A program made the position numbers and the translations under genes. A DNA stretch of 64,000 nt from Nothopassalora personata (Eukaryota; Ascomycota; Dothideomycetes; Mycosphaerellales; Mycosphaerellaceae): contig CM066290.1 of the NCBI GenBank assembly GCA_033816765.1, positions 3,286,001-3,350,000 on the forward strand. Reading direction: 5' to 3'. How positions within the stretch are numbered: the stretch's first letter is position 1; the number at the start of each line of letters is the position of its first letter. Below are positions 1 through 64,000 of the stretch, one piece after another. A model generated the notes under the pieces. The model did no database searches, was not told the DNA's origin, and worked only from the letters and a program-made list of their open reading frames with translations.

Positions 1-249
1 GTGCTCCCAGTATAGCTAGCTGGATGTCAGTTCTAGGTCCGGGTACCTGCATGGCTCGGAGTCATGTGGGCTTCTTAGTGGATGCTACGAACCGCAGCTC
101 AGTGGCGGTGCGTCGTCCTCCACGCAGCTTGCAGGTTGTCGGCAAATGCTGTGCGGCAAATCGGCATAGTCTGATATTCGCGCACTCGAGAAGTCGTGGT
201 GCCATTACTTCACTCATACACACATTCGTCACAAACTCACCTCCATCGC

Positions 250-660
250 TACCAACATGCCTGGATCAGTCCAGATCGCACACAACCCGACAGGCAAGCC
301 TGAAGTTGGCGTCAACAACTACCAAGGGTTTCATTCAGGCAAAGAGAGGCTGGAGCAGAAACGGAGCCAGGCCACTGCAAAACGATGTTCGCAGTGAGCA
401 TGATGTCGAGATTGTCGTCAGAGATGGCTGCAGACTGTATGTTGACATGTACCGCCACGACCCACTCGTCGGCCTCCGATCTTCCCGAGAAGATTCCGGC
501 CATCGTCGGTTGATCATGCTCGTGCAGTGCCATCGACATGCTACCAATGACCGTATGGCAGTGCTGTGTCATGAAGGATGACATGTCAGGAATTGAGACG
601 TTCGAAGGGGTTAATCCTCTCAAGCGGTGTCCTCCCGGTTACAATAATATGGTCGATGGG
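250..660 (+). pseudogene. CocE/S15-type (X-Pro dipeptidyl-peptidase-like) hydrolase, N-terminal relic
   Basis: Pieces in different plus-strand frames read like the first part of a CocE/NonD alpha/beta hydrolase. A start-like MPGSVQIAHN lies near 257. HDVEIVVRDGCRLYVDMYR lies near 400-455; in the family the segment DVxxxxRDGxxLxxDxYRP opens the fold. LSGIETFEGVNP, near 582-617, matches the family's GxEMFEGLDPAxW segment. Reading all three needs several frame changes, and the catalytic Ser, Asp and His regions are missing downstream, where stops are frequent. It is therefore a decayed fragment, not a gene. The family assignment comes from remembered motifs; a protein profile search would settle it. 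Confidence 0.5.
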
Positions 661-1429
661 AGTGGACATTGAGGCTGGCAGGTCGATCAGTGTTCAGGTT
701 GGTGGGCAGTATCCCAGCCATGGCAGAGTACAAGGCGGGGTCGGAGCCGCGGCCTGAGTTTGAGAGGAACCAGGTCACGTGAAGGTGTACACAAGATCCA
801 TTGTGGTCCACTTTAAGGATTGGCTGACAGATGATGACCTCGGCAGACCGGGCCTGTGTGCCGAAGGAAGGAGCGATTCGTGCCGACCACTGTGGACCAA
901 GACGCCGAGCAAAGATCATGCAACATGTCTCATCACCAGCTTCCTCCGCACCCACTTATGATGCCATGTCACCGCGGCGGGGAAGCGCGTCTCTGAAGAG
1001 CACCCACAGGCACAGCGCTGACATCCATCGTGCATCGTTACATTCCATGCATTGGCGCTTGTCCACTGTGGAGCGACTATGTGCTGATCTTGCCCAAGCA
1101 CAGCTCTTGTTACCGGACGCAGTAGAGGCCAAGATCAGAGAGAGGTACATGTGGCAAGGAACACGGCGTAGACAGACCTTGTGACACGAACATGAGAGGC
1201 GCCTCATAAGGTGAATGCAGCCAACAGGTAGGTAAGCGTGTTCCTTATACACGGGTTCCGCCAAGCGACACTCGACTAATAAACTCTTTCCTCATCTGTT
1301 GTCAACACGGAAAGTGCCACTCCATCGCGCTTCCACGCGTGTCACAAGCAAGAGCGGGACCTCGACAGCGAGGTCGTTTTCCCGACTCCGCTTCACCTGC
1401 TGCCAATCACACGCAATTGCTAGCCCAGC
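661..1429. other. Intergenic, no gene recognised
   Basis: Only short overlapping open frames lie here, and none has recognisable protein motifs. The last 150 bases or so are the likely promoter and 5' leader of the beta-glucosidase. I saw no clear TATA box. Confidence 0.5.
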
Positions 1430-4340
1430 ATGAAGGCATCCATTGCTGCAGTTTTATCCACTGCCCTCGCGGTACTCGCGCAGGAGGGCAACGACACCGC
1501 ACCATTTCCGAACATCACATATCCAGATGCCATATCTCCAAACCCGCTAGCTGTGGCTGGCGCGCAGTCTAACCAGACCTCTCCACCCGGATATCCATCT
1601 CCATGGAGCACTGGCAAAGGCGACTGGGCCGCAGCACACGAGAAGGCCGTGGCACTGGTGTCACAGCTGACTCTTGAGGAGAAGGTCAATTTGACCACAG
1701 GTGAGCTCAAGCACATGAGACTTGAAAGACGAGCACCTGAGGCTGACCGGGACCAGGAACGGGTTGGTCGCTTGAGCAGTGTGTCGGCAACACCGGAGGT
1801 ATTCCACGTCTCGGCATTCGAGGCTTCTGCTATCAGGACTCACCTACAGGTCTTCGCTTCACCGACTTCAACTCTGCATTCGAGAGCGGCGTCAATGTGG
1901 CTACCACCTGGGATCGTAGCCTGGCCTACCTTCGTGGAGTCGCCATGGGTGAAGAGTTCCGTGACAAGGGTGTGGATGGCGCGTTGGCACCAGTCGCTGG
2001 GCCTTTAGGCCGATCGCCAGCTGGTGGTCGCAACTGGGAAGGATTTGTACGTGATTGAAAGACTTTCATCAAGAACAGTATTGACGAGGATTCTTAGTCA
2101 CCCGATCCATATCTGACAGGTCAGCTTTTTGCGGAGAGCGTCAAGGGCATTCAGAGTACTGGTCAGATGGCCGTCGGAAAGCATTACATTGGCAATGAGC
2201 AGGAGCACTTCCGTCAAGTACCCGAGTCTATCGGCTTCGGTCTGGGCAACATCACTTACCCTGGAAGCTCCAACATCGACGATCAGACGCTCCACGAACT
2301 CTACCTTTGGCCGTTTGCAGATGCTGTTAGAGCTGGAATGGTCTCTGTGATGTGCTCATACAACCGCATCAACAACTCGGATGGCTGCCAGAACAGCTAT
2401 CTGATCAACCACATTCTTAAGGGTGAGCTCGGCTTCCAGGGATACGTGCTCAGTGACTGGCAGGCACAGCACTCAGGTGTCTCTTCTACACTAGCTGGTC
2501 TGGACGTTTCGATGCCTGGAGATGTCGTCTTCGACTCGGCAACTAGCTACAACGGACCCAACTTGACCATCGCAGTCCTGAACGGTACGGTCCCCCAATG
2601 GAGGTTGGACGATATGGCAGTGCGCATTCTCTCTTCCTGGTACTATGTTGGCGGCGATCAGACTCGCAAGGAGATCAACTTCAACTCGTGGACCCTCGAT
2701 ACCTTCGGCTCAGTGCACGCATACGCCGGCCCTGAGTACGGGTACCGCCAGGTCAACGAGCACGTGGATGTACGAGGAGAACACAGCAGAGTCATTCGCC
2801 AGATTGGTGCCGCATCTACGATCCTGCTGAAGAATGTGAACGGCACCTTGCCATTGACGGCGAAGGAGAAGCTCACTGCTGTCTTCGGTGAAGATGCTGG
2901 CCCAAATCCGTGGGGTCCGAATGGATGCGCCGACCGCGGTTGCTATCAAGGCACGAATGCCATGGGTATGTTCTACTCAGCCGTCTCCAAAGAGACCTTT
3001 GGCTGACTTCTTGACACAGGCTGGGGTTCTGGTACCGCCAACTTCCCCTATCTGGTGACACCTGATACTGCGATCCAGGGTGAGGTCCTCGAACAGTCTG
3101 GAGCTTACGAAAGCATTATCCACAATGGTGCTTTGACTCAGATTCAGGCTCTCGCTAGACGAGCCGGCCAAGTCGGTGGTGTCTGTCTCGCATTCGCAGG
3201 TGCCGATTCTGGAGAAGGCTTCTTGATGCCAGACTACAACTACGGCGACCGTAACAACTTGACTTTCTGGCAAGGTGCTGAGGCAATGATCGCAAATGTG
3301 ACTGCCAACTGCAACAACACTGTTCTGGTGATCCACTCGGTTGGCGCGATTGACATCCAACAGTGGAAGGATCACGAAAATGTCACTGCCATCGTGTGGG
3401 CCGGCCTTTCTGGAGAGCAGAGCGGCTACGCTTTAACGGACGTGCTTTACGGCCGCGTGAATCCAGGAGCCAAGCTGCCCTACACGATTGGCCAGAATCG
3501 AAGTGATTATGGCACAGATCTGCTGTACAAGCCCAATGGGCCAGTGCCTCAGTTCGATTTCCAGGAAGGTGTCTTCATCGATTATAGACGCTTCGACTAT
3601 GCGGATCTCGAGCCAACATACGAATTCGGCTTTGTAAGTCATCTCCACCTCAGTAGCCTTTGCTGAGACATTGCGACGTGCGGTCCGAGTATAGCTGACA
3701 CTGTTCTGCTTAGGGCTTGTCGTACACGACCTTCAGCTACGGCAATCTGAAGGTTAACAAAGTAGATGCAGGCGAATACACACCGACAACAGGCTCAACG
3801 CCAGCCGCTCCGACCTACGGCACTATCGATGATGATCCGGCGGCCCATGTGTTCCCAGACAACTCTTCATTCCGACGTGTACCATATGTCATTTATCCTT
3901 GGATCAACAGCACCGACCTGGAGGCTTCTTACGGGTACACCGATTATGGTGACAACAGTTTCGTCCCAGAAGGCGCGCAAGACGGCAGTCCACAGCCACT
4001 TCATCCAGCTGGCGGTGCACCAGGTGGCAACCCACAGCTCTGGGATACAATGTACAACGTCACTGTCACTATTACCAACACTGGTGACGTTGCTGGGGAG
4101 GAAGTTGCTCAGCTCTACGTTTCGTTTGGAGGACCATATGATCCAAAGATCGTTCTTCGTGGCTTTGAGAAGGTTTCCATTCAGCCCGGCGAGAGCATCG
4201 ATGTGCACTTCGACCTGCACAGGAGAGACTTGTCTAATTGGGACACTGTCAGCCAGAACTGGAAGATTAGCGAGTACGCAAAGACTGTGTATGTCGGCGC
4301 CAGCTCTCGCATTCTGCCTTTGAATGCTGCACTTGAGTAG
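1430..4340 (+). CDS. Secreted GH3 beta-glucosidase (five exons)
   Basis: It hydrolyses terminal beta-D-glucosyl units of cello-oligosaccharides outside the cell. Exons are 1430-1700, 1757-2046, 2098-2965, 3020-3633 and 3714-4340. All introns (50-80 bp) have GT-AG ends, and the joined frame is open for 889 residues, the usual size of fungal extracellular GH3 enzymes. An N-terminal signal peptide ([18 protein letters not shown]) is followed by [19 protein letters not shown] and [16 protein letters not shown], all GH3 family 1 landmarks. The nucleophile Asp is in [11 protein letters not shown] (codon 2455-2457, about residue 307). The middle domain begins around [11 protein letters not shown] fibronectin III-like domain ends the protein ([22 protein letters not shown]). 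Many N-glycosylation sequons suit secretion. The start is the first ATG with a signal peptide. Confidence 0.93.
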
Positions 4341-5034
4341 GATGATTGTGCATAGGGCACGAGGGCTGAGGACCAAGATCTTGACCGCTCTATAGTAGTG
4401 TACGTACGGGGTAATATGCCATGGCATATCTGTACACTGTTGATCCTCTACATTCGACCATTAGCAGCGCCGCGCTTGCCTTCGAGCATAGCACTTGTAC
4501 TACGCAAAGCAGCGACGCTTTCGCAGATTCGAGCGCCAGCTTTAGTTCTTGGGAGCGATGAAGCGCTATGGGCGGCGACGAGCCTGTCAGCAACCATCTC
4601 AGCGATCCTCTCAGCAGAGTCCCGAGAGCAAGAGATGGTCCTCCATCTAGAGTAGAATTCAAAAGGGCCTCGGACGAAAGAGCAGGGATGAGCACGCGCG
4701 ATCACGAGCACATCACATCCAATGATTCACAAACCTGACTCACGCGACATATTTCATCCTGTGTGCCGTGTACGCTACTCTTTCTGCCAAGAGCCAGCCG
4801 GTCTTCCAACGACTCTTTGACTGGCAATCAGCCACCGGAGAGGCGAAGCATATTTACGAGCACAAACAAGAAGCCGTGCCTGGTGTTAAGCTTCTATTGA
4901 GCTTGCGAAGCCTCCTGTCTGTGGCTATATTGCTTCGCTGGGCGCCATCGCTCTGGGGCGCTCTGTTTGGGCTGGCGTACACCACTTATGGCACTGAAGA
5001 CCGATCCCAGGTCTCGGCGGCATTGCGACTCTGT
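4341..5034. other. Intergenic, no gene recognised
   Basis: This is the 3' flank of the beta-glucosidase. Open frames exist near 4768-5034 but I recognise no motif in them. They may be decayed upstream parts of the aspartic-protease relic that follows. Confidence 0.4.
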
Positions 5035-5329
5035 ATACTGTACATACCCATGCAACTCGAAGCCAAACGTCTCTCTCAAGTACGCTGGCAAGGACTTTGC
5101 TATCAACAACCTTGACTTCCACTTTGGCAAGCTGTCGGATCTGTTGGCTCTGCCGCTATTGAACGGAACTAACTATGGCCCTGCTGGTCTCGGTGGCCCG
5201 GATAGAAACCACGGTACGCCGCTGTGGATGGCGGGTCATGTGTTCTTGAAGATCTGGTACTTGACGTACCATGACACTAGCCCATCGAGCGCGTGTGTTG
5301 CTTTTGCGAAGGCGGCTGGAAACCAGTAG
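5035..5329 (+). pseudogene. Aspartic protease (peptidase A1) C-terminal fragment
   Basis: The frame ending at 5329 reads SLKYAGKDFAINNLDFHFGKLS, then GTPLWMAGHVFLKIWYLTYH and finally VAFAKAAGN. In pepsin-like fungal proteases this is the conserved C-terminal end, normally GTPxWIxGDVFLKNxYxxYD followed by xVGFAxA. Here the family's GD is GH and LKN is LKI. The catalytic DTG and DSG motifs are absent upstream. Only the last lobe is left, so no proteolytic activity is expected. It lies just downstream of the beta-glucosidase but is unrelated to it. Confidence 0.6.
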
Positions 5330-5543
5330 ATGCCGGACCGGGGCGGTTTATGAGGGATGATGTGACGAGGAACGATTGATGGAGTGTCCATAAATGCAGA
5401 AAAGAAACAAGTAGTAAAAGAGCTATGACCTAGTACATCTCAACGCCACCAAGTTGTGCCTCGCCGAATCCCAAAACTCCCAACCCGCGCATCATTAATC
5501 CTTCTAGCACCGATTCATCGTGGCAGACACCGCGACCGTCCAC

Positions 5544-5757
5544 CTAGCGGCGCTTCGGTTTACGATACCCACCATGAATAAACTCCCACAGAAAGACCGA
5601 TGGCCTGAATCTACCAGGCGTCAGCTGTGAACGGCAGCCTCGTAACAGGTTCAGCATACCTTGGACTGTCTCGACACTTCCTGCACATATCTCCACGTCT
5701 GTGCACCCAGTTCCCACAGCCACGAGTCCAACAACGATATTCAATGTCTCTTGGCAT
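5544..5757 (-). CDS. Small Cys-rich protein, two exons, copy A
   Basis: This 54-residue protein is too short for ordinary gene callers. Exon 1 is 5660-5757 and exon 2 is 5544-5610, with a 49-bp GT-AG intron between them. It starts MPRDIEYRCWTRGC, continues to a CRKC pair and, after the intron, FRPSVFLWEFIHGGYRKP, ending KRR. The Cys pattern C-x4-C...C-x2-C suggests a small zinc-binding knuckle. There is no signal peptide. The support is comparison with the neighbour at 6061-6284: same intron position and phase, same 67-bp second exon, and second-exon differences mainly at third codon positions, as in a translated gene. I do not recognise the family, and function is unknown. Confidence 0.62.
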
Positions 5758-6060
5758 GACTCGTGTGATGGCGTGGGATCAAGTCTGTTTTGCGAAAATC
5801 CTTGCTGGTTCTCGCTGAGTGTCGATGTCTGATGGTGTTTTGAGACGCTGCCGTTCGCGTGTGATTTCATGTCCTGGCAAGGGGATCCGTAGGGAACGTT
5901 GCAACCTTGCAATGCCCTAGTCGTGAAGACTGCTTGTCGGTCCTAATGAGAAATTAGCCAGCAAGAATCATGGAACAGCCCGAGTTTCCCAGAGTGCTGA
6001 CACTATGGCCCCAGAACTCCCACAGAACATAATTCAGCTCGCGGAGACCACGCCCAGATC

Positions 6061-6284
6061 CTAGTACCGCTCCGGCTTACGATATCCCCCATGCACCAGC
6101 TCCCACAGAAAGATCTTAGGCCTGAACCTGGCACGGGTCAGCCTTATCGCCACAAGAGGAAGCATGTTCAAGTGTACTTCGGGTGCTTCTTGCATTTTTT
6201 GCATGGGTCTCCATATCTTCCACCCCTTTCCACGTCGTTGTGGCAGCCGCGGGTCCTGCAGCCGTAAATCACTTCCTTTGGCAT
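6061..6284 (-). CDS. Small Cys-rich protein, two exons, copy B
   Basis: It is a 57-residue paralog of the gene at 5544-5757. Exon 1 is 6178-6284 and exon 2 is 6061-6127, with a 50-bp intron (donor gtacac, acceptor gccag). It begins MPKEVIYGCRTRGC, has a CKKC pair, then FRPKIFLWELVHGGYRKP and a final ERY. Exon 1 is 9 bases longer than in copy A, between the two Cys pairs. An upstream in-frame ATG at 6383 exists, but the copy-A comparison favours 6284. The C-terminal half is better conserved than the Cys half. Both genes lie on the minus strand about 300 bp apart, so they look like a tandem duplication. Function is unknown. Confidence 0.62.
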
Positions 6285-6384
6285 TCTAGGTGCGTCGCGA
6301 AGATGGGTGGGAATATGAAGTGTTTCTCTGATTTGTTGAGATTCTCCTGTAATGCTAATGAATTCTGAGTAACAGGTCTGCATC

Positions 6385-7334
6385 GTGCTTGCCTTTTGTG
6401 GTCTTTTAGGGATCAGTGGTGAATATTGAAGATTTTGTGTGGACGATGTTCACGCAAGCGCCTGCGCTGCTGATGTGGCGCTCCGATGGACAGAGTGGCA
6501 CAATATTTACGAGTGCACTGCTGTTATGCAATGCTGAACATGGCCTTCCAGAGTCATTGTATTCAAACAAAAAAAGCCACGGATCTTGCGAGGGCTTTTC
6601 TGGACCTGTGAACGTCATGAGATTTACCCTTCTAGCGTTGCTTGCTGTTCCTAATAGTCAACGATAGATTTAGTTCTTACAAAGTGTGAGCACAGGACTG
6701 ACGTTGGGTCCTCGTGTGCTGAGAATTCTTTGGTGCAGAATCCTTGCCAGCGCGCACAGACCAGTCACAGCTTTGCATGTGAAGCTGACTTCTGCTTTCA
6801 CTGGCACCAATCCAGAGACCTTTCACCGCACCGCTGCTGGGTAACTCATTAGTTCGGAGAGATCCTCAGGATGCAACAGACGCAGAGGCGAAACTATTAT
6901 AGAGATCCAGTATACCCTGACTGCTGCGTTTGCCATGAGCCCGGCCTGACTCCGACTCAGCTGGCTGGCACAGAACGCCTGGTGGAACGATTGTACCCTT
7001 TTCAACGACCAGAATTTTGCTGCCAGCATCAACAAAAACGGTCCCTTGCTGGTAGAGATGGATATGTTAGACGCTGGTATAAATTGGGATTATGAAGAAG
7101 CGTTATGCAGGATTAGATGTAGCTTGCCGTTGCGTTCAACGGAGTGCCGCTACGCAGATTCAGGGGCTGGGGTTGGACGTGCCAGCTACGGCGATTGGGA
7201 AAGGAAGGGAAGGCAAGGAGACATGAGCAAAGGATTAAAGGCAAGAAGATAAGACTACTCCAGTGGATTTGGAGATGAGGAGACCGGAACCCCTGTCCCA
7301 CACACTGCTCTTATCTTCGGAAGCCGCGACCTGA
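6385..7334. other. Intergenic, no gene recognised
   Basis: Short open frames on both strands have no recognisable motif, splice pattern or duplication. I see nothing supported here. Confidence 0.4.
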
Positions 7335-7787
7335 TTAAGGACTGTCACAGCAGTAATCAGTTACTGCTTTCGAATGAGCTTGTTCTTCTGCTATCTCTGT
7401 GCATCCTGCCAATAGCAGTGTGTGTGCCCTAGCCACTGGACCAAATCCCCGAATGTCTCGCCGTAATAGCACTTGAAGACTTTCGTATGCACCATACTTT
7501 CCAGCGCCTTGGAAAGAGTATCCGATGAACGTTGGTGCCCCGCCGAAGAAGACTCCACGCAGACCTTCAGACCTCATGATCTTGCCCCACGCTTGAAAGT
7601 TGCTGCTGTAGATTTTGGGGTCGACTTGTCGCCGGCACTTGACAAGGTCGAGAGGTGTCACGGCTGTATGTGTAGGGCCGCAGGCAATGATGCCACCGAT
7701 TGTGCATGCCCCGAAGTATGCGCCGCTGAACAATTCGATCTTCTTCGCCGCGTCTGGTGTCGCCGACGATTGCTTGGTAGTCGCCAT
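7335..7787 (-). pseudogene. Mitochondrial phosphate carrier (SLC25A3/MIR1 type), truncated
   Basis: The frame starts MATTKQSSATPDAAKKIELF at 7787 and shows the first carrier repeat: YFGACTIGGIIACGPTHTAVTPLDLVKCRRQVDP, where PLDLVKCRRQ is the phosphate-carrier form of the Px[DE]xx[KR] signature. FFGGAPTFIGYSFQGAGKYGAYE follows, the end of the repeat. Just after GKYGAYE the frame shifts by one base: the alternative frame reads VFKCYYGETFGDL as in the family, then stops. Repeats two and three, two thirds of the protein, are absent. The full protein imports phosphate into mitochondria; this copy should not. It is probably a partial duplicate of a carrier gene elsewhere. Confidence 0.72.
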
Positions 7788-8340
7788 GGTGGCCAGTCTC
7801 TTGCTGTCGATATCTGGCACTGCGGTGTGGCAAAGGGAATCTGTTGGGTGAGTGGCTAACGAGACAATGCAAAGACAAACGTCACAGGAGGTTGAGAGGG
7901 AATAGAAAGGCTGACATACTGACCGTCTATCGCACCGAAGGTCAGTGGGTCGGTGATAGCACAACAAGCAGGCACACGGCACGCACAATGCTGCCGTCAA
8001 ATCATCCGCTGCCATCCGTTGCACGCTTCAATGTTGCGCACGAGGAGCAGCACCACGAGAAACTCACCAAGCTGTCGTCACTTTCAGTCAGCATGCGCTA
8101 ACACCACAACACCTACGCTAACGGTGATCTTTTGCCGGGCTCCTGGCTGGCGTGTAAATTACAGTACACAAATATTCAAGTCGAAAATACGGGCTGGAGC
8201 AAGAGCTTACACCGCTCCCAGGGTTATGATCGATATGTGTAAGAACAGCGCCGCATGATGTCGATACTGAGCAAGACGCACAGCAAAAGCTTTATGGCGG
8301 TTCATTGGTACATAACATCTCTCTGATCGAGGACGCCGCT

Positions 8341-9167
8341 TCATGAAGCATCTACGCAAATCAGACCAAGCGGGCCAAGAGATCCCAATTTGCAGCACCC
8401 GGCGTCCTTGCTCCTTCCTTCGCAGTACTCCTCGAATGCTTCCAGATCAGTGGGCAGAGGTGCAGTCACTGTTAAAAGTATCAGCCACAAGGTCTCTGAT
8501 GTTTCGCACAATCCCGCTTACGTCGTTCACATCCAGAACCGACGCCCAGGAACGTCTTTTCGCAGCATCGTACTTGGTACTCCTTGGGGCAGAGGGACTG
8601 AGTAGGAGTGGGAGTGGGCGGTGATGTCAGACACGTAGTGGGCGTTGGCGTCTCGGAAGCAGTGCAAGTCGGCGTGCTTGGTGCTGCTGCAGGAGGAGCT
8701 GCTGCATCGGTATCCCCATCGCAGATGACGTTGGAGACTCCCAGATTCCCCTACATAAACACAACCAACTCAGCATCGTTGCAACGAGCAGTCATAGGGG
8801 TGAACGAGGACGAACGTTAAAGCCGGCTAGTCTGCAGCATTTTGGCATCTTGGACACGGCAGGATCGTCGAAGTCAGGGAAGTCGTCGGCCTCGATGCTC
8901 ATGCACTTGTTCTCCAGAGCAGCGAGTCTGTCACAATCATCCTCGAAGACCGATGGGTCATCTATCATTCTCTTAGCTGACAGGTCACCTCCAGCTCGCA
9001 CAGCTCAACGTACAGATCCTGCAATCCTTCTCACTCTTGGCCTGAGCCGTATTACAGCAGGCAGCGTAACTTCTGTCAGGTGGGCACATGGGCTCATACT
9101 GTTCCGCAGGACAGTTCTGGCACAGCGCACATGCTGCGAAGAGGCATACGACGACGAGTAGCTGCAT
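8341..9167 (-). CDS. Secreted two-module hydrophobin (class II), four exons
   Basis: Exons are 9014-9167, 8816-8961, 8522-8750 and 8341-8468. Introns are 52, 65 and 53 bp, all GT-AG, and the joined frame gives 218 residues. A signal peptide (MQLLVVVCLFAACALC) leads. The C-terminal module shows class II hydrophobin spacing: C-x7-CC-x10-C-x18-C-x8-CC-x11-C, with CPKEYQVRCC, FLGVGSGC, AFEEYC and GCCKLGSLGPLGLIC. The N-terminal module also has two CC pairs (YAACC and PKCCRLAGF) plus extra Cys residues. A Pro/Thr-rich linker of about 30 residues joins them. Hydrophobins self-assemble at air-water or wall surfaces. Most class II members have a single module and about 100 residues. The first intron's acceptor has an alternative at 8982 that also keeps frame. 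Confidence 0.8.
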
Positions 9168-9992
9168 TGTCCTGCGAAGTAGAGAAGATGCTTTTGCACT
9201 GCAATTCTGTGGCTGGTCAGAGTTCTTATATGCCTCTGCCATCAGGGAAGCCTCAAGCAAAGCTTGTACGCTGCAACAAATTCTGCCGCTCCATTGAGAC
9301 AAAGGACCGCGGGGATGCCGATGGTAGAGCATGCCTCGAGGTCTTCGAATTGGTGTAGGGTATAGCGACATGCTCTTTCGTAAAGCGCCTCGTGCCTGTA
9401 GGGATGAAAGAGAAGTATCACGGCGCTATAACCAGTGGAAGCAGGGCGTATAGTAGGGAGTAACACAGGCGTGCTAGTCAACACCACGGCTTTGACAAGG
9501 AGGACTTACCTTCCGATCTGGCTGAGACACGATAGCGGCGGACGTGTAACGTCCCAACTCCGTCAGCGTACATGGCAACTTTGGCATAAGCCCATCCGTT
9601 TTTCGAGTTGTGCAATCGAGTTGCATTCCTCTCACGCCATCTGCCATGTGCCGCGAACCTCAAGGGCGATAATAAAGTCGTCGAATTGGGCGCTGTTGGT
9701 TTCCCCACCCAGAATGTAATTCAGGGTCATTAGATCGTCATTCGCCTCACAACACCTGTCGTATCCGCGATTCATTTCACCACATTGATGGATGTCGTTG
9801 GAATAGAAATGAGACAGCTCGGCCTGCTCTCCTGCTCAATATACAATCGGTCCATAGATCGAAGGACAAGCAAAAGTCGAAGCGACTCCCTCGCTCAATA
9901 CTAGCTCATTCCAAGCGCCTTGCTAAGCCCGGAACACCTTTTCATGCTCCACCGCTGAACTTGATCGTGTAACACTCCAAAGCCTGTCGCTA
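9168..9992. other. Intergenic, no gene recognised
   Basis: It holds the promoter side of the hydrophobin gene and the 3' flank of the pyruvate dehydrogenase gene. The open frames have no family motifs. Confidence 0.4.
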
Positions 9993-11453
9993 CTACAAGC
10001 TCGACTCACCCGGCGCCAGGGTCTGTGCTGGGCTCTTCGGAATCTGCAGTTCCCTCTGTGGATAGTAGAAGTTCTCCTCGGGGATTCGTCCTCGGAGGAA
10101 TTGTGGCTCGGATCCTCTCACGTAAATGTCCTCAAACAGCACCTCTGGTGTAGCTGGTGGTGGCTCCATTGCTTCTGCTGCTGCAACCTCTTCGTCGACG
10201 TAGCTGCGGGCCTCCTTGTCGATGCCCTTGAGCTCCTCCTCAGACGTAACACCCCACTCAATGAGCTTCTGCTTCAGGCCAGCAATTGGGTCGTTTGTCG
10301 ATCGCATGCGCTGGATCTCCTCGCGAGTTCGGTAGGTGGTTCCCGGGTCGGACATAGAGTGACCTCCGTATCGGTAGGTGACGTACTCGTGGACGAGAGG
10401 ACCGTTGCCTTCGGCGCACCACTTCTTGCCGTGCTGGACTGCGGCCTTGACGGCGAGGACGTCCATGCCGTTGATCTTGAGACCTGGAATGTATTGGCCA
10501 CGCTTGTAGTAGTCGGTGAGAGCAGCAGCGCGGTTGGCGGCTGTACCCATGCCATATTTGTTGTCTTGGCAATGTTAGTTAGGCATTCTGTACAGCTCAC
10601 CACAAGGTCGACTTACTTTCACATCCGAAGATGACTGGAAGATCCCAAAGCTTGGCCATGTTGAAAGCTTCGAAGACCTGACCCTGGTTGCTGGCACCGT
10701 CACCGTACAAGCTCAAGGTCACGTTCTTCTTGTCCTCGTACTTGTTGGCGAACGCAATACCGGCACCGACGGGCACCTGCGCACCAACAATACCGTTACC
10801 ACCGTAGAACCCAGTCGCGAACATGTGCATAGAGCCACCCTTGCCGTATGCGATACCCTCTCGTCGGCCAAGAAGCTCACCGATGATGGATCGGACTGTT
10901 CCTCCGCGCATCATAGCGAAACCGTGGCACCGGTATGCGGTGATGATGTGGTCCTGCTTGGTGATGGCGTGTTCAATACCGACGGCGACAGCTTCCTGGC
11001 CGGTGGACAAGTGACAGAAACCCCGAATCTTCTTTTCCTTGTATAGTCTGTCGGCGGCCATCTCCATTCGTCTGAAATATAACGTTAGTCCTCGCCTCTT
11101 CGCTTGGCGTTCTGCGTCCTCTCCACATACCGGACTGCGACCATGTCGTAGTACATCTGCTTCAGCTCCTTCTTGGTGGTGTCGAGGGTGTATGAGGGAG
11201 GGTCGATCTCGTAGGTCTCGAATGCCTCATCGTTGAGTCGGACTTGGAAGGGCTTATCGTCTTCCTGAGCTGCGCATTAGTTGGACGTGCCTGAGCATTG
11301 TGATCACACAGCTTGTCATACTGAAGGGACATCGCTCTTCTCAACGTGACTAGATGCCGCATCGGTGGTGACGGTCCTCAGTGCGGGAGCGAGCCTGGCG
11401 GCATTGTGTCTGGCGGGCGCGGAGAGTGCGCGTGGCGCGAATCTGGACAACAT
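9993..11453 (-). CDS. PDA1: Pyruvate dehydrogenase E1 component, alpha subunit
   Basis: It decarboxylates pyruvate with thiamine diphosphate in the mitochondrial pyruvate dehydrogenase complex. Exons are 11322-11453, 11131-11264, 10617-11071 and 9993-10564; introns are 57, 59 and 52 bp. The product has 430 residues. The N-terminus, [20 protein letters not shown], is an Arg/Ala-rich mitochondrial presequence. Family landmarks are [38 protein letters not shown] and the cofactor site [20 protein letters not shown]...[22 protein letters not shown] is the phosphorylation-loop region. The C-terminus [19 protein letters not shown] is longer than the usual end near ENFYY. A donor-like gtgagt just before the stop leaves room for an alternative last exon. 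An upstream in-frame ATG at 11627 was rejected because it would bury the presequence. Confidence 0.95.
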
Positions 11454-11996
11454 CCTCAATGCCCCTGCCGTGAGATGTGAGACACGAGAGGAGGGTGTGG
11501 AGGTGGAGGTAGAGGTGGAGGTAGGAGGTAGGAGTGGTGAGACGGAGGTGTTGTGAGCTCTCTTCCGCAAGGCCAAAGCTACCCAGAGGCCGTCTCGTTG
11601 AGAGTGAGTTTTGTCGGGATCGGACACTGTCGGCAGGCGTTCCGAGAGCTAGCTTCATTCCACGGTCCGATTTTTCAAATTAGGTCAGCACGATCTCCAC
11701 CATCCAAAACTACATCTCTTGTTATCTCATCATCACTTCTTTAATAAGCAAGTCAATCGATATGCCCTTCATCTCTGGACGCTCACTCAGTTCTATGCGA
11801 AGACCCGCGCCACATGTGCCTGCGCACTCCGACAGTTGCCACGTGCTTCCTGGAGTAGCAGCCTCGCCCGAGCATACGATCTTAGAGACTGTCGCCAGGG
11901 CAAAGTCGACGAAGCGTGCAGCAGCAACAGACATCATCGTCAGTCCTGTGCCATCGCCTGTATTTCTCGCACGTCCAACGCGGCCATCGTCATGAT
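11454..11996. other. Intergenic; promoter side of PDA1
   Basis: A purine-rich tract of GGTGGA-like hexamers lies at about 11497-11525, in the expected PDA1 leader. On the gene's strand it is a CT-rich stretch, common just upstream of fungal starts. No further gene is supported. Confidence 0.4.
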
Positions 11997-12191
11997 ATGG
12001 CTCCTTCAAACCGGTCACCGAATCTCAATGGAATGCATCGTTCTGCGGAAGATCACCCGAAGGGTCCATCCTGGGTCTTAACCGCGTTAAATTCACTGCA
12101 ACCACGTTTTGCATACCTGCTTGAGACAGCACTCAAACGACCACTGAGCCTCGTGAGCCACTGGAATCACTTCTGGCAGGAAAACAAGTAG
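11997..12191 (+). CDS. Possible small protein (64 residues)
   Basis: The open frame begins MAPSNRSPNLNG and continues SWVLTALNSLQPRFAYLLETALKRP to HWNHFWQENK. It ends at a TAG that overlaps a possible donor (gtaggt). A second open stretch in another frame follows (12190-12350), strongly hydrophobic with WMLHIPLILVLPAVLLVLPW, like one membrane helix. The two could be exons of one small membrane protein. I recognise no family. The evidence is only codon-like composition and a plausible splice site. Confidence 0.28.
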   Translation: MAPSNRSPNLNGMHRSAEDHPKGPSWVLTALNSLQPRFAYLLETALKRPLSLVSHWNHFWQENK

Positions 12192-12502
12192 GTCATACCC
12201 ATCATGACCCCTGGTTTGCGTCGCTTTTGGCTTGGATGCTGCACATTCCCCTGATCCTTGTTCTGCCTGCGGTTTTACTTGTCTTGCCTTGGCCGTGTGC
12301 GGGACTTCCGCACCCACCATCCATGCGAAGGCCACCAAGTTTCGGGAGTTAGGAACTAATCCGATCTTTCCCCACCATGTTTTCCACTTACTGCCTTCGT
12401 TCCTTGCACTTTGTTCTCCCGAATTAGCAGCTTGCAAAGAGAGACTGACAACAGCGCCAATCTTGGGAACGAGGCTTTGCTTGAACCTACTTCGATCTCA
12501 TC

Positions 12503-13267
12503 ATGGATATTGAAGACGACAACGTGGATTTCTATGAAGTGCCTCCTTCGTACGACTCCCTTCACAACGGCATGACCGCGCATAAAACGCCTCCAGACTT
12601 GGCTCTCATACATGCCGACAGCTTCTTCGCGGAACCATGCCTGCCACCAGTACTCAACTACTTTGTGCGGACCGAAGATGTACCTTCGCTCTGGAAGCTC
12701 CTCGCAGGCCCATGGATGACAAACGCGACAGTACACCACAACCCAGAGCCCATGCGGAAGAAGCGCTACCGAATCGTGTACCCACCAAACTACGAAGACG
12801 TATACCTCCACAAGACCACCTGGGCAATGAACATCGACAGTCTCCCTCGCTACCACGTTGAGCTCTTTGCATCAACCCGCTACCAGCCCGAACCAATTGT
12901 CATCCTAGGACCCACAGATCACGATGATTCTCTCACAAACGAAGCCAAGAACGTCGCAATAGCCTACGCTCCCAAAGTCCTGTCGCGCATTGGAGACGAG
13001 ATCACCCAGATGACACGGTTTGCAGTGTTCTGCGAGATGGAGTACTTCAGCTGGGACTGGGGTTGCAGAACGGCTGCTGCGCAAGGAGATATGAAGGACC
13101 TGATTGTCAAGGCAAAGAAGCAGTGCGCTAAGACGACGCTGCTGGTGCAGAGGTTGGAGAAGTACTTGGACTATATTGGGAAGGCAGAGGGTTATGCGAA
13201 GCCATTGCGGGGAATGAGGAAGAGTATCCTGGAAGCGAACATTAGGTTGGCGCGGTTGCGACTTTGA
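12503..13267 (+). CDS. Uncharacterised protein (254 residues)
   Basis: A single-exon frame starts MDIEDDNVDFYEVPPSYDSL and ends RLARLRL. The N-terminal 40 residues are acidic and include PPSYDSL, a PPxY-like motif that WW-domain (NEDD4/Rsp5-type) ligases can bind. The middle is rich in Pro, Tyr and Trp (NYEDVYLHKTTWAMNIDSLPRYH). The last 80 residues look helical and basic (KAKKQCAKTTLLVQRLEKYLDYIGKAEGYAKPLRGM). There is no signal peptide or membrane helix. I do not recognise a domain. The length, the codon pattern and the lack of in-frame stops over 765 bases support a real gene. Confidence 0.65.
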   Translation: MDIEDDNVDFYEVPPSYDSLHNGMTAHKTPPDLALIHADSFFAEPCLPPVLNYFVRTEDVPSLWKLLAGPWMTNATVHHNPEPMRKKRYRIVYPPNYEDVYLHKTTWAMNIDSLPRYHVELFASTRYQPEPIVILGPTDHDDSLTNEAKNVAIAYAPKVLSRIGDEITQMTRFAVFCEMEYFSWDWGCRTAAAQGDMKDLIVKAKKQCAKTTLLVQRLEKYLDYIGKAEGYAKPLRGMRKSILEANIRLARLRL

Positions 13268-13632
13268 GGGAATTGAATTGTGACATGGGGATATCTCTTC
13301 TGCTATGAGACCAGGGCGGGGGGTTTTTTTGGATATCGCACGCGGGCGGGGTGTCGGATGGGCGGGGGAGGCATAAATGTATGGGGACCGACACGGTTAT
13401 CTAGCATGAAATGTGCCGATATCGAAGACATACGTACGTGTTGCGATAATGATGAGGGATTTACAGTAGCTAATGTCTTGGACCGCAACGACCGCTTGCA
13501 AAAAAGCCGCATACGTACTAGGTATATGAGCTCGCCGCGCCTTACATGTAGACGATTCACAATCGACAACAAGAGAGAACTTCGACAACAAGGCAGAAAC
13601 CGACGACAAGACGGAGTTCGACGCAAATAACC

Positions 13633-13905
13633 ATGAAACTCTCCGCGCTTTTGCTGTGCGTGGCACTCTCCGCAGCGGCAGTCCCTGAGGCCCCGCCTGC
13701 GACAACACCACCGCCTGACACCCTGGACCCACGTGGAATATCGTGCGAAGGGGGCGAAAATGCTGCGCTGTGCAAGCGCCTTCTCGAACCGCGCCGTGGT
13801 GGTGGGAAGGGGAGGGCGAAAGGAAACAAGAAAACTGCAAAGAAAAAGACAAAGGTTGTCACTCAAACAGCCGGCAACGCGACGACAACTACTGCCCACC
13901 ATTAG
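13633..13905 (+). CDS. Small secreted basic protein (90 residues)
   Basis: It begins with a clear signal peptide (MKLSALLLCVALSAAAV), then a Pro/Thr-rich spacer (PEAPPATTPPPD). A short region with two Cys (ISCEGGENAALCKRL) follows. The tail is strongly basic and Gly/Lys-rich (RGGGKGRAKGNKKTAKKKTK), ending TTTTAHH. The single Cys pair could form one disulfide. Small size, secretion and lack of known domains are typical of fungal effector candidates, but nothing else supports that role. No intron is needed. Confidence 0.55.
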   Translation: MKLSALLLCVALSAAAVPEAPPATTPPPDTLDPRGISCEGGENAALCKRLLEPRRGGGKGRAKGNKKTAKKKTKVVTQTAGNATTTTAHH

Positions 13906-15164
13906 TAAGACTATACATAGCGACGTCTATCCGCTATTAGTAAGACTACGACAAGTGAGTTACGTGGCTCCGGGTCTCGTCGCGCCTGGACATTGTAACA
14001 ACTTTCGCACCAAATACGGACACTATCACTATACACAAGAGCATATGCAATGACGAAGCCGTCATTGAACGCAAGGCGTGCCAGGAACTTGATTGGTGGG
14101 CGCAGGATCAGCCTTGGCCCTGAGACCTGGTTGTTGGGAAGTGCCTCTTGGTGCCTATCACGGTGTATCTTTTCCGAGACTTTCGTGCTTTCTTGCATTC
14201 GCCTGTGTCGGGAAGGTTCATTGTGAATTCATATTGTACCGCAGACACAAACAAACGCGAATCTTACGATTCGCCGTCTTCTCTTCACTTGTCGTAATCC
14301 CGCAATCATCTTGCGTATTCCTCTCCAGCCGGCTTGGTCCGGTGTCTGACTATAGCAGCTTAGTAGTCGTTTGAGAAGACGGCGTCCGGAATATGCAGTT
14401 GCTTGGGTTGCGTATCGCTGTAAGCATTGAAGGGCCGGTGATACCAACATTCGGCAGGCGGCTTGCTTACGAAGGCTGTACCAATCCGGAGCATGTTGGT
14501 CTACAATGCACTCTAGCGGCATGCGAAGGACACCACTTTGCATCTGCGAGGACAATGCGGTCTGAGTGATGGATCACTTCTGACACTTGAACCGCTGTGC
14601 ATTGAGACCAAGGTGCCCTCCTGTTCGTCTGCGATGCGGCCAACAGCTGCATTATCTGGGAATCCTTTCAGTTCGGTGGGATATTCGTCCAGGCGAAGCA
14701 TCGCTCAGGTGCAGGAGGTTGTGAGGATGAAGTGCAAGTCGAGGTCGGTCGCGTCGATCTCGCTCGGCTCGTTGAGCCTATCTGCCGAGCCGAGAGCAGC
14801 AGCTCACCTTGACCAACCACCATCACTCTGCAAGCGCCAGCAGATATTGCATGTCTTGGTGTTGAATTGATGCTTTTGGTTCGTTTCCCATCGATTTGAG
14901 TGGTGAGAGCTTCTCCCGCTGGGTCGAAAATAGCTCTCACAGACGCCGTGTCTCGCTAGAGGCTTGTCCTCTTGGCCAATAACGCCTTGCAGCGACTTTC
15001 TACTGTACACTGCACCATGTTCTCTACTTCCTCCCGTTGCGAGCATCGTGGAGCTCATGCACTCTGTCACGTTGTTGCTGATGTGCTGATGGCTACGCGC
15101 CCTCCGACTCGCTGCACGCCCCACCGCCGTTGCGCTGCCGGTCACTGACTGACTGCCGTTCGCC
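13906..15164. other. Intergenic, no gene recognised
   Basis: A 10-12 bp direct repeat (attagtaagacta) occurs at about 13902-13914 and 13937-13949. The remaining open frames lack motifs. The last 200 bases or so are the likely leader of the gene at 15165. Confidence 0.4.
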
Positions 15165-18100
15165 ATGAGCCAACAATATGATTATCCTCTGCCTCCCCCA
15201 CCACCTTCGCCCCGCTCTGGCGGCACATCAACTCGCGCTGGACCTGTCTCAGGTAGTCTTGCGCCTCTGGCGGATGCTGCATCTGTGTCCGAGAACTTGC
15301 ATGTCCAGCGGACACGGCCCGTCTCTGCGCTTCTCCCTTCAATAACGACCACTTTCCTTAGCCCGCGGGAACTTTGCGCTTCTCAGGCCTCAACGCCCAT
15401 CTCTGGCAATCGACTATCTCCTGGCGTATTTCCTTATGTCGCGGGCACGCCAAGTGGATTGAATCCCCAGACTCCTGGTGGATTAGCTCCACCGCCTTCA
15501 GCAGCGACGCCTAGGTCACCAACTATGGAACCCTACAACCCGCGGCAATGGAGCAGGGGGCAGGTGTCGGGCTCGCAGATGGTCTTCCAGCAGAGGCATA
15601 GGACTATGCCCGCGAGCACCGCACAGCTGACCGGTCAGGAAGGTATGTTTGTACTCTTTATATGTGGAAGGATGTACATCGGTCCACGGCATCAAGCTTG
15701 ACATGTTGCAAAATCCCAGAACCAAGAAAAGCTTCAGGCTTAAAGCGTGCGTGTCCTTGTCTGCTTATGGCTGACCCGAAGCTATTTTAGCGGCAATGCC
15801 TTCACCTCCTCCGCCTTACTCACCAGCAACGCCTCACAACGATGCGCGATCGGGGACAGTCGCGGCTTCGCCAGTGCTTAATAACAATGGCTTCACGGCT
15901 CTACCCATGGCAGAAAGCTCGTCCAGAACCTCCCCACAGGTCCCAATGTCTCAAGCCTTCCCGCCTCCCCCAGCGCAGTCTTCGAAATATCGAGAGAGAT
16001 CAACATCTGGGCTAGGCGGGAACAAGTCTTTCTTCAGCTTGTCGGGGCTTCGCGGCAAGCAGCCGGCACATGTTGAGCCATACGTACCTCAAGCGAGCAG
16101 CTCTATGTATACAGCGTCCTGGGAGGACGCCAGCCCGCCTGCCGCTAAGAGAGCAGCATCGACGGGGCACATACAATCAGGTAGCTCAGTGGCAACATGT
16201 TCGACATCAGCATCAGCACGAGCGTCACCTGAGCCGAACTGGCGTCCCGGCATGCCTCTTCCAGGTCCTCCACCCGGCCCTCCTCCGCCAGGAGCTCGCT
16301 CGCAAAGTCTGAATCGACCACTTGGTGCTGTAGCTTCTAGCCGTGCTGATATCGATCGTGGCGTGGACGCGTCCCATCAACGAAGGACTTTAGCTGCTGT
16401 CGCTCCTTCGCTGGGCCCCGTTCCCCCGACACCCGCGAATTGGATCGACTCAGACACGCCTGCACAGGAACCCTCTCAAAGTGTCAATCAGACTTACCCG
16501 CCCGAGGGTAGCACTTCTCAGCCGGAGGCAGTAAGTCCACCACTGCGAATACACACAGGGGCAAGCAGAGACAATTCCTTGGCGCGTCGGCCAGCACGTA
16601 GGGACACCAGTACGCAGGGACTCCGTGAGCGAAGGTCACAAAGTCGTGCTGCGCAGGGGACCATTGACGAAGAAACTCGGAGGATGAGCAGCCTCGTGAT
16701 TGCACCACCAGAGAGTGGATCTATCAGTCGAAGACGAGAACATATGAGGAACGGTTCAGGCTATGCCGAACCGACGTCTGCGCCAAGTCCGTTGTCGAGA
16801 GAAGTTCAACAAGAAGCAAAGGTGCCTGGCAACGTCATGACTCCGCCATATACACCTGCGCTGGGCAAGCAGCCTCTTCACTCAGGGAAACAAATCAGAG
16901 TGCCAGGGAGCGCCTCCAGTGATAAACCCATCTCACACTTGTTGCATACACCAGACGACAAGAATGAAACAATGCCTGCGCCTTCTAGTCCGGCACGCCC
17001 GCAGTCGAGTGGATCTGCGAAAGTCTCTACAAAGCACGATGCGTTCGCGGTGCAAGCCATCGAACGACACAGAGCATTTGTCGAGAAGGAAGCAACAGCT
17101 GCGACAGACGAGGAACGGCTGGAGCTGTTTGCGAATTTTATGGTCCACGAGTCTCGACTTCGGCGCGACAAGTACACAGCTGCATACAACGCGATGGCCG
17201 GCGATATCGTCGACTTGACCCGAGACATGTGGCGATCTTACGGTGGCAGTATCAGCAAACGCTCCGTAACGCCCAACACTGCTTCATCCTCCATCGATCC
17301 GACAGTACCATCATGGGCATCAGATGGCCAGCTAACCTCCGCTCATACCAACATGCCGAGCTCAGCTTCATCTATGGGCGAGTTCACGCCAGCTACCGAT
17401 ACCAGTTCGATCGGCGACTTCGGATTCGAGCGCACAGAAACACGGCAGTGGGCCGACAGCTTCAAACCATCCCTGTCGCCTATCCCAAGCATGGCTGTAA
17501 GCACTGTCCCGGAGGAAGACAGCTCTCGAGGCCGTACCGCTAGCCGATGGTGGGAAGGGAGTAACTCACAAGGAGGTTCCATAGGCAGACCAGAAAGGAT
17601 CGAGAAGACACGGCGTGAGACAAAGTACATGGGCATCAATCCTGCCACCTTACATGCCCTTACACCAGAGCCGCCCGGGCACAGCCCAGTACACGAAGCG
17701 AATGCGCCAGCAAATGGCTATGGCCCAGACGAATATCCACCAGAAAAGGTCGGATGGCACGAAGAGGCTGACTATGACACTCCTATGGTGACTCCGAATC
17801 GACACAGCGAGTGCAAGGCATCAACTCCAGACGTGGAACCTCTCGATGTCTCACGACTTGTTACATTGCCGCCTCCGTACCCGCGTCACCACCCAGCAGT
17901 GAACAACAGTCACCCACTTCTGTCGGATCTGCGTAATGAGCATCGCATCCTGGCCGACTCAGCAGATATACAGAAGATCAAAGATGCCTACATGGACCAA
18001 GACTTTACACTGATAGGTCAGCAAAAGGAAGCCGAGAAGCGAAGACGTGCCAAGCTGCGCCTTAGCATCCAGAATAAGATTGCTGAAGGCAGTATTTCAT

Positions 18101-19125
18101 TTGCAGATGCTGCACGAGCCGAAGCAGACTTTAATGGCGAAGAAGCGGAGCGAGGAAAGGCTAATGCACGCGCTAACTTCGACGTCTTCGAGGCTAGTGT
18201 CGCTCATCCATTGAACACTCTTCTCACCGAGCGTCTGGCAAAGGCGAACAATTGCATCAAGCAACTACGCGCGGAGCTAGAGAGCGGCCACGACTTGACA
18301 GATCCAAATCGTGCTCAAGAAGAAGGCGATGAGCACCCCGAACGACTAGAAAAGCTGACGCTACTCAAATGGCTCTTCGAAGCCCGCGAGCAACTCAACA
18401 AAGAAATGTTCGACCTCCACGCAATGCGCAGCGAAAAATACTCCGAAGTCATTCTCACCCCCTTCCGCGTCTCCAAAGACACCAAAAAGACGGAAGAAGC
18501 CACAACCTTCTTCAAAAAAGACAGCATCGACCGCCAAATCACCTACGCCAAAGAGTCCCTCCACCGCTTCGAAGAACTACAACAAATCATGGAACGGAAC
18601 GTCTCCCAAGGCGTTGAGGACCAGCTTTCCGCGTTCTGGGACATTGCTCCCGGCCTTCTCGAAGTCCTGCAACAAATTCCCGCGCAGATGAACTGTCTAA
18701 ACGTCCAAATTCCTCTGCAGGAGTACGAAGAGAATCCATCATACCATCAACACCCTTTGCAGTACCTCTACAGCCTCCTCGACCATGCGGAGAAGAGCGC
18801 GTACCAGTTCATCGAGAGTCAGACGAATTTACTCTGCTTGCTGCATGAAGTTCGCACGGCAACGACAAAGTCTCGACTCAGGCTGGTGGAGATCGAAAGA
18901 GGCGCAGCGAGGAGTGGGAACGAGCAGGCGTCGGAGTCCCCAGGGGAGATTTTAAGGATGAGGCAAGAGGCGGAGGAAGTCTTGACGAGGGATTTGAAGG
19001 AGAAGGTTGGGGAGGTGGATCGGCAGTGGCAGGAGGCGTTGGGGTTGGGGATTGCGGAGTGTAAGGAGAGGGTGGGTGTTTGGTTGGAGGAGAGTGGAGG
19101 GTTGGAGGAGGGGTTTGACGTGTGA
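15165..19125 (+). CDS. Large Pro/Ser-rich protein with C-terminal coiled coil (1279 residues)
   Basis: Exons are 15165-15642, a 27-bp microexon 15720-15746 and 15791-19125. Donors are gtatgt and gtgcgt and acceptors cccag and tttag; both introns carry a branch-like TGAC. The first 400 residues are disordered and Pro/Ser-rich (PLPPPPPSPRS, PSPPPPYSPATP, GPPPGPPPPGARS), suited to SH3 or profilin binding. Near residues 600-680 a helical block holds DAFAVQAIERHRAF and RLELFANFMVHESRLRRDKY. The last 400 residues are predicted coiled coil by heptads (KDAYMDQDFTLIGQQKEAEKRRRAK and onwards). It may be a scaffold in polarity, actin or wall organisation, but I recognise no named family. Skipping the microexon also keeps frame. 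Confidence 0.82.
15720..15746 (+). other. In-frame 27-nt microexon
   Basis: It encodes about nine residues (EPRKASGLK) between two short introns with good GT-AG signals. Including or skipping it keeps the reading frame, so both protein forms are possible. Confidence 0.5.
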
Positions 19126-19285
19126 AGGTTGATAGAAATGAGGAAGATTAGAAGTCGAGTTTTGATCGTTCTGAGCGCGCATATCGACAGGTTTTGTTGA
19201 GTGAGACTAGATATCTTTCCTCATCTCTGGGGAGGGATCATACAAGAACGAATCTGGACAGGTGGAGGACATATCTTTTGGTGTA

Positions 19286-19333
19286 TATATTCATCATCAT
19301 CATCATCATCAACAACAACAACATCAACATCGT
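19286..19333. repeat. Trinucleotide microsatellite (ATC)n/(AAC)n
   Basis: A run of ATC/TCA triplets passes into CAA triplets between two convergent genes. It is a simple repeat with no other content. Confidence 0.8.
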
Positions 19334-19340
19334 CACCTCC

Positions 19341-19787
19341 TCAACGATGATCCCAAGTCGAATCCGTACTCCCAGGCTTCTTGCCCGCGCTCAAGTCTTC
19401 AAGCCCTCTGGACACTGCCGAGACCCCATAGTTGAAGCCATCAGTCACCGCTTGTATACCATTACCCACTGGCTCCGTCTTTGTCGCATTGTTGAAAGTG
19501 CCGCCTGCTCCTCGTCCCACGGCAGCGACGACGCCTCCCGCTGTGCATTGTCAGCCGGGGGGGGGGGGTGCAATTACGATACTCGCTCGTAGAGAGCAGT
19601 GCGCACTCACTCGTCCTCGTAACGCCACCGACGACCGCGCCCACCTAGTGATCAAATCAGTAAATTCGCATTCACGACCCTCGTACGAGGCCGGGCGTAC
19701 AGTTCCGGTAACGCCAGTCAGTGCACTCGACACTGTCGCGTCTGAGCTGCGTGATTGTTGTTGCTTGGACGGATCTTGATGAGCCAT
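19341..19787 (-). CDS. Small Gly/Val-rich conserved-type fungal protein (106 residues)
   Basis: Three exons: 19701-19787, 19611-19644 (34 bp) and 19341-19540. Introns are 56 and 70 bp with donors gtacgc and gtgagt. The joined frame is exactly open. It starts MAHQDPSKQQQSRSS, then a central Gly/Val/Thr repeat region (VGAVVGGVTRTTGGVVAAVG, then GRGAGGTFNNATKTEPVGNG). It ends with GLEDLSAGKKPGSTDSTWDHR. The low-polarity centre may associate with membranes. Similar short Gly-rich proteins are widespread in ascomycetes as far as I recall, without a known job. An ACC/ATC-type microsatellite lies just downstream and a run of about ten G lies in intron 2. Confidence 0.68.
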
Positions 19788-20791
19788 GATGACGGGGGCT
19801 CGGGCTCTTTACTTGGGAATTTTTGCTCATCGCAGTCCATCCAACCTCGATGATTGAACCGACGACGGCTTAGGGCAAGTTTTTTTTTGTTTGGAACGCT
19901 GGATGAGGTCATCATGGTCAGGGATGATGCTGTCTAGGAAAATGGAAGGGAAGGTAAGAAGGTACATGTGCTCTTGACATGTGACTGCGTGCGACCAAGG
20001 TTCTATGGCGCGGCCATGGTTATTTCGAAAGGCGCTGGGATGGACCGACATTAGTGCAGCTGGACGGTGTACGTCTTACATGGTCAGTGGTCGTTGAGGC
20101 GAGACTCTTGAATGAAGAGCCGTGTAGGCAGCTGCCACGGCTTCCAAGAAGTTGCAACGCTGGGCATTATGAGCCGCGAAGAATTTTCCTCGCCATGAGC
20201 AGCCGTTCAGTTATGCCAGTACCTCCTAGCTCATCACTTGGAAAAGCTTTGTGAGGCCTCAATGCTTCAAAGGTCAAGTCATCACTTCGATTAAAAGACC
20301 TTCTAGTCCAGAAGGCTTCATTACTTAACACCAATCACACTCATCCATTCGCCGATCTTTACCTCTGCACTAATGAATGTACTGTGGCGATGGTGGCCGT
20401 GAAGTCGATTGCAAAAGCCCTTTCACCTCTTATCGACCCCGGGCAAGCCGCGTTTCAAAGACGTCTTGAGGCTGCCAATATGCGTAAACCTCGGGTGCGG
20501 CGGCGAGGGCTCTCAGCTGTGACGCGATTATGATGTGGGACATGTGTGCACCGCCATGGACGAGGCTGTGTGGCTGCGAAAAGGGACAGTGTCATGGCGC
20601 AGAAGAAGTGAAGCGATCTGCCTGCCGCGGGACAGCAGCCACGGTTTGATAAACCTGTCATACGTTTTGCACATTGGTATCATAACCCGACTAAAGAGCC
20701 CATCCCAGACGCAGTAGACCGACTGCAGCGTTGCGAGCGCCATACGCCTTTTCCTGTTGTGGTATTCCATTGAACATTCACACTGCTAGAC
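19788..20791. other. Intergenic, no gene recognised
   Basis: Open frames here have no motifs. The region separates the 106-residue gene from the 3' end of the eL8 gene, both on the minus strand. Confidence 0.4.
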
Positions 20792-21959
20792 TTAGATCTT
20801 GATTTCACGCTCGGCGCGCTCAGCAGCCTTGCGAGTCTTTGCCTGGGACTTGGCACCCATGATGCCTCCACCCCAGTGGCGCTTGGCTTCCTCGTTCTTG
20901 TCCAAGTAGCCCTCCTTGATGGTCTGAACGAGCTTGGAGAGCTCGTTCTTGTCCTCCTGGCGGACCTCGGTGATGGCGAGGGCAGCGGCGGTCTGATGAA
21001 AGTGTTAGTGCGCGATGCAGTGAGGACGGGTAGGGAAATGCTCACCTTCTTGTGAACGACCGTTCCGAGACGAGCCTTGCCCTTCACAATGGCGTATGGG
21101 ACACCCATCTTGCGGCAGAGTGCTGGGAGGAAGATGACGAGCTCAATTGGGTCGACATCGTTGGGAATGAGGACGAGCTGAGTCTTCTTGGCCTCGATGA
21201 GGGCAACGACGTGATTGAGGCCGTACTTGACGGTGTATGGCTTCTTGCTCACATCCTCCTTCTTCTTGCCGTCGGCGACAGCGGAGGCCTCCTTGTGCAG
21301 ACGCTCCTTCTTCTCGGCCTTGGCTTCCGGCCGGTACTTGTTGAGGAACTTGAAGGTCTGGGCGGCGGTGTTGCGGTCAAGGGTGTTGTTGAACTGGGCG
21401 ATAGCTGGTGGGACCTTGAGACGGAGGTTCAAGATCTTGCGCTGGCGCTGGAGACGGACGTACTCTGGCCACTTGACCATGCGCGAGAGGTCGCGGCGCG
21501 GCTGGATGTCCTGGCCGATACCAAAGTTCTTGGGGCGGCGCTCGATGAGAGGGTTCTGGTGGGGATGTCAACATGGATGTCAGTGTGTCACGAGCATAGA
21601 TGTTGCACCCACCTTTGCCTGCTTCTTGCTACCACCCGCAGCGCCGGCCTTGCCAGCTGGGAATGGAGCCGGAGCGGCCTTCTTTCCACCGGTCTTTGGA
21701 GGCTGTCATTGAGAAGCACAGTCAGCGCTGTTTCTTCTCTACAGAGACTGCGCAGAGTCTTCCGACGTCTGCGAGGAGCTCAAGCCATTGTCACACGCAT
21801 CACTCCGCAGAGCACTGATGGTGGATTTCTCTTGGTACTCATGAATGGTCATTGCTGTCGCATGCCCGCTGAGGTTTCTCGCATGTGCTCGCGCACGCAT
21901 TGAAGATCAGCGCGCAGAGGCAGACAACTAGGTCATGTATGTAGTAGTATGCTTACCAT
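20792..21959 (-). CDS. RPL8: 60S ribosomal protein eL8 (L7a/L8)
   Basis: It is a structural protein of the large ribosomal subunit. Exon 1 is the ATG alone (21957-21959), followed by a 254-bp intron. Then exons 21613-21702, 21046-21555 and 20792-20992, with introns of 57 and 53 bp. The product has 267 residues (yeast 256). Landmarks are [52 protein letters not shown], the kink-turn-binding core [20 protein letters not shown] followed by [20 protein letters not shown], and [13 protein letters not shown]. The C-terminus ends [10 protein letters not shown] start codon isolated by an intron is common in fungal ribosomal protein genes. The start is fixed by the splice into [10 protein letters not shown]. 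Confidence 0.95.
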
Positions 21960-22570
21960 ATTGACAGATGTGCTGTATGGGCGACGGGGTTAGTGAGGGA
22001 GAGGGAAGTGGTCGTTGTTCGCTACGTCGAGCTTCGAATCGAATAGAAGTGCAGAATTGGACTGGGAGAGTTTCTTGGTGCCAAAGTCTTGGCGTGCCTT
22101 TGTGGCCTTAGATATCAGGCATTCAACCTCCACATGGTCCATCGCACGGCAATGAGTGACATGACACATTGCAGAGGAAAGTCGTTGCGACGACGCGCAC
22201 GCAGTCATCATTACAGTGCCGATCCAGCAAAGGCAGCAGTTAATCGCCACACAGTCTGAGCCTCATTATGTTATTTTCTTCGGGAACATATCCCAAGTCG
22301 CGTGTGTACCGCCGCATACTCCCCCTTGCCTTTCCACTGCTCTTAGCGCTGCCGCAGCCAACGACGTTGCATCATCCCGCAGTCTGCTCTACACCTACAC
22401 CTACACTAGCACCACTCGTCAGCAGAGCTTGAGAGGTCGCAACCAATTCCTTCGGGAAGTATTCACGAACGAGTCGTGCCACGCTCATATTACGCTTCCC
22501 ATATACTCGACATACCACTCCCTTCCACCGCTGAGCTGCGCACCGAAAGCTGCTGCCTATCTCCGCCACC
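21960..22570. other. Divergent promoter region of eL8 and epsin
   Basis: It separates two outward-reading housekeeping genes. CT-rich stretches and TACACCTACACCTACACTAG-like repeats occur near 22389-22412. I see no gene. Confidence 0.5.
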
Positions 22571-24353
22571 ATGTCGAGCGTCTTACGTTCGGTCAAGAAT
22601 GTGACCAAAGGGTACTCTTCCGTACAAGTCAAAGTGCGCAATGGTATGCGGTACACTCGTCCCGAGGCAGCTGTGCTATCAGCAAGAATCAAGAACTGAC
22701 AGTGACGATCCAGCGACCAGCAACGACCCATGGGGTCCCACGGGCACAGACATGGCAGACATTGCCAAAATCACATACAACAGCTCGACCGACTTCTACG
22801 AGGTCATGGACATGCTCGATAAGCGACTGAACGACAAGGGCAAGAACTGGCGACATGTATTGAAGAGTCTGAAGGTCCTGGACTACTGTCTGCACGAGGG
22901 CTCGGAATTGGTCGTGACGTGGGCTAGGAAGAACATTTACATCATCAAGACCCTGCGCGAGTTTATGCACACCGACGAGGACGGCAGAGACGTTGGAGCA
23001 AGCAGTGAGTGGAGCTGCACGTTCGGAATGCTGGGGGAATGCTAATCTTGTGCAGTCCGAGCATCCGCCAAGGAGCTTACCTCTCTCATCCTCGACGAGG
23101 AGCGATTGCGCGCCGAACGTCAGAATCGCGGATCATGGAAGTCCCGCGTCACCGGGCTGGAGGACTTTGGCCTGGGAGGCGAGCCTAGCCACGAGCAGCG
23201 CCGGCACCAGCAGCGACGGAACCAGCGACCTGATGATGATGATGATCTCGAATTTAGGCTCGCGCTGGAAGCTTCCAAAAACGAGGCCGATGAGGCTGCA
23301 AAAAGGCAGAAGCCACAGAACGGAGAGAGAGATGATGATCTTGCCAAGGCAATCAAGTTGAGCCAGGAAGAGGAGGAATCGCGAAAAAGACAGCTCCAAG
23401 ATCAGGAACAGGGAGATCTTCTGTTCGATGATACACCGGCGCAGCAACCACAGCCCACGGGCTTCAATCAGGGCTACCAGCAACAGGCCGCTGTCGATTG
23501 GTTCGGCAACCCCGTTCAGGGACAGCCCACTGGCTACTACGATAATGCGTACAGCCAGCCGACCGGCTTGCAGCCTCAGCAGACCGCGTTCCAGAATGGC
23601 TACGGGCATCAGCAGCCACAACAGGTTGGTTTCGACCAATTGCAGCAGCCACAGCAGCAGTTCCTACAACCACAGCAGACATATAACCCATGGGCTCACC
23701 AGATGGCCTTGGATCAGCAGAATCAGAATCAGCAGCAAGCACTCCAGCAGCAGCAGCAGCAGCAGCAGACCCCACAAGCTGGCTCCAACAATCCGTTCGG
23801 CGGCTTTGGACTATCGCAAGGCACCATTGGCGTGCAGGCGACTGGCTCCAACAACCCCTTTGCACAGCAAGCGCCACGCCCGCAGACTGCATCTCCTTTC
23901 GGAGGCAAGCCCACACTCGATACACTGCGAGAGCAGCATGCCACAAACCAATTCACACAATCTCGACCCAACCCGATACAAAACTTTACCTCGCCCGTGC
24001 AGCAGCAAGCCATGCAACCTCAGCAGACCCAGCAACAACAACAACCTCAAGATCCTTACCAAGCAAAGCTCAACGCACTATTGGCCAGCGGCGAGGGCCA
24101 GGACACGTTCGGAAACGTTGGCGATCTTCGTATACCTGCTCAGCACACTGCACCAGGCACGTTTGTCAACTCTGCTGGAGCTGGCAGCATGGGACGACTG
24201 GAAGCCGCCAAGACTGGCAACAATCCATTCTATTCCCAGCCACCACAGCAGTATCCTGCTCAAACTGGACCAGCGGGGGGCTTTAGTGGTAACAATCCTT
24301 TCGGCGCTAGACCGCAGCAGCAGCAAAACCAAGGGAGCTTGATCGATCTGTAG
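22571..24353 (+). CDS. Epsin (ENTH-domain endocytic adaptor)
   Basis: It links ubiquitinated cargo, PI(4,5)P2 and clathrin at endocytic sites. Exons are 22571-22643, 22714-23004 and 23056-24353; introns are 70 and 51 bp; product 553 residues. The start lies in a strong context (gccaccATG). The ENTH domain covers about residues 10-150: SVKNVTKGYSSVQVKVRNAT, NDPWGPTGTDMADIA, DKRLNDKGKNWRHVLKSLKV, LDYCLHEGSE, ARKNIYIIKTLREF. Two ubiquitin-interacting motifs follow (LEFRLALEASKNEAD and LAKAIKLSQEEEES). A long Gln-rich region (QQQ tracts, 23700-23770) follows, then several NPF motifs for EH-domain proteins. The protein ends GSLIDL, a C-terminal clathrin box. It is the Ent1/Ent2 type. Confidence 0.95.
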
Positions 24354-24899
24354 GGAGCAGATTGGGGTCTTTGCTGCGAAGATTCGCGTCCAGCAAAAGC
24401 GATGCACAGTACGACTTTGAGCGTTTCGTCTTTTCAAATCTCGGTTGACTAGCAAGTGTGCAGCTCACGTGCGGCATTGGTTGATACCCTCTTGAGATTG
24501 TTTGTAGATGGTATAGCACGGTAAGGCCGATGATATTGAATCAATCTCGTATTTTTTGAGCGCCCTTGCGCCTGCACGAAAGCTGCATTCGCTACCCTTT
24601 GAGCCACTGTAGTTTACCACAATTGTCTGCTTGACCGTGATGCTGTGAACTCGTGATAACAGACACTGAATGACTCGAAGTGAATGGGTTATAGGTCCGT
24701 GCCCGTGCACAAGCTAGATATATATAGCTGCCTTTCTTCCACCTTCATAGACACAACAATCAAGACACATGCATCACCCATCAATTGAATGGTGAAGTCC
24801 ATACGCACAAAAAGTCTCAGGCCGCCCGTATGCGCCCAGGGCACAGATGAATCTGCGACCGAAATCCATGTTTGCGCGCGGACACCACAGGTGAGACAG
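24354..24899. other. Intergenic, no gene recognised
   Basis: It is the epsin 3' flank. A TATATATA tract lies near 24718-24727 with a short open frame behind it (24789). That frame could be the old promoter and start of the pseudogene that follows. Confidence 0.35.
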
Positions 24900-26174
24900 C
24901 AATCCTTGCTACACCAGCGACTTCAGAGGGTCTGTATAGACGGAGCATCCACGAGATGCTCCGCACTACTAGTTCAATACCAGTCTCGGAGGGACTCACT
25001 GCGTCCCTAGCTTTACGGAGCTGTGGAGCCCGTGGGAGGATCCGATTGTGAGGGAGAATATCGTGTACTCGGCTCATCTGTTGTTGATGTGCAGTCTTTA
25101 TGCGATGGTGTTTGATGATGATGAGTTTGAGAGAGATGGTTCGTTGGTCTTCGATTGGATCTGTCATTCTTTGGCCTGGGAAGTAAGACTCTATTGAGTA
25201 TTGTATAGGGATGTTGCAAGAGGTGATTTTGAGGGAGTTGGAGAGGGAGGGGTCTGAAGGTGATTGTTGTGAGCCGAATGCCGTGTTTTGTGGTTTGTAA
25301 CGGGTTTCCGGTAAGTTGTTGGGACTTCTCCTTGTGAGGAGGAGCATGAAGCTGACAATTGGAGTCCAGCTGATCGCAATGCGTCTCAACGACGTCCGCA
25401 AGGGCACCGCCACCATCGGCGACGTGCCCAAACGATACCTAGCAGCCTGGGAGACCAAACGCATGGACGACCCGGCTACAGGCCTCGTCACAGAGATGAG
25501 CCTCTCCAAACAAGACTTCACAATCCCAGCTAAAGATCCAGCCAACACCGCCTGGGCATCCGCTTTCATGAACATCTGGCACTCTTCTTTCGTCCGCAAC
25601 CTCTACAACCGCAAGGCGTTCGGCTACGTCACCACAATCAACGGCAAAACAGTATTCCATCCTCACCTCGCAGGCAACGCCTACCACGCACGCCCCTCGC
25701 CAAGGAAGAGCAAATCCTCCAGAGCCTCACTCGCAGACCTCTCTAACGCGCCCAAGGCTAAGCAAAGACCGAATACGCTAAGAAAGCGTGCAAAGCATCT
25801 CCCACCAAACCCCTAAGCCAACTGACCAAGCCCGTCTTCGGCTGCATCATGACCTGAATCTCTGCATTCGGCAAGACCAGAACTCGACAGTCTTTTAGTC
25901 AACGCCGACGAACACCTCAATCCCACATGGGAGAAAGGCGGGCTCCTCTATCCTCGGAACGGCGTATCCTTTGACGAGAATTCGCATGGATCGTTTCACG
26001 GGGAACGCGTTGATCGGGTATGCTCGGATATATGTTGAGGATGGGATGAGGAAGGGTTGGGAGGGGGTGAGGAGTGCTGATGGGGTGAGGAAGAGGCCGT
26101 GGGTTTATGTAGTTGGGTTAGGGGAGGGTGTAGACTTTTTGAGGGGGTTTCGGGATGAGTATAGTGGAGTTTGA
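24900..26174 (+). pseudogene. Linalool dehydratase/isomerase-like protein, disrupted
   Basis: Segments in order resemble the fungal family with an LDI (alpha-barrel) domain. They are ELWSPWEDPIVRENIVYSAH (25018 on), GDCCEPNAVFCG (near 25258), LIAMRLNDVRKGT (25370), AWETKRMDDPATGL, PAKDPANTAWASAFMNIW, GGLLYPRN (near 25940) and FTGNALIGYARIYVEDG (25990). GLGEGVDFLRGF precedes the end at 26174. A genuine-looking intron (gtaagt...gtccag) lies at about 25312-25369. One extra T in a TTTT run near 25280 breaks the frame: without it the reading would be VFVVCNGFP. Other shifts occur near 25185 and between 25815 and 25950. The family assignment rests on remembered motifs. The substrate is unknown. Confidence 0.58.
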
Positions 26175-26499
26175 TGCTGAGTGTGAGGACTCGATATGGG
26201 GTGGGGAGGAGGGTTGGGCCGGTATTTAGGGATTCTGGAGGAGGGGGCTTGGGAGGTGTTTGTGGCTGGGAAAAGAAAAGGGATAAGAGAGGGTGGTGAA
26301 GAAGGGAGCGGACATTGAGGTGGAGGTGGAGGTCGGCGGAGAGGATGTTGACTTAGTGGTGAGGAGGCGAGTCTAGGTATAGCCGGCAGACTGGAACGTA
26401 GTGTATGGACAACCTCCAGAATAGATTGTGTTTCAGTGACGAGATGGAAACGATGGAGAGGAAGACCTGCCACCTTTGTGTGTGGGCTTGATATCTATG
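26175..26499. other. Intergenic, G-rich
   Basis: A strongly G/A-rich strand (GGGAGG, GGTGGAGGTGGAGG) extends from the pseudogene end to about 26345. No gene is supported. Confidence 0.4.
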
Positions 26500-26907
26500 C
26501 TACTTTTCAGGATATGGCAAAGCATGGAACCTCTGATCCCCCTTCGTCGACCTCGTGCTCCTGGTCGTAGCTAAATCTCCAGCGTCAATTGTTGGTACTT
26601 CGGTATGCTTGTACTTCCTCCTTGGCGCCGCTGTTGAAGCTTTCGCCGGCCCAGTGCCCTTGGAGCTGCCTTGCTTGGAGACCTTATAGCTGTAGCCTTT
26701 GGTCTTTCCCGCCCAGCCGACGCGCTTCTTCTTTTTCGCAGGCGTCTTTTGCGTCGGTCCCGAAGTGAGATGGTCGTAGTCTATCAACGCAAGCATCTCG
26801 ACATCTCCAGTATTACCTCCACCACGAGTCAGTTTTGTGGTAGGGGACTTATTCTTTGGAGCCCCTGGCGGCGAATTGGGTGGTGGTCTGTTCGTAGCTG
26901 CGCTCAT
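26500..26907 (-). CDS. Lys/Thr-rich uncharacterised protein (135 residues)
   Basis: The uninterrupted frame starts MSAATNRPPPNSPPGAPKNK. The body is low-complexity and basic: GDVEMLALIDYDHL, then TPAKKKKRVGWAGKTKGYSY, a likely nuclear-localisation cluster (KKKKR), then GSSKGTGPAKASTAAPRRKYK and TTRSTRSTKGD. The end is RFHALPYPEK. There is no signal peptide or membrane helix. The composition suggests a disordered nuclear or chromatin-associated protein, but this is only inference from composition. Confidence 0.5.
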   Translation of the reverse strand: MSAATNRPPPNSPPGAPKNKSPTTKLTRGGGNTGDVEMLALIDYDHLTSGPTQKTPAKKKKRVGWAGKTKGYSYKVSKQGSSKGTGPAKASTAAPRRKYKHTEVPTIDAGDLATTRSTRSTKGDQRFHALPYPEK

Positions 26908-27285
26908 TCTGTCCCAAACACTTGAAGTTAGGTTGATCCGTGCTGCGGAGCGTGGTCTTCTGACTGCGAACGGGCAGAGTGCACTGTTCTTTTACGGGCG
27001 GAACAGGGCAGATTGCACAAATGAACAAAGAGGCTGTAGTCAATCATGTCCGGAAACGGTCGTGGGTTATCGTCAAAGTTACCCGAATCTATCTCCAGCA
27101 AGAGTCCTTTGTTGGGACACTCCTTCTGGGCCATTTCCAATGAGCGTCCATTGACCTATGCAAGGCCAAGCCTACGTCTCCCCGAATCCTACGTAACACC
27201 TTCTGGATTGTGGTCTGCGGCGCCCTGATGAAATCTGGCCCTTCTGTGTACATTAACATGAGTCTCGTCGCTTGAAGCGCCATGG
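26908..27285. other. Intergenic, no gene recognised
   Basis: Open frames on both strands have no motif. The region lies between two minus-strand genes. Confidence 0.4.
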
Positions 27286-28773
27286 TTATAATGCAGGTGC
27301 ACCCAAAGTGCCGTCTGAATCAATCGCGATTCGTCGAAATCGGCCATGGCCAAGGAACAGTACGAAGGGTACAGCTATGCAAGCGATGACAGCCTGAAAT
27401 ATCAACCCTTTGATCATAGACTCTTTGGGTTCGCCGTTCCAACCGTCGTACGCTTCTAGTGCATCCATGATGATAATGAAGATAGCGCCTAGAATCTGTC
27501 CACCAGCCCAAGCGATCACGCTCGACACTTCAGGGCTGACTGGGAGAGTGACAATACTCAAAAGCTCCAATGCCACGGGCAGCAAGCTGAATGATGTGGC
27601 ACCTAGCGAGGCGCATACCACGTAAGGTCCGGGTAGTGATCTGGTTCCGGGCATGAAGATCAAAAGTACGTAGCACACAGCAATGCATGGCACCAAAGTC
27701 TTCACAGTAGTCAGATACTTTTTCGTGCGATCGATAGTAGGCGAGACCACTGCCGAAGCTACCAGGCCGACGATGATAAGTAGACCGCCTGCAATGCCAG
27801 CATCGATCTCGCTAAAGTCGTATGGCTCGAAAATCTGGTTGATAAGGCTGGATGTAGCATTGAACAAGCCTACATAGACCGAAAATGGTACCAAGATGAG
27901 GAAGAACGAGCCATTGCGAGGGAGTTCTTGGAAAGCTTGCACAAGGTCCAGCTTCTCGAGCGCAGCGGTTGCGGAAGGCGGTGTTGGTGGCTTTGAAGAC
28001 ATCAAAGGCGCAGGCAGAGCCGCGACACTCGAAATAATTGCAGTGTAGAGCACCATCTGAGGCACGAGCCGTACTTCGGCAGGATCTCCAACGAAGAGTG
28101 GTCCAATGAGCTGACCTAGAGCGCCACCAAACGGGTTGGCTAGGGAGGCTACAGCTGTCGCAGAGATACGCCCAGTGTCGCTGAACCAGAGACTGCTGTA
28201 TCTGGTCGGAGCTGCAAGCACAAAGGGCTGGGCAAACCCGATCAATATCTGGCCGAACATGACTACACCAAAGTGAGCACTGCCAGCTCTAGTTCCAACA
28301 TATCGGATCCAATTGCCAATCAGTGTCAGACCACTGGCGACCAGGATAGAGGTCTTGGGTCCGTAGCGGTTCAAGATCCAGATGGTGACAGGCGCGGCTA
28401 TCACAAAAGCAAACAAGAATGCAGTGCTGAGCCAGTTGATGGCACTTTCTGATACGCGAAAGAACTCAGCCGCCGTGCTGGAAATGGCTGCGAATGTCAG
28501 CCAGTCCCAGGATATTACGATGTTGAGCAGGACCAGCTGGGCCAGGCCAAGAAAACGGCGTTTGTAGACGCGATACGTGCGAGCATCGTGATGCTCTCGT
28601 TCGTCGTGGGCTAGTAGCTCGCCATCGCTGCCGCGCCTGACCTTCGTGTCTGACCGATGTACCAAAACATGGCTTTCGTCCTTGCGTGTCGGCGGTCTTG
28701 AGTCCGTTAATAGGGTGCGTATCAGCTCAGCGCGTGTCACGTCGGAGGAACTTGTGGCGTTCGTGTCTGCCAT
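27286..28773 (-). CDS. MFS transporter, FLVCR/DIRC2 type
   Basis: The 495-residue single-exon protein has about 12 hydrophobic helices and a cytoplasmic N-terminus of about 85 residues. Early landmarks are YRVYKRRFLGLAQLVLLNI, SAINWLSTAFLFAFVIAAPV and ILNRYGPKTSILVASGLTLI, an MFS loop-2/3-like GPK motif. IGFAQPFVLAAPTRYSSLWF and ATAVASLANPFGGALGQLIG follow, the form I know from FLVCR-family carriers. In animals these move haem or choline; the fungal substrate is unknown. A second six-helix half starts near FFLILVPFSVYVGLFNATSS. The gene ends about 145 bp from the edge of the large mobile island, so its promoter lies against the insertion. Confidence 0.88.
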   Translation of the reverse strand: MADTNATSSSDVTRAELIRTLLTDSRPPTRKDESHVLVHRSDTKVRRGSDGELLAHDEREHHDARTYRVYKRRFLGLAQLVLLNIVISWDWLTFAAISSTAAEFFRVSESAINWLSTAFLFAFVIAAPVTIWILNRYGPKTSILVASGLTLIGNWIRYVGTRAGSAHFGVVMFGQILIGFAQPFVLAAPTRYSSLWFSDTGRISATAVASLANPFGGALGQLIGPLFVGDPAEVRLVPQMVLYTAIISSVAALPAPLMSSKPPTPPSATAALEKLDLVQAFQELPRNGSFFLILVPFSVYVGLFNATSSLINQIFEPYDFSEIDAGIAGGLLIIVGLVASAVVSPTIDRTKKYLTTVKTLVPCIAVCYVLLIFMPGTRSLPGPYVVCASLGATSFSLLPVALELLSIVTLPVSPEVSSVIAWAGGQILGAIFIIIMDALEAYDGWNGEPKESMIKGLIFQAVIACIAVPFVLFLGHGRFRRIAIDSDGTLGAPAL

Positions 28774-28977
28774 GGTGGAACGGCGTCGGCGGTATGCTGG
28801 AGTCCGGTCGCGGATTTGTTCTCATGGATTTTTAAGTAGGCATATGCTCCTCGATGACTCGTGGGATAGTCGCCTGCGTTTGAGTAAAAGCGATGCAAGG
28901 GATGAAAGGATGCTAATGGCCGTGGCCTGGTTGACATGGTTTCTCTCGAATCCGGGGTTTTGCCTTTTCGCCTATTT

Positions 28978-29130
28978 GCCTGTATGCCTGTATGCCTGTA
29001 TGCCTGTATGCCTGTATGCCTGTATGCCTGTATGCCTGTATGCCTGTTTGGCTGTTTGGCTGTTTGGCTGTTTGGCTGTTTGCCTGTATGCCTGTTTGCC
29101 TGTATGCCTATATGCCTATATACCTATATG
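28978..29130 (+). repeat. Octamer minisatellite (GCCTGTAT/GTTTGGCT)n
   Basis: Eight tandem GCCTGTAT units are followed by four TGTTTGGC units and degenerate units such as GCCTATAT. It lies inside the left TIR; the right TIR has a shorter version (48351-48460). Confidence 0.9.
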
Positions 29131-29135
29131 CTATG

Positions 29136-29180
29136 CACTTACTCGTAGGGGCTACTAAATATAGCCCCTACGAGTAAGTG
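29136..29180. repeat. Hairpin motif, perfect 18-bp arms
   Basis: CACTTACTCGTAGGGGCT is followed 9 bases later by its exact reverse complement. It is the inner end of the left TIR and the best-preserved member of a dispersed family. Confidence 0.9.
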
Positions 29181-29183
29181 TCT

Positions 29184-29423
29184 ATAGCCTCTACGAGTAA
29201 GTGCATAGCATATATAGTATAGAGAAGTTAGGGAAATAGATTTCGCGAATTAGTTTAAGTACACTCCCTCGTAGGGCATATTTACTAGCACTTAATCGTA
29301 GGAGCGAGTTTATAGACCCTACGAGTAAGTGTCTATAGCCCCTACGAGTAAGTGCTCATTTATAGGGTTACTATTAAAAGAGTTCTATAGGCGTTCGTTC
29401 TTTAAGAGTACTTACTCGTAGGA
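29184..29423. repeat. Cluster of hairpin-motif half sites
   Basis: Six further copies occur in both orientations: 29187-29204 and 29315-29331 (reverse), 29262-29277 (CACTCCCTCGTAGGGC), 29288-29305, 29338-29355 (reverse) and 29408-29423. Spacing is irregular. Confidence 0.85.
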
Positions 29424-29906
29424 CAATATAGTATTCGTAAGATAAGACATAATATAATAGAAAATAGGCGTAGTTATAGTTATATATAGATAGCAAACTA
29501 TTCACACTTCTTGTTCTTATAGCGATAGGCTCCGTAGGTAGTAGACTACATAGTACCGGTAGTAGTAGCACCTATTTACGAGTACTAGCGGCACTTATTC
29601 TTATGCGGCGTCTTACCGCGGCACGAACGACATACTTACGGTCTAGGCTTACTAAGACCTGTTACGAGGTCTTAGATATTGCCGGCATACGTCTACTTTA
29701 TTAGCCGGTTAGAAGACTAGCCGCCCTCGCTAGTAGCTACGCGCGAAAAAAGGTCGTCCTACTCCTATATATACGTTAGTCTTAATTATAGAGCGTAGAG
29801 TTAAGCATTAGCTTAGTATCGTAAAGACTTACTTACTACGGTATAGAGACAATACTACCCGCTAAAGGTATCCTATACTTATTTATATTTTTGCCCGTAG
29901 GCCGGC
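29424..29906. other. Island host sequence left of the gypsy element
   Basis: It is stop-rich on both strands. On the minus strand near 29590-29650 a frame reads VCRSCRGKTPHKNKC, a C-x2-C-x5-H-x3-C pattern like a zinc knuckle. This may be the C-terminal end of a minus-strand transposase. Bases 29902-29906 (CCGGC) are the target duplication of the gypsy element. Confidence 0.3.
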
Positions 29907-30103
29907 TATAAGGGGCAGCCTAGTAGCTAACTCCTACATGTGGCCTTACATGTAACATACGGTCGCGACCGGCTGCTAAGCCGCACGTAACACGCATGAG
30001 TACACCTTGCGACGCGCGATGCGTCTTGAACAAAAGGTAAGAATTAGTTCATCTACGACTAGTAGGTCGTAGGCGTGCTATATATTGCGACATCCCCTTA
30101 ACA
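29907..30103 (+). repeat. 5' LTR of the gypsy element
   Basis: It begins TATAAGGGGCAGCC (TG changed to TA) and ends CCTTAACA. Compared with the 3' LTR nearly all differences are C/T or G/A. Confidence 0.9.
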
Positions 30104-30234
30104 GTTCTAATTCTTCTCTTCGTTACAATCTATACACGCTATAGAGTCCGAACGCGACGATAGTAGCGCTACGCCTACGGCTCCCCTAAGCCCTAGGGCC
30201 TAGCAATAAGCGAGGCGTGTAGCCTTAGTCGTAA

Positions 30235-31220
30235 GGAGGGATGCCCTTCGGGTAGAGGTTAAGGAGAAGGAGATATAGAGGGAGATTAAACAGTTAGAGA
30301 TCTTACGGGACGTAAGCGTACCGCCGGCGGACCCTTAGGGCGAATCCGGCGGAGAACTATCCCCTACTCCCCCTCCCCCTCCTCTATCTATAGTAACTGA
30401 CGATGATATCGCAGCTCGAGGCGCGGTCGCATCGTATACGATACGTTTACGTCTTAAAGAACCTACGCCTTTTATAGGGGACTCGATTAAGAAAGCACGG
30501 GTATTCCTAAGGGAGCTCTCTCTTATCTTTACCCTCTTAGGCGGCACGTATACGACGAACGAGTTAAAGGTCCTGTATGGGGTTATGTACCTAAGCGGAG
30601 AGGCAAGTAAGCGATAGTACGCTAACTATAGCGTCCTTAACCTTAAAGGGTATATATACTAGGACTTAGAGGAATTCTGTCGAGACGTATACGGTAATCC
30701 TATAAACCGCGTGCTTAACGTAATGTTAGAGTATAAGGCGGTAAAATAGAAGGATAACTAGATAGTGCGTCAGTTTACGACTAAGCTAGATGTTATAGAG
30801 GATTAGTTAGGGGACTATACGGAGGCGTAACGCGTGCGATATATACTCGCTAAGCTTACGCCTAGCCTACGGTCCGCAATCGTTAAGTTTTATAATATCC
30901 TAATAACTAGAGAGAAACTAGTAATCCTAGCTTCGCGTATTAAAATTACGGAGCGTAGTAGCGGAGGGCACGACCGCGGGCAGCATAGTCGCCGTAGGCG
31001 AGAGACTAAGGGCGACTAAGGGCGACTAAGGGCGACTAAGGGCGAAGCGATCGTAGCTCGAAGTAGTAGAAGCATAGTTAGGCGTCGCGCGACCCGGGTA
31101 CGAGTTACTAGCGGGACGCCGGCGGATCGTCTATAACCTTCGATAGGACTAAAGCGGAGTGCTATAGATACTATAAGAAGGGTTACATTAAGACGGATTG
31201 CCCGAATAGGCACCTATAGA
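30235..31220 (+). pseudogene. Gypsy gag relic with mutated zinc knuckle
   Basis: Broken frames carry a gag-like sequence ending in a nucleic-acid-binding knuckle at 31160-31201. The spacing is exactly C-x2-C-x4-H-x4-C, but Cys 2 and His are both Tyr (TGT to TAT and CAC to TAC), the outcome expected of C-to-T mutation on either strand. Confidence 0.75.
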
Positions 31221-31281
31221 AGGACCGTAGCGCGTAAGCGGTTCGTAGGGTAGACGCTACGAAGGCTCTAACTAAGAAGGG

Positions 31282-31479
31282 CAGCGACTAGGGAAAAGGT
31301 AGAGGACTAGAAGTAGGTCGCTACTAAGTCCGAGTTTTCCTAAAGTCGACCCTTTAAGGCGAGTAGATGTGTGTCTAGCGTAGCGACTAGGGAAAAGGTA
31401 GAGGACTATAAGTAGGTCGCTCCTAAGTCCGAGTTTTCCTAAAGTCGACCCTTTAAGGCGAGTAGATACGTATCTAGCG
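31282..31479 (+). repeat. Tandem duplication of about 96 bp in gypsy
   Basis: The segment from AGCGACTAGGGAAAAGG to GGCGAGTAGAT is present twice head to tail, with a few point differences. It lies between gag and protease. Confidence 0.85.
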
Positions 31480-32165
31480 CGTTACTTACGAGGCGTAGTC
31501 GAGACTCGTAAGGGCTTTCGCGAGGCTACGTTTCTCCTAGATAACTATACGGATCTTAGCCTAGTGTCGTATAAGTATATACTCCGACATTAAATGTAAC
31601 CTATTAATAGGGTAAGGCTACCGAAGTTAGAGTCGTATACGTATAACCTAGGGTATTGCTACGGCGCCTTTACGGTTCAGCTACGACTCGCTAATAACGC
31701 GGGAGTAGAGCGCGTAAGTAACGCTATCTACTACGCGGTACCTATAGGTAGGCCATTAGTAATTTTAGGTAGACCCTAGAGGTACCGTAATCGGATCGTA
31801 AAGAGCGATTGTAAGGACTAGTAGTACTACGGTATAGAGACGCCTACGATTTAGTAGCGTAACGTACGCGAGTTCCTTAAGGATCTCGAGAGCTTAAAGT
31901 AGGTTTATACGATAAGTGTTCGGGCTATTACTATAGTAGTACCCGAAGGAGAGGGCCCCTCGTAGCCTAAAGAATTTGTAGACTTCCGAGATGTATACGT
32001 ACCTAATAAGTAGGCGAAGCGTAAGATGCCCGACGGGGTTAAGTATACAATTAATCTCGTTAAAGGAAAGAAACCCCCTTTTAAGCCGCTATACTACTAG
32101 TCCTTAACTAAGTTAGAGGCCTTAAAGGAGTACCTTACGTAAGTAATGGAGAAGGGGTAGATTAG

Positions 32166-32498
32166 TGTTACGGTTCGGAACGGAAACAGCATAAGAAGAC
32201 TTCATTGGACGAGCAGACGAGCAGACGAGCAGACGAGCAGACGAGCAGTCGAGCAGACGAGCAGACGAGCAGACGAGCAGTCGAGCAGACGAGCAGACGA
32301 GCAGACGAGCAGACGAGCAGCACGCCAAGGCATGGCACTATATAGACGACGCTTCTTTACGAGTAGATAGGAGCCTCGTGCTCAACTCATTTTAAGTATA
32401 CACCATATACTGTTTGGAACCACTACCTTCATAACTGATTGAGACATCCCTGCAAAGATCCAAGCCCGAGTTGTGATAACGTACAGCGGTTCCTAACA
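32166..32498 (+). mobile_element. Solo LTR, 333 bp, not RIP-mutated
   Basis: It starts TGTTACGG and ends CCTAACA, with TGTTA/TAACA as inverted ends. Direct repeats ATTAG flank it (32161-32165 and 32499-32503). Removing it and one ATTAG rejoins the gypsy frame across the protease/RT boundary ([16 protein letters not shown], allowing TAG for Trp). CA and TG dinucleotides are normal inside, unlike the host. It therefore came after the host was mutated. TATATAG near 32340 could be its promoter. No internal element remains, so it arose by LTR-LTR recombination or is a non-autonomous form. Confidence 0.85.
32208..32320 (+). repeat. Octamer minisatellite (GACGAGCA)n inside the solo LTR
   Basis: About 14 tandem copies, with GTCGAGCA variants at two places. 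Another 8-bp array, of different sequence, lies in the island's TIRs. Confidence 0.92.
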
Positions 32499-32509
32499 AT
32501 TAGGCGGTC

Positions 32510-33200
32510 CGTAAGCGAGGCGGGTACGCCTATCTTATTCGTGCTAAAGAAAGACGGTACCCTTAGGCTCTATATAGACTATAGAGGCTTAAATGAGATT
32601 ATAGTAAAGAACCGATACCCCCTACCCCTAATTAGCGAGACGCTAGATAGGCTATTAGGTTCTAGGTTCTTTACTATAATCGATTTAAAGGACGCCTACT
32701 ATCGTATCCCTATTAAGCAAGGCGATAAGTGGAAGACTACGTTTTGTACGCGATACGGATACTACGAGTACCTAGTAATGCCGTTCGGGTTAACTAACGC
32801 ACTAGTAACCTTTTAAGGGTATATTAATAAGGCGCTAACCGGCTTAGTTAATAACATTTACGTAGTCTACCTAGATAATATCCTTATCTATAGCGAGACG
32901 CGTAAGACACACGTACGAGCCGTACGCGAAGTGCTTACGAGGCTACGGAAGTTTACTCTATTCGTAAACCCTAAGAAGTGTCGCTTCTTCTAGGAGAATG
33001 CCGAGTTCCTAGGATTTATCGTAAGCGTCGTAGGCATATCGATAGATAGGAGTAGGGTAGCCGTAATCGAGGAATGACCTACGGCTACGAGTTTTTATAA
33101 GGTTCAATCCTTCCTAGGATTCTATAACTTCTATAGGCGCTTTATCGAAGGGTACTCGAGGATTGCGAAGCTATTAATAGACCTACTAAAGGGATGTAAG
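32510..33200 (+). pseudogene. Gypsy reverse transcriptase relic
   Basis: Readable motifs are [54 protein letters not shown] and [11 protein letters not shown]. The catalytic box reads YLDN at 32868-32879 where the family has YLDD; GAT to AAT is the likely change. A TAG after [10 protein letters not shown] replaces Gln or Trp. RNase H-like sequence follows (about 33290-33680, KTDALGFTIIGIIS). Confidence 0.88.
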
Positions 33201-34119
33201 AATAGTAAGAAGTAAGGGCCTCTTATATAGTCCGCTTACGAGGAGTAAGCGTTCTAACGGCTAAAAGCTAGGTTCCTCGGAGTACCTATCCTAAGGCACT
33301 TCGATCCTTCGTTACGTACGAGGGTTAAGACGGATGCCTTAGGCTTTACGATTATAGGCATTATCTCTTAGCTATTTAGGACTAAGTAGTATCTAATTGC
33401 CTTCTATTCACGTAAGATAATACTAGCCGAGTGTAACTACGAGACGTACGATTAGGAGCTACTTATAGTAGTTAAGGCTTTTAAGCATTAGAGGCTATAC
33501 TTAGAGGGCGCTACGTATACGGTACGAGTACTAGTCGACTACGCTAACCTATAGGGCTTTATAATAGTAAAGTAGCTAAATAGGTAGTAAGCTCAATAGG
33601 CTACGTTCCTATAGTCTTTTAATTTTATAGTAGAGCATCGGCCGGGTAAGACTAACCTAGCCGACGCGTCTTCGAGACGTAGTAACTACGTAGCTATAAC
33701 GTAATAAACTTCGAACTTACTACCTACCTTATAAAGTAAGCTATCTTTCTAGAAGGAGTCTCTAGAAGGGATAAGCGAGCCGACGGTAAAGCGCGTACTT
33801 ACTACCTACGAGGCGATATAGGGCGATATAGGCGCGGTAATAGTAGTACGGAGAGGTAACCTTCCCTATTAAGACAAGCCGTCGTTACTAGTAGTAGTGT
33901 GCGCTATAGTAATATAGGGTTAAGCTTATAGCTCGACGGGTAAGTTAATCCTACTCTTAATAAAGATCGCGTAGTAGTAAGACGACTAGTATATCGTATA
34001 CTTAGCGTAGGCGCTAAGCGCGAGGGACGCTAAGGGATAGTATGTAAAGGATAACCTTATGTACTACGGAGACGCGATCGTAGTACCTAGGGATCACGCA
34101 ATTAGGTCGCATCTAATTC

Positions 34120-35330
34120 GTATATACTACGACGACGTCCTTACGGGTTACTTTAGAAGGACTAAGACTAAAGAGCTATTACGACGTAATTATTAGTAGG
34201 ACGTACTTAGTACGGACGTAAAGCAATACGTCTAAGCCTATAGAACCTACTAGGGTTCAAAGGCTAAATGCTATCGACCCTATAGTAGGCTATAACCGCT
34301 TCCTAGACCGGAGCGGCCGTAGTAGGAAATTACTATAGATTTTATTACGGACCTACCTCTAAGTACGCGAGCCGGTTACGTATATAATACGATCCTAGTA
34401 ATAGTCGATCGCTACTTAAAAATAAGCTTATACATCCCAACGACGAAGACTTATATAGCCGTAGAGCTTACGAGGCTCCTACGAGACGAAGTCGTACGAC
34501 ACTATAGTGTCCCGTTAGGTATAGTAAGCGACCGAGGTCCGGTCTTTACTAGTTAGTTTTAGAGTAACTTCTACTTCGAGGCGCGTGTAAAGCGTAAGCT
34601 ATCTACGGCCTTTTACCCTTAGATAGACGGCTAAACTAAGAGGGTAAACTAAACCCTCGAATAATATCTTCGTTATTACTATAGTAATAATTAAACTAAG
34701 TAGGCTAAGTAGCTTATAGTTACTAAATTCGTAGCTAACAATAGCATCTACCTAACACTACGTATAAGTCCGTTCGAGATAGCGTACGGTTAGCGACCTA
34801 AGATTACCCCTATACTAACTAGATCTCGAGACGAGACCTAGGGGGGAGAAGTACTAGTAGCGGTAATAGCTACGAGTCGTATACGAAAACTACGCGCTAT
34901 ACTCGAGGAGCGATAGAAGGCTATAGTAGAAAGCTAGGCTCGCTACTATAATAAGACCTACTAAGCTAAGACCTACCGCGTAGGTAACTTAGTCCTATTA
35001 TTAACGAAGAACCTTAAGTTAGTAGTACTAAAGAAGAAGATAGGTCCGAAGTTTATCGGCCTATACCGCATTACGGACGCTATCGGTTCGTAGGCGTACC
35101 GCCTAGCGCTACTAGCCGACTTAAGGCTCTATAATGTCTTCTATATCTCTCTCCTTAAGCCGTATATCGGTAGCGATAAGGATGGACCCGTACCCCCTCT
35201 AGCTAATAAGGACGGAGAGTATAAGGTAGAGGTAGTACTAGATAGGCGTAAGCGTAAGGGTAAGCTATAGTATCTAGTCTAGTAGAAGGACTAGCTAGAG
35301 GAGTATAATAGCTAGGAACCGACGGAGGGC
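34120..35330 (+). pseudogene. Gypsy integrase and chromodomain relic
   Basis: The integrase core reads ITIDFITDLPLSTRAGYVYN, TILVIVDRYLKISLYIPT and GIVSDRGPVFTS, holding the first two acidic residues, then FEIAYG. GPKFIGLYRITDAIGS marks the C-terminal domain. YKVEVVLDRRKRKGKL followed by LEEYNS (35220-35330) matches a chromodomain, which in chromoviruses directs insertion to heterochromatin. Confidence 0.82.
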
Positions 35331-35449
35331 CTCGCAATGCGGATCGCATAGTAGCCGACTATAAGGCGTTAAGGAGAAGTAAATAAGACTAGTATAGGAG
35401 TACTAGAGTATAAATAAAACTTTTCTTAACTATAAATAAAATAAAAGCT

Positions 35450-36463
35450 AAAGAGTAGCGCGCCTACTAGGGGCTACGTAGAGTAGTAGTAGGCGAGGAG
35501 CCCGCGAGTAGCGTATAAGGCGAACGCCTTAGTTGTCGTTATGTAGTAACTTAGGTAGGAACGCCTAGTCGGCGGCGGTAGTATTAATGTTCTACGCCTA
35601 TAGGAACTAGGACTACGGTTAGTAGGGTACACGTATACGAGGAACATACGACTTACGGCGCGGCCGAGTTCGAATAGCCTATTAAGGGCGCGGTTCTACT
35701 CCTACTAGAGCGCAAGGGCTTCGGCGGCGGGGGCGGCGGTAGTAGTAGCGGCGGTAGAAGCACGTATACGGGTTTCCCCGGCACGCTTATACTTATAGAC
35801 ATTAAATTGCCTAATAGCCTATAGAAAGGGTTAGCCGAAGCATAGGAGACGTACTAGAGCCCCCGCACGCGAGTAGCAGTCGACTCGTAGGAGCGAAGTA
35901 GCGACTTACCTCCGTAATATCGTTACCTAGCTAGGTATATAGGCGGATCTACTCTACTAGCTCCTACTACTAGAGGTCTATAGGCGCCTAGCCTATTATA
36001 GCCGTAAGGAAGTCGCGCTAGGAGCGCGCGGCGCGTAGGCGACTTACTAGCGAGGCGATAGCGTAGCTAGTATTAGGTACGTAGCTATGTCTATTACGCC
36101 TATAGCGGCTATACTTCCTTAGGAGCTCGCCGGTAGTAACACTATTATAGTTATCGGCCTCGTCTAGTAAGTAGTTAGTATACGAATCGTAGGCGGCGCG
36201 CTTAGAGACTTACCCCTAACGAAGTATAGGAGGTACCGTATGTATATATTAATCCGCTACGAGAGCTTAGTAGCGGGCGAGGGCGTTAGTAGCTACGAGG
36301 GAGATACTAGTCGCTTACGACTACTAGGCGTTCTAGGTACGTTACGTACTAGAGCCGCCTAGCGGCGCTCATCTTCTAAGGCGCTAGTAGTACTATCGCT
36401 ACTAGTACTACTAGAGGAGGCGGAGCGGCTAGAGAATGGCGGCGAGGAGGGCCCGTCCGACAT
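35450..36463 (-). pseudogene. Antisense additional ORF between pol and 3' LTR (relic)
   Basis: The minus strand from an ATG at 36463-36461 reads MSDGPSSPPFSSRSASSSS, TSSDSTTSALEDERR, a TAG where RRR or RQ would continue, then AALVRNVPRTPSSRKR. The frame stays protein-like in patches down to about 35450, including Pro/Leu-rich stretches. The 1.3-kb space between chromodomain and LTR is otherwise unexplained. Some plant and fungal gypsy elements carry antisense genes here. The product is unknown. Confidence 0.4.
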
Positions 36464-36773
36464 AATAATAATAATAATAATGATGCTAGCGAGGCGCTTA
36501 CGGTACGGGTGCGGTGCGGGTACGTAGTAGTAGTGTAACGAAGGTAGTGCGCTAGAGAACGTGCTAGGAGAAAAGAGCTAGGTTAGGCTAGAGTTTTATA
36601 CCCCTAACTAGCTACGTCGGTATAGTAACTAAGCCTCACTTACCTATACCTACATAACGATACGTACGTAACCCGTATATAGGCCGTATAGTAACTATAA
36701 TTCTAGAAGTACGTAGGAACCTCTACGTAGTAACTAGCGAGCTAAGGATAGCTCGTACGGGAGGGGAGGCAAT

Positions 36774-36968
36774 TGTAAGGGGCAGCCTAGTAGCTAACCC
36801 TTATATGTAGCCTTACATATAACATACGGTCGCGACCGGCTACTAAGCCGTACGTAACACGTATACGTACACCTTACGACGCGTAATGCGTCTTAAATAA
36901 AAGGTAAGAATTAGTTCATCTACGACTAGAGGTCGTAAGCGTACTATACATTACGACATCCCTTAATA
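36774..36968 (+). repeat. 3' LTR of the gypsy element
   Basis: It begins TGTAAGGGGCAGCC and ends CCTTAATA (CA changed to TA). The CCGGC duplication follows at 36969-36973. Confidence 0.9.
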
Positions 36969-37012
36969 CCGGCCTTACTTACTAGGGTTTACGCCTCGGC
37001 GTACGATATAAT

Positions 37013-37146
37013 ACTTAATGCTTATCCTAAGCACTTCTTAAATGCTAAGGCCCTAGCTACCTAAGGCACCTACTTTTCTTAGCTTATCTTACTTTCTCGC
37101 GACTTCGTAGATCTCTCTTAATATATTAATCTACTTACATTGTCTA
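37013..37146 (+). repeat. Copia 5' LTR remnant
   Basis: These 134 bases match 41233-41366 with only a few C/T or G/A differences. Upstream of 37013 the match is lost, so the 5' part of this LTR was replaced or rearranged. Confidence 0.82.
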
Positions 37147-38353
37147 GTTATGACGCCCTCGCGCTATACAACTGCGCGCATACCTTCCGATAGATACTGT
37201 TAATTGTATTCTACTAATCGCGCGTATTCGCGATACCTCGTTAGTAGATACGACTTAACGCAACTTTAGTAGTAAACATATTAAGTTGCGACCTAGTCGG
37301 TAACGCGACGAGTATTCGTAGCGACACCTAGTTAGTACACTATAGTAGTAGATAGATACTAACACTAACGGTAACATTACTAGACTCGAGATACTACTAG
37401 CGTAGTAGTCTATTGCCGGTACTTAGAGCTAGTAATAATCTTAGTAGACCGAGTCGGCTACTCCTTGAAAGACTAAGAAGCCTACATTAACTCGCGGCTT
37501 TATTAACATAGTCGGCCGTAATAATAACGGCACCCCTAGTATTAGTAAGCTCTAAGGTAAAGACGACTATAGTAGATAGGCCGACATACTCGAGTCCGTA
37601 CTACGTAGCGAGTCGCTTTAGGGACTTATTAATAACACTAAGTAGAAGCCTACAATACGCACTAACGAGTAGTAGTAGGAACTTAAGGAGCGAATTAAGG
37701 CATAGGATGCTAAGAAATACTAGGCCCGCGCACTTATTATTACCAATTGTAGTTAGTCTATTACCGAGAACTGTAAGGCCTATTAATAACTAAACACCCT
37801 ATAGGACTATCTTAAGTCGATATACGGTTAAACTAGAAAGTCTAAGGAGTACTCGCTATATCTAGAGTTCGAGTTACATACCTATAGCGGCTCTAACCTA
37901 GATAAGTTTTACTAATAATATTAAGTAAAGCTTACTAATCTAAACGGCACTGAATTAGCTATATTAAAGGCCTAGGCCCTATTTCGCTTCCTATACTAGA
38001 TCTTACTATACTTCCCTACATTCGCGTCGGTAAAACGTAAACAGTTAAGGCAGCTTACTAGTAAGATCGAGGATAGCACGACTATTACACTCGATAAGGT
38101 AATAAGTAACCTACTTAATAAGGCGACTACTTAATAGTCTAAGACCGCTAATCTCGTAGTAAAGTAGAACACCCCTAACCCTTTCCCTCTAGCTAACCCT
38201 TAATAATAGGGTAATAGCAACAACACTCGTAGCGGCGGTGTACCCCGTAGTACTACACGCGGACGAGGTCGTAGAGGCCGCGGCAATTAGAATAACGGTA
38301 GTCGCGGAGGCAGTTAGAATAGTAACAATAATAACTAGTAGTAGAAGCTAATA

Positions 38354-38395
38354 TGCGATAGCTATAGTGTTATAGGTTATGTTAAGACAGTATAC
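38354..38395 (+). pseudogene. Copia gag zinc knuckle with Cys and His lost
   Basis: It reads C-D-S-Y-S-V-I-G-Y-V-K-T-V-Y, exactly C-x2-C-x4-H-x4-C spacing with three metal ligands turned to Tyr. The first TGC codon survives, as it does in the gypsy knuckle. Confidence 0.8.
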
Positions 38396-41157
38396 TAGAA
38401 CCTCTACCCTAAGCTTATACTAGCTAGATTCAAGCCTAAGACTCTAGATAACTAGCAGTAGCGTCAGTAGGTGAATAATACTACTAACAACCTATAGAGG
38501 CAGCCGAAGGAGACCGCTCAATTTGCGGCCTACGGTAGTCTCGAGGATCTAATAACTCCTTATAACGGTAACTATTACATGTTTACGGCGGCTATATTTA
38601 AGGAGTACATTTAAGATACCTTAGTAATGCTTATAGCGAAGGACCGTACCGATTAGGTTATGGACTCCGGCTACACTTCTTATATAATAAATACGCTTAG
38701 TAACATAGTTAGTTATAGACCCTATAATGTCCCTATTAAGATAGGTAAGGGGATTATTACTACTACTACATACGGTATTATCTAACTAGACCTATTCGAG
38801 TTCGGTATTATCTATTTCTTATAGGTGCTGTACGTGCTAGGCCTAGTAGCTAATCTAATCTTAATAGAGGCGCTTCGCCGTAAGGGTATGTACTACCGTA
38901 ACGACGACTAAATCCTCTTTATAAAGAAGGATAGTAAGCGTACGGTAGCCCATTGCTATAGCCATCTTAGACTACTATTCTTAAAGTTAAAGGACTTACC
39001 GACAGCCCTTACTTCTTCTAAGGTCGAGCCATCGACAGCTACTATAGGAGACCTGTAGCATCGCCGCCTTAGACACATTTATAGCCGTAAGCTAGTACAG
39101 CTACATAACGATAAGCGCATCATTATTGTCGGCAACGGTAACCTTAGTAAGTACCTACGAGAGTGCATCCCCTACCGTAAGGCTATAGGCTATAAGATCT
39201 ATAACCGTATACCTATAGTAAGGCTAACAACCCTATACTACATTATAGCAGTAGATATGGTTATAGTACGTAACCTTAGGCTTAGTAAGGAACAGTACTT
39301 CACCCTATTCACCTACCTAGCTAGCCTAAAGCGTACTATCTTCTACTTAGCTTAGAAGGATAGCGCTACTTAGTATATCCGTATCGTATACCGCTAGGTA
39401 AAGATATAATATAACATAGGTATTGCTATCTTCCGTATAGATAGGGGTAGTAAATATAGCGGCAATGCACTTATCTAATATTCATAAGATAAAGGCTTCA
39501 GTTTATAGATTATAATACCTTACTTATCCGAACAAAACGGCGAAGCGGAGGTGAGTAACTACATTGTTTATACAATAGCTCGAAAGCTATTATTAGATGC
39601 TAGCCTACTAGTCGGCCTATAGCTAGAAGTAGTTACGGCTTTAGTCTATCTTCTTAACCTTATACCGAGCGTAGCTATTAAGGGACTGTTACCTTAGGAG
39701 GTTATTAACTCGTAGTAAGGTAAGCCTAAGAAGCTAAGCCTATTACACCTTAAGGCCTATAGCTATTATGCCTTCGTCTATAACTACAATATAGGTCGAG
39801 GTAAGAAGTTCAACTTACGCTTACTATAAGGTAAGCTAGTTAGCTATAAAAGCCGTACTATCTACCGTATGTACGTGCCATTAGTATATAAGGTATTTTG
39901 AACTAAGGATATCTAGTTCATTAAAGGCGATAACCCTATTATAGTAATGGCTAATAAGCCTAAAACTAATAAAGATTAACTTATCTCGTTTAAAGATATC
40001 TTTCCGGTGGAGCGCAACACTAAGCTAGGCCTACGCCGTGTAGATGCTAAGCGAGGTGTGACTCCTAGGGGTGTGAAAAACATTATAGTCATTAACAGGC
40101 CTATTAACACACTAGGTAAATAGGCTAATAAGGACTTCTTATAAGGCGTAGTAGACTCATATTAAGATAAGACACTAGACGACCTACTATAAGTATAGCT
40201 AGCACTACGTCGATCTTACCGTATACGCTAAGCGCTATAGAAGGTACGAGATCCGGCTAACGGCTATAGAGCACTATATTACTCACTTAAATAGCCTACT
40301 AAGCAACTTAAAGACATACTACATACGATAGTAATTGCCTTTATAGCCGCGACTAACTAGCTAGATCTAGTAATAGTTATTATACCTAAGAGTCACAAGG
40401 TAGCAATAGCTATACCTTAACACGCTAAGTGGCGTGTAGCTAAAGAAGCTAAGTTTATAAGTCTTAAGTAATATTAGACATAGGCTTATAAGGACAAGGC
40501 CATACTACTAGTAGGTATACGTGTGCTAAAGGGTAGATAGGTCTATGCTATTAAGCTAAATGCTAATAGCAAGATTAGCCGGTTTAAGGCACGCTAGGTT
40601 GTCCGTAGTGACACATAACGTAAAGGTAACCTACTCGAAGAGCTAAGCGAGCTAGGAGTATTCCCTATTACTATATATAAGGACAATATGCTAGCTATCG
40701 ATATTACGAAGCGTAGTAGCGGTGTAGATAGCCGTACTAAGTACATCGATACCCGCTATTACTACATTTGCGAGGCTATTACTAAAGGTAAGATTAAGGT
40801 TAAGTGGATAGGCACTAACAACTAGGTAGCTAATGGGTTCACTAAGGCACTAGATTAGTTTAAGTACGCCGACTTTGTATAGTAGCTTAATATAGCTAAC
40901 TATAAGGCGGCGATTAAGAATAATACCGAGCCTAATTAATAGCAGTTATTAGAGCTCTAATTAGACGACACTAACAGTACGCTAATTGCCTTATTTTAGT
41001 AGATAATAACCGTTATACTACGGTGTTAGCGCTAGCTAATGAGAACGCGCGAAACACCTTTAACTTTCTTTTAGTAGTAGTAGCTACACCTACACTACCA
41101 CTACGCGGCAATTACTAGACATAAGGACATAGGGATTAGACGAGGAGGATAGCATGG

Positions 41158-41366
41158 TGTTAGTAAGCGAGCGTATGCTTTCTTTAGTGCGTGTACACCT
41201 GTTCTAGCATCTAGAGCCTCGTCATAGGGGTGACTTAATGCTTATCCTAAGTACTTCTTAGATGCTAAGGCCCTAGCTACCTAAGGCACCTACTTTTCTT
41301 AGCTTATCTTACTTTCTCGCGACTTCGTAGATCTCTCTTAATACATTAATCTACTCACATTGTCTA
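41158..41366 (+). repeat. Copia 3' LTR
   Basis: A purine-rich tract (GACGAGGAGGATAGCA, 41139 on) precedes TGTTAGTAAGC. The LTR ends ACATTGTCTA, with CA probably changed to TA. Length is 209 bp. Confidence 0.7.
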
Positions 41367-41433
41367 TAATCGCTACGCTTAACGATTTTAATAGCCTTAC
41401 CGGTAGTGTTTCTACCGCCGGTAGAGGGCATAG

Positions 41434-41528
<95 letters not shown>
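41434..41528 (+). repeat. (ACT)n microsatellite, about 31 units
   Basis: It is an almost perfect triplet run just right of the copia 3' LTR. It keeps one frame open as poly-Thr; this is not a gene. Confidence 0.95.
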
Positions 41529-42856
41529 GTGCTAGTAGTGTTAGTGTTAGTATTAGTAGTGCTATAGAGACAATGTTAGCGATAGGATCTTAATAATAGC
41601 CTTAAGGCATAAGAGGCTTAAAGGTAAGAGCGAGACTTACGTAGAAGGAGCATAAGATAGGCCGGTAGCGCCCTCGTTATAGTTAGTATTACTACGTATA
41701 TATAGTTAGTACTCGCTTAGATAGACAGATCGATATCGATTAGCTTACAAGTCCTCGCCGCCGCCGCCGCTAAACTCGTAGTCGTCGTCGTTGTCGTAGT
41801 CGGGGCTATAGTATAATGTTAGTAGTGTATTCTCGTAAGCCGAGCTTAGCTAAGCTAAGTAACTAAGGACTAAGGACATATAGAATCGGGCCGTTATTAT
41901 ACGGCTCGAAAGCCGGAGTAGCACCTTCTTCTTACTACTACTAGGTAGGCGCGGTAGGCGCGGTAGGCGATAGTAATAGTAATAGTAGTAGTAATAGTAG
42001 TAGTAATAGTAGTAGTAATAGTAGTAGTAGTAGTACGGGCTTACGAGCGGCCTTAGAGGCGAGCTTCTTACGTAGTGCCTTACTACCGGTAGACTTACGA
42101 GCCGCCTTAGAGGTATACTTACTATAGATATATTAGTATACCGAGTAAGTAATTAGGGCGAATAGTGTACTTATAGGGCGGCGCGATCGTAGTAGAAGAA
42201 CTCGCTTCTAGAAAGGTGTTAGCTAGTCGCTATACTAGAGTATAGTTAATCTTAGGCAAGCCTTTACATATGCTACGAGGGAGTAGAGGGATGCTAGTAA
42301 CGCGCTAGGCGCACCGAGCGTAAAAAAACGACCTATGTCGTTACTACTACTACTACTACTACTATTACTACTATTACTACTGTTACTACTGCTACTATTG
42401 CTACTATTACTACTGTTACTACTATTATTATTATTACTACTACTACTACTACGGATAGTTATAAGAGGGCGTATGTAATGTAAATGTTAAGGAAAGGAAG
42501 ACAGTTATTTAGAGAAGTGTCGCGCTTCTTAAATGCCTTTCCTCTATTATCCTAAGTTGTATTATCGTCGCTAGGTAAGTTCTTAATAGTATACTATTGT
42601 AGGCTATTATCTAGCTATTGTTCTTAAATAAGTAGGTCCTAATCCTATAGATTATTAGAGGATATAATCCTAAGGTACTCGAGCCTTTATATAAGTCGTC
42701 TATTAGTAGATATGTTAAGTAGATTTAGGTGATACTATAGCGATAGTAGCGAAGTGTACGGAGTAGCGTATAGTAAATGCTAAGGTTCTACTAAGCCGTA
42801 TATAGTTAGTAAAGTTATGCGTCGAAAGACGACCCTATACCTCGTGTTAGTAAGGA

Positions 42857-42900
42857 GCACTTCCTCGTAGGCGTGTAATACTCGCCCCTCCGAGGAAGTG
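42857..42900. repeat. Hairpin motif, C-variant
   Basis: GCACTTCCTCGTAGGCG is followed by the near reverse complement CGCCCCTCCGAGGAAGTG. This variant has CTTCCTCG instead of CTTACTCG on both arms, so the arms have changed together. Confidence 0.85.
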
Positions 42901-43017
42901 TAAGTACTCTATAAGAAATAAGCTATATCGAAACATATAAGCTTACGGTAGTAAGTAGCGACTAGGCTATAATGTTATTAGGTAAGTAAGTGAAGCGATA
43001 CCTAACTCTAGTAAAAA

Positions 43018-43194
43018 GCACTTACTCGTAGGGCCTATAGTACTTACTCGTAGGGCCTATTACTACACCCCTACGAGTAAGTACTATAGGAAACTCGTCG
43101 TGCCCGAAAGTGAGCTAAGACTAACTAAGCGACTCGTAACCCTCCTTAAGGTAGGCACGACTTCCGGCGGTAATATTCTCCTACGAGTAAGTAC
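43018..43194. repeat. Hairpin motif cluster
   Basis: Two direct copies (43018-43035 and 43040-43057, ACTTACTCGTAGGGCC) face one inverted copy (43067-43084). Another inverted copy is at 43179-43194. Confidence 0.85.
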
Positions 43195-43348
43195 GTTAAT
43201 CGAGAAGGAGCTCGTAATCTATATCGTCCGTACGACCGATACGGAGTAGGTAAGGAGGTAGGCGGTAGATTTATTAAAGTCGATCTTAAAACATTAAATA
43301 CGTAGTAACTATACCCTATTAGCTACTCTAACATAATAAAAGATGTAA

Positions 43349-43393
43349 GCACTTCCTCGTAGGGGCGAGCATTACACGCCTACGAGGAAGTGC
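43349..43393. repeat. Hairpin motif, C-variant
   Basis: GCACTTCCTCGTAGGGGCG pairs with CGCCTACGAGGAAGTGC after a 9-base loop. Both arms again carry the CTTCCTCG form. Confidence 0.85.
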
Positions 43394-45583
43394 ACTAACC
43401 GTAACCGTAATAGTATTACTATACGTCCTTTTGACTCCGGAGCCTCCTTAGTGAGGCTGTCCCTACGGTAGAGGCCCGACCTGCCCTAGTAGGTCGTCTT
43501 AATACGTCGCCTATCGACGACGCTACCGCATTGTCTTAAGCATTGTCATCTTAAGCATTGTTATCTTAAGTATTGTTATCTTAAGCATTATTATCTTAGA
43601 CTATATCGACTTAACCTATAGGTTCTTAACCTATAGACTCCGTAGTTAATTGTTCTTATAGTAATAGACTAGGCTCTAATAGCTAATTCTAGTATTACGG
43701 CTATAGATGACTACCTTAACTACTAGGCTAGGCGTCTTACTAACGTTCTAGTTACGAAGACTCGGGTATGCTATCTAAAGCTAGGGCTTAGTTTAGCGTA
43801 CCTACGGAAGGAGCGAACATACTAACCGGCTTGACGTGTTTAACTGTAGCTTATTATAGCGTACTAATTAGAAGAGTAAATATACGACCTTACTCGACAT
43901 TCTATTCTATTATAGCCTACTATTCGGTAGGAGCTTAGTCCTTAGTAACTTATGTCTATACTATGCTAGGCACTAATAGCTCTTTAGCTTCGGGTTAAAG
44001 ACGTGTACGGTAGTAAGGGCAATATAGTATATTAAACTTAGCGACTATCTTAGTAATGTAACGGAAGTATATATAGTATTAGCACTTTGTCCGCTAACGA
44101 ACATACTTACTATTGTCCTAGTCGTTATAGTAGATCGGACAGCGGTTTTTATAGTCGCCTAGGCTTCGACGTTCTTAAGGCTTAGGCTAATCCTATAGAC
44201 GCCGTAGAACTATAGCCGGTAGGTTAGGTAGGCTACTTTAGTCGCTATCGTCGTTAGTAGTTAGTAACTCGTAGATAGAGCGCTTCTTACTACCCTCGTA
44301 CGCCTTCTTCGAGGTGCGTTAAGTAGTCGCACTAGTAGTAGTAGTCGTACTAGTAGTCGTACTACTCTCGCCGTTCGAAGCGCCTCGCTTAATTAATGTA
44401 TCGAGCCGGCCTTAAGTAAGGTATCGCTCGTATTTAGCATTATCGAGATAGTCCTCGCGACGCTCCTACTAAGGAGGCGAGAGAGGACGAGGTATACGGA
44501 ACCTACTAGGCTGTACTTTATATAATGGCTACGATAGTAGTAGTAGTACTTCGGGTTCGTCCTAGTGTACGAATAGAGCATCGTCGCTATCTGCTCCTAT
44601 AGTAGTATCTCGTACACCGCTAATACTAAGCGGAGTAGACTACCGCGTATCCTATGTAGACGTAGCCTAATCCTAGTCCTAGTCCTAGTCCTAGTCCTTA
44701 TCCTTATTAGCGATATAAACATTCTTCTATATGTCTTCGTAGATTTCTCGGATAATAAAGACCTTAATAATAACACGCTTAGTACTAGGTCTACTATTAA
44801 AAGCCGTAACGAGTAAATTAAGATCCCCTCTTTCGAGTAGTAACTCCCTTACCCAGATAGGCTGTCGACTAGTAGAATTGATACGCGAAGTAAAATAATG
44901 CTTAAAGTGCGGCTCCCTTAGCATCTCCTTTACCTCGGGTACCTCTAATATAAAGAGATCCTATAGCTACGTAGGTCGGTTAGGCGTAGGGACTCGCTAG
45001 AGTAGTAATAGAAAGGTGTCTATATAATTAGTCCACTCCTAGGTATACGTAAGGATTCTCTCGCTATATACGATGTGGTTGTAGTTGCTGCCCTCCCTTA
45101 AAGAGATAAACACATTATACGATATAAGGTTAAACCGGACGAACTATCGTATCTACTTCTCTTTACCTTTCCCCTTAGCTCTTATAATAGACTTCTTAGC
45201 TAGTATCTTTCTTCGAGCTATAGACTTAAGAGGATTACTTTCTTCGTTAGACTTGGTAACCTTCTTCGACAATTTAGGTACCGCTAGATGTAATGGATTG
45301 TAGGTAGCATTATGTATCGGGCGCTTCTTAGTCCTCTCCTTACCTTTCCTTTCTTTCTTAGCCCGTCTAGCGTTACGAAACGTCTTAAATCTATCGTAGG
45401 TACTACTAGGGCCTCCGCTAGAAACGACAGCTAGCTAAGTAGATTACGGTAGTAATTCGGCATTAGACGAGGAGAGACTCGGGGACCTTCGATAGCCGCA
45501 CTTCTTATAGAAGTAAGTACTAGCCTTAAAGGTAGCGCCGTATACGGAGTAGAATAAAGGCATGTTGTTACTAATGTCGTCGT

Positions 45584-45660
45584 AGAGCTAATGGAACCGA
45601 TAGAGCTAATAGAATCGATAGAGCTAATAGAACCGATAGAGCTAATAGAATCGATAGGGC
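45584..45660. repeat. 18-bp tandem repeat, about four units
   Basis: GAGCTAATAGAATCGATA and close variants repeat head to tail, alternating AATCGATA and AACCGATA. Confidence 0.9.
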
Positions 45661-47016
45661 TAGCGGTTATTAAGTAGATAAGAATTTCGAGGGTAGCGGC
45701 TTAGGCGTGTTATATTAATTGCCGCAATATCTACATCGCGGCGGCAGTCCTCCGGTATAACATAATATATAGATAAATGATCTATACTAGTAGAGGTTAC
45801 TATAATTATTGCCCCCTACTATATAACTAGAAGTAAAGACTTCTACTACTACAGTACTGCTACTACGCTGCCTATTACTCGTTTACGGAAGTAAACATCG
45901 CCCTAAGGCGATCTAATAGTTAGAGCTCTAGGTTGTCGCTTAGGCGTTTAAACTCGAGTAAGTTACCGCTACCCTTAATAAACGCTATAGTAGCCTATCG
46001 TAACCGCTTATAAGTAACGAAGTGTAGCCTAACCGAAGGGTTGTCTAGATCTAAGTCGTTCTCGACCTCTATACCGTCTAATTCACGAGGTAGACCTATA
46101 AATTTAAGGGCGTCTTAACACTATTTAAGCGTCTCCTCTAGTAGGTAGGCTTCGAGATCGTATTCTTCTATACGCTCTTACTACTATCGTATCTATAGAT
46201 AGTCTAGGTCGATATTCTATTTCTAATCTCGTGCGCCCTTTCCGAATATCCGAGGGTAGTTATATAGTAGCTTAGGCGTGCTAGAGCAGTGTGACTCTAC
46301 GTTCGGATTATATCGAATATAATATATGTTCTAGTTCTTAATAAAGTATGTAACAGTCTTACGAATAATAGGCATATAGATAGCGAGGAAGGCTACGCGA
46401 TTAGCTTTCTTATCCGGATTATAGAGGCTATCTACTTTAATCTTACCTTATGTCGTTGTTAGTATAATAAGCTACTAAGTAAGGTAGGTAGTATATACTA
46501 AAGTAATCCCTCTATGTGTTTAGCGCACCCTTCGCGACTTCGCCGTTCTAGTACTCGACGGTATTGTTTCCCTTACTAGTCGTGTACTAAAAGTTCTCTA
46601 AAAAGCTTAGCCCACGAGCTACGAATAGCTCTCGTAGTTTAAGATAGGCGTTCGCGAGCATTAGTGTCTCGACGCCTTTATTAGATCGTATAATGCGTAG
46701 CTAATAACCTCGCCGTATTATCTTATTAATATATTGTGCGAAGGTTAAGAACTTTATCTTCGTAAGGTTACCGGTATATATCTAAATAATCTAGCGGGAG
46801 AACATATCTATATATACATAGATCTATATTCTAAAGAACGGCTCTATCTTATAATAGGCATTAATTAACTAGACATAGTTTAGGCCTATTGCCTTCGGCC
46901 TACTATAGTGTAGCTAGAAATATAGCTCGCGTAGTCGTCGTATACGGAATAGTATAGTATAGATCTCGCGAGCGATCTTATAGATACGGTCTCTATATAT
47001 AGAAGTTAATATATAT

Positions 47017-47168
47017 GTACTTACTCGTAGGCGCGCACCCTTCGCCGCTACGAGTAAGTACGCGTAAGTAAAGAGAATAGCTAGTACTAACTATCTCGTA
47101 CGTAGCCTATATGTATTGCTAGATTACGAGTAATAGGAGTAGCTACGCTAGCCCCTACGAGGAAGTGC
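47017..47168. repeat. Hairpin motif pair plus single site
   Basis: GTACTTACTCGTAGGCGCG (47017 on) pairs with GCTACGAGTAAGTAC (47047-47061). A lone inverted C-variant, GCCCCTACGAGGAAGTGC, is at 47151-47168. Confidence 0.85.
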
Positions 47169-47247
47169 TCGATAGCTCTATACTCTATATACTATTATAT
47201 ATAAGAGTCTCGTAGCCTAATTAGGATAGAGTCTAGTATGTAATAGT

Positions 47248-47605
47248 ACACGGAGTACATACTCGTAGCGGTGTAGTAGTACATACTCGTAGCGGTGTAG
47301 TAGTACATACTCGTAGCGGTGTAGTAGTATATACTCGTAGCGGTACAGTAGTACATACTCGTAGCGGTGTAGTAGTACATACTCGTAGCGGTATAGTAGT
47401 ACATACTCGTAGCGGTATAGTAGTACATACTCGTAGCGGTATAGTAGTATATACTCGTAGCGGTGTAGTAGTATATACTCGTAGCGGTGTAGTAGTACAT
47501 ACTCGTAGCGGTGTAGGAGTACATACTCGCCGCAGTGTAGGAGTATATACTCGTAGCCGCGGTAAGTAGTGTAGTAGTACATACTCGTAGCCGCGGTGTA
47601 GTATA
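47248..47605. repeat. 24-bp minisatellite inside the transposase relic
   Basis: About 14 units with core ACATACTCGTAGCGGT, preceded by GTAGTAGT. All three minus-strand frames stay open through it because the unit is a multiple of three without stops. The core resembles the island's hairpin motif (ACTTACTCGTAGG). Confidence 0.93.
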
Positions 47606-48161
47606 CTCGGAGCGGTTAAAGAAGTAGATATATACGTACCTACTAATAAAGCGATTCTTCCTACGTAGATAGTTAGCGATAGTACGATAGCTACTATTAT
47701 ACGTAACATTAGAAGCGATTATAACCGACAAGACTTTACGAATAGCCTACGTAATCTCTTCCTCGTTCTCTAGTAGTATACGCCTTAGAAGACCTATTAA
47801 TCTTCGTAGATTACGGTATTAGGTTAACGACAACTTAAAGCTATCTTTTTTTAGCATCTTAACTATATACTTATTACCTAATGCTAAGTACCGCTAAAAG
47901 TTGTATTTAATCTTCCGTCGTAGACAGTCCTCTTACTATAGAGTAAACTTAGTACGTATGTTAGCCTTAGTTAATCCCTACTATTCGAGCCTACGCTCTA
48001 AAGTAGGTAGTGTAAGATAGACTCTATAGTCCTAGCGAAGACGCTAAAGGATTTCTTAATACGTAGTCTTACTTACGATAAGCTAGGCGATCGTCTTACG
48101 ATATAGCTCGATATCGATAGCTTAGCCGCTACGGCGGCGATTCGTAACAATAGGTATAACG

Positions 48162-48196
48162 AGGGCGGAGGGCGGAGGGCGGAGGGCGGAGGGCGT
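48162..48196. repeat. 7-bp tandem repeat (GGAGGGC)n
   Basis: Five head-to-tail units lie about 110 bp inside the right TIR. Confidence 0.9.
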
Positions 48197-48305
48197 GTAC
48201 GTATACGCGTAGCGATCGGTGTAGTGTAGCGTAGTGTAGTATTAAGGTTAATACTTAGAAAGAATCTTAGATGCAACCGTGGATTACGTAGCCTCTGTAT
48301 ACTGT

Positions 48306-48508
48306 GTACTTACTCGTAGTAGCTAATCTATAGCCCCTACGAGTAAGTGCATAGCATATAGGCATATAGGCATATAGGCATACAGGCATATAGGCAAACA
48401 GCCAAACAGCTAAACAGGCATACAGGCATACAGGCATACAGGCATACAGGCATACAGGCAAAAAGGCAAAACCCCGGATTCGAGAGAAACCATGTCAACC
48501 AGGCTACG
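48306..48508 (-). repeat. Right terminal inverted repeat
   Basis: Read on the minus strand it repeats the left end: CGTAGCCTGGTTGACATGG, the same unique block, fewer octamers and the same hairpin. The first positions differ from the left end by TG to TA, consistent with one RIP-like change. Confidence 0.82.
48351..48460 (-). repeat. Octamer minisatellite in the right TIR
   Basis: On the plus strand it reads as ATAGGCAT, ACAGGCAT and ACAGCCAA units, the reverse complement of the left array. Copy number differs between the two ends. Confidence 0.9.
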
Positions 48509-48646
48509 AGGCTAATAAGCGAAGGAAGATGAGCCTCTCGCTCCTCAGAAGCTGCTCAGACCATGGCGAGCTAGTCCTGACATGGGCAGACTTCTTTGCA
48601 CAATGTCGCTTCCTTCATCTCCAAACATTCACTGCTACGGCGCCCA

Positions 48647-48670
48647 CACACACACACACACACACACACA
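48647..48670. repeat. CA microsatellite in the CSL4 leader
   Basis: About 12 CA units end 10 bases before the CSL4 start codon, within the expected 5' untranslated region. Confidence 0.9.
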
Positions 48671-48679
48671 TCGGCAAGC

Positions 48680-49252
48680 ATGGCATCAGTAACACTTCCA
48701 GGCCAGGCCCTCGGACCAACGGCCGCCAACGAGATAGGCGAAGGCACGCATATCCACAACGCTCAACTTTGCGCCAGCATTTCCGGACAAATCCTCTCAA
48801 AACCTTCGACATCAAAATCATCAAAACTGCCAACAGTCTCCGTCATAAGGACCACAGGAAACCTCCTCCCAGAGGTCGGCACCGTCATCCTCGGCAGAAT
48901 CACGCGCACAGGTCCAAAGCAAGCCAACATCTCCATCCTCGCGATCGGCTCAGGTGGCGAGCACGTCTGCCGCGATCCATTCCCAGCATTGATCAGACAG
49001 CAGGACATTCGCGCTACGGAGATTGACAAAGTGAAAGTCGCGGAGAGCTTCAGAGTGGGAGACGTGGTGAGAGCTGTAGTTATTAGTTTGGGCGACGAGA
49101 GAAGCTATTATCTGAGCACTGCGAAGAATGAATTGGGGGTTGTGCTTGCTACCAGTGAGTGGGGGAACCAAATGTTTCCAATTTCCTGGAAGGAATGTCA
49201 GGATCCCGAGACTGGGTTGAAGGAAATGAGGAAGGTGGCGAAGCCGGTGTGA
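48680..49252 (+). CDS. CSL4: Exosome complex subunit CSL4
   Basis: It is a cap subunit of the RNA exosome, which degrades and trims RNA 3'-5' in nucleus and cytoplasm. The 190-residue single-exon protein starts MASVTLPGQALGP. An N-terminal CSL4-type segment (GEGTHIHNAQLCASISGQ) is followed by a linker and an S1-like RNA-binding domain: LPEVGTVILGRITRTGPKQA, NISILAIG, GVIRxQDIRATE-like QQDIRATEIDKVKVAESFRV and GDVVRAVVISLGDERSYYLS. The zinc-ribbon-like end keeps NELGVVLATS and GNQMFPISWKE but shows only one Cys (ECQDPETG), as in some fungal forms. An upstream in-frame ATG at 48596 was rejected because its extension translates the CA repeat. The start codon lies only 170 bp from the island edge. 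Confidence 0.92.
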   Translation: MASVTLPGQALGPTAANEIGEGTHIHNAQLCASISGQILSKPSTSKSSKLPTVSVIRTTGNLLPEVGTVILGRITRTGPKQANISILAIGSGGEHVCRDPFPALIRQQDIRATEIDKVKVAESFRVGDVVRAVVISLGDERSYYLSTAKNELGVVLATSEWGNQMFPISWKECQDPETGLKEMRKVAKPV

Positions 49253-49486
49253 GGAGCGATTGAGGGCGTTCTCTGATGCATTGAAGCAGAACCCACGAGT
49301 ATGATGATCTCGCGCCACGACTGGGAAGGCTGTTGGCCTCCATACAAGGGGCTCTCTATTATCGACTATCATCTACAAAGACTGATCTGGTCTGCCCGGA
49401 ATGGATGCTGCTAGATTGACCAGCCTGTCATGACGCCAAGAGGTCACAAAGCTCAACGCACAACCTTCTGTCCCTTCGGCATTCCC

Positions 49487-49818
49487 TCATCGGACCACTT
49501 CCTCAGCATCTCGATATCCATTATCTCTATCGTCCAGCGCAGGATCCGACGTCCCATGCCTTGCGATCAGGAAACCCGAAAGATCGCCTGACTCTCCTGC
49601 CTTCTCACAGGGAAGACCGCCTGCAGCATCATGCCAGCCCTTCTCGTCCACGATCTGGTCTCGAGTCTCGACTGTTGGATTCACACAGAAGAGTGGAGCA
49701 GCTCAGGAGAGGGATCGTCGAAGACAGCATCATCTGCGGTGCCATGGCCATTGGTGATTGAGGTTACGAGCTTGTGATCTCGGATCTGCTCGCCAGTGTT
49801 GCAGTTTGCGGGCGCCAT
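49487..49818 (-). CDS. Possible small two-exon protein (about 92 residues)
   Basis: An ATG in good context (agccATGG) at 49818 opens MAPANCNTGEQIRDHKLVTS, ITNGHGTADDAVFDD and PSPELLHSS. A donor (gtgtga) and an acceptor (cgagaag, near 49641) then join in frame to GWHDAAGGLPCEKAGESGDL and end DRDNGYRDAEEVVR. The composition is acidic and hydrophilic with no signal peptide. I recognise no family, and the intron lacks a clear branch site. Confidence 0.32.
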
Positions 49819-50777
49819 GGCTTGTTGTGGCCAAGGATGCTCTAGTGGTGGTGTCACTAAGAGGTTGAAGAGTAATAGGGAAGCGATATTGTGTACCAGC
49901 TCTCTGCTGCCTAGAAGCTCAAGCTCAAGTCAAGTTCATGGTATCAAAGGACCTCACCTGCATAACGACCTGCCTGTTCGACACTCCCTGCACTAAGTCC
50001 TCGCCGAGATTCGATTTGGCAGTTCCTTGTCTTCAAATATCACTCGACATCTTGCATGAAGAGCACTGCTCGAGCAGCGTCGATATTGATCGCACATCGA
50101 GGCGTCCCATCTCCGGCATTCAATGCCACCTTCGCCTCCAATGAAATCTAGCAGTATCTGCCCTTGGAAGCTGAAGACCCTTCTAGGTTAAATGACGAAC
50201 ACTGAAACACAAGCTGTGATCATAGGCGGACGGAAAAGGAGTGCAATAGGTGTAGCAGCGATCGGTTATGAACATGCTGGGGCTCACCTGCGCCATCCAC
50301 CGATCATGGTCTGACGGCCGTTCGAAGGTGTGGTTCGTGCTGTATCTATGCAGAGTGCATCACGCTTCGTAGGTAGTGGATAACGAGGCAACGATGTGCT
50401 CAAAGTGGTTGTACATGAGTATAGCTGGTTGACGCCCAAGGATGCCAAGGCTGTTGAGCAAACTTATCAGATCTTTGTTATCAGATCTCCGTGAGCGCCG
50501 ACCTTGTCGCTCCCCAAGATACCACCACCTCTGACTTTCGTCCGCTCATCACTCCCGGCGGCAAGGCAATACTCTGCTAGAGCGTCGACGTTACGGCGCC
50601 GCGTCTGCCATCATCGCGCGACCGGCACGCCTCCGATAGGCAGCCAGCGATCCGGAAATGCTGGGCGCCGCGTGACGCGCATAGCTTGCTCAGCAATACA
50701 GCAGTACCTACCTGCCCATCACTCCACCCCCCAAATCGACATCCTCCATCACCCGAACACTCGTGAATTGAACCAAA
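49819..50777. other. Intergenic, no gene recognised
   Basis: Open frames here have no motifs or supported splice structures. The last 100 bases are the CA/CC-rich leader of the next gene. Confidence 0.4.
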
Positions 50778-52571
50778 ATGAACGTGCTTGAGGTGGATAG
50801 ACTGGTCAAGCAGCTAACAGCAGGCTTCGATGCGCTACAGAACGAGTACCAGAAGCTGCACGGCCAGCACGAAGCACTCGAGAGAAAGTTGGCTACAGCA
50901 AGAGAACAGGTAAGACGATATCGTTCCATACACACCACTTTACCCTCCCCCAAAATATGATGAAACAACATTAGCTCTAGACCTGTAGCTCTTTGCGGCG
51001 TTGACAGATTATCCAATTGACTCTGACCCCGTGTTGCACGCGCAAATCATCTGCTCCTGATCAAACACGGCATGGGTAGCGACTGACGGTGAACACAGTA
51101 CAACGAACTAGCCAAGCTCTACGGCGCAGTGCGACCCGCGACACCTTCCCTCAGCCTTTCATCCTCCTCGGGACGACCAAAGGATGAAGTGTTTGCGCCG
51201 AGCAGCATTGCCGAAATACTGGCAAGAAATGGCGATGGCGAGGAGGCAGCGACAAAGGTTAGAGCGGCGATTGCTGCGGCACACGAACTGCGCCTAGTTC
51301 TGCCAACTGTGCCTGAGAGCACGGCGCACGGTGTAAGGATCTGGTCAGGGCCGGCTGCAGACAAACCAGAATGTTCAAGCTCGATGATGCCATCCATCTC
51401 AGAGTCTCCTCTGGAACAAGACTTCACTGTGAAAGGCAAACCCAGCAAGCTTGGCTGTCCTTTTGCGAGTATGGCGAGTAAGAAACTGAGCACTCATGCA
51501 GCCAGCGTTCTGAGCAGGTACGACCAGAGTGGTAGTATTGGAGCGCATGGCAGTGTTGGAGCCTCAAGTACACCTGCCAGCAATACTAGTTGCATCAACG
51601 GCAGGGATAGCTTCTCACAAAGGCGCAGCAGAAAGGCCAGCTTCGTAGATCCCATCAAGGCCGAAATTTGCGGCTTGTCAGATCATGATAAGCCAGCCGC
51701 CGAACCGCCAGAGCCTGAACGTGTAGAAAGTCGTACCAGACCACCGACACTCAAGCCAGAGGTCGAGAATGCCGAAGTTGGCGTCTGTCCTATTCGCTTT
51801 CTCGATCAGCATTCGCCGGAAGAGGTAGCCACGTATTTTGAAAAGCACAAGCACGAGCTGCCCCGAAGCCACGAAGTTTGTGTTATGCGATATCAGAGCA
51901 ACGAAGAACAGATCAAGGAGCTGGACGCGAAGTACGGTAATCTCGTATCGATGATCCAAGGCCTTGGTCAGAAGCACAAGGACTATCTACCGGAGGAGCC
52001 AGACGAAGCAGAGGACCAAGATCCAGAGGACGCTTTGGATGATGCCAAGGTGCGTAAGTGGGCTAGTAGTGTCAGCGCTCAAGCGCCGGATGGAGACGAT
52101 GCTGTCGAGTCGGATGAAGAAAGAAAGCCTCACTTCGATCGGCCACTTCGAGACATTCGCGTAGGCGAGTCACCCAGTCGACCTTGGGGTGTTCAAGTGC
52201 CACTACAATATCTCGAGCAAGGTGATGCGACCAGCGAGACGAGTAGTAAGCCTGCCGACATCGCTACTGCAGCTCCTCCAGACATCCCTCCAGGTCCCGA
52301 GTCCAAAAGCGCACCAGCTGGCAGACCAGCAGGGAAGTGTCCTTTCGGCCATGGTGCCGCTAAAACGCCAGCTGCCGCACTCAAGCCAACAGTCAACGCG
52401 ATGCCAGCAGCAGATATCGGCCCTGATCTGGCCCAGACCAGGCCAGCTGATGCCACCATCACGGACAGCAAGGTCACACCGATAATCTTCAACGGTCCAG
52501 TCTTCATCGGCTACAATCCAGAAGATGCCGCCAAATTTCTGAAAGAGAGCGGCTATCGCATGACCCAGTGA
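50778..52571 (+). CDS. Uncharacterised coiled-coil protein with Cys-Pro motifs (534 residues)
   Basis: Exons are 50778-50909 and 51099-52571, with a 189-bp intron (donor gtaaga, acceptor aacacag). The first 70 residues form a coiled coil (MNVLEVDRLVKQLTAGFDAL, then LHGQHEALERKLATAREQYN). The middle is disordered and Ser/Pro-rich. Three Cys-Pro motifs are spread along it: LGCPFASM, VGVCPIRF and GKCPFGHG. Between the last two lies a helical block (SPEEVATYFEKHKHELPRSH and EEQIKELDAKYGNLVSMIQG). The C-terminus is folded-looking: TPIIFNGPVFIGYNPEDAAK, FLKESGYRMTQ. Cys-Pro dipeptides can act as haem-regulatory motifs; that role here is inference. I recognise no named family. Confidence 0.82.
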
Positions 52572-54357
52572 AGCTCCCTACCAGCGCCGCAGCCACGGCG
52601 TTCTTTGTTCCTGCGTTCCAAGCGTTTCACGAATTACGATCTGCAGGAAATAGATACCGCTTTGCACTTCCTGTAGCATAAGAATGAACGTACGTAGTTT
52701 CGAAGTCTATGATCAGATTCTCCTGGGTAAAGGGTGTTCGTCTCCTTGCTTCATGCACGTAGCTTTCATGCTGCACCACGTTGATCCTGTCTCCCTATGC
52801 CGAGACTCGTATTACCAGACGATGGAATGGCAGCCAAGTCTTTGGGCCGTGGCGAATGACTACGGTAGGAGATGGGCACTGCATGCGTTCGTTATGCGGA
52901 CCTTGCACAAACTCCTGTCGTGAAAGGTTGTACTGTACTGCGAGGGTGATCCGGGTGCTACGATGGAGGGAGTGGTGTCAAGTGTCATGTCAGGTGCGGT
53001 GTTGCCATCGATACACATAGCCATAGCGACTCAGAATTGATGCGACGTCGCTACGAGCTTGATGCTGTTGTGACGAGGCGCTTCAGTGATTGGGTTCGTC
53101 CCTGCATGTCACTTCCACTGGCCATACATCGTCCAATCTTCATCATCGTCTCGTGTCTTTCTTTCTCCTGCACACTACCTCGACACATCCTGTACAGAAA
53201 TTTTTTCCCACACTTGCCAATTGAGGGAGAGAGAGAGCGATCGATCTCAACGGCTACATCAGAACATTCATGATGCTTCCGGACCACAACATGCTTCGAA
53301 GCATGCTTGAAGCGACATTTTCTTGTCTTCAGCATCCGCAGTGGTCTCAACGGCCGGACATTGGGGGCGCTGTTGACCGTTGAGACCTTGCCGGACCGAA
53401 TGTGATGGCTTTGATGCAAGAGGAACGTCACTTGCTGTCGTCTTGGACTGGACCGCTGCGGTATGTACGCAGTCGTCACACTCCCTCGCCTGGTTTATTG
53501 CAGGTGATGTCGACCGAAGCGCGACGAGCTAGTTGATGCGCCACGCTCCGACCACCTGTGCCGAAGATCGGCTCACGGTGAATTTTCTTGGATCTGGGTC
53601 GTTCTTCTACGTCTCCACTCCCACTATACGTCAAACGCTGGACTCCAGCCCGGTGGGACTCCCGAGGGTGAGGCCTGCTGGTGAGAATCAGCTAATAAAC
53701 GTTATTCTTGTCCAGCAAATCAAACGGGCTGCGGGCAACATGCTGACGAACGACCAGAGCCCGCAGCAGTAATGGCAGTGGAGTGGTAGTTGTGCATGAA
53801 GAAGTCGGAGGTGGTTCCTAGCTTATTCACCGGTTCCGTAGGAAGGTACAGGGCTGGAGACGACTTACAGAAGTGATTGCGTCGCTTTCTGACGTGCTCT
53901 CTTCTTTCTGTCGTACAACAGAGGTCCCAATCCTTAATACCACAAAGGCCCACTTCACGACAATCTCCCGCAGATACATCTATATCTGCTTATTCAGAGC
54001 GTAGCCAGCCTACGCGAGGCGGCAAAAGACTCGATTGGTCAAGACTCGATGCACCATCCCATCACGAAGATCCTTGGGTGAAGTCGGCAAGGATGTGCGG
54101 TCATCCTTGTAGCTTGGGATTTGGCCAGTGGCCACATGTGGCGGACCCTTGCAAGGTACAATCGACATGTGAGAGTCACGGTGGTGATGCTCTTTCTTCA
54201 TGATACTCCTGAGCTCTGGATAAGGTCGCTTCAGACGCTTCAGGCGGACGTATGTTTTTGTGCGCAAAAAGTGTATATGTGACGGTTTGGATGATTGACC
54301 CAGTTGCCTCGATATCTTGTGCCTTTCTGTGGTTGTAATTCATCATGACACAGAACG
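52572..54357. other. Intergenic, 1.8 kb without a recognised gene
   Basis: Only overlapping short frames occur. A palindromic patch ATGCTTCGAAGCAT lies near 53291-53304. A GA run is at about 53226-53238. No motif or splice structure is supported. Confidence 0.45.
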
Positions 54358-56109
54358 CTACTGGACCAGCAGGAATCCAAGTGATGTGGCCAAGATGGAA
54401 AGCACTGCCGCTATGACGGGAATCGTCGAGGTGGTTTGTAGTCCACTGGCAGTTCCCAGCGCAAGCCGAGTATGGCTGGGCTTACTGGAGGAGGTAGCGG
54501 ATCGCTCTTCACTAGTCGCAGTAGCAACAAGTGTAGGATGGCCATCAATAGTGGTTGGATGAGCAGTAGGAATAACAGTTGCGGTAGAGGAAGCGGTTCC
54601 ATGTCCACAGAGTCCCGAGTCGTTCAGCTGCTTCTTAGGATAAATGACCTTCGGCAAGCCTTGGCCCATAGGAACAGTCATGTAGCCAGTGCTGTTTACT
54701 TTCAAGTCCTTGCAAGTCAATAGCTCCGTGAGCATGGTGCCAGACTCGAAATCGTGACCAGTGATGTAGACTTCGAAGTCATCTGCATATGCACCATCAT
54801 TGTTCAAGACAATGATGGCCTGACCGCCAGCGTACCCTTTTCGCATGGCGAACGTGTGATAGTCCTGGAATATGACATCCGAGATGTATGTGGTGTAATT
54901 GCCGCTGTTCCTAACGAAGTGATGGCGGGCCTTTGTCAGTGTGGCAATATATTTGTAGAGCTCCGCGGTGGTGTTGTACCCAGTATCCCACAAAGGAGCT
55001 CTGTTGGTGTTCTGAACAGTGCCTCCGGCCATATGCTGCTCCTGGCCCTGATATATGATTGGTATACCGTCGCCCATAATCGTATAGGTGATGATGTTCT
55101 TGGCTTGTGCCATGTCTCCCGTTAATTCGGCGAAACGTTTGACATCATGGTTCTCACTGAACAATCCGTACGCTGTCGGGTCGAGACAGTTGTGCCGCGT
55201 CGTGTAGATCGTCGACACTAGGTCATTGATGCTGCCGTTAGGGCTCGAAAAGGTCCTCGTGAGTGGGTAATAAATGGCGTAGTTGAGGATGGATCCAATG
55301 GTCTCAGCCCAACGACATATCAATGTATTGTCTCCATCCATTGTTTCGCCAGTAGCGAATATTCCCGCCGACTTGACAAAACCTTGGAAGAATTCGGGCT
55401 CGACGTTCACGGTGGTGTCCAACCGCAACCCATCGATAGAGTAATTGCTGACCATGGAAGAAATCCATTCACCTAACATGTCCCGAACCACGTCGTCCTC
55501 GGTGCGAAGGTCGGCTAAGGCCACGATGTCATCGCCTAACCAGCACATTTCGACGTTGGTCTGATTGGTATCTCCATTGACACGACAGTAGTCATGGAAG
55601 TACTTGCGATCGTTAAACGGGCGAAAGACGCTGTAGTCGACTTCTTGGCCGGCGCCTGCGTAGCCCATGTGATTAACCACGACGTCGAGCATGATATACA
55701 TGCCGCGAGCATGAACATTGTGGATCAAATCTTTGAGATCGGCCTCGGTTCCAAAGGATGGGTTGAGCGCATATAAATCCTGAGCCCAATAACCTGTATA
55801 AGACTCGCCGTTGCCAGTCGATGCTGTCAATTGCGCTACGACGGGCGAGATCCATATAGCATCGAAGCCCATTCCTTCGATATAGTCGAGCCTCTCGCTG
55901 ATGCCTCGCCACGATCCGCCACAATAATGGCCATCCACGACGTTGCATTTGCCATAGTTCGATCCATCAGCGCGAGAGAATCGATCGGTTAGAACTTGAT
56001 AAACCACTCTAGTGCGCCAGTCGTCCAGAGTAGCAGCAGAAGTCCAGGCAGTCAAGCAGAAGACTGCTGTTGCACATCGAATGTGCCACGAAGCAGTCAT
56101 TGTGGCCAT
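54358..56109 (-). CDS. GH13 alpha-amylase, GPI-anchored type (AmyD/Agt-like)
   Basis: It hydrolyses or transfers alpha-1,4-glucan at the cell surface. The single-exon 583-residue protein has a signal peptide (WHIRCATAVFCLTAWTSAAT). Catalytic (beta/alpha)8 landmarks are DAIWISPVVAQ, VVNHMG (region I), GLRLDTTVNVEPEF (nucleophile Asp, region II), FATGETMDGD (acid/base Glu, region III) and FSENHDVKRF (region IV). A beta-sandwich domain follows. The tail is Ser/Thr-rich (TASSTATVIPTAHPTTIDG) and ends in a hydrophobic stretch (TSTIPVIAAVLSILATSLGF LLVQ), as in GPI-anchor signals. It diverges from the alpha-1,3-glucan synthase at 58048. In Aspergillus such amylases affect alpha-1,3-glucan amount and chain length. 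Start chosen at the first ATG; a second ATG three codons later is possible. Confidence 0.9.
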   Translation of the reverse strand: MATMTASWHIRCATAVFCLTAWTSAATLDDWRTRVVYQVLTDRFSRADGSNYGKCNVVDGHYCGGSWRGISERLDYIEGMGFDAIWISPVVAQLTASTGNGESYTGYWAQDLYALNPSFGTEADLKDLIHNVHARGMYIMLDVVVNHMGYAGAGQEVDYSVFRPFNDRKYFHDYCRVNGDTNQTNVEMCWLGDDIVALADLRTEDDVVRDMLGEWISSMVSNYSIDGLRLDTTVNVEPEFFQGFVKSAGIFATGETMDGDNTLICRWAETIGSILNYAIYYPLTRTFSSPNGSINDLVSTIYTTRHNCLDPTAYGLFSENHDVKRFAELTGDMAQAKNIITYTIMGDGIPIIYQGQEQHMAGGTVQNTNRAPLWDTGYNTTAELYKYIATLTKARHHFVRNSGNYTTYISDVIFQDYHTFAMRKGYAGGQAIIVLNNDGAYADDFEVYITGHDFESGTMLTELLTCKDLKVNSTGYMTVPMGQGLPKVIYPKKQLNDSGLCGHGTASSTATVIPTAHPTTIDGHPTLVATATSEERSATSSSKPSHTRLALGTASGLQTTSTIPVIAAVLSILATSLGFLLVQ

Positions 56110-58047
56110 GCCTTCAGTGCACGGCAGGATGCATCATGTTGTGGACGGCCGGGGTGAAGAGGCACACAAACGGACGACGGGTATCAACCTCTGCACTACC
56201 CGAGCGGTTCGTGAATGCTTGGAATGAGTACGAGGTTCAGCTAGGCACCGCAAACACGTCGACACCCGTTCCAGTCAATTACAGTAGGTGACTCCAATGC
56301 TCCATAGCAGCAACGTCGGCAAAACCTTGGAGCTTCGCACACAGCTTACGCGATTGGATAGGCATTTTGTTGATATGCAAGGAAGCCTCGGCTCGTGGCA
56401 AACAAGGTCTTTGCATCGTTTAACGTCGCTACAAGAACGTTGCTGAGGCGCTCCATCGCGCCTACTGTAGCGCCGCGATAGACTCTTCTACGTCCCGAAG
56501 ATCTGCAGTTGGCGTCATACCCAACCTTAGTTCGTTCACAAACGTGCTTGTCGTATCTTCTGAGGGAAAGATTCGGATCCATCGCGTCCGCATGGGTGGC
56601 GGCGGTGAGAGCGGATACTGAAGGTCGAATAGGGCCAGTCTGGCCGGCAGGTTACATACAGGGAGGGGTGACAGCGAAGAGTCGCCGCGGGTTGGAAGCC
56701 ATGTCGGCAGCACAGAGCATGATGCGAAGGAAGAGTGGTTGGCGGAATGTGGTGTGGCACAGTGGATCAGGAACCGACGCAGGAACCTCTCGGCAGCAGC
56801 TCCGAGCTCAACGGCTTGGTAGCTGCGGCGGCGGGATGGGCCGAGTCGCAGGGAAGTGGCATTGCTTGAACACCCATGAACGGGAAAGCGCGACCCGCGC
56901 TGTGGAACCGCACCTTCTCCCAACGACACGAAACATCGATGACAACTACTGCAATCTCGTCACGTAAGCGTGCATGCCATGTGTCGACGCCAGCGCTCTG
57001 GTCGCAGGAGCAGCACGCGTTCCTTCAAGGAGTAAGGCATGAAGGCTCGCGAGTACTGTATTTCTAGGGCCCTAATCGCCCGCCTCGGCCAGTCCGTCGA
57101 CGCCTAGGTAACAGGGTGTCCGATCGCGCTTTCTTCGGATCGCTGAGAGGAGGACAGCCACAGCAAGCAGACAGATTCTTCAATGTCGTGCAACGAACCT
57201 GCGGGTCCGCTATATTAGCCCAAAAAGACACCATGCGCTGCACCTTCAGGGGTCTATGCTATCTGCTACTGCGACGTGTATGTAGCATATGCACTAGCCG
57301 CGGACACATTCGTCGTGCCGCCGTTATCAGAGCACCTGGCAAGCGCCGTGAAGCGACTTCCTGTTCCAGTGCTCTGCCTCCCAGCCTCATCTCGTGGCCA
57401 TATCTCAATAGGGCGTGGACGGGGGAGGGGGGATGGGACGCGCACGAAGAAGAAGAAGCGATCAAATCGTCATGTAGGCCCTGCAAGCGACCTCGCGAGG
57501 TCCCAGATGTCAAGGCTCTCCCGCGCCGCACCGCCCTGGCTCACTGGCCACAGGCACATCGATTCAGGTCGCACGCTATCGCTCTATGTAGTCCGACGCC
57601 GATCAAGCTGCAATTAGTGGGGAACAACTCTATAATCTCCTAGCGGCATACCTTGCTTTGTCTATGCCATGCCTGGCTGCCCCGACCTGTCTTTCGCTCA
57701 CTCGACCTCATCCCAATTCTCGTTCCCTGGTCGTTCATCTTTGGCTGGGGCGGCGCCGGTCTCCCACTTACATTCGTTGCGCCCCACCTACGCGCCTTCA
57801 AACAACCCTGCTGCTGTTCCTCCGTTTCCTACTGCTCGAACGATATCCTGCGCGCTCCCACTATCTCTCCTTGCGAAAGCTGACGAAGAACCATCTGGCG
57901 TGCTTGCTCGACGCTCGACGCTTCTGACAGGCCAAGGACCACCACCACCATCACCACCAGCCGGCAGTGGAGTTTCTTGATGCGTGTGGCATAGAGACCA
58001 TTCCACCTCCAAGCTGCCTTCGCGGCACTCCATACATTAGCTGCAAT
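56110..58047. promoter_or_regulatory. 1.9-kb divergent intergenic region of amylase and glucan synthase
   Basis: It separates two divergently transcribed cell-wall genes, so both promoters lie here. CT-rich stretches (57655-57770 and 57830-57960) form the likely leader of the synthase gene. A G-rich tract GGGGGAGGGGGGATGGGACG lies near 57420. Open frames inside it show no motif. Confidence 0.5.
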
Positions 58048-61000
58048 ATGTTCTTCAGGACGTGTCTTCTCACACTCGCCTCACTTGCAGCGCTTTCCTC
58101 AGCATCTTACTATGACGCTAGGGAGGAGGAGTGGAACCTGAACGCCAATGAGAACGCCGCCACACCTCTGGAATACTCAGTCCCAGCATGGCCTGCAGGC
58201 TTCTCTCACCAACCCAGCCCGGAGAACTGGAGGTTTCCGTTCTACAGCTTTTTCCTCGACAGATTCGTCAATGGCGACCCGACCAACGACAATGCTAACG
58301 GCACATCCTGGGAACAGGACTACAAACAGACGAATCTTCGTCATGGAGGCGATGTCAAGGGTCTGGAGGATTCGCTCGACTACCTTCACGGCCTGGGTAT
58401 CAGAGGACTTTACCTCGTTGGCAGCGCCATGCTGAACCTCCCGTGGGAGGCGGATGGATACAGCCCTCACGACCACACTATCCTCGATCACCATCTCGGC
58501 AATATCACTCAGTGGCGCGCTGCCATTCAGGCGATTCACGACAAGGGCATGTATGTCATCTTGGACAACACAATGGCCACCATGTCCAATCTCTTTGGCT
58601 TCGAGGGTTATCTGAACACAAGTGCCGACTTCTCGTTCAACGAACACAACATGGAATACACCTCGGAGATGAAGTATCGAGATTTTTACATCAGCAACGA
58701 GTTCCACGAAGAATGTCCATACGACTTCCCGCGCTTCTGGGATCAGGGAGGCCACCAGATCCTCGACAATAACACGAAGGCGTTGGTTGGCTGCATGGAC
58801 AGCGAGTTCGATCAGTTTGGAGATGTCGGAGCCTTTGGTGTTTACCCAGAATGGCAAAAGCAGCTGTCCAAATTCAACGGTGTCCAGGATCGTCTCAGAG
58901 AATGGAGGCCACAAGTTTTGGACAAGATCAAGCACTTTTCCTGCATGATGATTCAAGGCTTGGACATCGATGGCTTTCGAATTGACAAAGCCATGCAGGT
59001 GACTGTGGATGCGCAGGGCAACTGGTCACATTTCCAGAGAGAATGCGCAGCCGCGGTAGGCAAGGACAATTTCTTCATCCCCGGCGAGATCGTGAATGGT
59101 AATGCAGATGCGTCGATTTACATCGGACGAGGAAAGGAGCCACAAATGCAAGTCTACAACGCCACAGAAGCCATGATATCGAATGATACTGAGTACATTC
59201 GCGATGCTGGATACCAAGCTCTGGATGCTGGCGCTTTCCATTACTCGACGTATCGTGCGTTGATGCGCTTCCTCGGCCTGGACGGCAACTTGCTGGCTTC
59301 GAACGACGCTCCGGTCAACTTCGCCGATCAGTGGCAAACCTTTGTCCGGACTAACGACATGATGAACGCGAACACTGGCAAATTCGATCCACGCCACATG
59401 TACGGAGTCTCCAACCACGATGTTCTTCGTTGGCCAGGTCTAACGAACGGAACCGAGCGTCAACTACTCGGTGACTTTGTTATATCCCTGTTGATGCCCG
59501 GTATCCCTCTGGTCAGTTGGGGTGAAGAGCAGGCTTTCTACGTCCTAGACAACACCGCAAGTAACTACATCTTTGGACGCCAGCCGATGTCGTCAGCTCA
59601 AGCTTGGCAGATGCATGGCTGCTACAAGGTCGGCAACACGAACCTCAATAACTGGCCTGTCAACAGCTCGCTCACGGGTTGCCAAGATGACAGCGTCAGC
59701 CTCGACCACAGAGACTCGACTCATCCAGTATACACTGTCTTGAAGCAAATGTTTGAGCTCCGCAACCGCTACCCGGTGTTACAAGATGGCTGGCATGTTC
59801 AGCAACTGTCCAACATGACATTTAATTACACACTACCGGGTTCCTTTGGTGTACCTACTGAGACCGGCCTGTGGTCTGTTCTGAGAGGGCGTAACGAGGA
59901 CCTTCAAGACTTTACTGGCGAAGGTATGTTCGAGAACCAGGGCATATGGCTTCTCTACTCCAATTTCAACGAATCTACCAAGACTTATGAAGGCAACTGT
60001 TCTGGCGATGATGCAATCATTAGTCCCTTCGACTCCGGCACGACTGTCAAGAATCTTTTCTATCCCTTTGACGAGTGGACACTGGTGGACTCTGCCGTAT
60101 CCCTTGGGATCGAGGGCTCCACAAGCCCGAACGGCTGCGTGCCGAAGATGAACATGACAAAGTACGGCTTCAAAGCGTTCGTACCTATCGAAAAGTGGGC
60201 AGCACCATCGCCAGTACTTACAAAGTTCTTGCCTGGCCATGATGCCCGCATTCTTTCGAATGCTACCGGCTCCGAACCTTCGACTTACGAAATTGAACTT
60301 CGTTTCTCGCAGGAAATGGATTGTGATGCCCTTGCAGACGCGCTCAGCATCGATTCAACCACCGAGTCTGGTAAGCAAGGCGCAATCGACAAATCTACTA
60401 TCGATTGTCTTACCATCGACCCGGAACACGAGGCGTACTACTATGGCCCAAGCCCTTCGATTTGGCGCGCTCGTGTCACATTGACAGACCTCTATGACGG
60501 CATTCACAGGATCAACGTCAACAATGCATCGAGTGCATCTGGCAATACGACGACCAATTCTAATGATCACTTCATGATCCGCCTCGGCAAGGAGACCAAC
60601 CCCATGATTTTTCCATTCACTGCCAACTACAGCTCCACCTTGCTCTATCCAGATACCACGACTCAGAAGCGAGACGTTGAGATAACAAGCAGCGGCTTCA
60701 TTCTCAACCATAAAGCGCCTGGAGCAGACAAGTGGCGCTTCTCCATGTCCTTTGGAGCTGTCTGGTCCGATTGGTACGACTACACGCCTGGTAACGTTTC
60801 TCTGCCATCACAGACTTGGACTGGTCACTCGGGCTACCAAAGATGGACTGGCGATCACGTTCAAGTGCAGTACTGGTCACGCCTTGCAGGCAGTAGCGAC
60901 CACGTCATCGAGGGTGACCTTGTCGGCAGCAGTGATGTTCCCCGAAGGTTTCCCCATCTGTTTGTACACGGAGACTTCAACCAATACGGGTACGACTCTG

Positions 61001-64000
61001 GTCTAGCGAACAGCATGTCGCAGCTTGACAATGGCACTTGGACATTTGATTTCTTGACTGAGTGGCCATCGCAATTCCAGGTCAATGTTTGGGGCATGGC
61101 AGCGAATGGGCAACCAGACGTTAGCTTCGCCATGGGCGACGTCGACAACGACACTGTCCTCGATCGCGTATCACCGGTGTCTCTGCAAAAGGCGGTTGTT
61201 AACATCACCAACCTTGGCCCAGAGTCTCCGTTCTTGGCATGGCGCATTCTGTTCAACGACGGGGATTATCGCTACTACCTCGTGCCTGTTGGAAGCCGCT
61301 ACGAACAGTTGGCGCTGTGGCTGTTGCTCGCACTGGTACCAATTATGACTGCTGCCGCTGGTGTTTGGGCATACATGCATTTCTTTTACAGTGTCAAGTT
61401 CAACCAAGTCGGTTTGTCCGAGAAGAAGAGCATCTTCCCTCCCGCGGTAGGCAAGGTCTTCCACCGCGAGAAGCAAGAAGGCTCAGAATCTGAACCTTCC
61501 AATTCGCTGTCGCCTGCCACGCCGAACCCTGACAACGCAGGTGGCTCCGTCATCCTGTCGGCTGGGCTTGGAGCCGGTGCCGTGATTGAGCAGAAGCGTC
61601 GCACAGTTCTGATTGCCACGATGGAGTACGACATATCTGACTGGGCAATCAAGGTCAAGATTGGTGGTCTGGGTGTAATGGCCCAGCTGATGGGCAAGAA
61701 CCTGGAGCACCAAGACCTTATCTGGGTTGTGCCGTGTGCTGGTGGCGTCGACTACCCTGTCGATACGCCGGGTCTACCAATCGACGTCACAATTCTCGGT
61801 CGCACCTATGAGGTGCAGACCCAGTACCACAAGCTTAACAACATCACCTACATGCTTCTCGATGCTCCTGTGTTTAGGAGACAGAGCACGAAAGAGCCGT
61901 ATCCAGCCCGTATGGATGACTTGGACAGCGCCATCTACTACTCGGCCTGGAATCAGTGCATTGCCGAAGCTATGAGGAGATTCCCCATTGATCTCTATCA
62001 CATTAACGACTATCATGGGACCGTCGCACCCCTCTATTTGCTACCAGACACAATCCCATGCTGTTTATCTCTCCACAATGCAGAGTTCCAGGGCTTGTGG
62101 CCAATGCGCAATCCTCGGGAAGTCGAAGAGATCTGCTCTGTCTTCAACCTTCCTCAGGCTGTGGTACAACGCTACGTACAATTCGGCGAAGTGTTCAACC
62201 TTCTGCACGCGGGTGCCAGTATACTTCGCATTCACCAGAAAGGCTTTGGTGCTGTTGGTGTGTCCAAGAAGTATGGAAAGCGATCCTGGGCTCGCTATCC
62301 CATCTTCTGGGGTTTGAAGAAGGTCGGTGCTTTACCCAATCCGGATCCTTCGGACGTCGCAGAATGGGACAAGAAGCTTGCCAACCCGGAAGACATCAAG
62401 GTCGACGAAGTCTTTGAAAGTGCGCGAGCAGGTCTCAAGCGACAGGCTCAAGAATGGGCGGGCCTGGAGCAGCGAGCCGATGCGGATCTGTTCGTGTTCG
62501 TTGGTCGATGGTCGATGCAGAAAGGCATAGATCTCATCGCCGATGTCTTTCCCGCCATCCTCGAGCAGTACGAGCACGTTCAGCTGCTGTGCGTTGGACC
62601 CACAATTGATCTTCATGGCAAGTTCGCAGCTCTCAAGCTTGAGAAGATGATGCAAAAATACCCAGGCCGTGTTTACTCCAAGCCAGAGTTCACTGCATTA
62701 CCCCCCTTCATATTTAGCGGAGCTGAATTCGCCTTGATTCCCAGCCGAGACGAGCCATTTGGTCTGGTCGCTGTGGAATTCGGTCGCAAAGGAGCACTTG
62801 GCGTTGGATCGCGTGTCGGTGGTCTGGGACAGATGCCTGGTTGGTGGTACACAATCGAGTCGCCAACCACTCGCCATCAAATGCATCAATTCAAGATGGC
62901 CATCGCAGGAGCGCTCAAGTCGGACTATGAGACCCGTGCAACGATGCGAGCCCGATCTGCAAAGCAAAGGTTTCCGGTCGCGCAGTGGAAAGAAGACCTT
63001 GAAATTCTCCAAAGCACTTCCATCAAGATCCATCAGAGACTCATGGACCGGATCTCAGCCAAGCGGATGGGTTTGGAAGACAAGAGTGGAAGCTCCACTG
63101 GGTGGAACACGCCAGGCTGGATGACACCCAGGAGCGGATGGGCTACGCCTACTGGATCGAGGCCAAATACAAGGCCATCGTCACCAACGCGTTCTGGCAC
63201 GACGACCCCGACGGGCACCACACCAAACGCTCTGTCACTTGGTATGCGACATGGTCCAGGACACACGTCACCACAGACTAGCGGCGCATCTCGCAGCAAC
63301 TCTTCTTCGAGACCAAGTGCGTCACGCCGAAACTCCGTGGAAGACCAGAACAGCGAGAGAAGATATCTCGGTGGCAGCGGCGACGAAGCCTATATCAGCT
63401 CACAGGCTGCTGAGGAGTCGAAGCAGCGATCGCAATTAGGCACTGGGCTCAACGAGTTGGACTTCGGGCTACGGGACGGCACAAGGAACAACAACCCAAG
63501 TCGGCCGGAGAGAACACACAACCCATATTTCCCAGCCGGCACGCCTTTGACTCCAGGTGCTGACTTTGTTGGTGGTCAGCAATTCCCATTCCTCTCACGT
63601 CCGCACACTCCCATGCGACAAGATGCGCCAAGCGTGCCGCAGACACCGCTTTCCACCGAGATGGTCATGGATGAGAAGAAGGATCAACCTCAAGAATTAA
63701 TGCCCTTCTTTACGGACCCAACTGGCTTGTACTACAAGATGTTTGACAAGAAGCTCGACGCCCTCAATGGCAAGAACTCTGAGAGCGCTCTTTGCATCGA
63801 AGAGTACCTCGAGAAGTCGGAAAAACAATGGTTCAACCGTCTGCATGAAGCGAAGATGAGTCGCAGCAATACCCCCAATGCTTCTAAAGCCGTGACACCG
63901 GCTGGCTCAATCTATGAGGGTGTCGAGACAGATGAGGGCCTTGGGCAATTTCTGTTACCCGCCAACTACAAAGCTCCCGCAGGCATCCGTCGACTCATGA
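58048..64000 (+). CDS. ags1: Cell-wall alpha-1,3-glucan synthase (partial, runs off the window)
   Basis: It makes alpha-1,3-glucan of the fungal wall. From ATG 58048 the frame is open without intron for 1984 codons to the window end; family members have about 2400. A signal peptide (MFFRTCLLTLASLAALSSA) leads. A GH13 amylase-like domain follows: RFPFYSFFLDRFVNGDPTND, GLDIDGFRIDKAMQ, FFIPGEIVNG, GVSNHDVLRWPG. One membrane helix lies near residue 1090 (LWLLLALVPIMTAAAGVW). The GT5 glycogen-synthase-like domain starts RRTVLIATMEYDISDW, then KIGGLGVMAQLMGKN, DLYHINDYHG, FVGRWSMQKGIDLIADVF and PSRDEPFGLVAVEFGRKGAL. A Ser/Pro-rich segment follows, then QFLLPANYKAPAG just before the missing multi-helix export domain. 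Confidence 0.95.
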   Translation, partial: MFFRTCLLTLASLAALSSASYYDAREEEWNLNANENAATPLEYSVPAWPAGFSHQPSPENWRFPFYSFFLDRFVNGDPTNDNANGTSWEQDYKQTNLRHGGDVKGLEDSLDYLHGLGIRGLYLVGSAMLNLPWEADGYSPHDHTILDHHLGNITQWRAAIQAIHDKGMYVILDNTMATMSNLFGFEGYLNTSADFSFNEHNMEYTSEMKYRDFYISNEFHEECPYDFPRFWDQGGHQILDNNTKALVGCMDSEFDQFGDVGAFGVYPEWQKQLSKFNGVQDRLREWRPQVLDKIKHFSCMMIQGLDIDGFRIDKAMQVTVDAQGNWSHFQRECAAAVGKDNFFIPGEIVNGNADASIYIGRGKEPQMQVYNATEAMISNDTEYIRDAGYQALDAGAFHYSTYRALMRFLGLDGNLLASNDAPVNFADQWQTFVRTNDMMNANTGKFDPRHMYGVSNHDVLRWPGLTNGTERQLLGDFVISLLMPGIPLVSWGEEQAFYVLDNTASNYIFGRQPMSSAQAWQMHGCYKVGNTNLNNWPVNSSLTGCQDDSVSLDHRDSTHPVYTVLKQMFELRNRYPVLQDGWHVQQLSNMTFNYTLPGSFGVPTETGLWSVLRGRNEDLQDFTGEGMFENQGIWLLYSNFNESTKTYEGNCSGDDAIISPFDSGTTVKNLFYPFDEWTLVDSAVSLGIEGSTSPNGCVPKMNMTKYGFKAFVPIEKWAAPSPVLTKFLPGHDARILSNATGSEPSTYEIELRFSQEMDCDALADALSIDSTTESGKQGAIDKSTIDCLTIDPEHEAYYYGPSPSIWRARVTLTDLYDGIHRINVNNASSASGNTTTNSNDHFMIRLGKETNPMIFPFTANYSSTLLYPDTTTQKRDVEITSSGFILNHKAPGADKWRFSMSFGAVWSDWYDYTPGNVSLPSQTWTGHSGYQRWTGDHVQVQYWSRLAGSSDHVIEGDLVGSSDVPRRFPHLFVHGDFNQYGYDSGLANSMSQLDNGTWTFDFLTEWPSQFQVNVWGMAANGQPDVSFAMGDVDNDTVLDRVSPVSLQKAVVNITNLGPESPFLAWRILFNDGDYRYYLVPVGSRYEQLALWLLLALVPIMTAAAGVWAYMHFFYSVKFNQVGLSEKKSIFPPAVGKVFHREKQEGSESEPSNSLSPATPNPDNAGGSVILSAGLGAGAVIEQKRRTVLIATMEYDISDWAIKVKIGGLGVMAQLMGKNLEHQDLIWVVPCAGGVDYPVDTPGLPIDVTILGRTYEVQTQYHKLNNITYMLLDAPVFRRQSTKEPYPARMDDLDSAIYYSAWNQCIAEAMRRFPIDLYHINDYHGTVAPLYLLPDTIPCCLSLHNAEFQGLWPMRNPREVEEICSVFNLPQAVVQRYVQFGEVFNLLHAGASILRIHQKGFGAVGVSKKYGKRSWARYPIFWGLKKVGALPNPDPSDVAEWDKKLANPEDIKVDEVFESARAGLKRQAQEWAGLEQRADADLFVFVGRWSMQKGIDLIADVFPAILEQYEHVQLLCVGPTIDLHGKFAALKLEKMMQKYPGRVYSKPEFTALPPFIFSGAEFALIPSRDEPFGLVAVEFGRKGALGVGSRVGGLGQMPGWWYTIESPTTRHQMHQFKMAIAGALKSDYETRATMRARSAKQRFPVAQWKEDLEILQSTSIKIHQRLMDRISAKRMGLEDKSGSSTGWNTPGWMTPRSGWATPTGSRPNTRPSSPTRSGTTTPTGTTPNALSLGMRHGPGHTSPQTSGASRSNSSSRPSASRRNSVEDQNSERRYLGGSGDEAYISSQAAEESKQRSQLGTGLNELDFGLRDGTRNNNPSRPERTHNPYFPAGTPLTPGADFVGGQQFPFLSRPHTPMRQDAPSVPQTPLSTEMVMDEKKDQPQELMPFFTDPTGLYYKMFDKKLDALNGKNSESALCIEEYLEKSEKQWFNRLHEAKMSRSNTPNASKAVTPAGSIYEGVETDEGLGQFLLPANYKAPAGIRRLM

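Follow-up and report, generated by a model that had tools for sequence, protein, structure and literature searches.

A RIP-inactivated DNA transposon with an integrase-type transposase and a 5-bp target-site duplication in Nothopassalora personata

Locus information

The element described here lies in a 64,000-nucleotide stretch of contig CM066290.1 of Nothopassalora personata (assembly GCA_033816765.1), referred to below as the window. It is a copy of a DNA transposon family designated family 1, is called copy W, and has an MFS gene on one side and a CSL4 (EXOSC1) gene on the other. The features of copy W, in window positions, are as follows.

28913-28917, left target-site duplication CTAAT, the same 5-mer occurring again at 48512-48516
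28918-48511, plus strand, family-1 DNA transposon copy W, whole, 19,594 bp including two nested LTR elements
28918-29154, plus strand, left terminal inverted repeat (TIR): GGCCGTGGCCTGGTTGACATGG, unique block, octamer array, hairpin
28959-29131, plus strand, octamer tandem array of the left TIR (repeat family D3)
29136-29422, cluster of seven copies of the 14-mer CACTTACTCGTAGG (0-1 mismatch)
29907-36968, nested LTR retrotransposon 1, 7,062 bp, LTRs at 29909-30101 and 36776-36966 (89%)
37013-41365, nested LTR-type element 2, 4,353 bp, LTRs at 37013-37146 and 41233-41366 (97%)
42858-43379 (seven sites), 47018, 47154 and 48336, further sites of the CACTTACTCGTAGG 14-mer (0-1 mismatch)
43423-45566, minus strand, ORF2 relic, about 716 codons in copy F
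43993-44153 and 45483-45557, minus strand, RING and zinc ribbon of ORF2, respectively, by motif mapping
45860-46447, minus strand, transposase exon 3, sequence relic
46501-46991, minus strand, transposase exon 2 relic, DDE core
46992-47645, minus strand, transposase intron 1, containing a 24-bp minisatellite and two dispersed-motif sites
47182-47613, 24-bp minisatellite in transposase intron 1
47646-48157, minus strand, transposase exon 1 relic, N-terminal, with a weak Clr5 match in copy F
48331-48511, minus strand, right TIR, mismatching the left end at the three outermost bases
48354-48470, minus strand, octamer tandem array of the right TIR (repeat family D5)
48512-48516, right target-site duplication CTAAT, partner of 28913-28917

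Ends, boundaries and size

A preliminary description of the locus had proposed that both edges of the island are one sequence in inverted orientation, and the inverted arms at 28921-29074 and 48355-48508 are indeed 86% complementary over 154 nt, with CCTGGTTGACATGG, the octamer array and hairpins present at both ends. The outermost bases are unmatched, reading inward CCT at the right end versus GGC at the left. The letters gctaat stand on both flanks (28912-28917 and 48511-48516) as had been reported, but the six-base duplication that they suggested was rejected: the terminal G is conserved across other copies and is therefore carried by the element, so that the duplication of copy W is the 5-mer CTAAT and the extra G is the last base of the element. 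The left edge accordingly stays at 28918, and the right edge moves from 48510 to 48511.

Each of the nested elements has its own 5-bp duplication, CCGGC at 29902-29906 and 36969-36973 for LTR retrotransposon 1, which is gypsy-like as judged by eye from a reverse transcriptase-like fragment, and ATAAT at 37008-37012 and 41366-41370 for LTR-type element 2. With both removed by reading their boundaries, 8,169 bp of own DNA remain (19,594 minus 7,062 + 5 and 4,353 + 5), in agreement with the earlier estimate of about 8 kb. The label of a 19.6-kb transposon has to be given up, as copies F, G and I measure 8.4, 8.0 and 8.3 kb; copy W is a DNA transposon of about 8 kb, enlarged to 19.6 kb by two later LTR insertions.

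A large, cargo-carrying transposon with an original size of tens of kilobases would agree with four end pairs that lie 36.6, 45.8, 54.8 and 90.8 kb apart and have exact 5-bp duplications. It is nevertheless very improbable, given the 8.0-8.4 kb of the three copies, the assignment of the extra DNA in copy W to two LTR-type elements with duplications of their own, and the RIP signature in 14 of the 20 150-bp windows that were thinly sampled inside the wide pairs (7/12, 4/4, 2/3 and 1/1 per pair). None of the non-RIP windows matched the element loci compared. Five of these six were translated and scanned for domains, giving one retroviral SH3-like match just below cut-off and no match in the other four. 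Visual reading alone suggests a gypsy gag or integrase origin for three of the non-RIP windows. Units of 20-90 kb that are bounded by TIRs and clean duplications should thus be viewed with caution, since they may be large through nested insertions and not through cargo.

Copies, target sites and inactivation

Family 1 is multi-copy, and the search of the source genome with the TIR, proposed in the preliminary description, recovered paired inverted ends at other loci, 15 pairs of which were tested. Exact 5-bp duplications flank all 14 of the tested pairs with undisturbed ends, which are 3.9 to 90.8 kb apart and comprise 10 of 10 copies examined whole (none with a duplication longer than 5 bp) and the four wide pairs (4/4, 36.6-90.8 kb). 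The fifteenth pair, copy G, has GGTTG and GGTTA, one transition apart, and is kept outside the exact count because a sister element interrupts its left end, which lacks a few bases. Core identity among copies is approximately 86-97% (pieces of at least 400 bp, copy J left out). When the flanks of copy E were joined with one CTAAC, a dispersed repeat spanned the junction at 40 of 40 places scored (714 candidates), and the two places inspected aligned without gaps at 80/80 and 79/80 positions, giving an empty site with a single copy of the target.

These data bear on the view that the island is no more than a pile of decayed repeats lying between short repeats that have nothing to do with each other. 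The island is packed with RIP-hit nested repeats, and some ends were partnerless among the matches listed (for example C13:710370 and C7:1101922), but the exact duplications, the common interior core and the empty site already refute this view, which retains virtually no probability; the end sequence is not a separate short repeat present singly in any of the 15 pairs tested.

Copy W is dead. Its coding relics carry stops, both catalytic aspartates of the transposase read N with the glutamate retained, so that two of the three triad residues are lost, and the RIP index TpA/ApT is 2.18 in its core versus 0.63 and 0.59 in the flanks. No intact or active family-1 copy was seen, and at least one stop was present in 131 of 131 rows of the transposase search.

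Transposase and ORF2

Two genes were recognised in the family-1 core, by reading and by Pfam scans of 10 selected copy-F pieces. The integrase-core remnants noted earlier are the relics of the first, a minus-strand transposase gene (45860-46447, 46501-46991 and 47646-48157) with two introns and a catalytic triad spacing of DD41E, read in copy F. The Clr5 match at exon 1 of copy F is sub-threshold (E=0.026). The family-1 transposase is 50% identical (E=1.3e-58) to a relative, P0001, that matches Pfam PF24764 (rva_4) above cut-off (3.5e-19); family 1 itself is matched by PF24764 directly in one copy-F piece, at 1.3e-4 and below cut-off. A genome search with PF24764 listed 13 matches, 12 of them in or beside copies of a second family and none in family-1 copies. 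A further relative, P0003, weakly matches prokaryotic IS481 and IS3 models; its predicted structure has a mean pLDDT of only 36 and lends no support. A PDB sequence search with P0001 returned only two spectrin chains (E=0.55), nothing meaningful. The second gene, ORF2, had no homologue at E <= 0.001 among 7,992 scored candidates.

Sister family and dispersed motifs

The transposase of the second family (family 2) is approximately 50% identical to that of family 1, a piece of it matches PF24764 above cut-off, and the two families have the end motif GTGGCCT in common. Family-1 termini are GGCCGTGG...CTACGAGG (GG..GG) and family-2 termini GACAGTGG...GGCCACCGCC (GA..CC). From 40 places listed for family 2, 30 loci were cut out and right ends were paired for 20, of which 18 have exact 4-bp duplications; in the remaining two, L033/L068 (ccgt/gcgt) and L032/L072 (ggag/ggcg), a single base of the four is mismatched. 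Three families, the third with its transposase at C2:2965518-2966313, each have their own dispersed short motif, repeated about 10 to 50 times per element, and the family-1 copies of the motif lie strictly outside the genes. These motifs are possible binding sites.

Proposed mode of insertion

The preliminary description therefore stands in so far as it saw one DNA transposon that is bounded by TIRs, encodes an integrase-core transposase, is flanked by a short duplication and harbours nested LTR elements, and copy W is best explained (probability about 0.9) as a RIP-inactivated member of a multi-copy cut-and-paste family with a core of approximately 8.2 kb and a DD41E integrase-type enzyme with a PF24764-type core. 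We infer cut-and-paste chemistry, in which ORF2 would have a role and the transposase would presumably recognise GTGGCCTGG-type ends and possibly also bind the iterated TTACTCGTAGG motif. The enzyme would cut the element out and join its ends to target phosphates 5 bp apart, and gap repair would then yield the 5-bp duplication. Copy W would have inserted between the MFS and CSL4 (EXOSC1) genes, with the two LTR elements and RIP coming later.

Comparison with known transposons

The TIRs, fixed short duplication and own DDE enzyme are those of integrase-type cut-and-paste transposons in general. Duplication length reflects enzyme geometry and is used in assigning transposons to superfamilies. 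Mutator-like elements may likewise have long TIRs, but differ in their longer duplications (8-11 bp) and in their transposase, and no MULE Pfam match was found among the 10 copy-F pieces scanned. Polinton/Maverick elements share the integrase-type enzyme and TIRs and carry self-synthesis genes, with a DNA polymerase B gene among them; reading and the Pfam scans of 10 copy-F pieces recognised two genes in the family-1 core. The 6-bp duplication of Polintons (PMC10045372) differs from the 5 bp found in 14 of 14 pairs, and the earlier exclusion of both classes by duplication length holds.

Ginger2/TDD elements have an integrase-like transposase and duplications of 4 bp, or 5 bp in TDD-4/5 (PMC2836005), with which families 2 and 1 agree, but the TGTNR termini of Ginger1 and Ginger2 are absent from both families. 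The H2C2 zinc finger that precedes the DDE core in Ginger1 and Ginger2 gave no Pfam match among the copy-F pieces, which are short. Styx of Zymoseptoria, which is IS3EU-related, resembles family 1 in its size (7.9 kb), TIRs, transposase with further genes and ascomycete host; according to PMC10853768 it differs in a 36-bp TIR, a 6-bp duplication and extra genes with GATA, CCHC and DUF3577, where family 1 has a long TIR with an octamer array and a gene with a zinc ribbon and RING. The elements covered by PMC12810828, considered as a possible source of 5-bp elements in a fungus, include KDZ, CMC/CACTA-type, LTR and R2-type ones. Taken together, the ends and duplication fit none of the published families compared.

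The earlier statement that no class could be named was too strong, given the PF24764 match of P0001 and the weak IS481/IS3 matches of P0003, and the sequence comparisons point to a transposase in the IS3EU/IS481-like neighbourhood, although in a lineage whose ends are G-rich and whose duplications measure 4 or 5 bp. IS3EU (with GingerRoot) has an integrase-like DDD/E transposase, TIRs and fungal members, some with accessory genes; according to PMC12730594 and PMC10045372 its duplication is usually 6 bp and complete families always have TA..TA ends, and the rust elements are described with TAYGG..CCRTA ends and a 6-bp duplication. Families 1 and 2 have 5 bp (14/14) and 4 bp (18/20), with G-rich ends without TA, and are thus like IS3EU in working, yet lack two of its defining features. 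There is about an even chance that they are plain members of the IS3EU superfamily, whose duplication length and termini would vary in fungi beyond these papers, leaving only the family name new. The PF24764-type transposase, the P0003 matches and the size and extra genes of Styx favour such membership, as does the reported abundance of IS3EU in Colletotrichum lupini, where annotation ranks it first among DNA transposons with 3.15% of TE content; the published 6 bp and TA..TA speak against it. If annotation pipelines already label such elements IS3EU, the difference in duplication length would be hidden. More tentatively, the families may form a separate integrase-type lineage beside IS3EU, with 5- and 4-bp sisters, G-rich GTGGCCT ends with unmatched outermost bases, and in each family a motif of its own that would have evolved in step with the DNA-binding region of either the transposase or ORF2. 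With related families at 5 and 4 bp in one genome, and a transposase type reported with 6, a change of spacing would become directly testable.

Structure and surroundings of the element

The island had been proposed in the preliminary description to be a large DNA transposon with inverted ends, a 6-bp target duplication, integrase-core remnants and about 8 kb of its own sequence. Its inverted ends were confirmed as arms of 154 nt each (28921-29074 and 48355-48508) that are 86 % complementary. A unique block is present in both, together with an octamer array and a hairpin. Subtraction of two nested LTR-type elements from this window copy of family 1 (W) leaves 8,169 bp, in agreement with the earlier figure. 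The label gypsy for the first nested element is based on an RT-like fragment recognised by eye.

Features of W and its surroundings
27286-28773, minus strand, MFS transporter gene flanking W
28918-48511, W, 19,594 bp including both nested elements
29907-36968, nested LTR-type element 1, flanks CCGGC, LTRs 89 % alike
37013-41365, nested LTR-type element 2, flanks ATAAT, LTRs 97 % alike
45860-48157, minus strand, transposase gene relic, mapped by comparison
47182-47613, minisatellite with a 24-bp unit, within transposase intron 1
48596-49252 (frame), plus strand, CSL4/EXOSC1 gene flanking W

The W core carries a RIP signature (TpA/ApT 2.18; (CpA+TpG)/(ApC+GpT) 0.30), compared with 0.63 and 0.59, and 1.34 and 1.30, respectively, in the two flanks. 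Taken together, the two neighbouring genes and this signature suggest a filamentous ascomycete as host. On either side of W the MFS transporter and CSL4/EXOSC1 genes diverge. W lies 144 bp upstream of the ATG of the MFS ORF, and its insertion may have split promoter sequence shared by the two genes.

Copies, ends and target-site duplications

The genome searched comprised 54.5 Mb in 40 contigs. The left end gave 112 listed matches and the right end 118 (40 candidates scored in each search), and many are inverted pairs, so the terminal inverted repeat (TIR) does recur in paired inverted copies elsewhere in the genome. W was compared with ten end pairs taken whole (copies A-J). The left end is GGCCGTGGCCTGGTTGACATGG, against CCTCGTAGCCTGGTTGACATGG at the right when read inward; the two mismatch at the outermost three bases and at one further base. 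The interior common to W and the copies is about 86-97 % alike (pieces of at least 400 bp), J aside, which has little interior in common with W. At 8.4, 8.0 and 8.3 kb, copies F, G and I indicate a natural size of about 8 kb; the others span 3.9-22.6 kb. The larger copies probably hold inserts, which were delimited in W alone. A large natural size is not supported, and W is swollen by its two LTR-type elements.

Copies A (5171-12737) and E (5596-13164, element coordinates) share a 7.57-kb insert at 99.9 % identity, oppositely oriented in the two and containing long open frames. On its size and frames alone, it is probably a recent retrotransposon insertion. In copy J (L028, C7:3770958-3776813; 3.9 kb) the left-type end occurs twice (GGTCGCGG) at a distance of 225 bp, each time after GAATG, and part of the copy's interior resembles the second nested element of W at 77-80 %.

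The duplication is exactly 5 bp, and no longer, in all ten copies with both ends undisturbed among the 11 compared (W CTAAT, F CTGGG, D GGTCA, C GCGAC, B CTTGT, A GAATG, I ATAGG, H ATACC, E CTAAC, J GAATG), which replaces the 6 bp first proposed. In copy G, whose left end is split by a sister element, the duplication GGTTG/GGTTA differs by one transition.

Copy E is located in a dispersed repeat. When its flanks were joined with a single CTAAC, matches crossed the junction at 40 of 40 listed places with 97-99 % identity (40 scored among 714 candidates), and two that were inspected matched at 80/80 and 79/80 positions, ungapped. For copy E these matches constitute an empty site of the paralogous kind, distinct from the allelic site of W.

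Widely spaced end pairs

Four pairs of family-1 ends lie 36.6, 45.8, 54.8 and 90.8 kb apart (C3:2484996-2521585; C5:3432159-3477982; C2:69147-123996; C8:2279547-2370327). All four have exact 5-bp duplications, and the left-end variant GGTCGCGG occurs in two of them and in copy J. A RIP signature (TpA/ApT at least 1.5) was found in 14 of 20 sampled 150-bp interior windows. Translations of five of the six remaining windows were scanned: a retroviral SH3-like domain matched one of them, slightly below its cut-off (E=1.7e-5), four gave no domain match, and none of the five matched the extracted loci. Three windows lacking the signature resemble gypsy gag or integrase, by eye alone. On these samples the wide pairs are likely filled by nested repeats; cargo, the less probable content, could be carried in them instead.

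Gene content

The gene layout was taken from copy F (C5:4795178-4803588), which scores highest among the family-1 copies in the transposase search. Three exons, with inferred boundaries, make up its transposase gene, which is read from the right end towards the interior. Intron 1, of 0.8 kb, holds a 24-bp minisatellite of 19 units, and intron 2 is 51 bp long. The minisatellite unit, GCTACGAGTATGTGCTGCTGCACC, includes a near-match to the dispersed 14-mer described below, as well as the donor-like string GTATGT. The second gene, ORF2, follows with about 716 codons; its product matches a zinc ribbon near the N-terminus (E 2.7e-4 at best) and a RING domain (ZNF598-type, E=4.3e-5), and all of these matches fall short of the curated cut-offs.

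A third-exon piece of copy F matches PF24764 (rva_4, integrase core) at E=1.3e-4 and 22.2 bits, for a cut-off of 26. The protein search (2,526 candidates from 5.8 billion) gave P0001 as the sole protein at E <= 0.001 (50 % identity, E=1.3e-58), and P0001 itself matches PF24764 at E=3.5e-19. A search started from P0001 led to P0002 and P0003, the latter weakly matching IS481 (2.3e-4) and IS3 (9.1e-4) models. Triad spacing is DD41E in copy F and P0001, and DD45E in P0003. The integrase-core remnants reported in W correspond to the transposase relic, which has many stops and both catalytic aspartates changed to N, with the glutamate kept. Each of the 131 rows listed genome-wide by the transposase search has at least one stop. 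No family-1 copy is among the 13 rows listed by the PF24764 genome search, 12 of which lie in or beside copies of a sister family (family 2) and the 13th at C6:1458878, and this counts against the integrase-type reading.

Sister families

The family-2 type copy (L029, C8:2113432-2118231) has a transposase about 50 % identical to that of family 1, matching PF24764 above cut-off (E=1.4e-9). Its ends are GACAGTGGCCTAGGC...GCCTAGGCCACCGCC, and the left GACA is present in all 30 loci cut (40 places listed). Of 20 left/right combinations, 18 show a duplication of exactly 4 bp, and in the other two it differs at one of four bases; none of the 20 has a 5-bp duplication. A family-2 copy lies within the left end of copy G (C3:4188060-4192859 region; L023, L055) with the duplication TTTC, and is therefore younger than the insertion of copy G; other family-1 copies carry the TTTC stretch once and so provide its empty site. 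Family 2 also has 1.84-kb members. A third family (L030) shows 64-67 % identity in the transposase search.

Iterated motifs

The 14-mer CACTTACTCGTAGG (at most one mismatch) has 13-19 sites in each of copies A-I and W, two in J, and none in the remainder of the window or in 200 versions of copy I shuffled by single bases. None of the 19 sites of copy F falls in exons or ORF2 as drawn, though coding parts make up 45 % of the element, nor does any of the 17 in W. Under a uniform spread the expectation for copy F is 1.4e-5, the sites being clustered and hence not independent. In the 4.8-kb family-2 type copy (L029:3933-8732), GACTCG has 51 sites, a density of 10.6 per kb, compared with 0.39 per kb in the flanks of this copy and 0.65 in window flanks; several of these sites lie inside reading frames by coordinates, which argues against a strict non-coding rule. 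ACTCGCT occurs 31 times in the same copy, and 5.1 kb of flanks hold GACTCG twice and ACTCGCT not at all. In the family-3 stretch, CGTGCTCCTTA is repeated 10 times. The motifs of the three families are possibly binding sites for the element's own proteins, while repeat growth without function could also have produced them.

Comparison with known systems

Published accounts give IS3EU usually 6-bp duplications and termini TA..TA (PMC10045372) or, in rust fungi, TAYGG..CCRTA and again 6 bp (PMC12730594). In Colletotrichum lupini, IS3EU reportedly ranks first in abundance among DNA transposons (PMC11645255). Styx, 7,927 bp long with four ORFs, has a 36-bp TIR and a duplication of 6 bp (PMC10853768). 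The ends of Ginger1 and Ginger2 are TGTNR and their duplications 4 bp, with 5 bp in TDD-4/5 (PMC2836005). The titles and passages found by searching open-licence papers describe no fungal element that combines a transposase of this kind with a duplication of 4 or 5 bp. Family 1 is perhaps near IS3EU by its transposase, but its duplication is 5 rather than 6 bp and its termini are not TA..TA, and since it departs from IS3EU in both of these tested defining features it was not filed there. The proposed DNA transposon carrying an integrase-type transposase of its own is supported, and family 1 presumably works like the cut-and-paste elements of the IS3EU and Ginger type.
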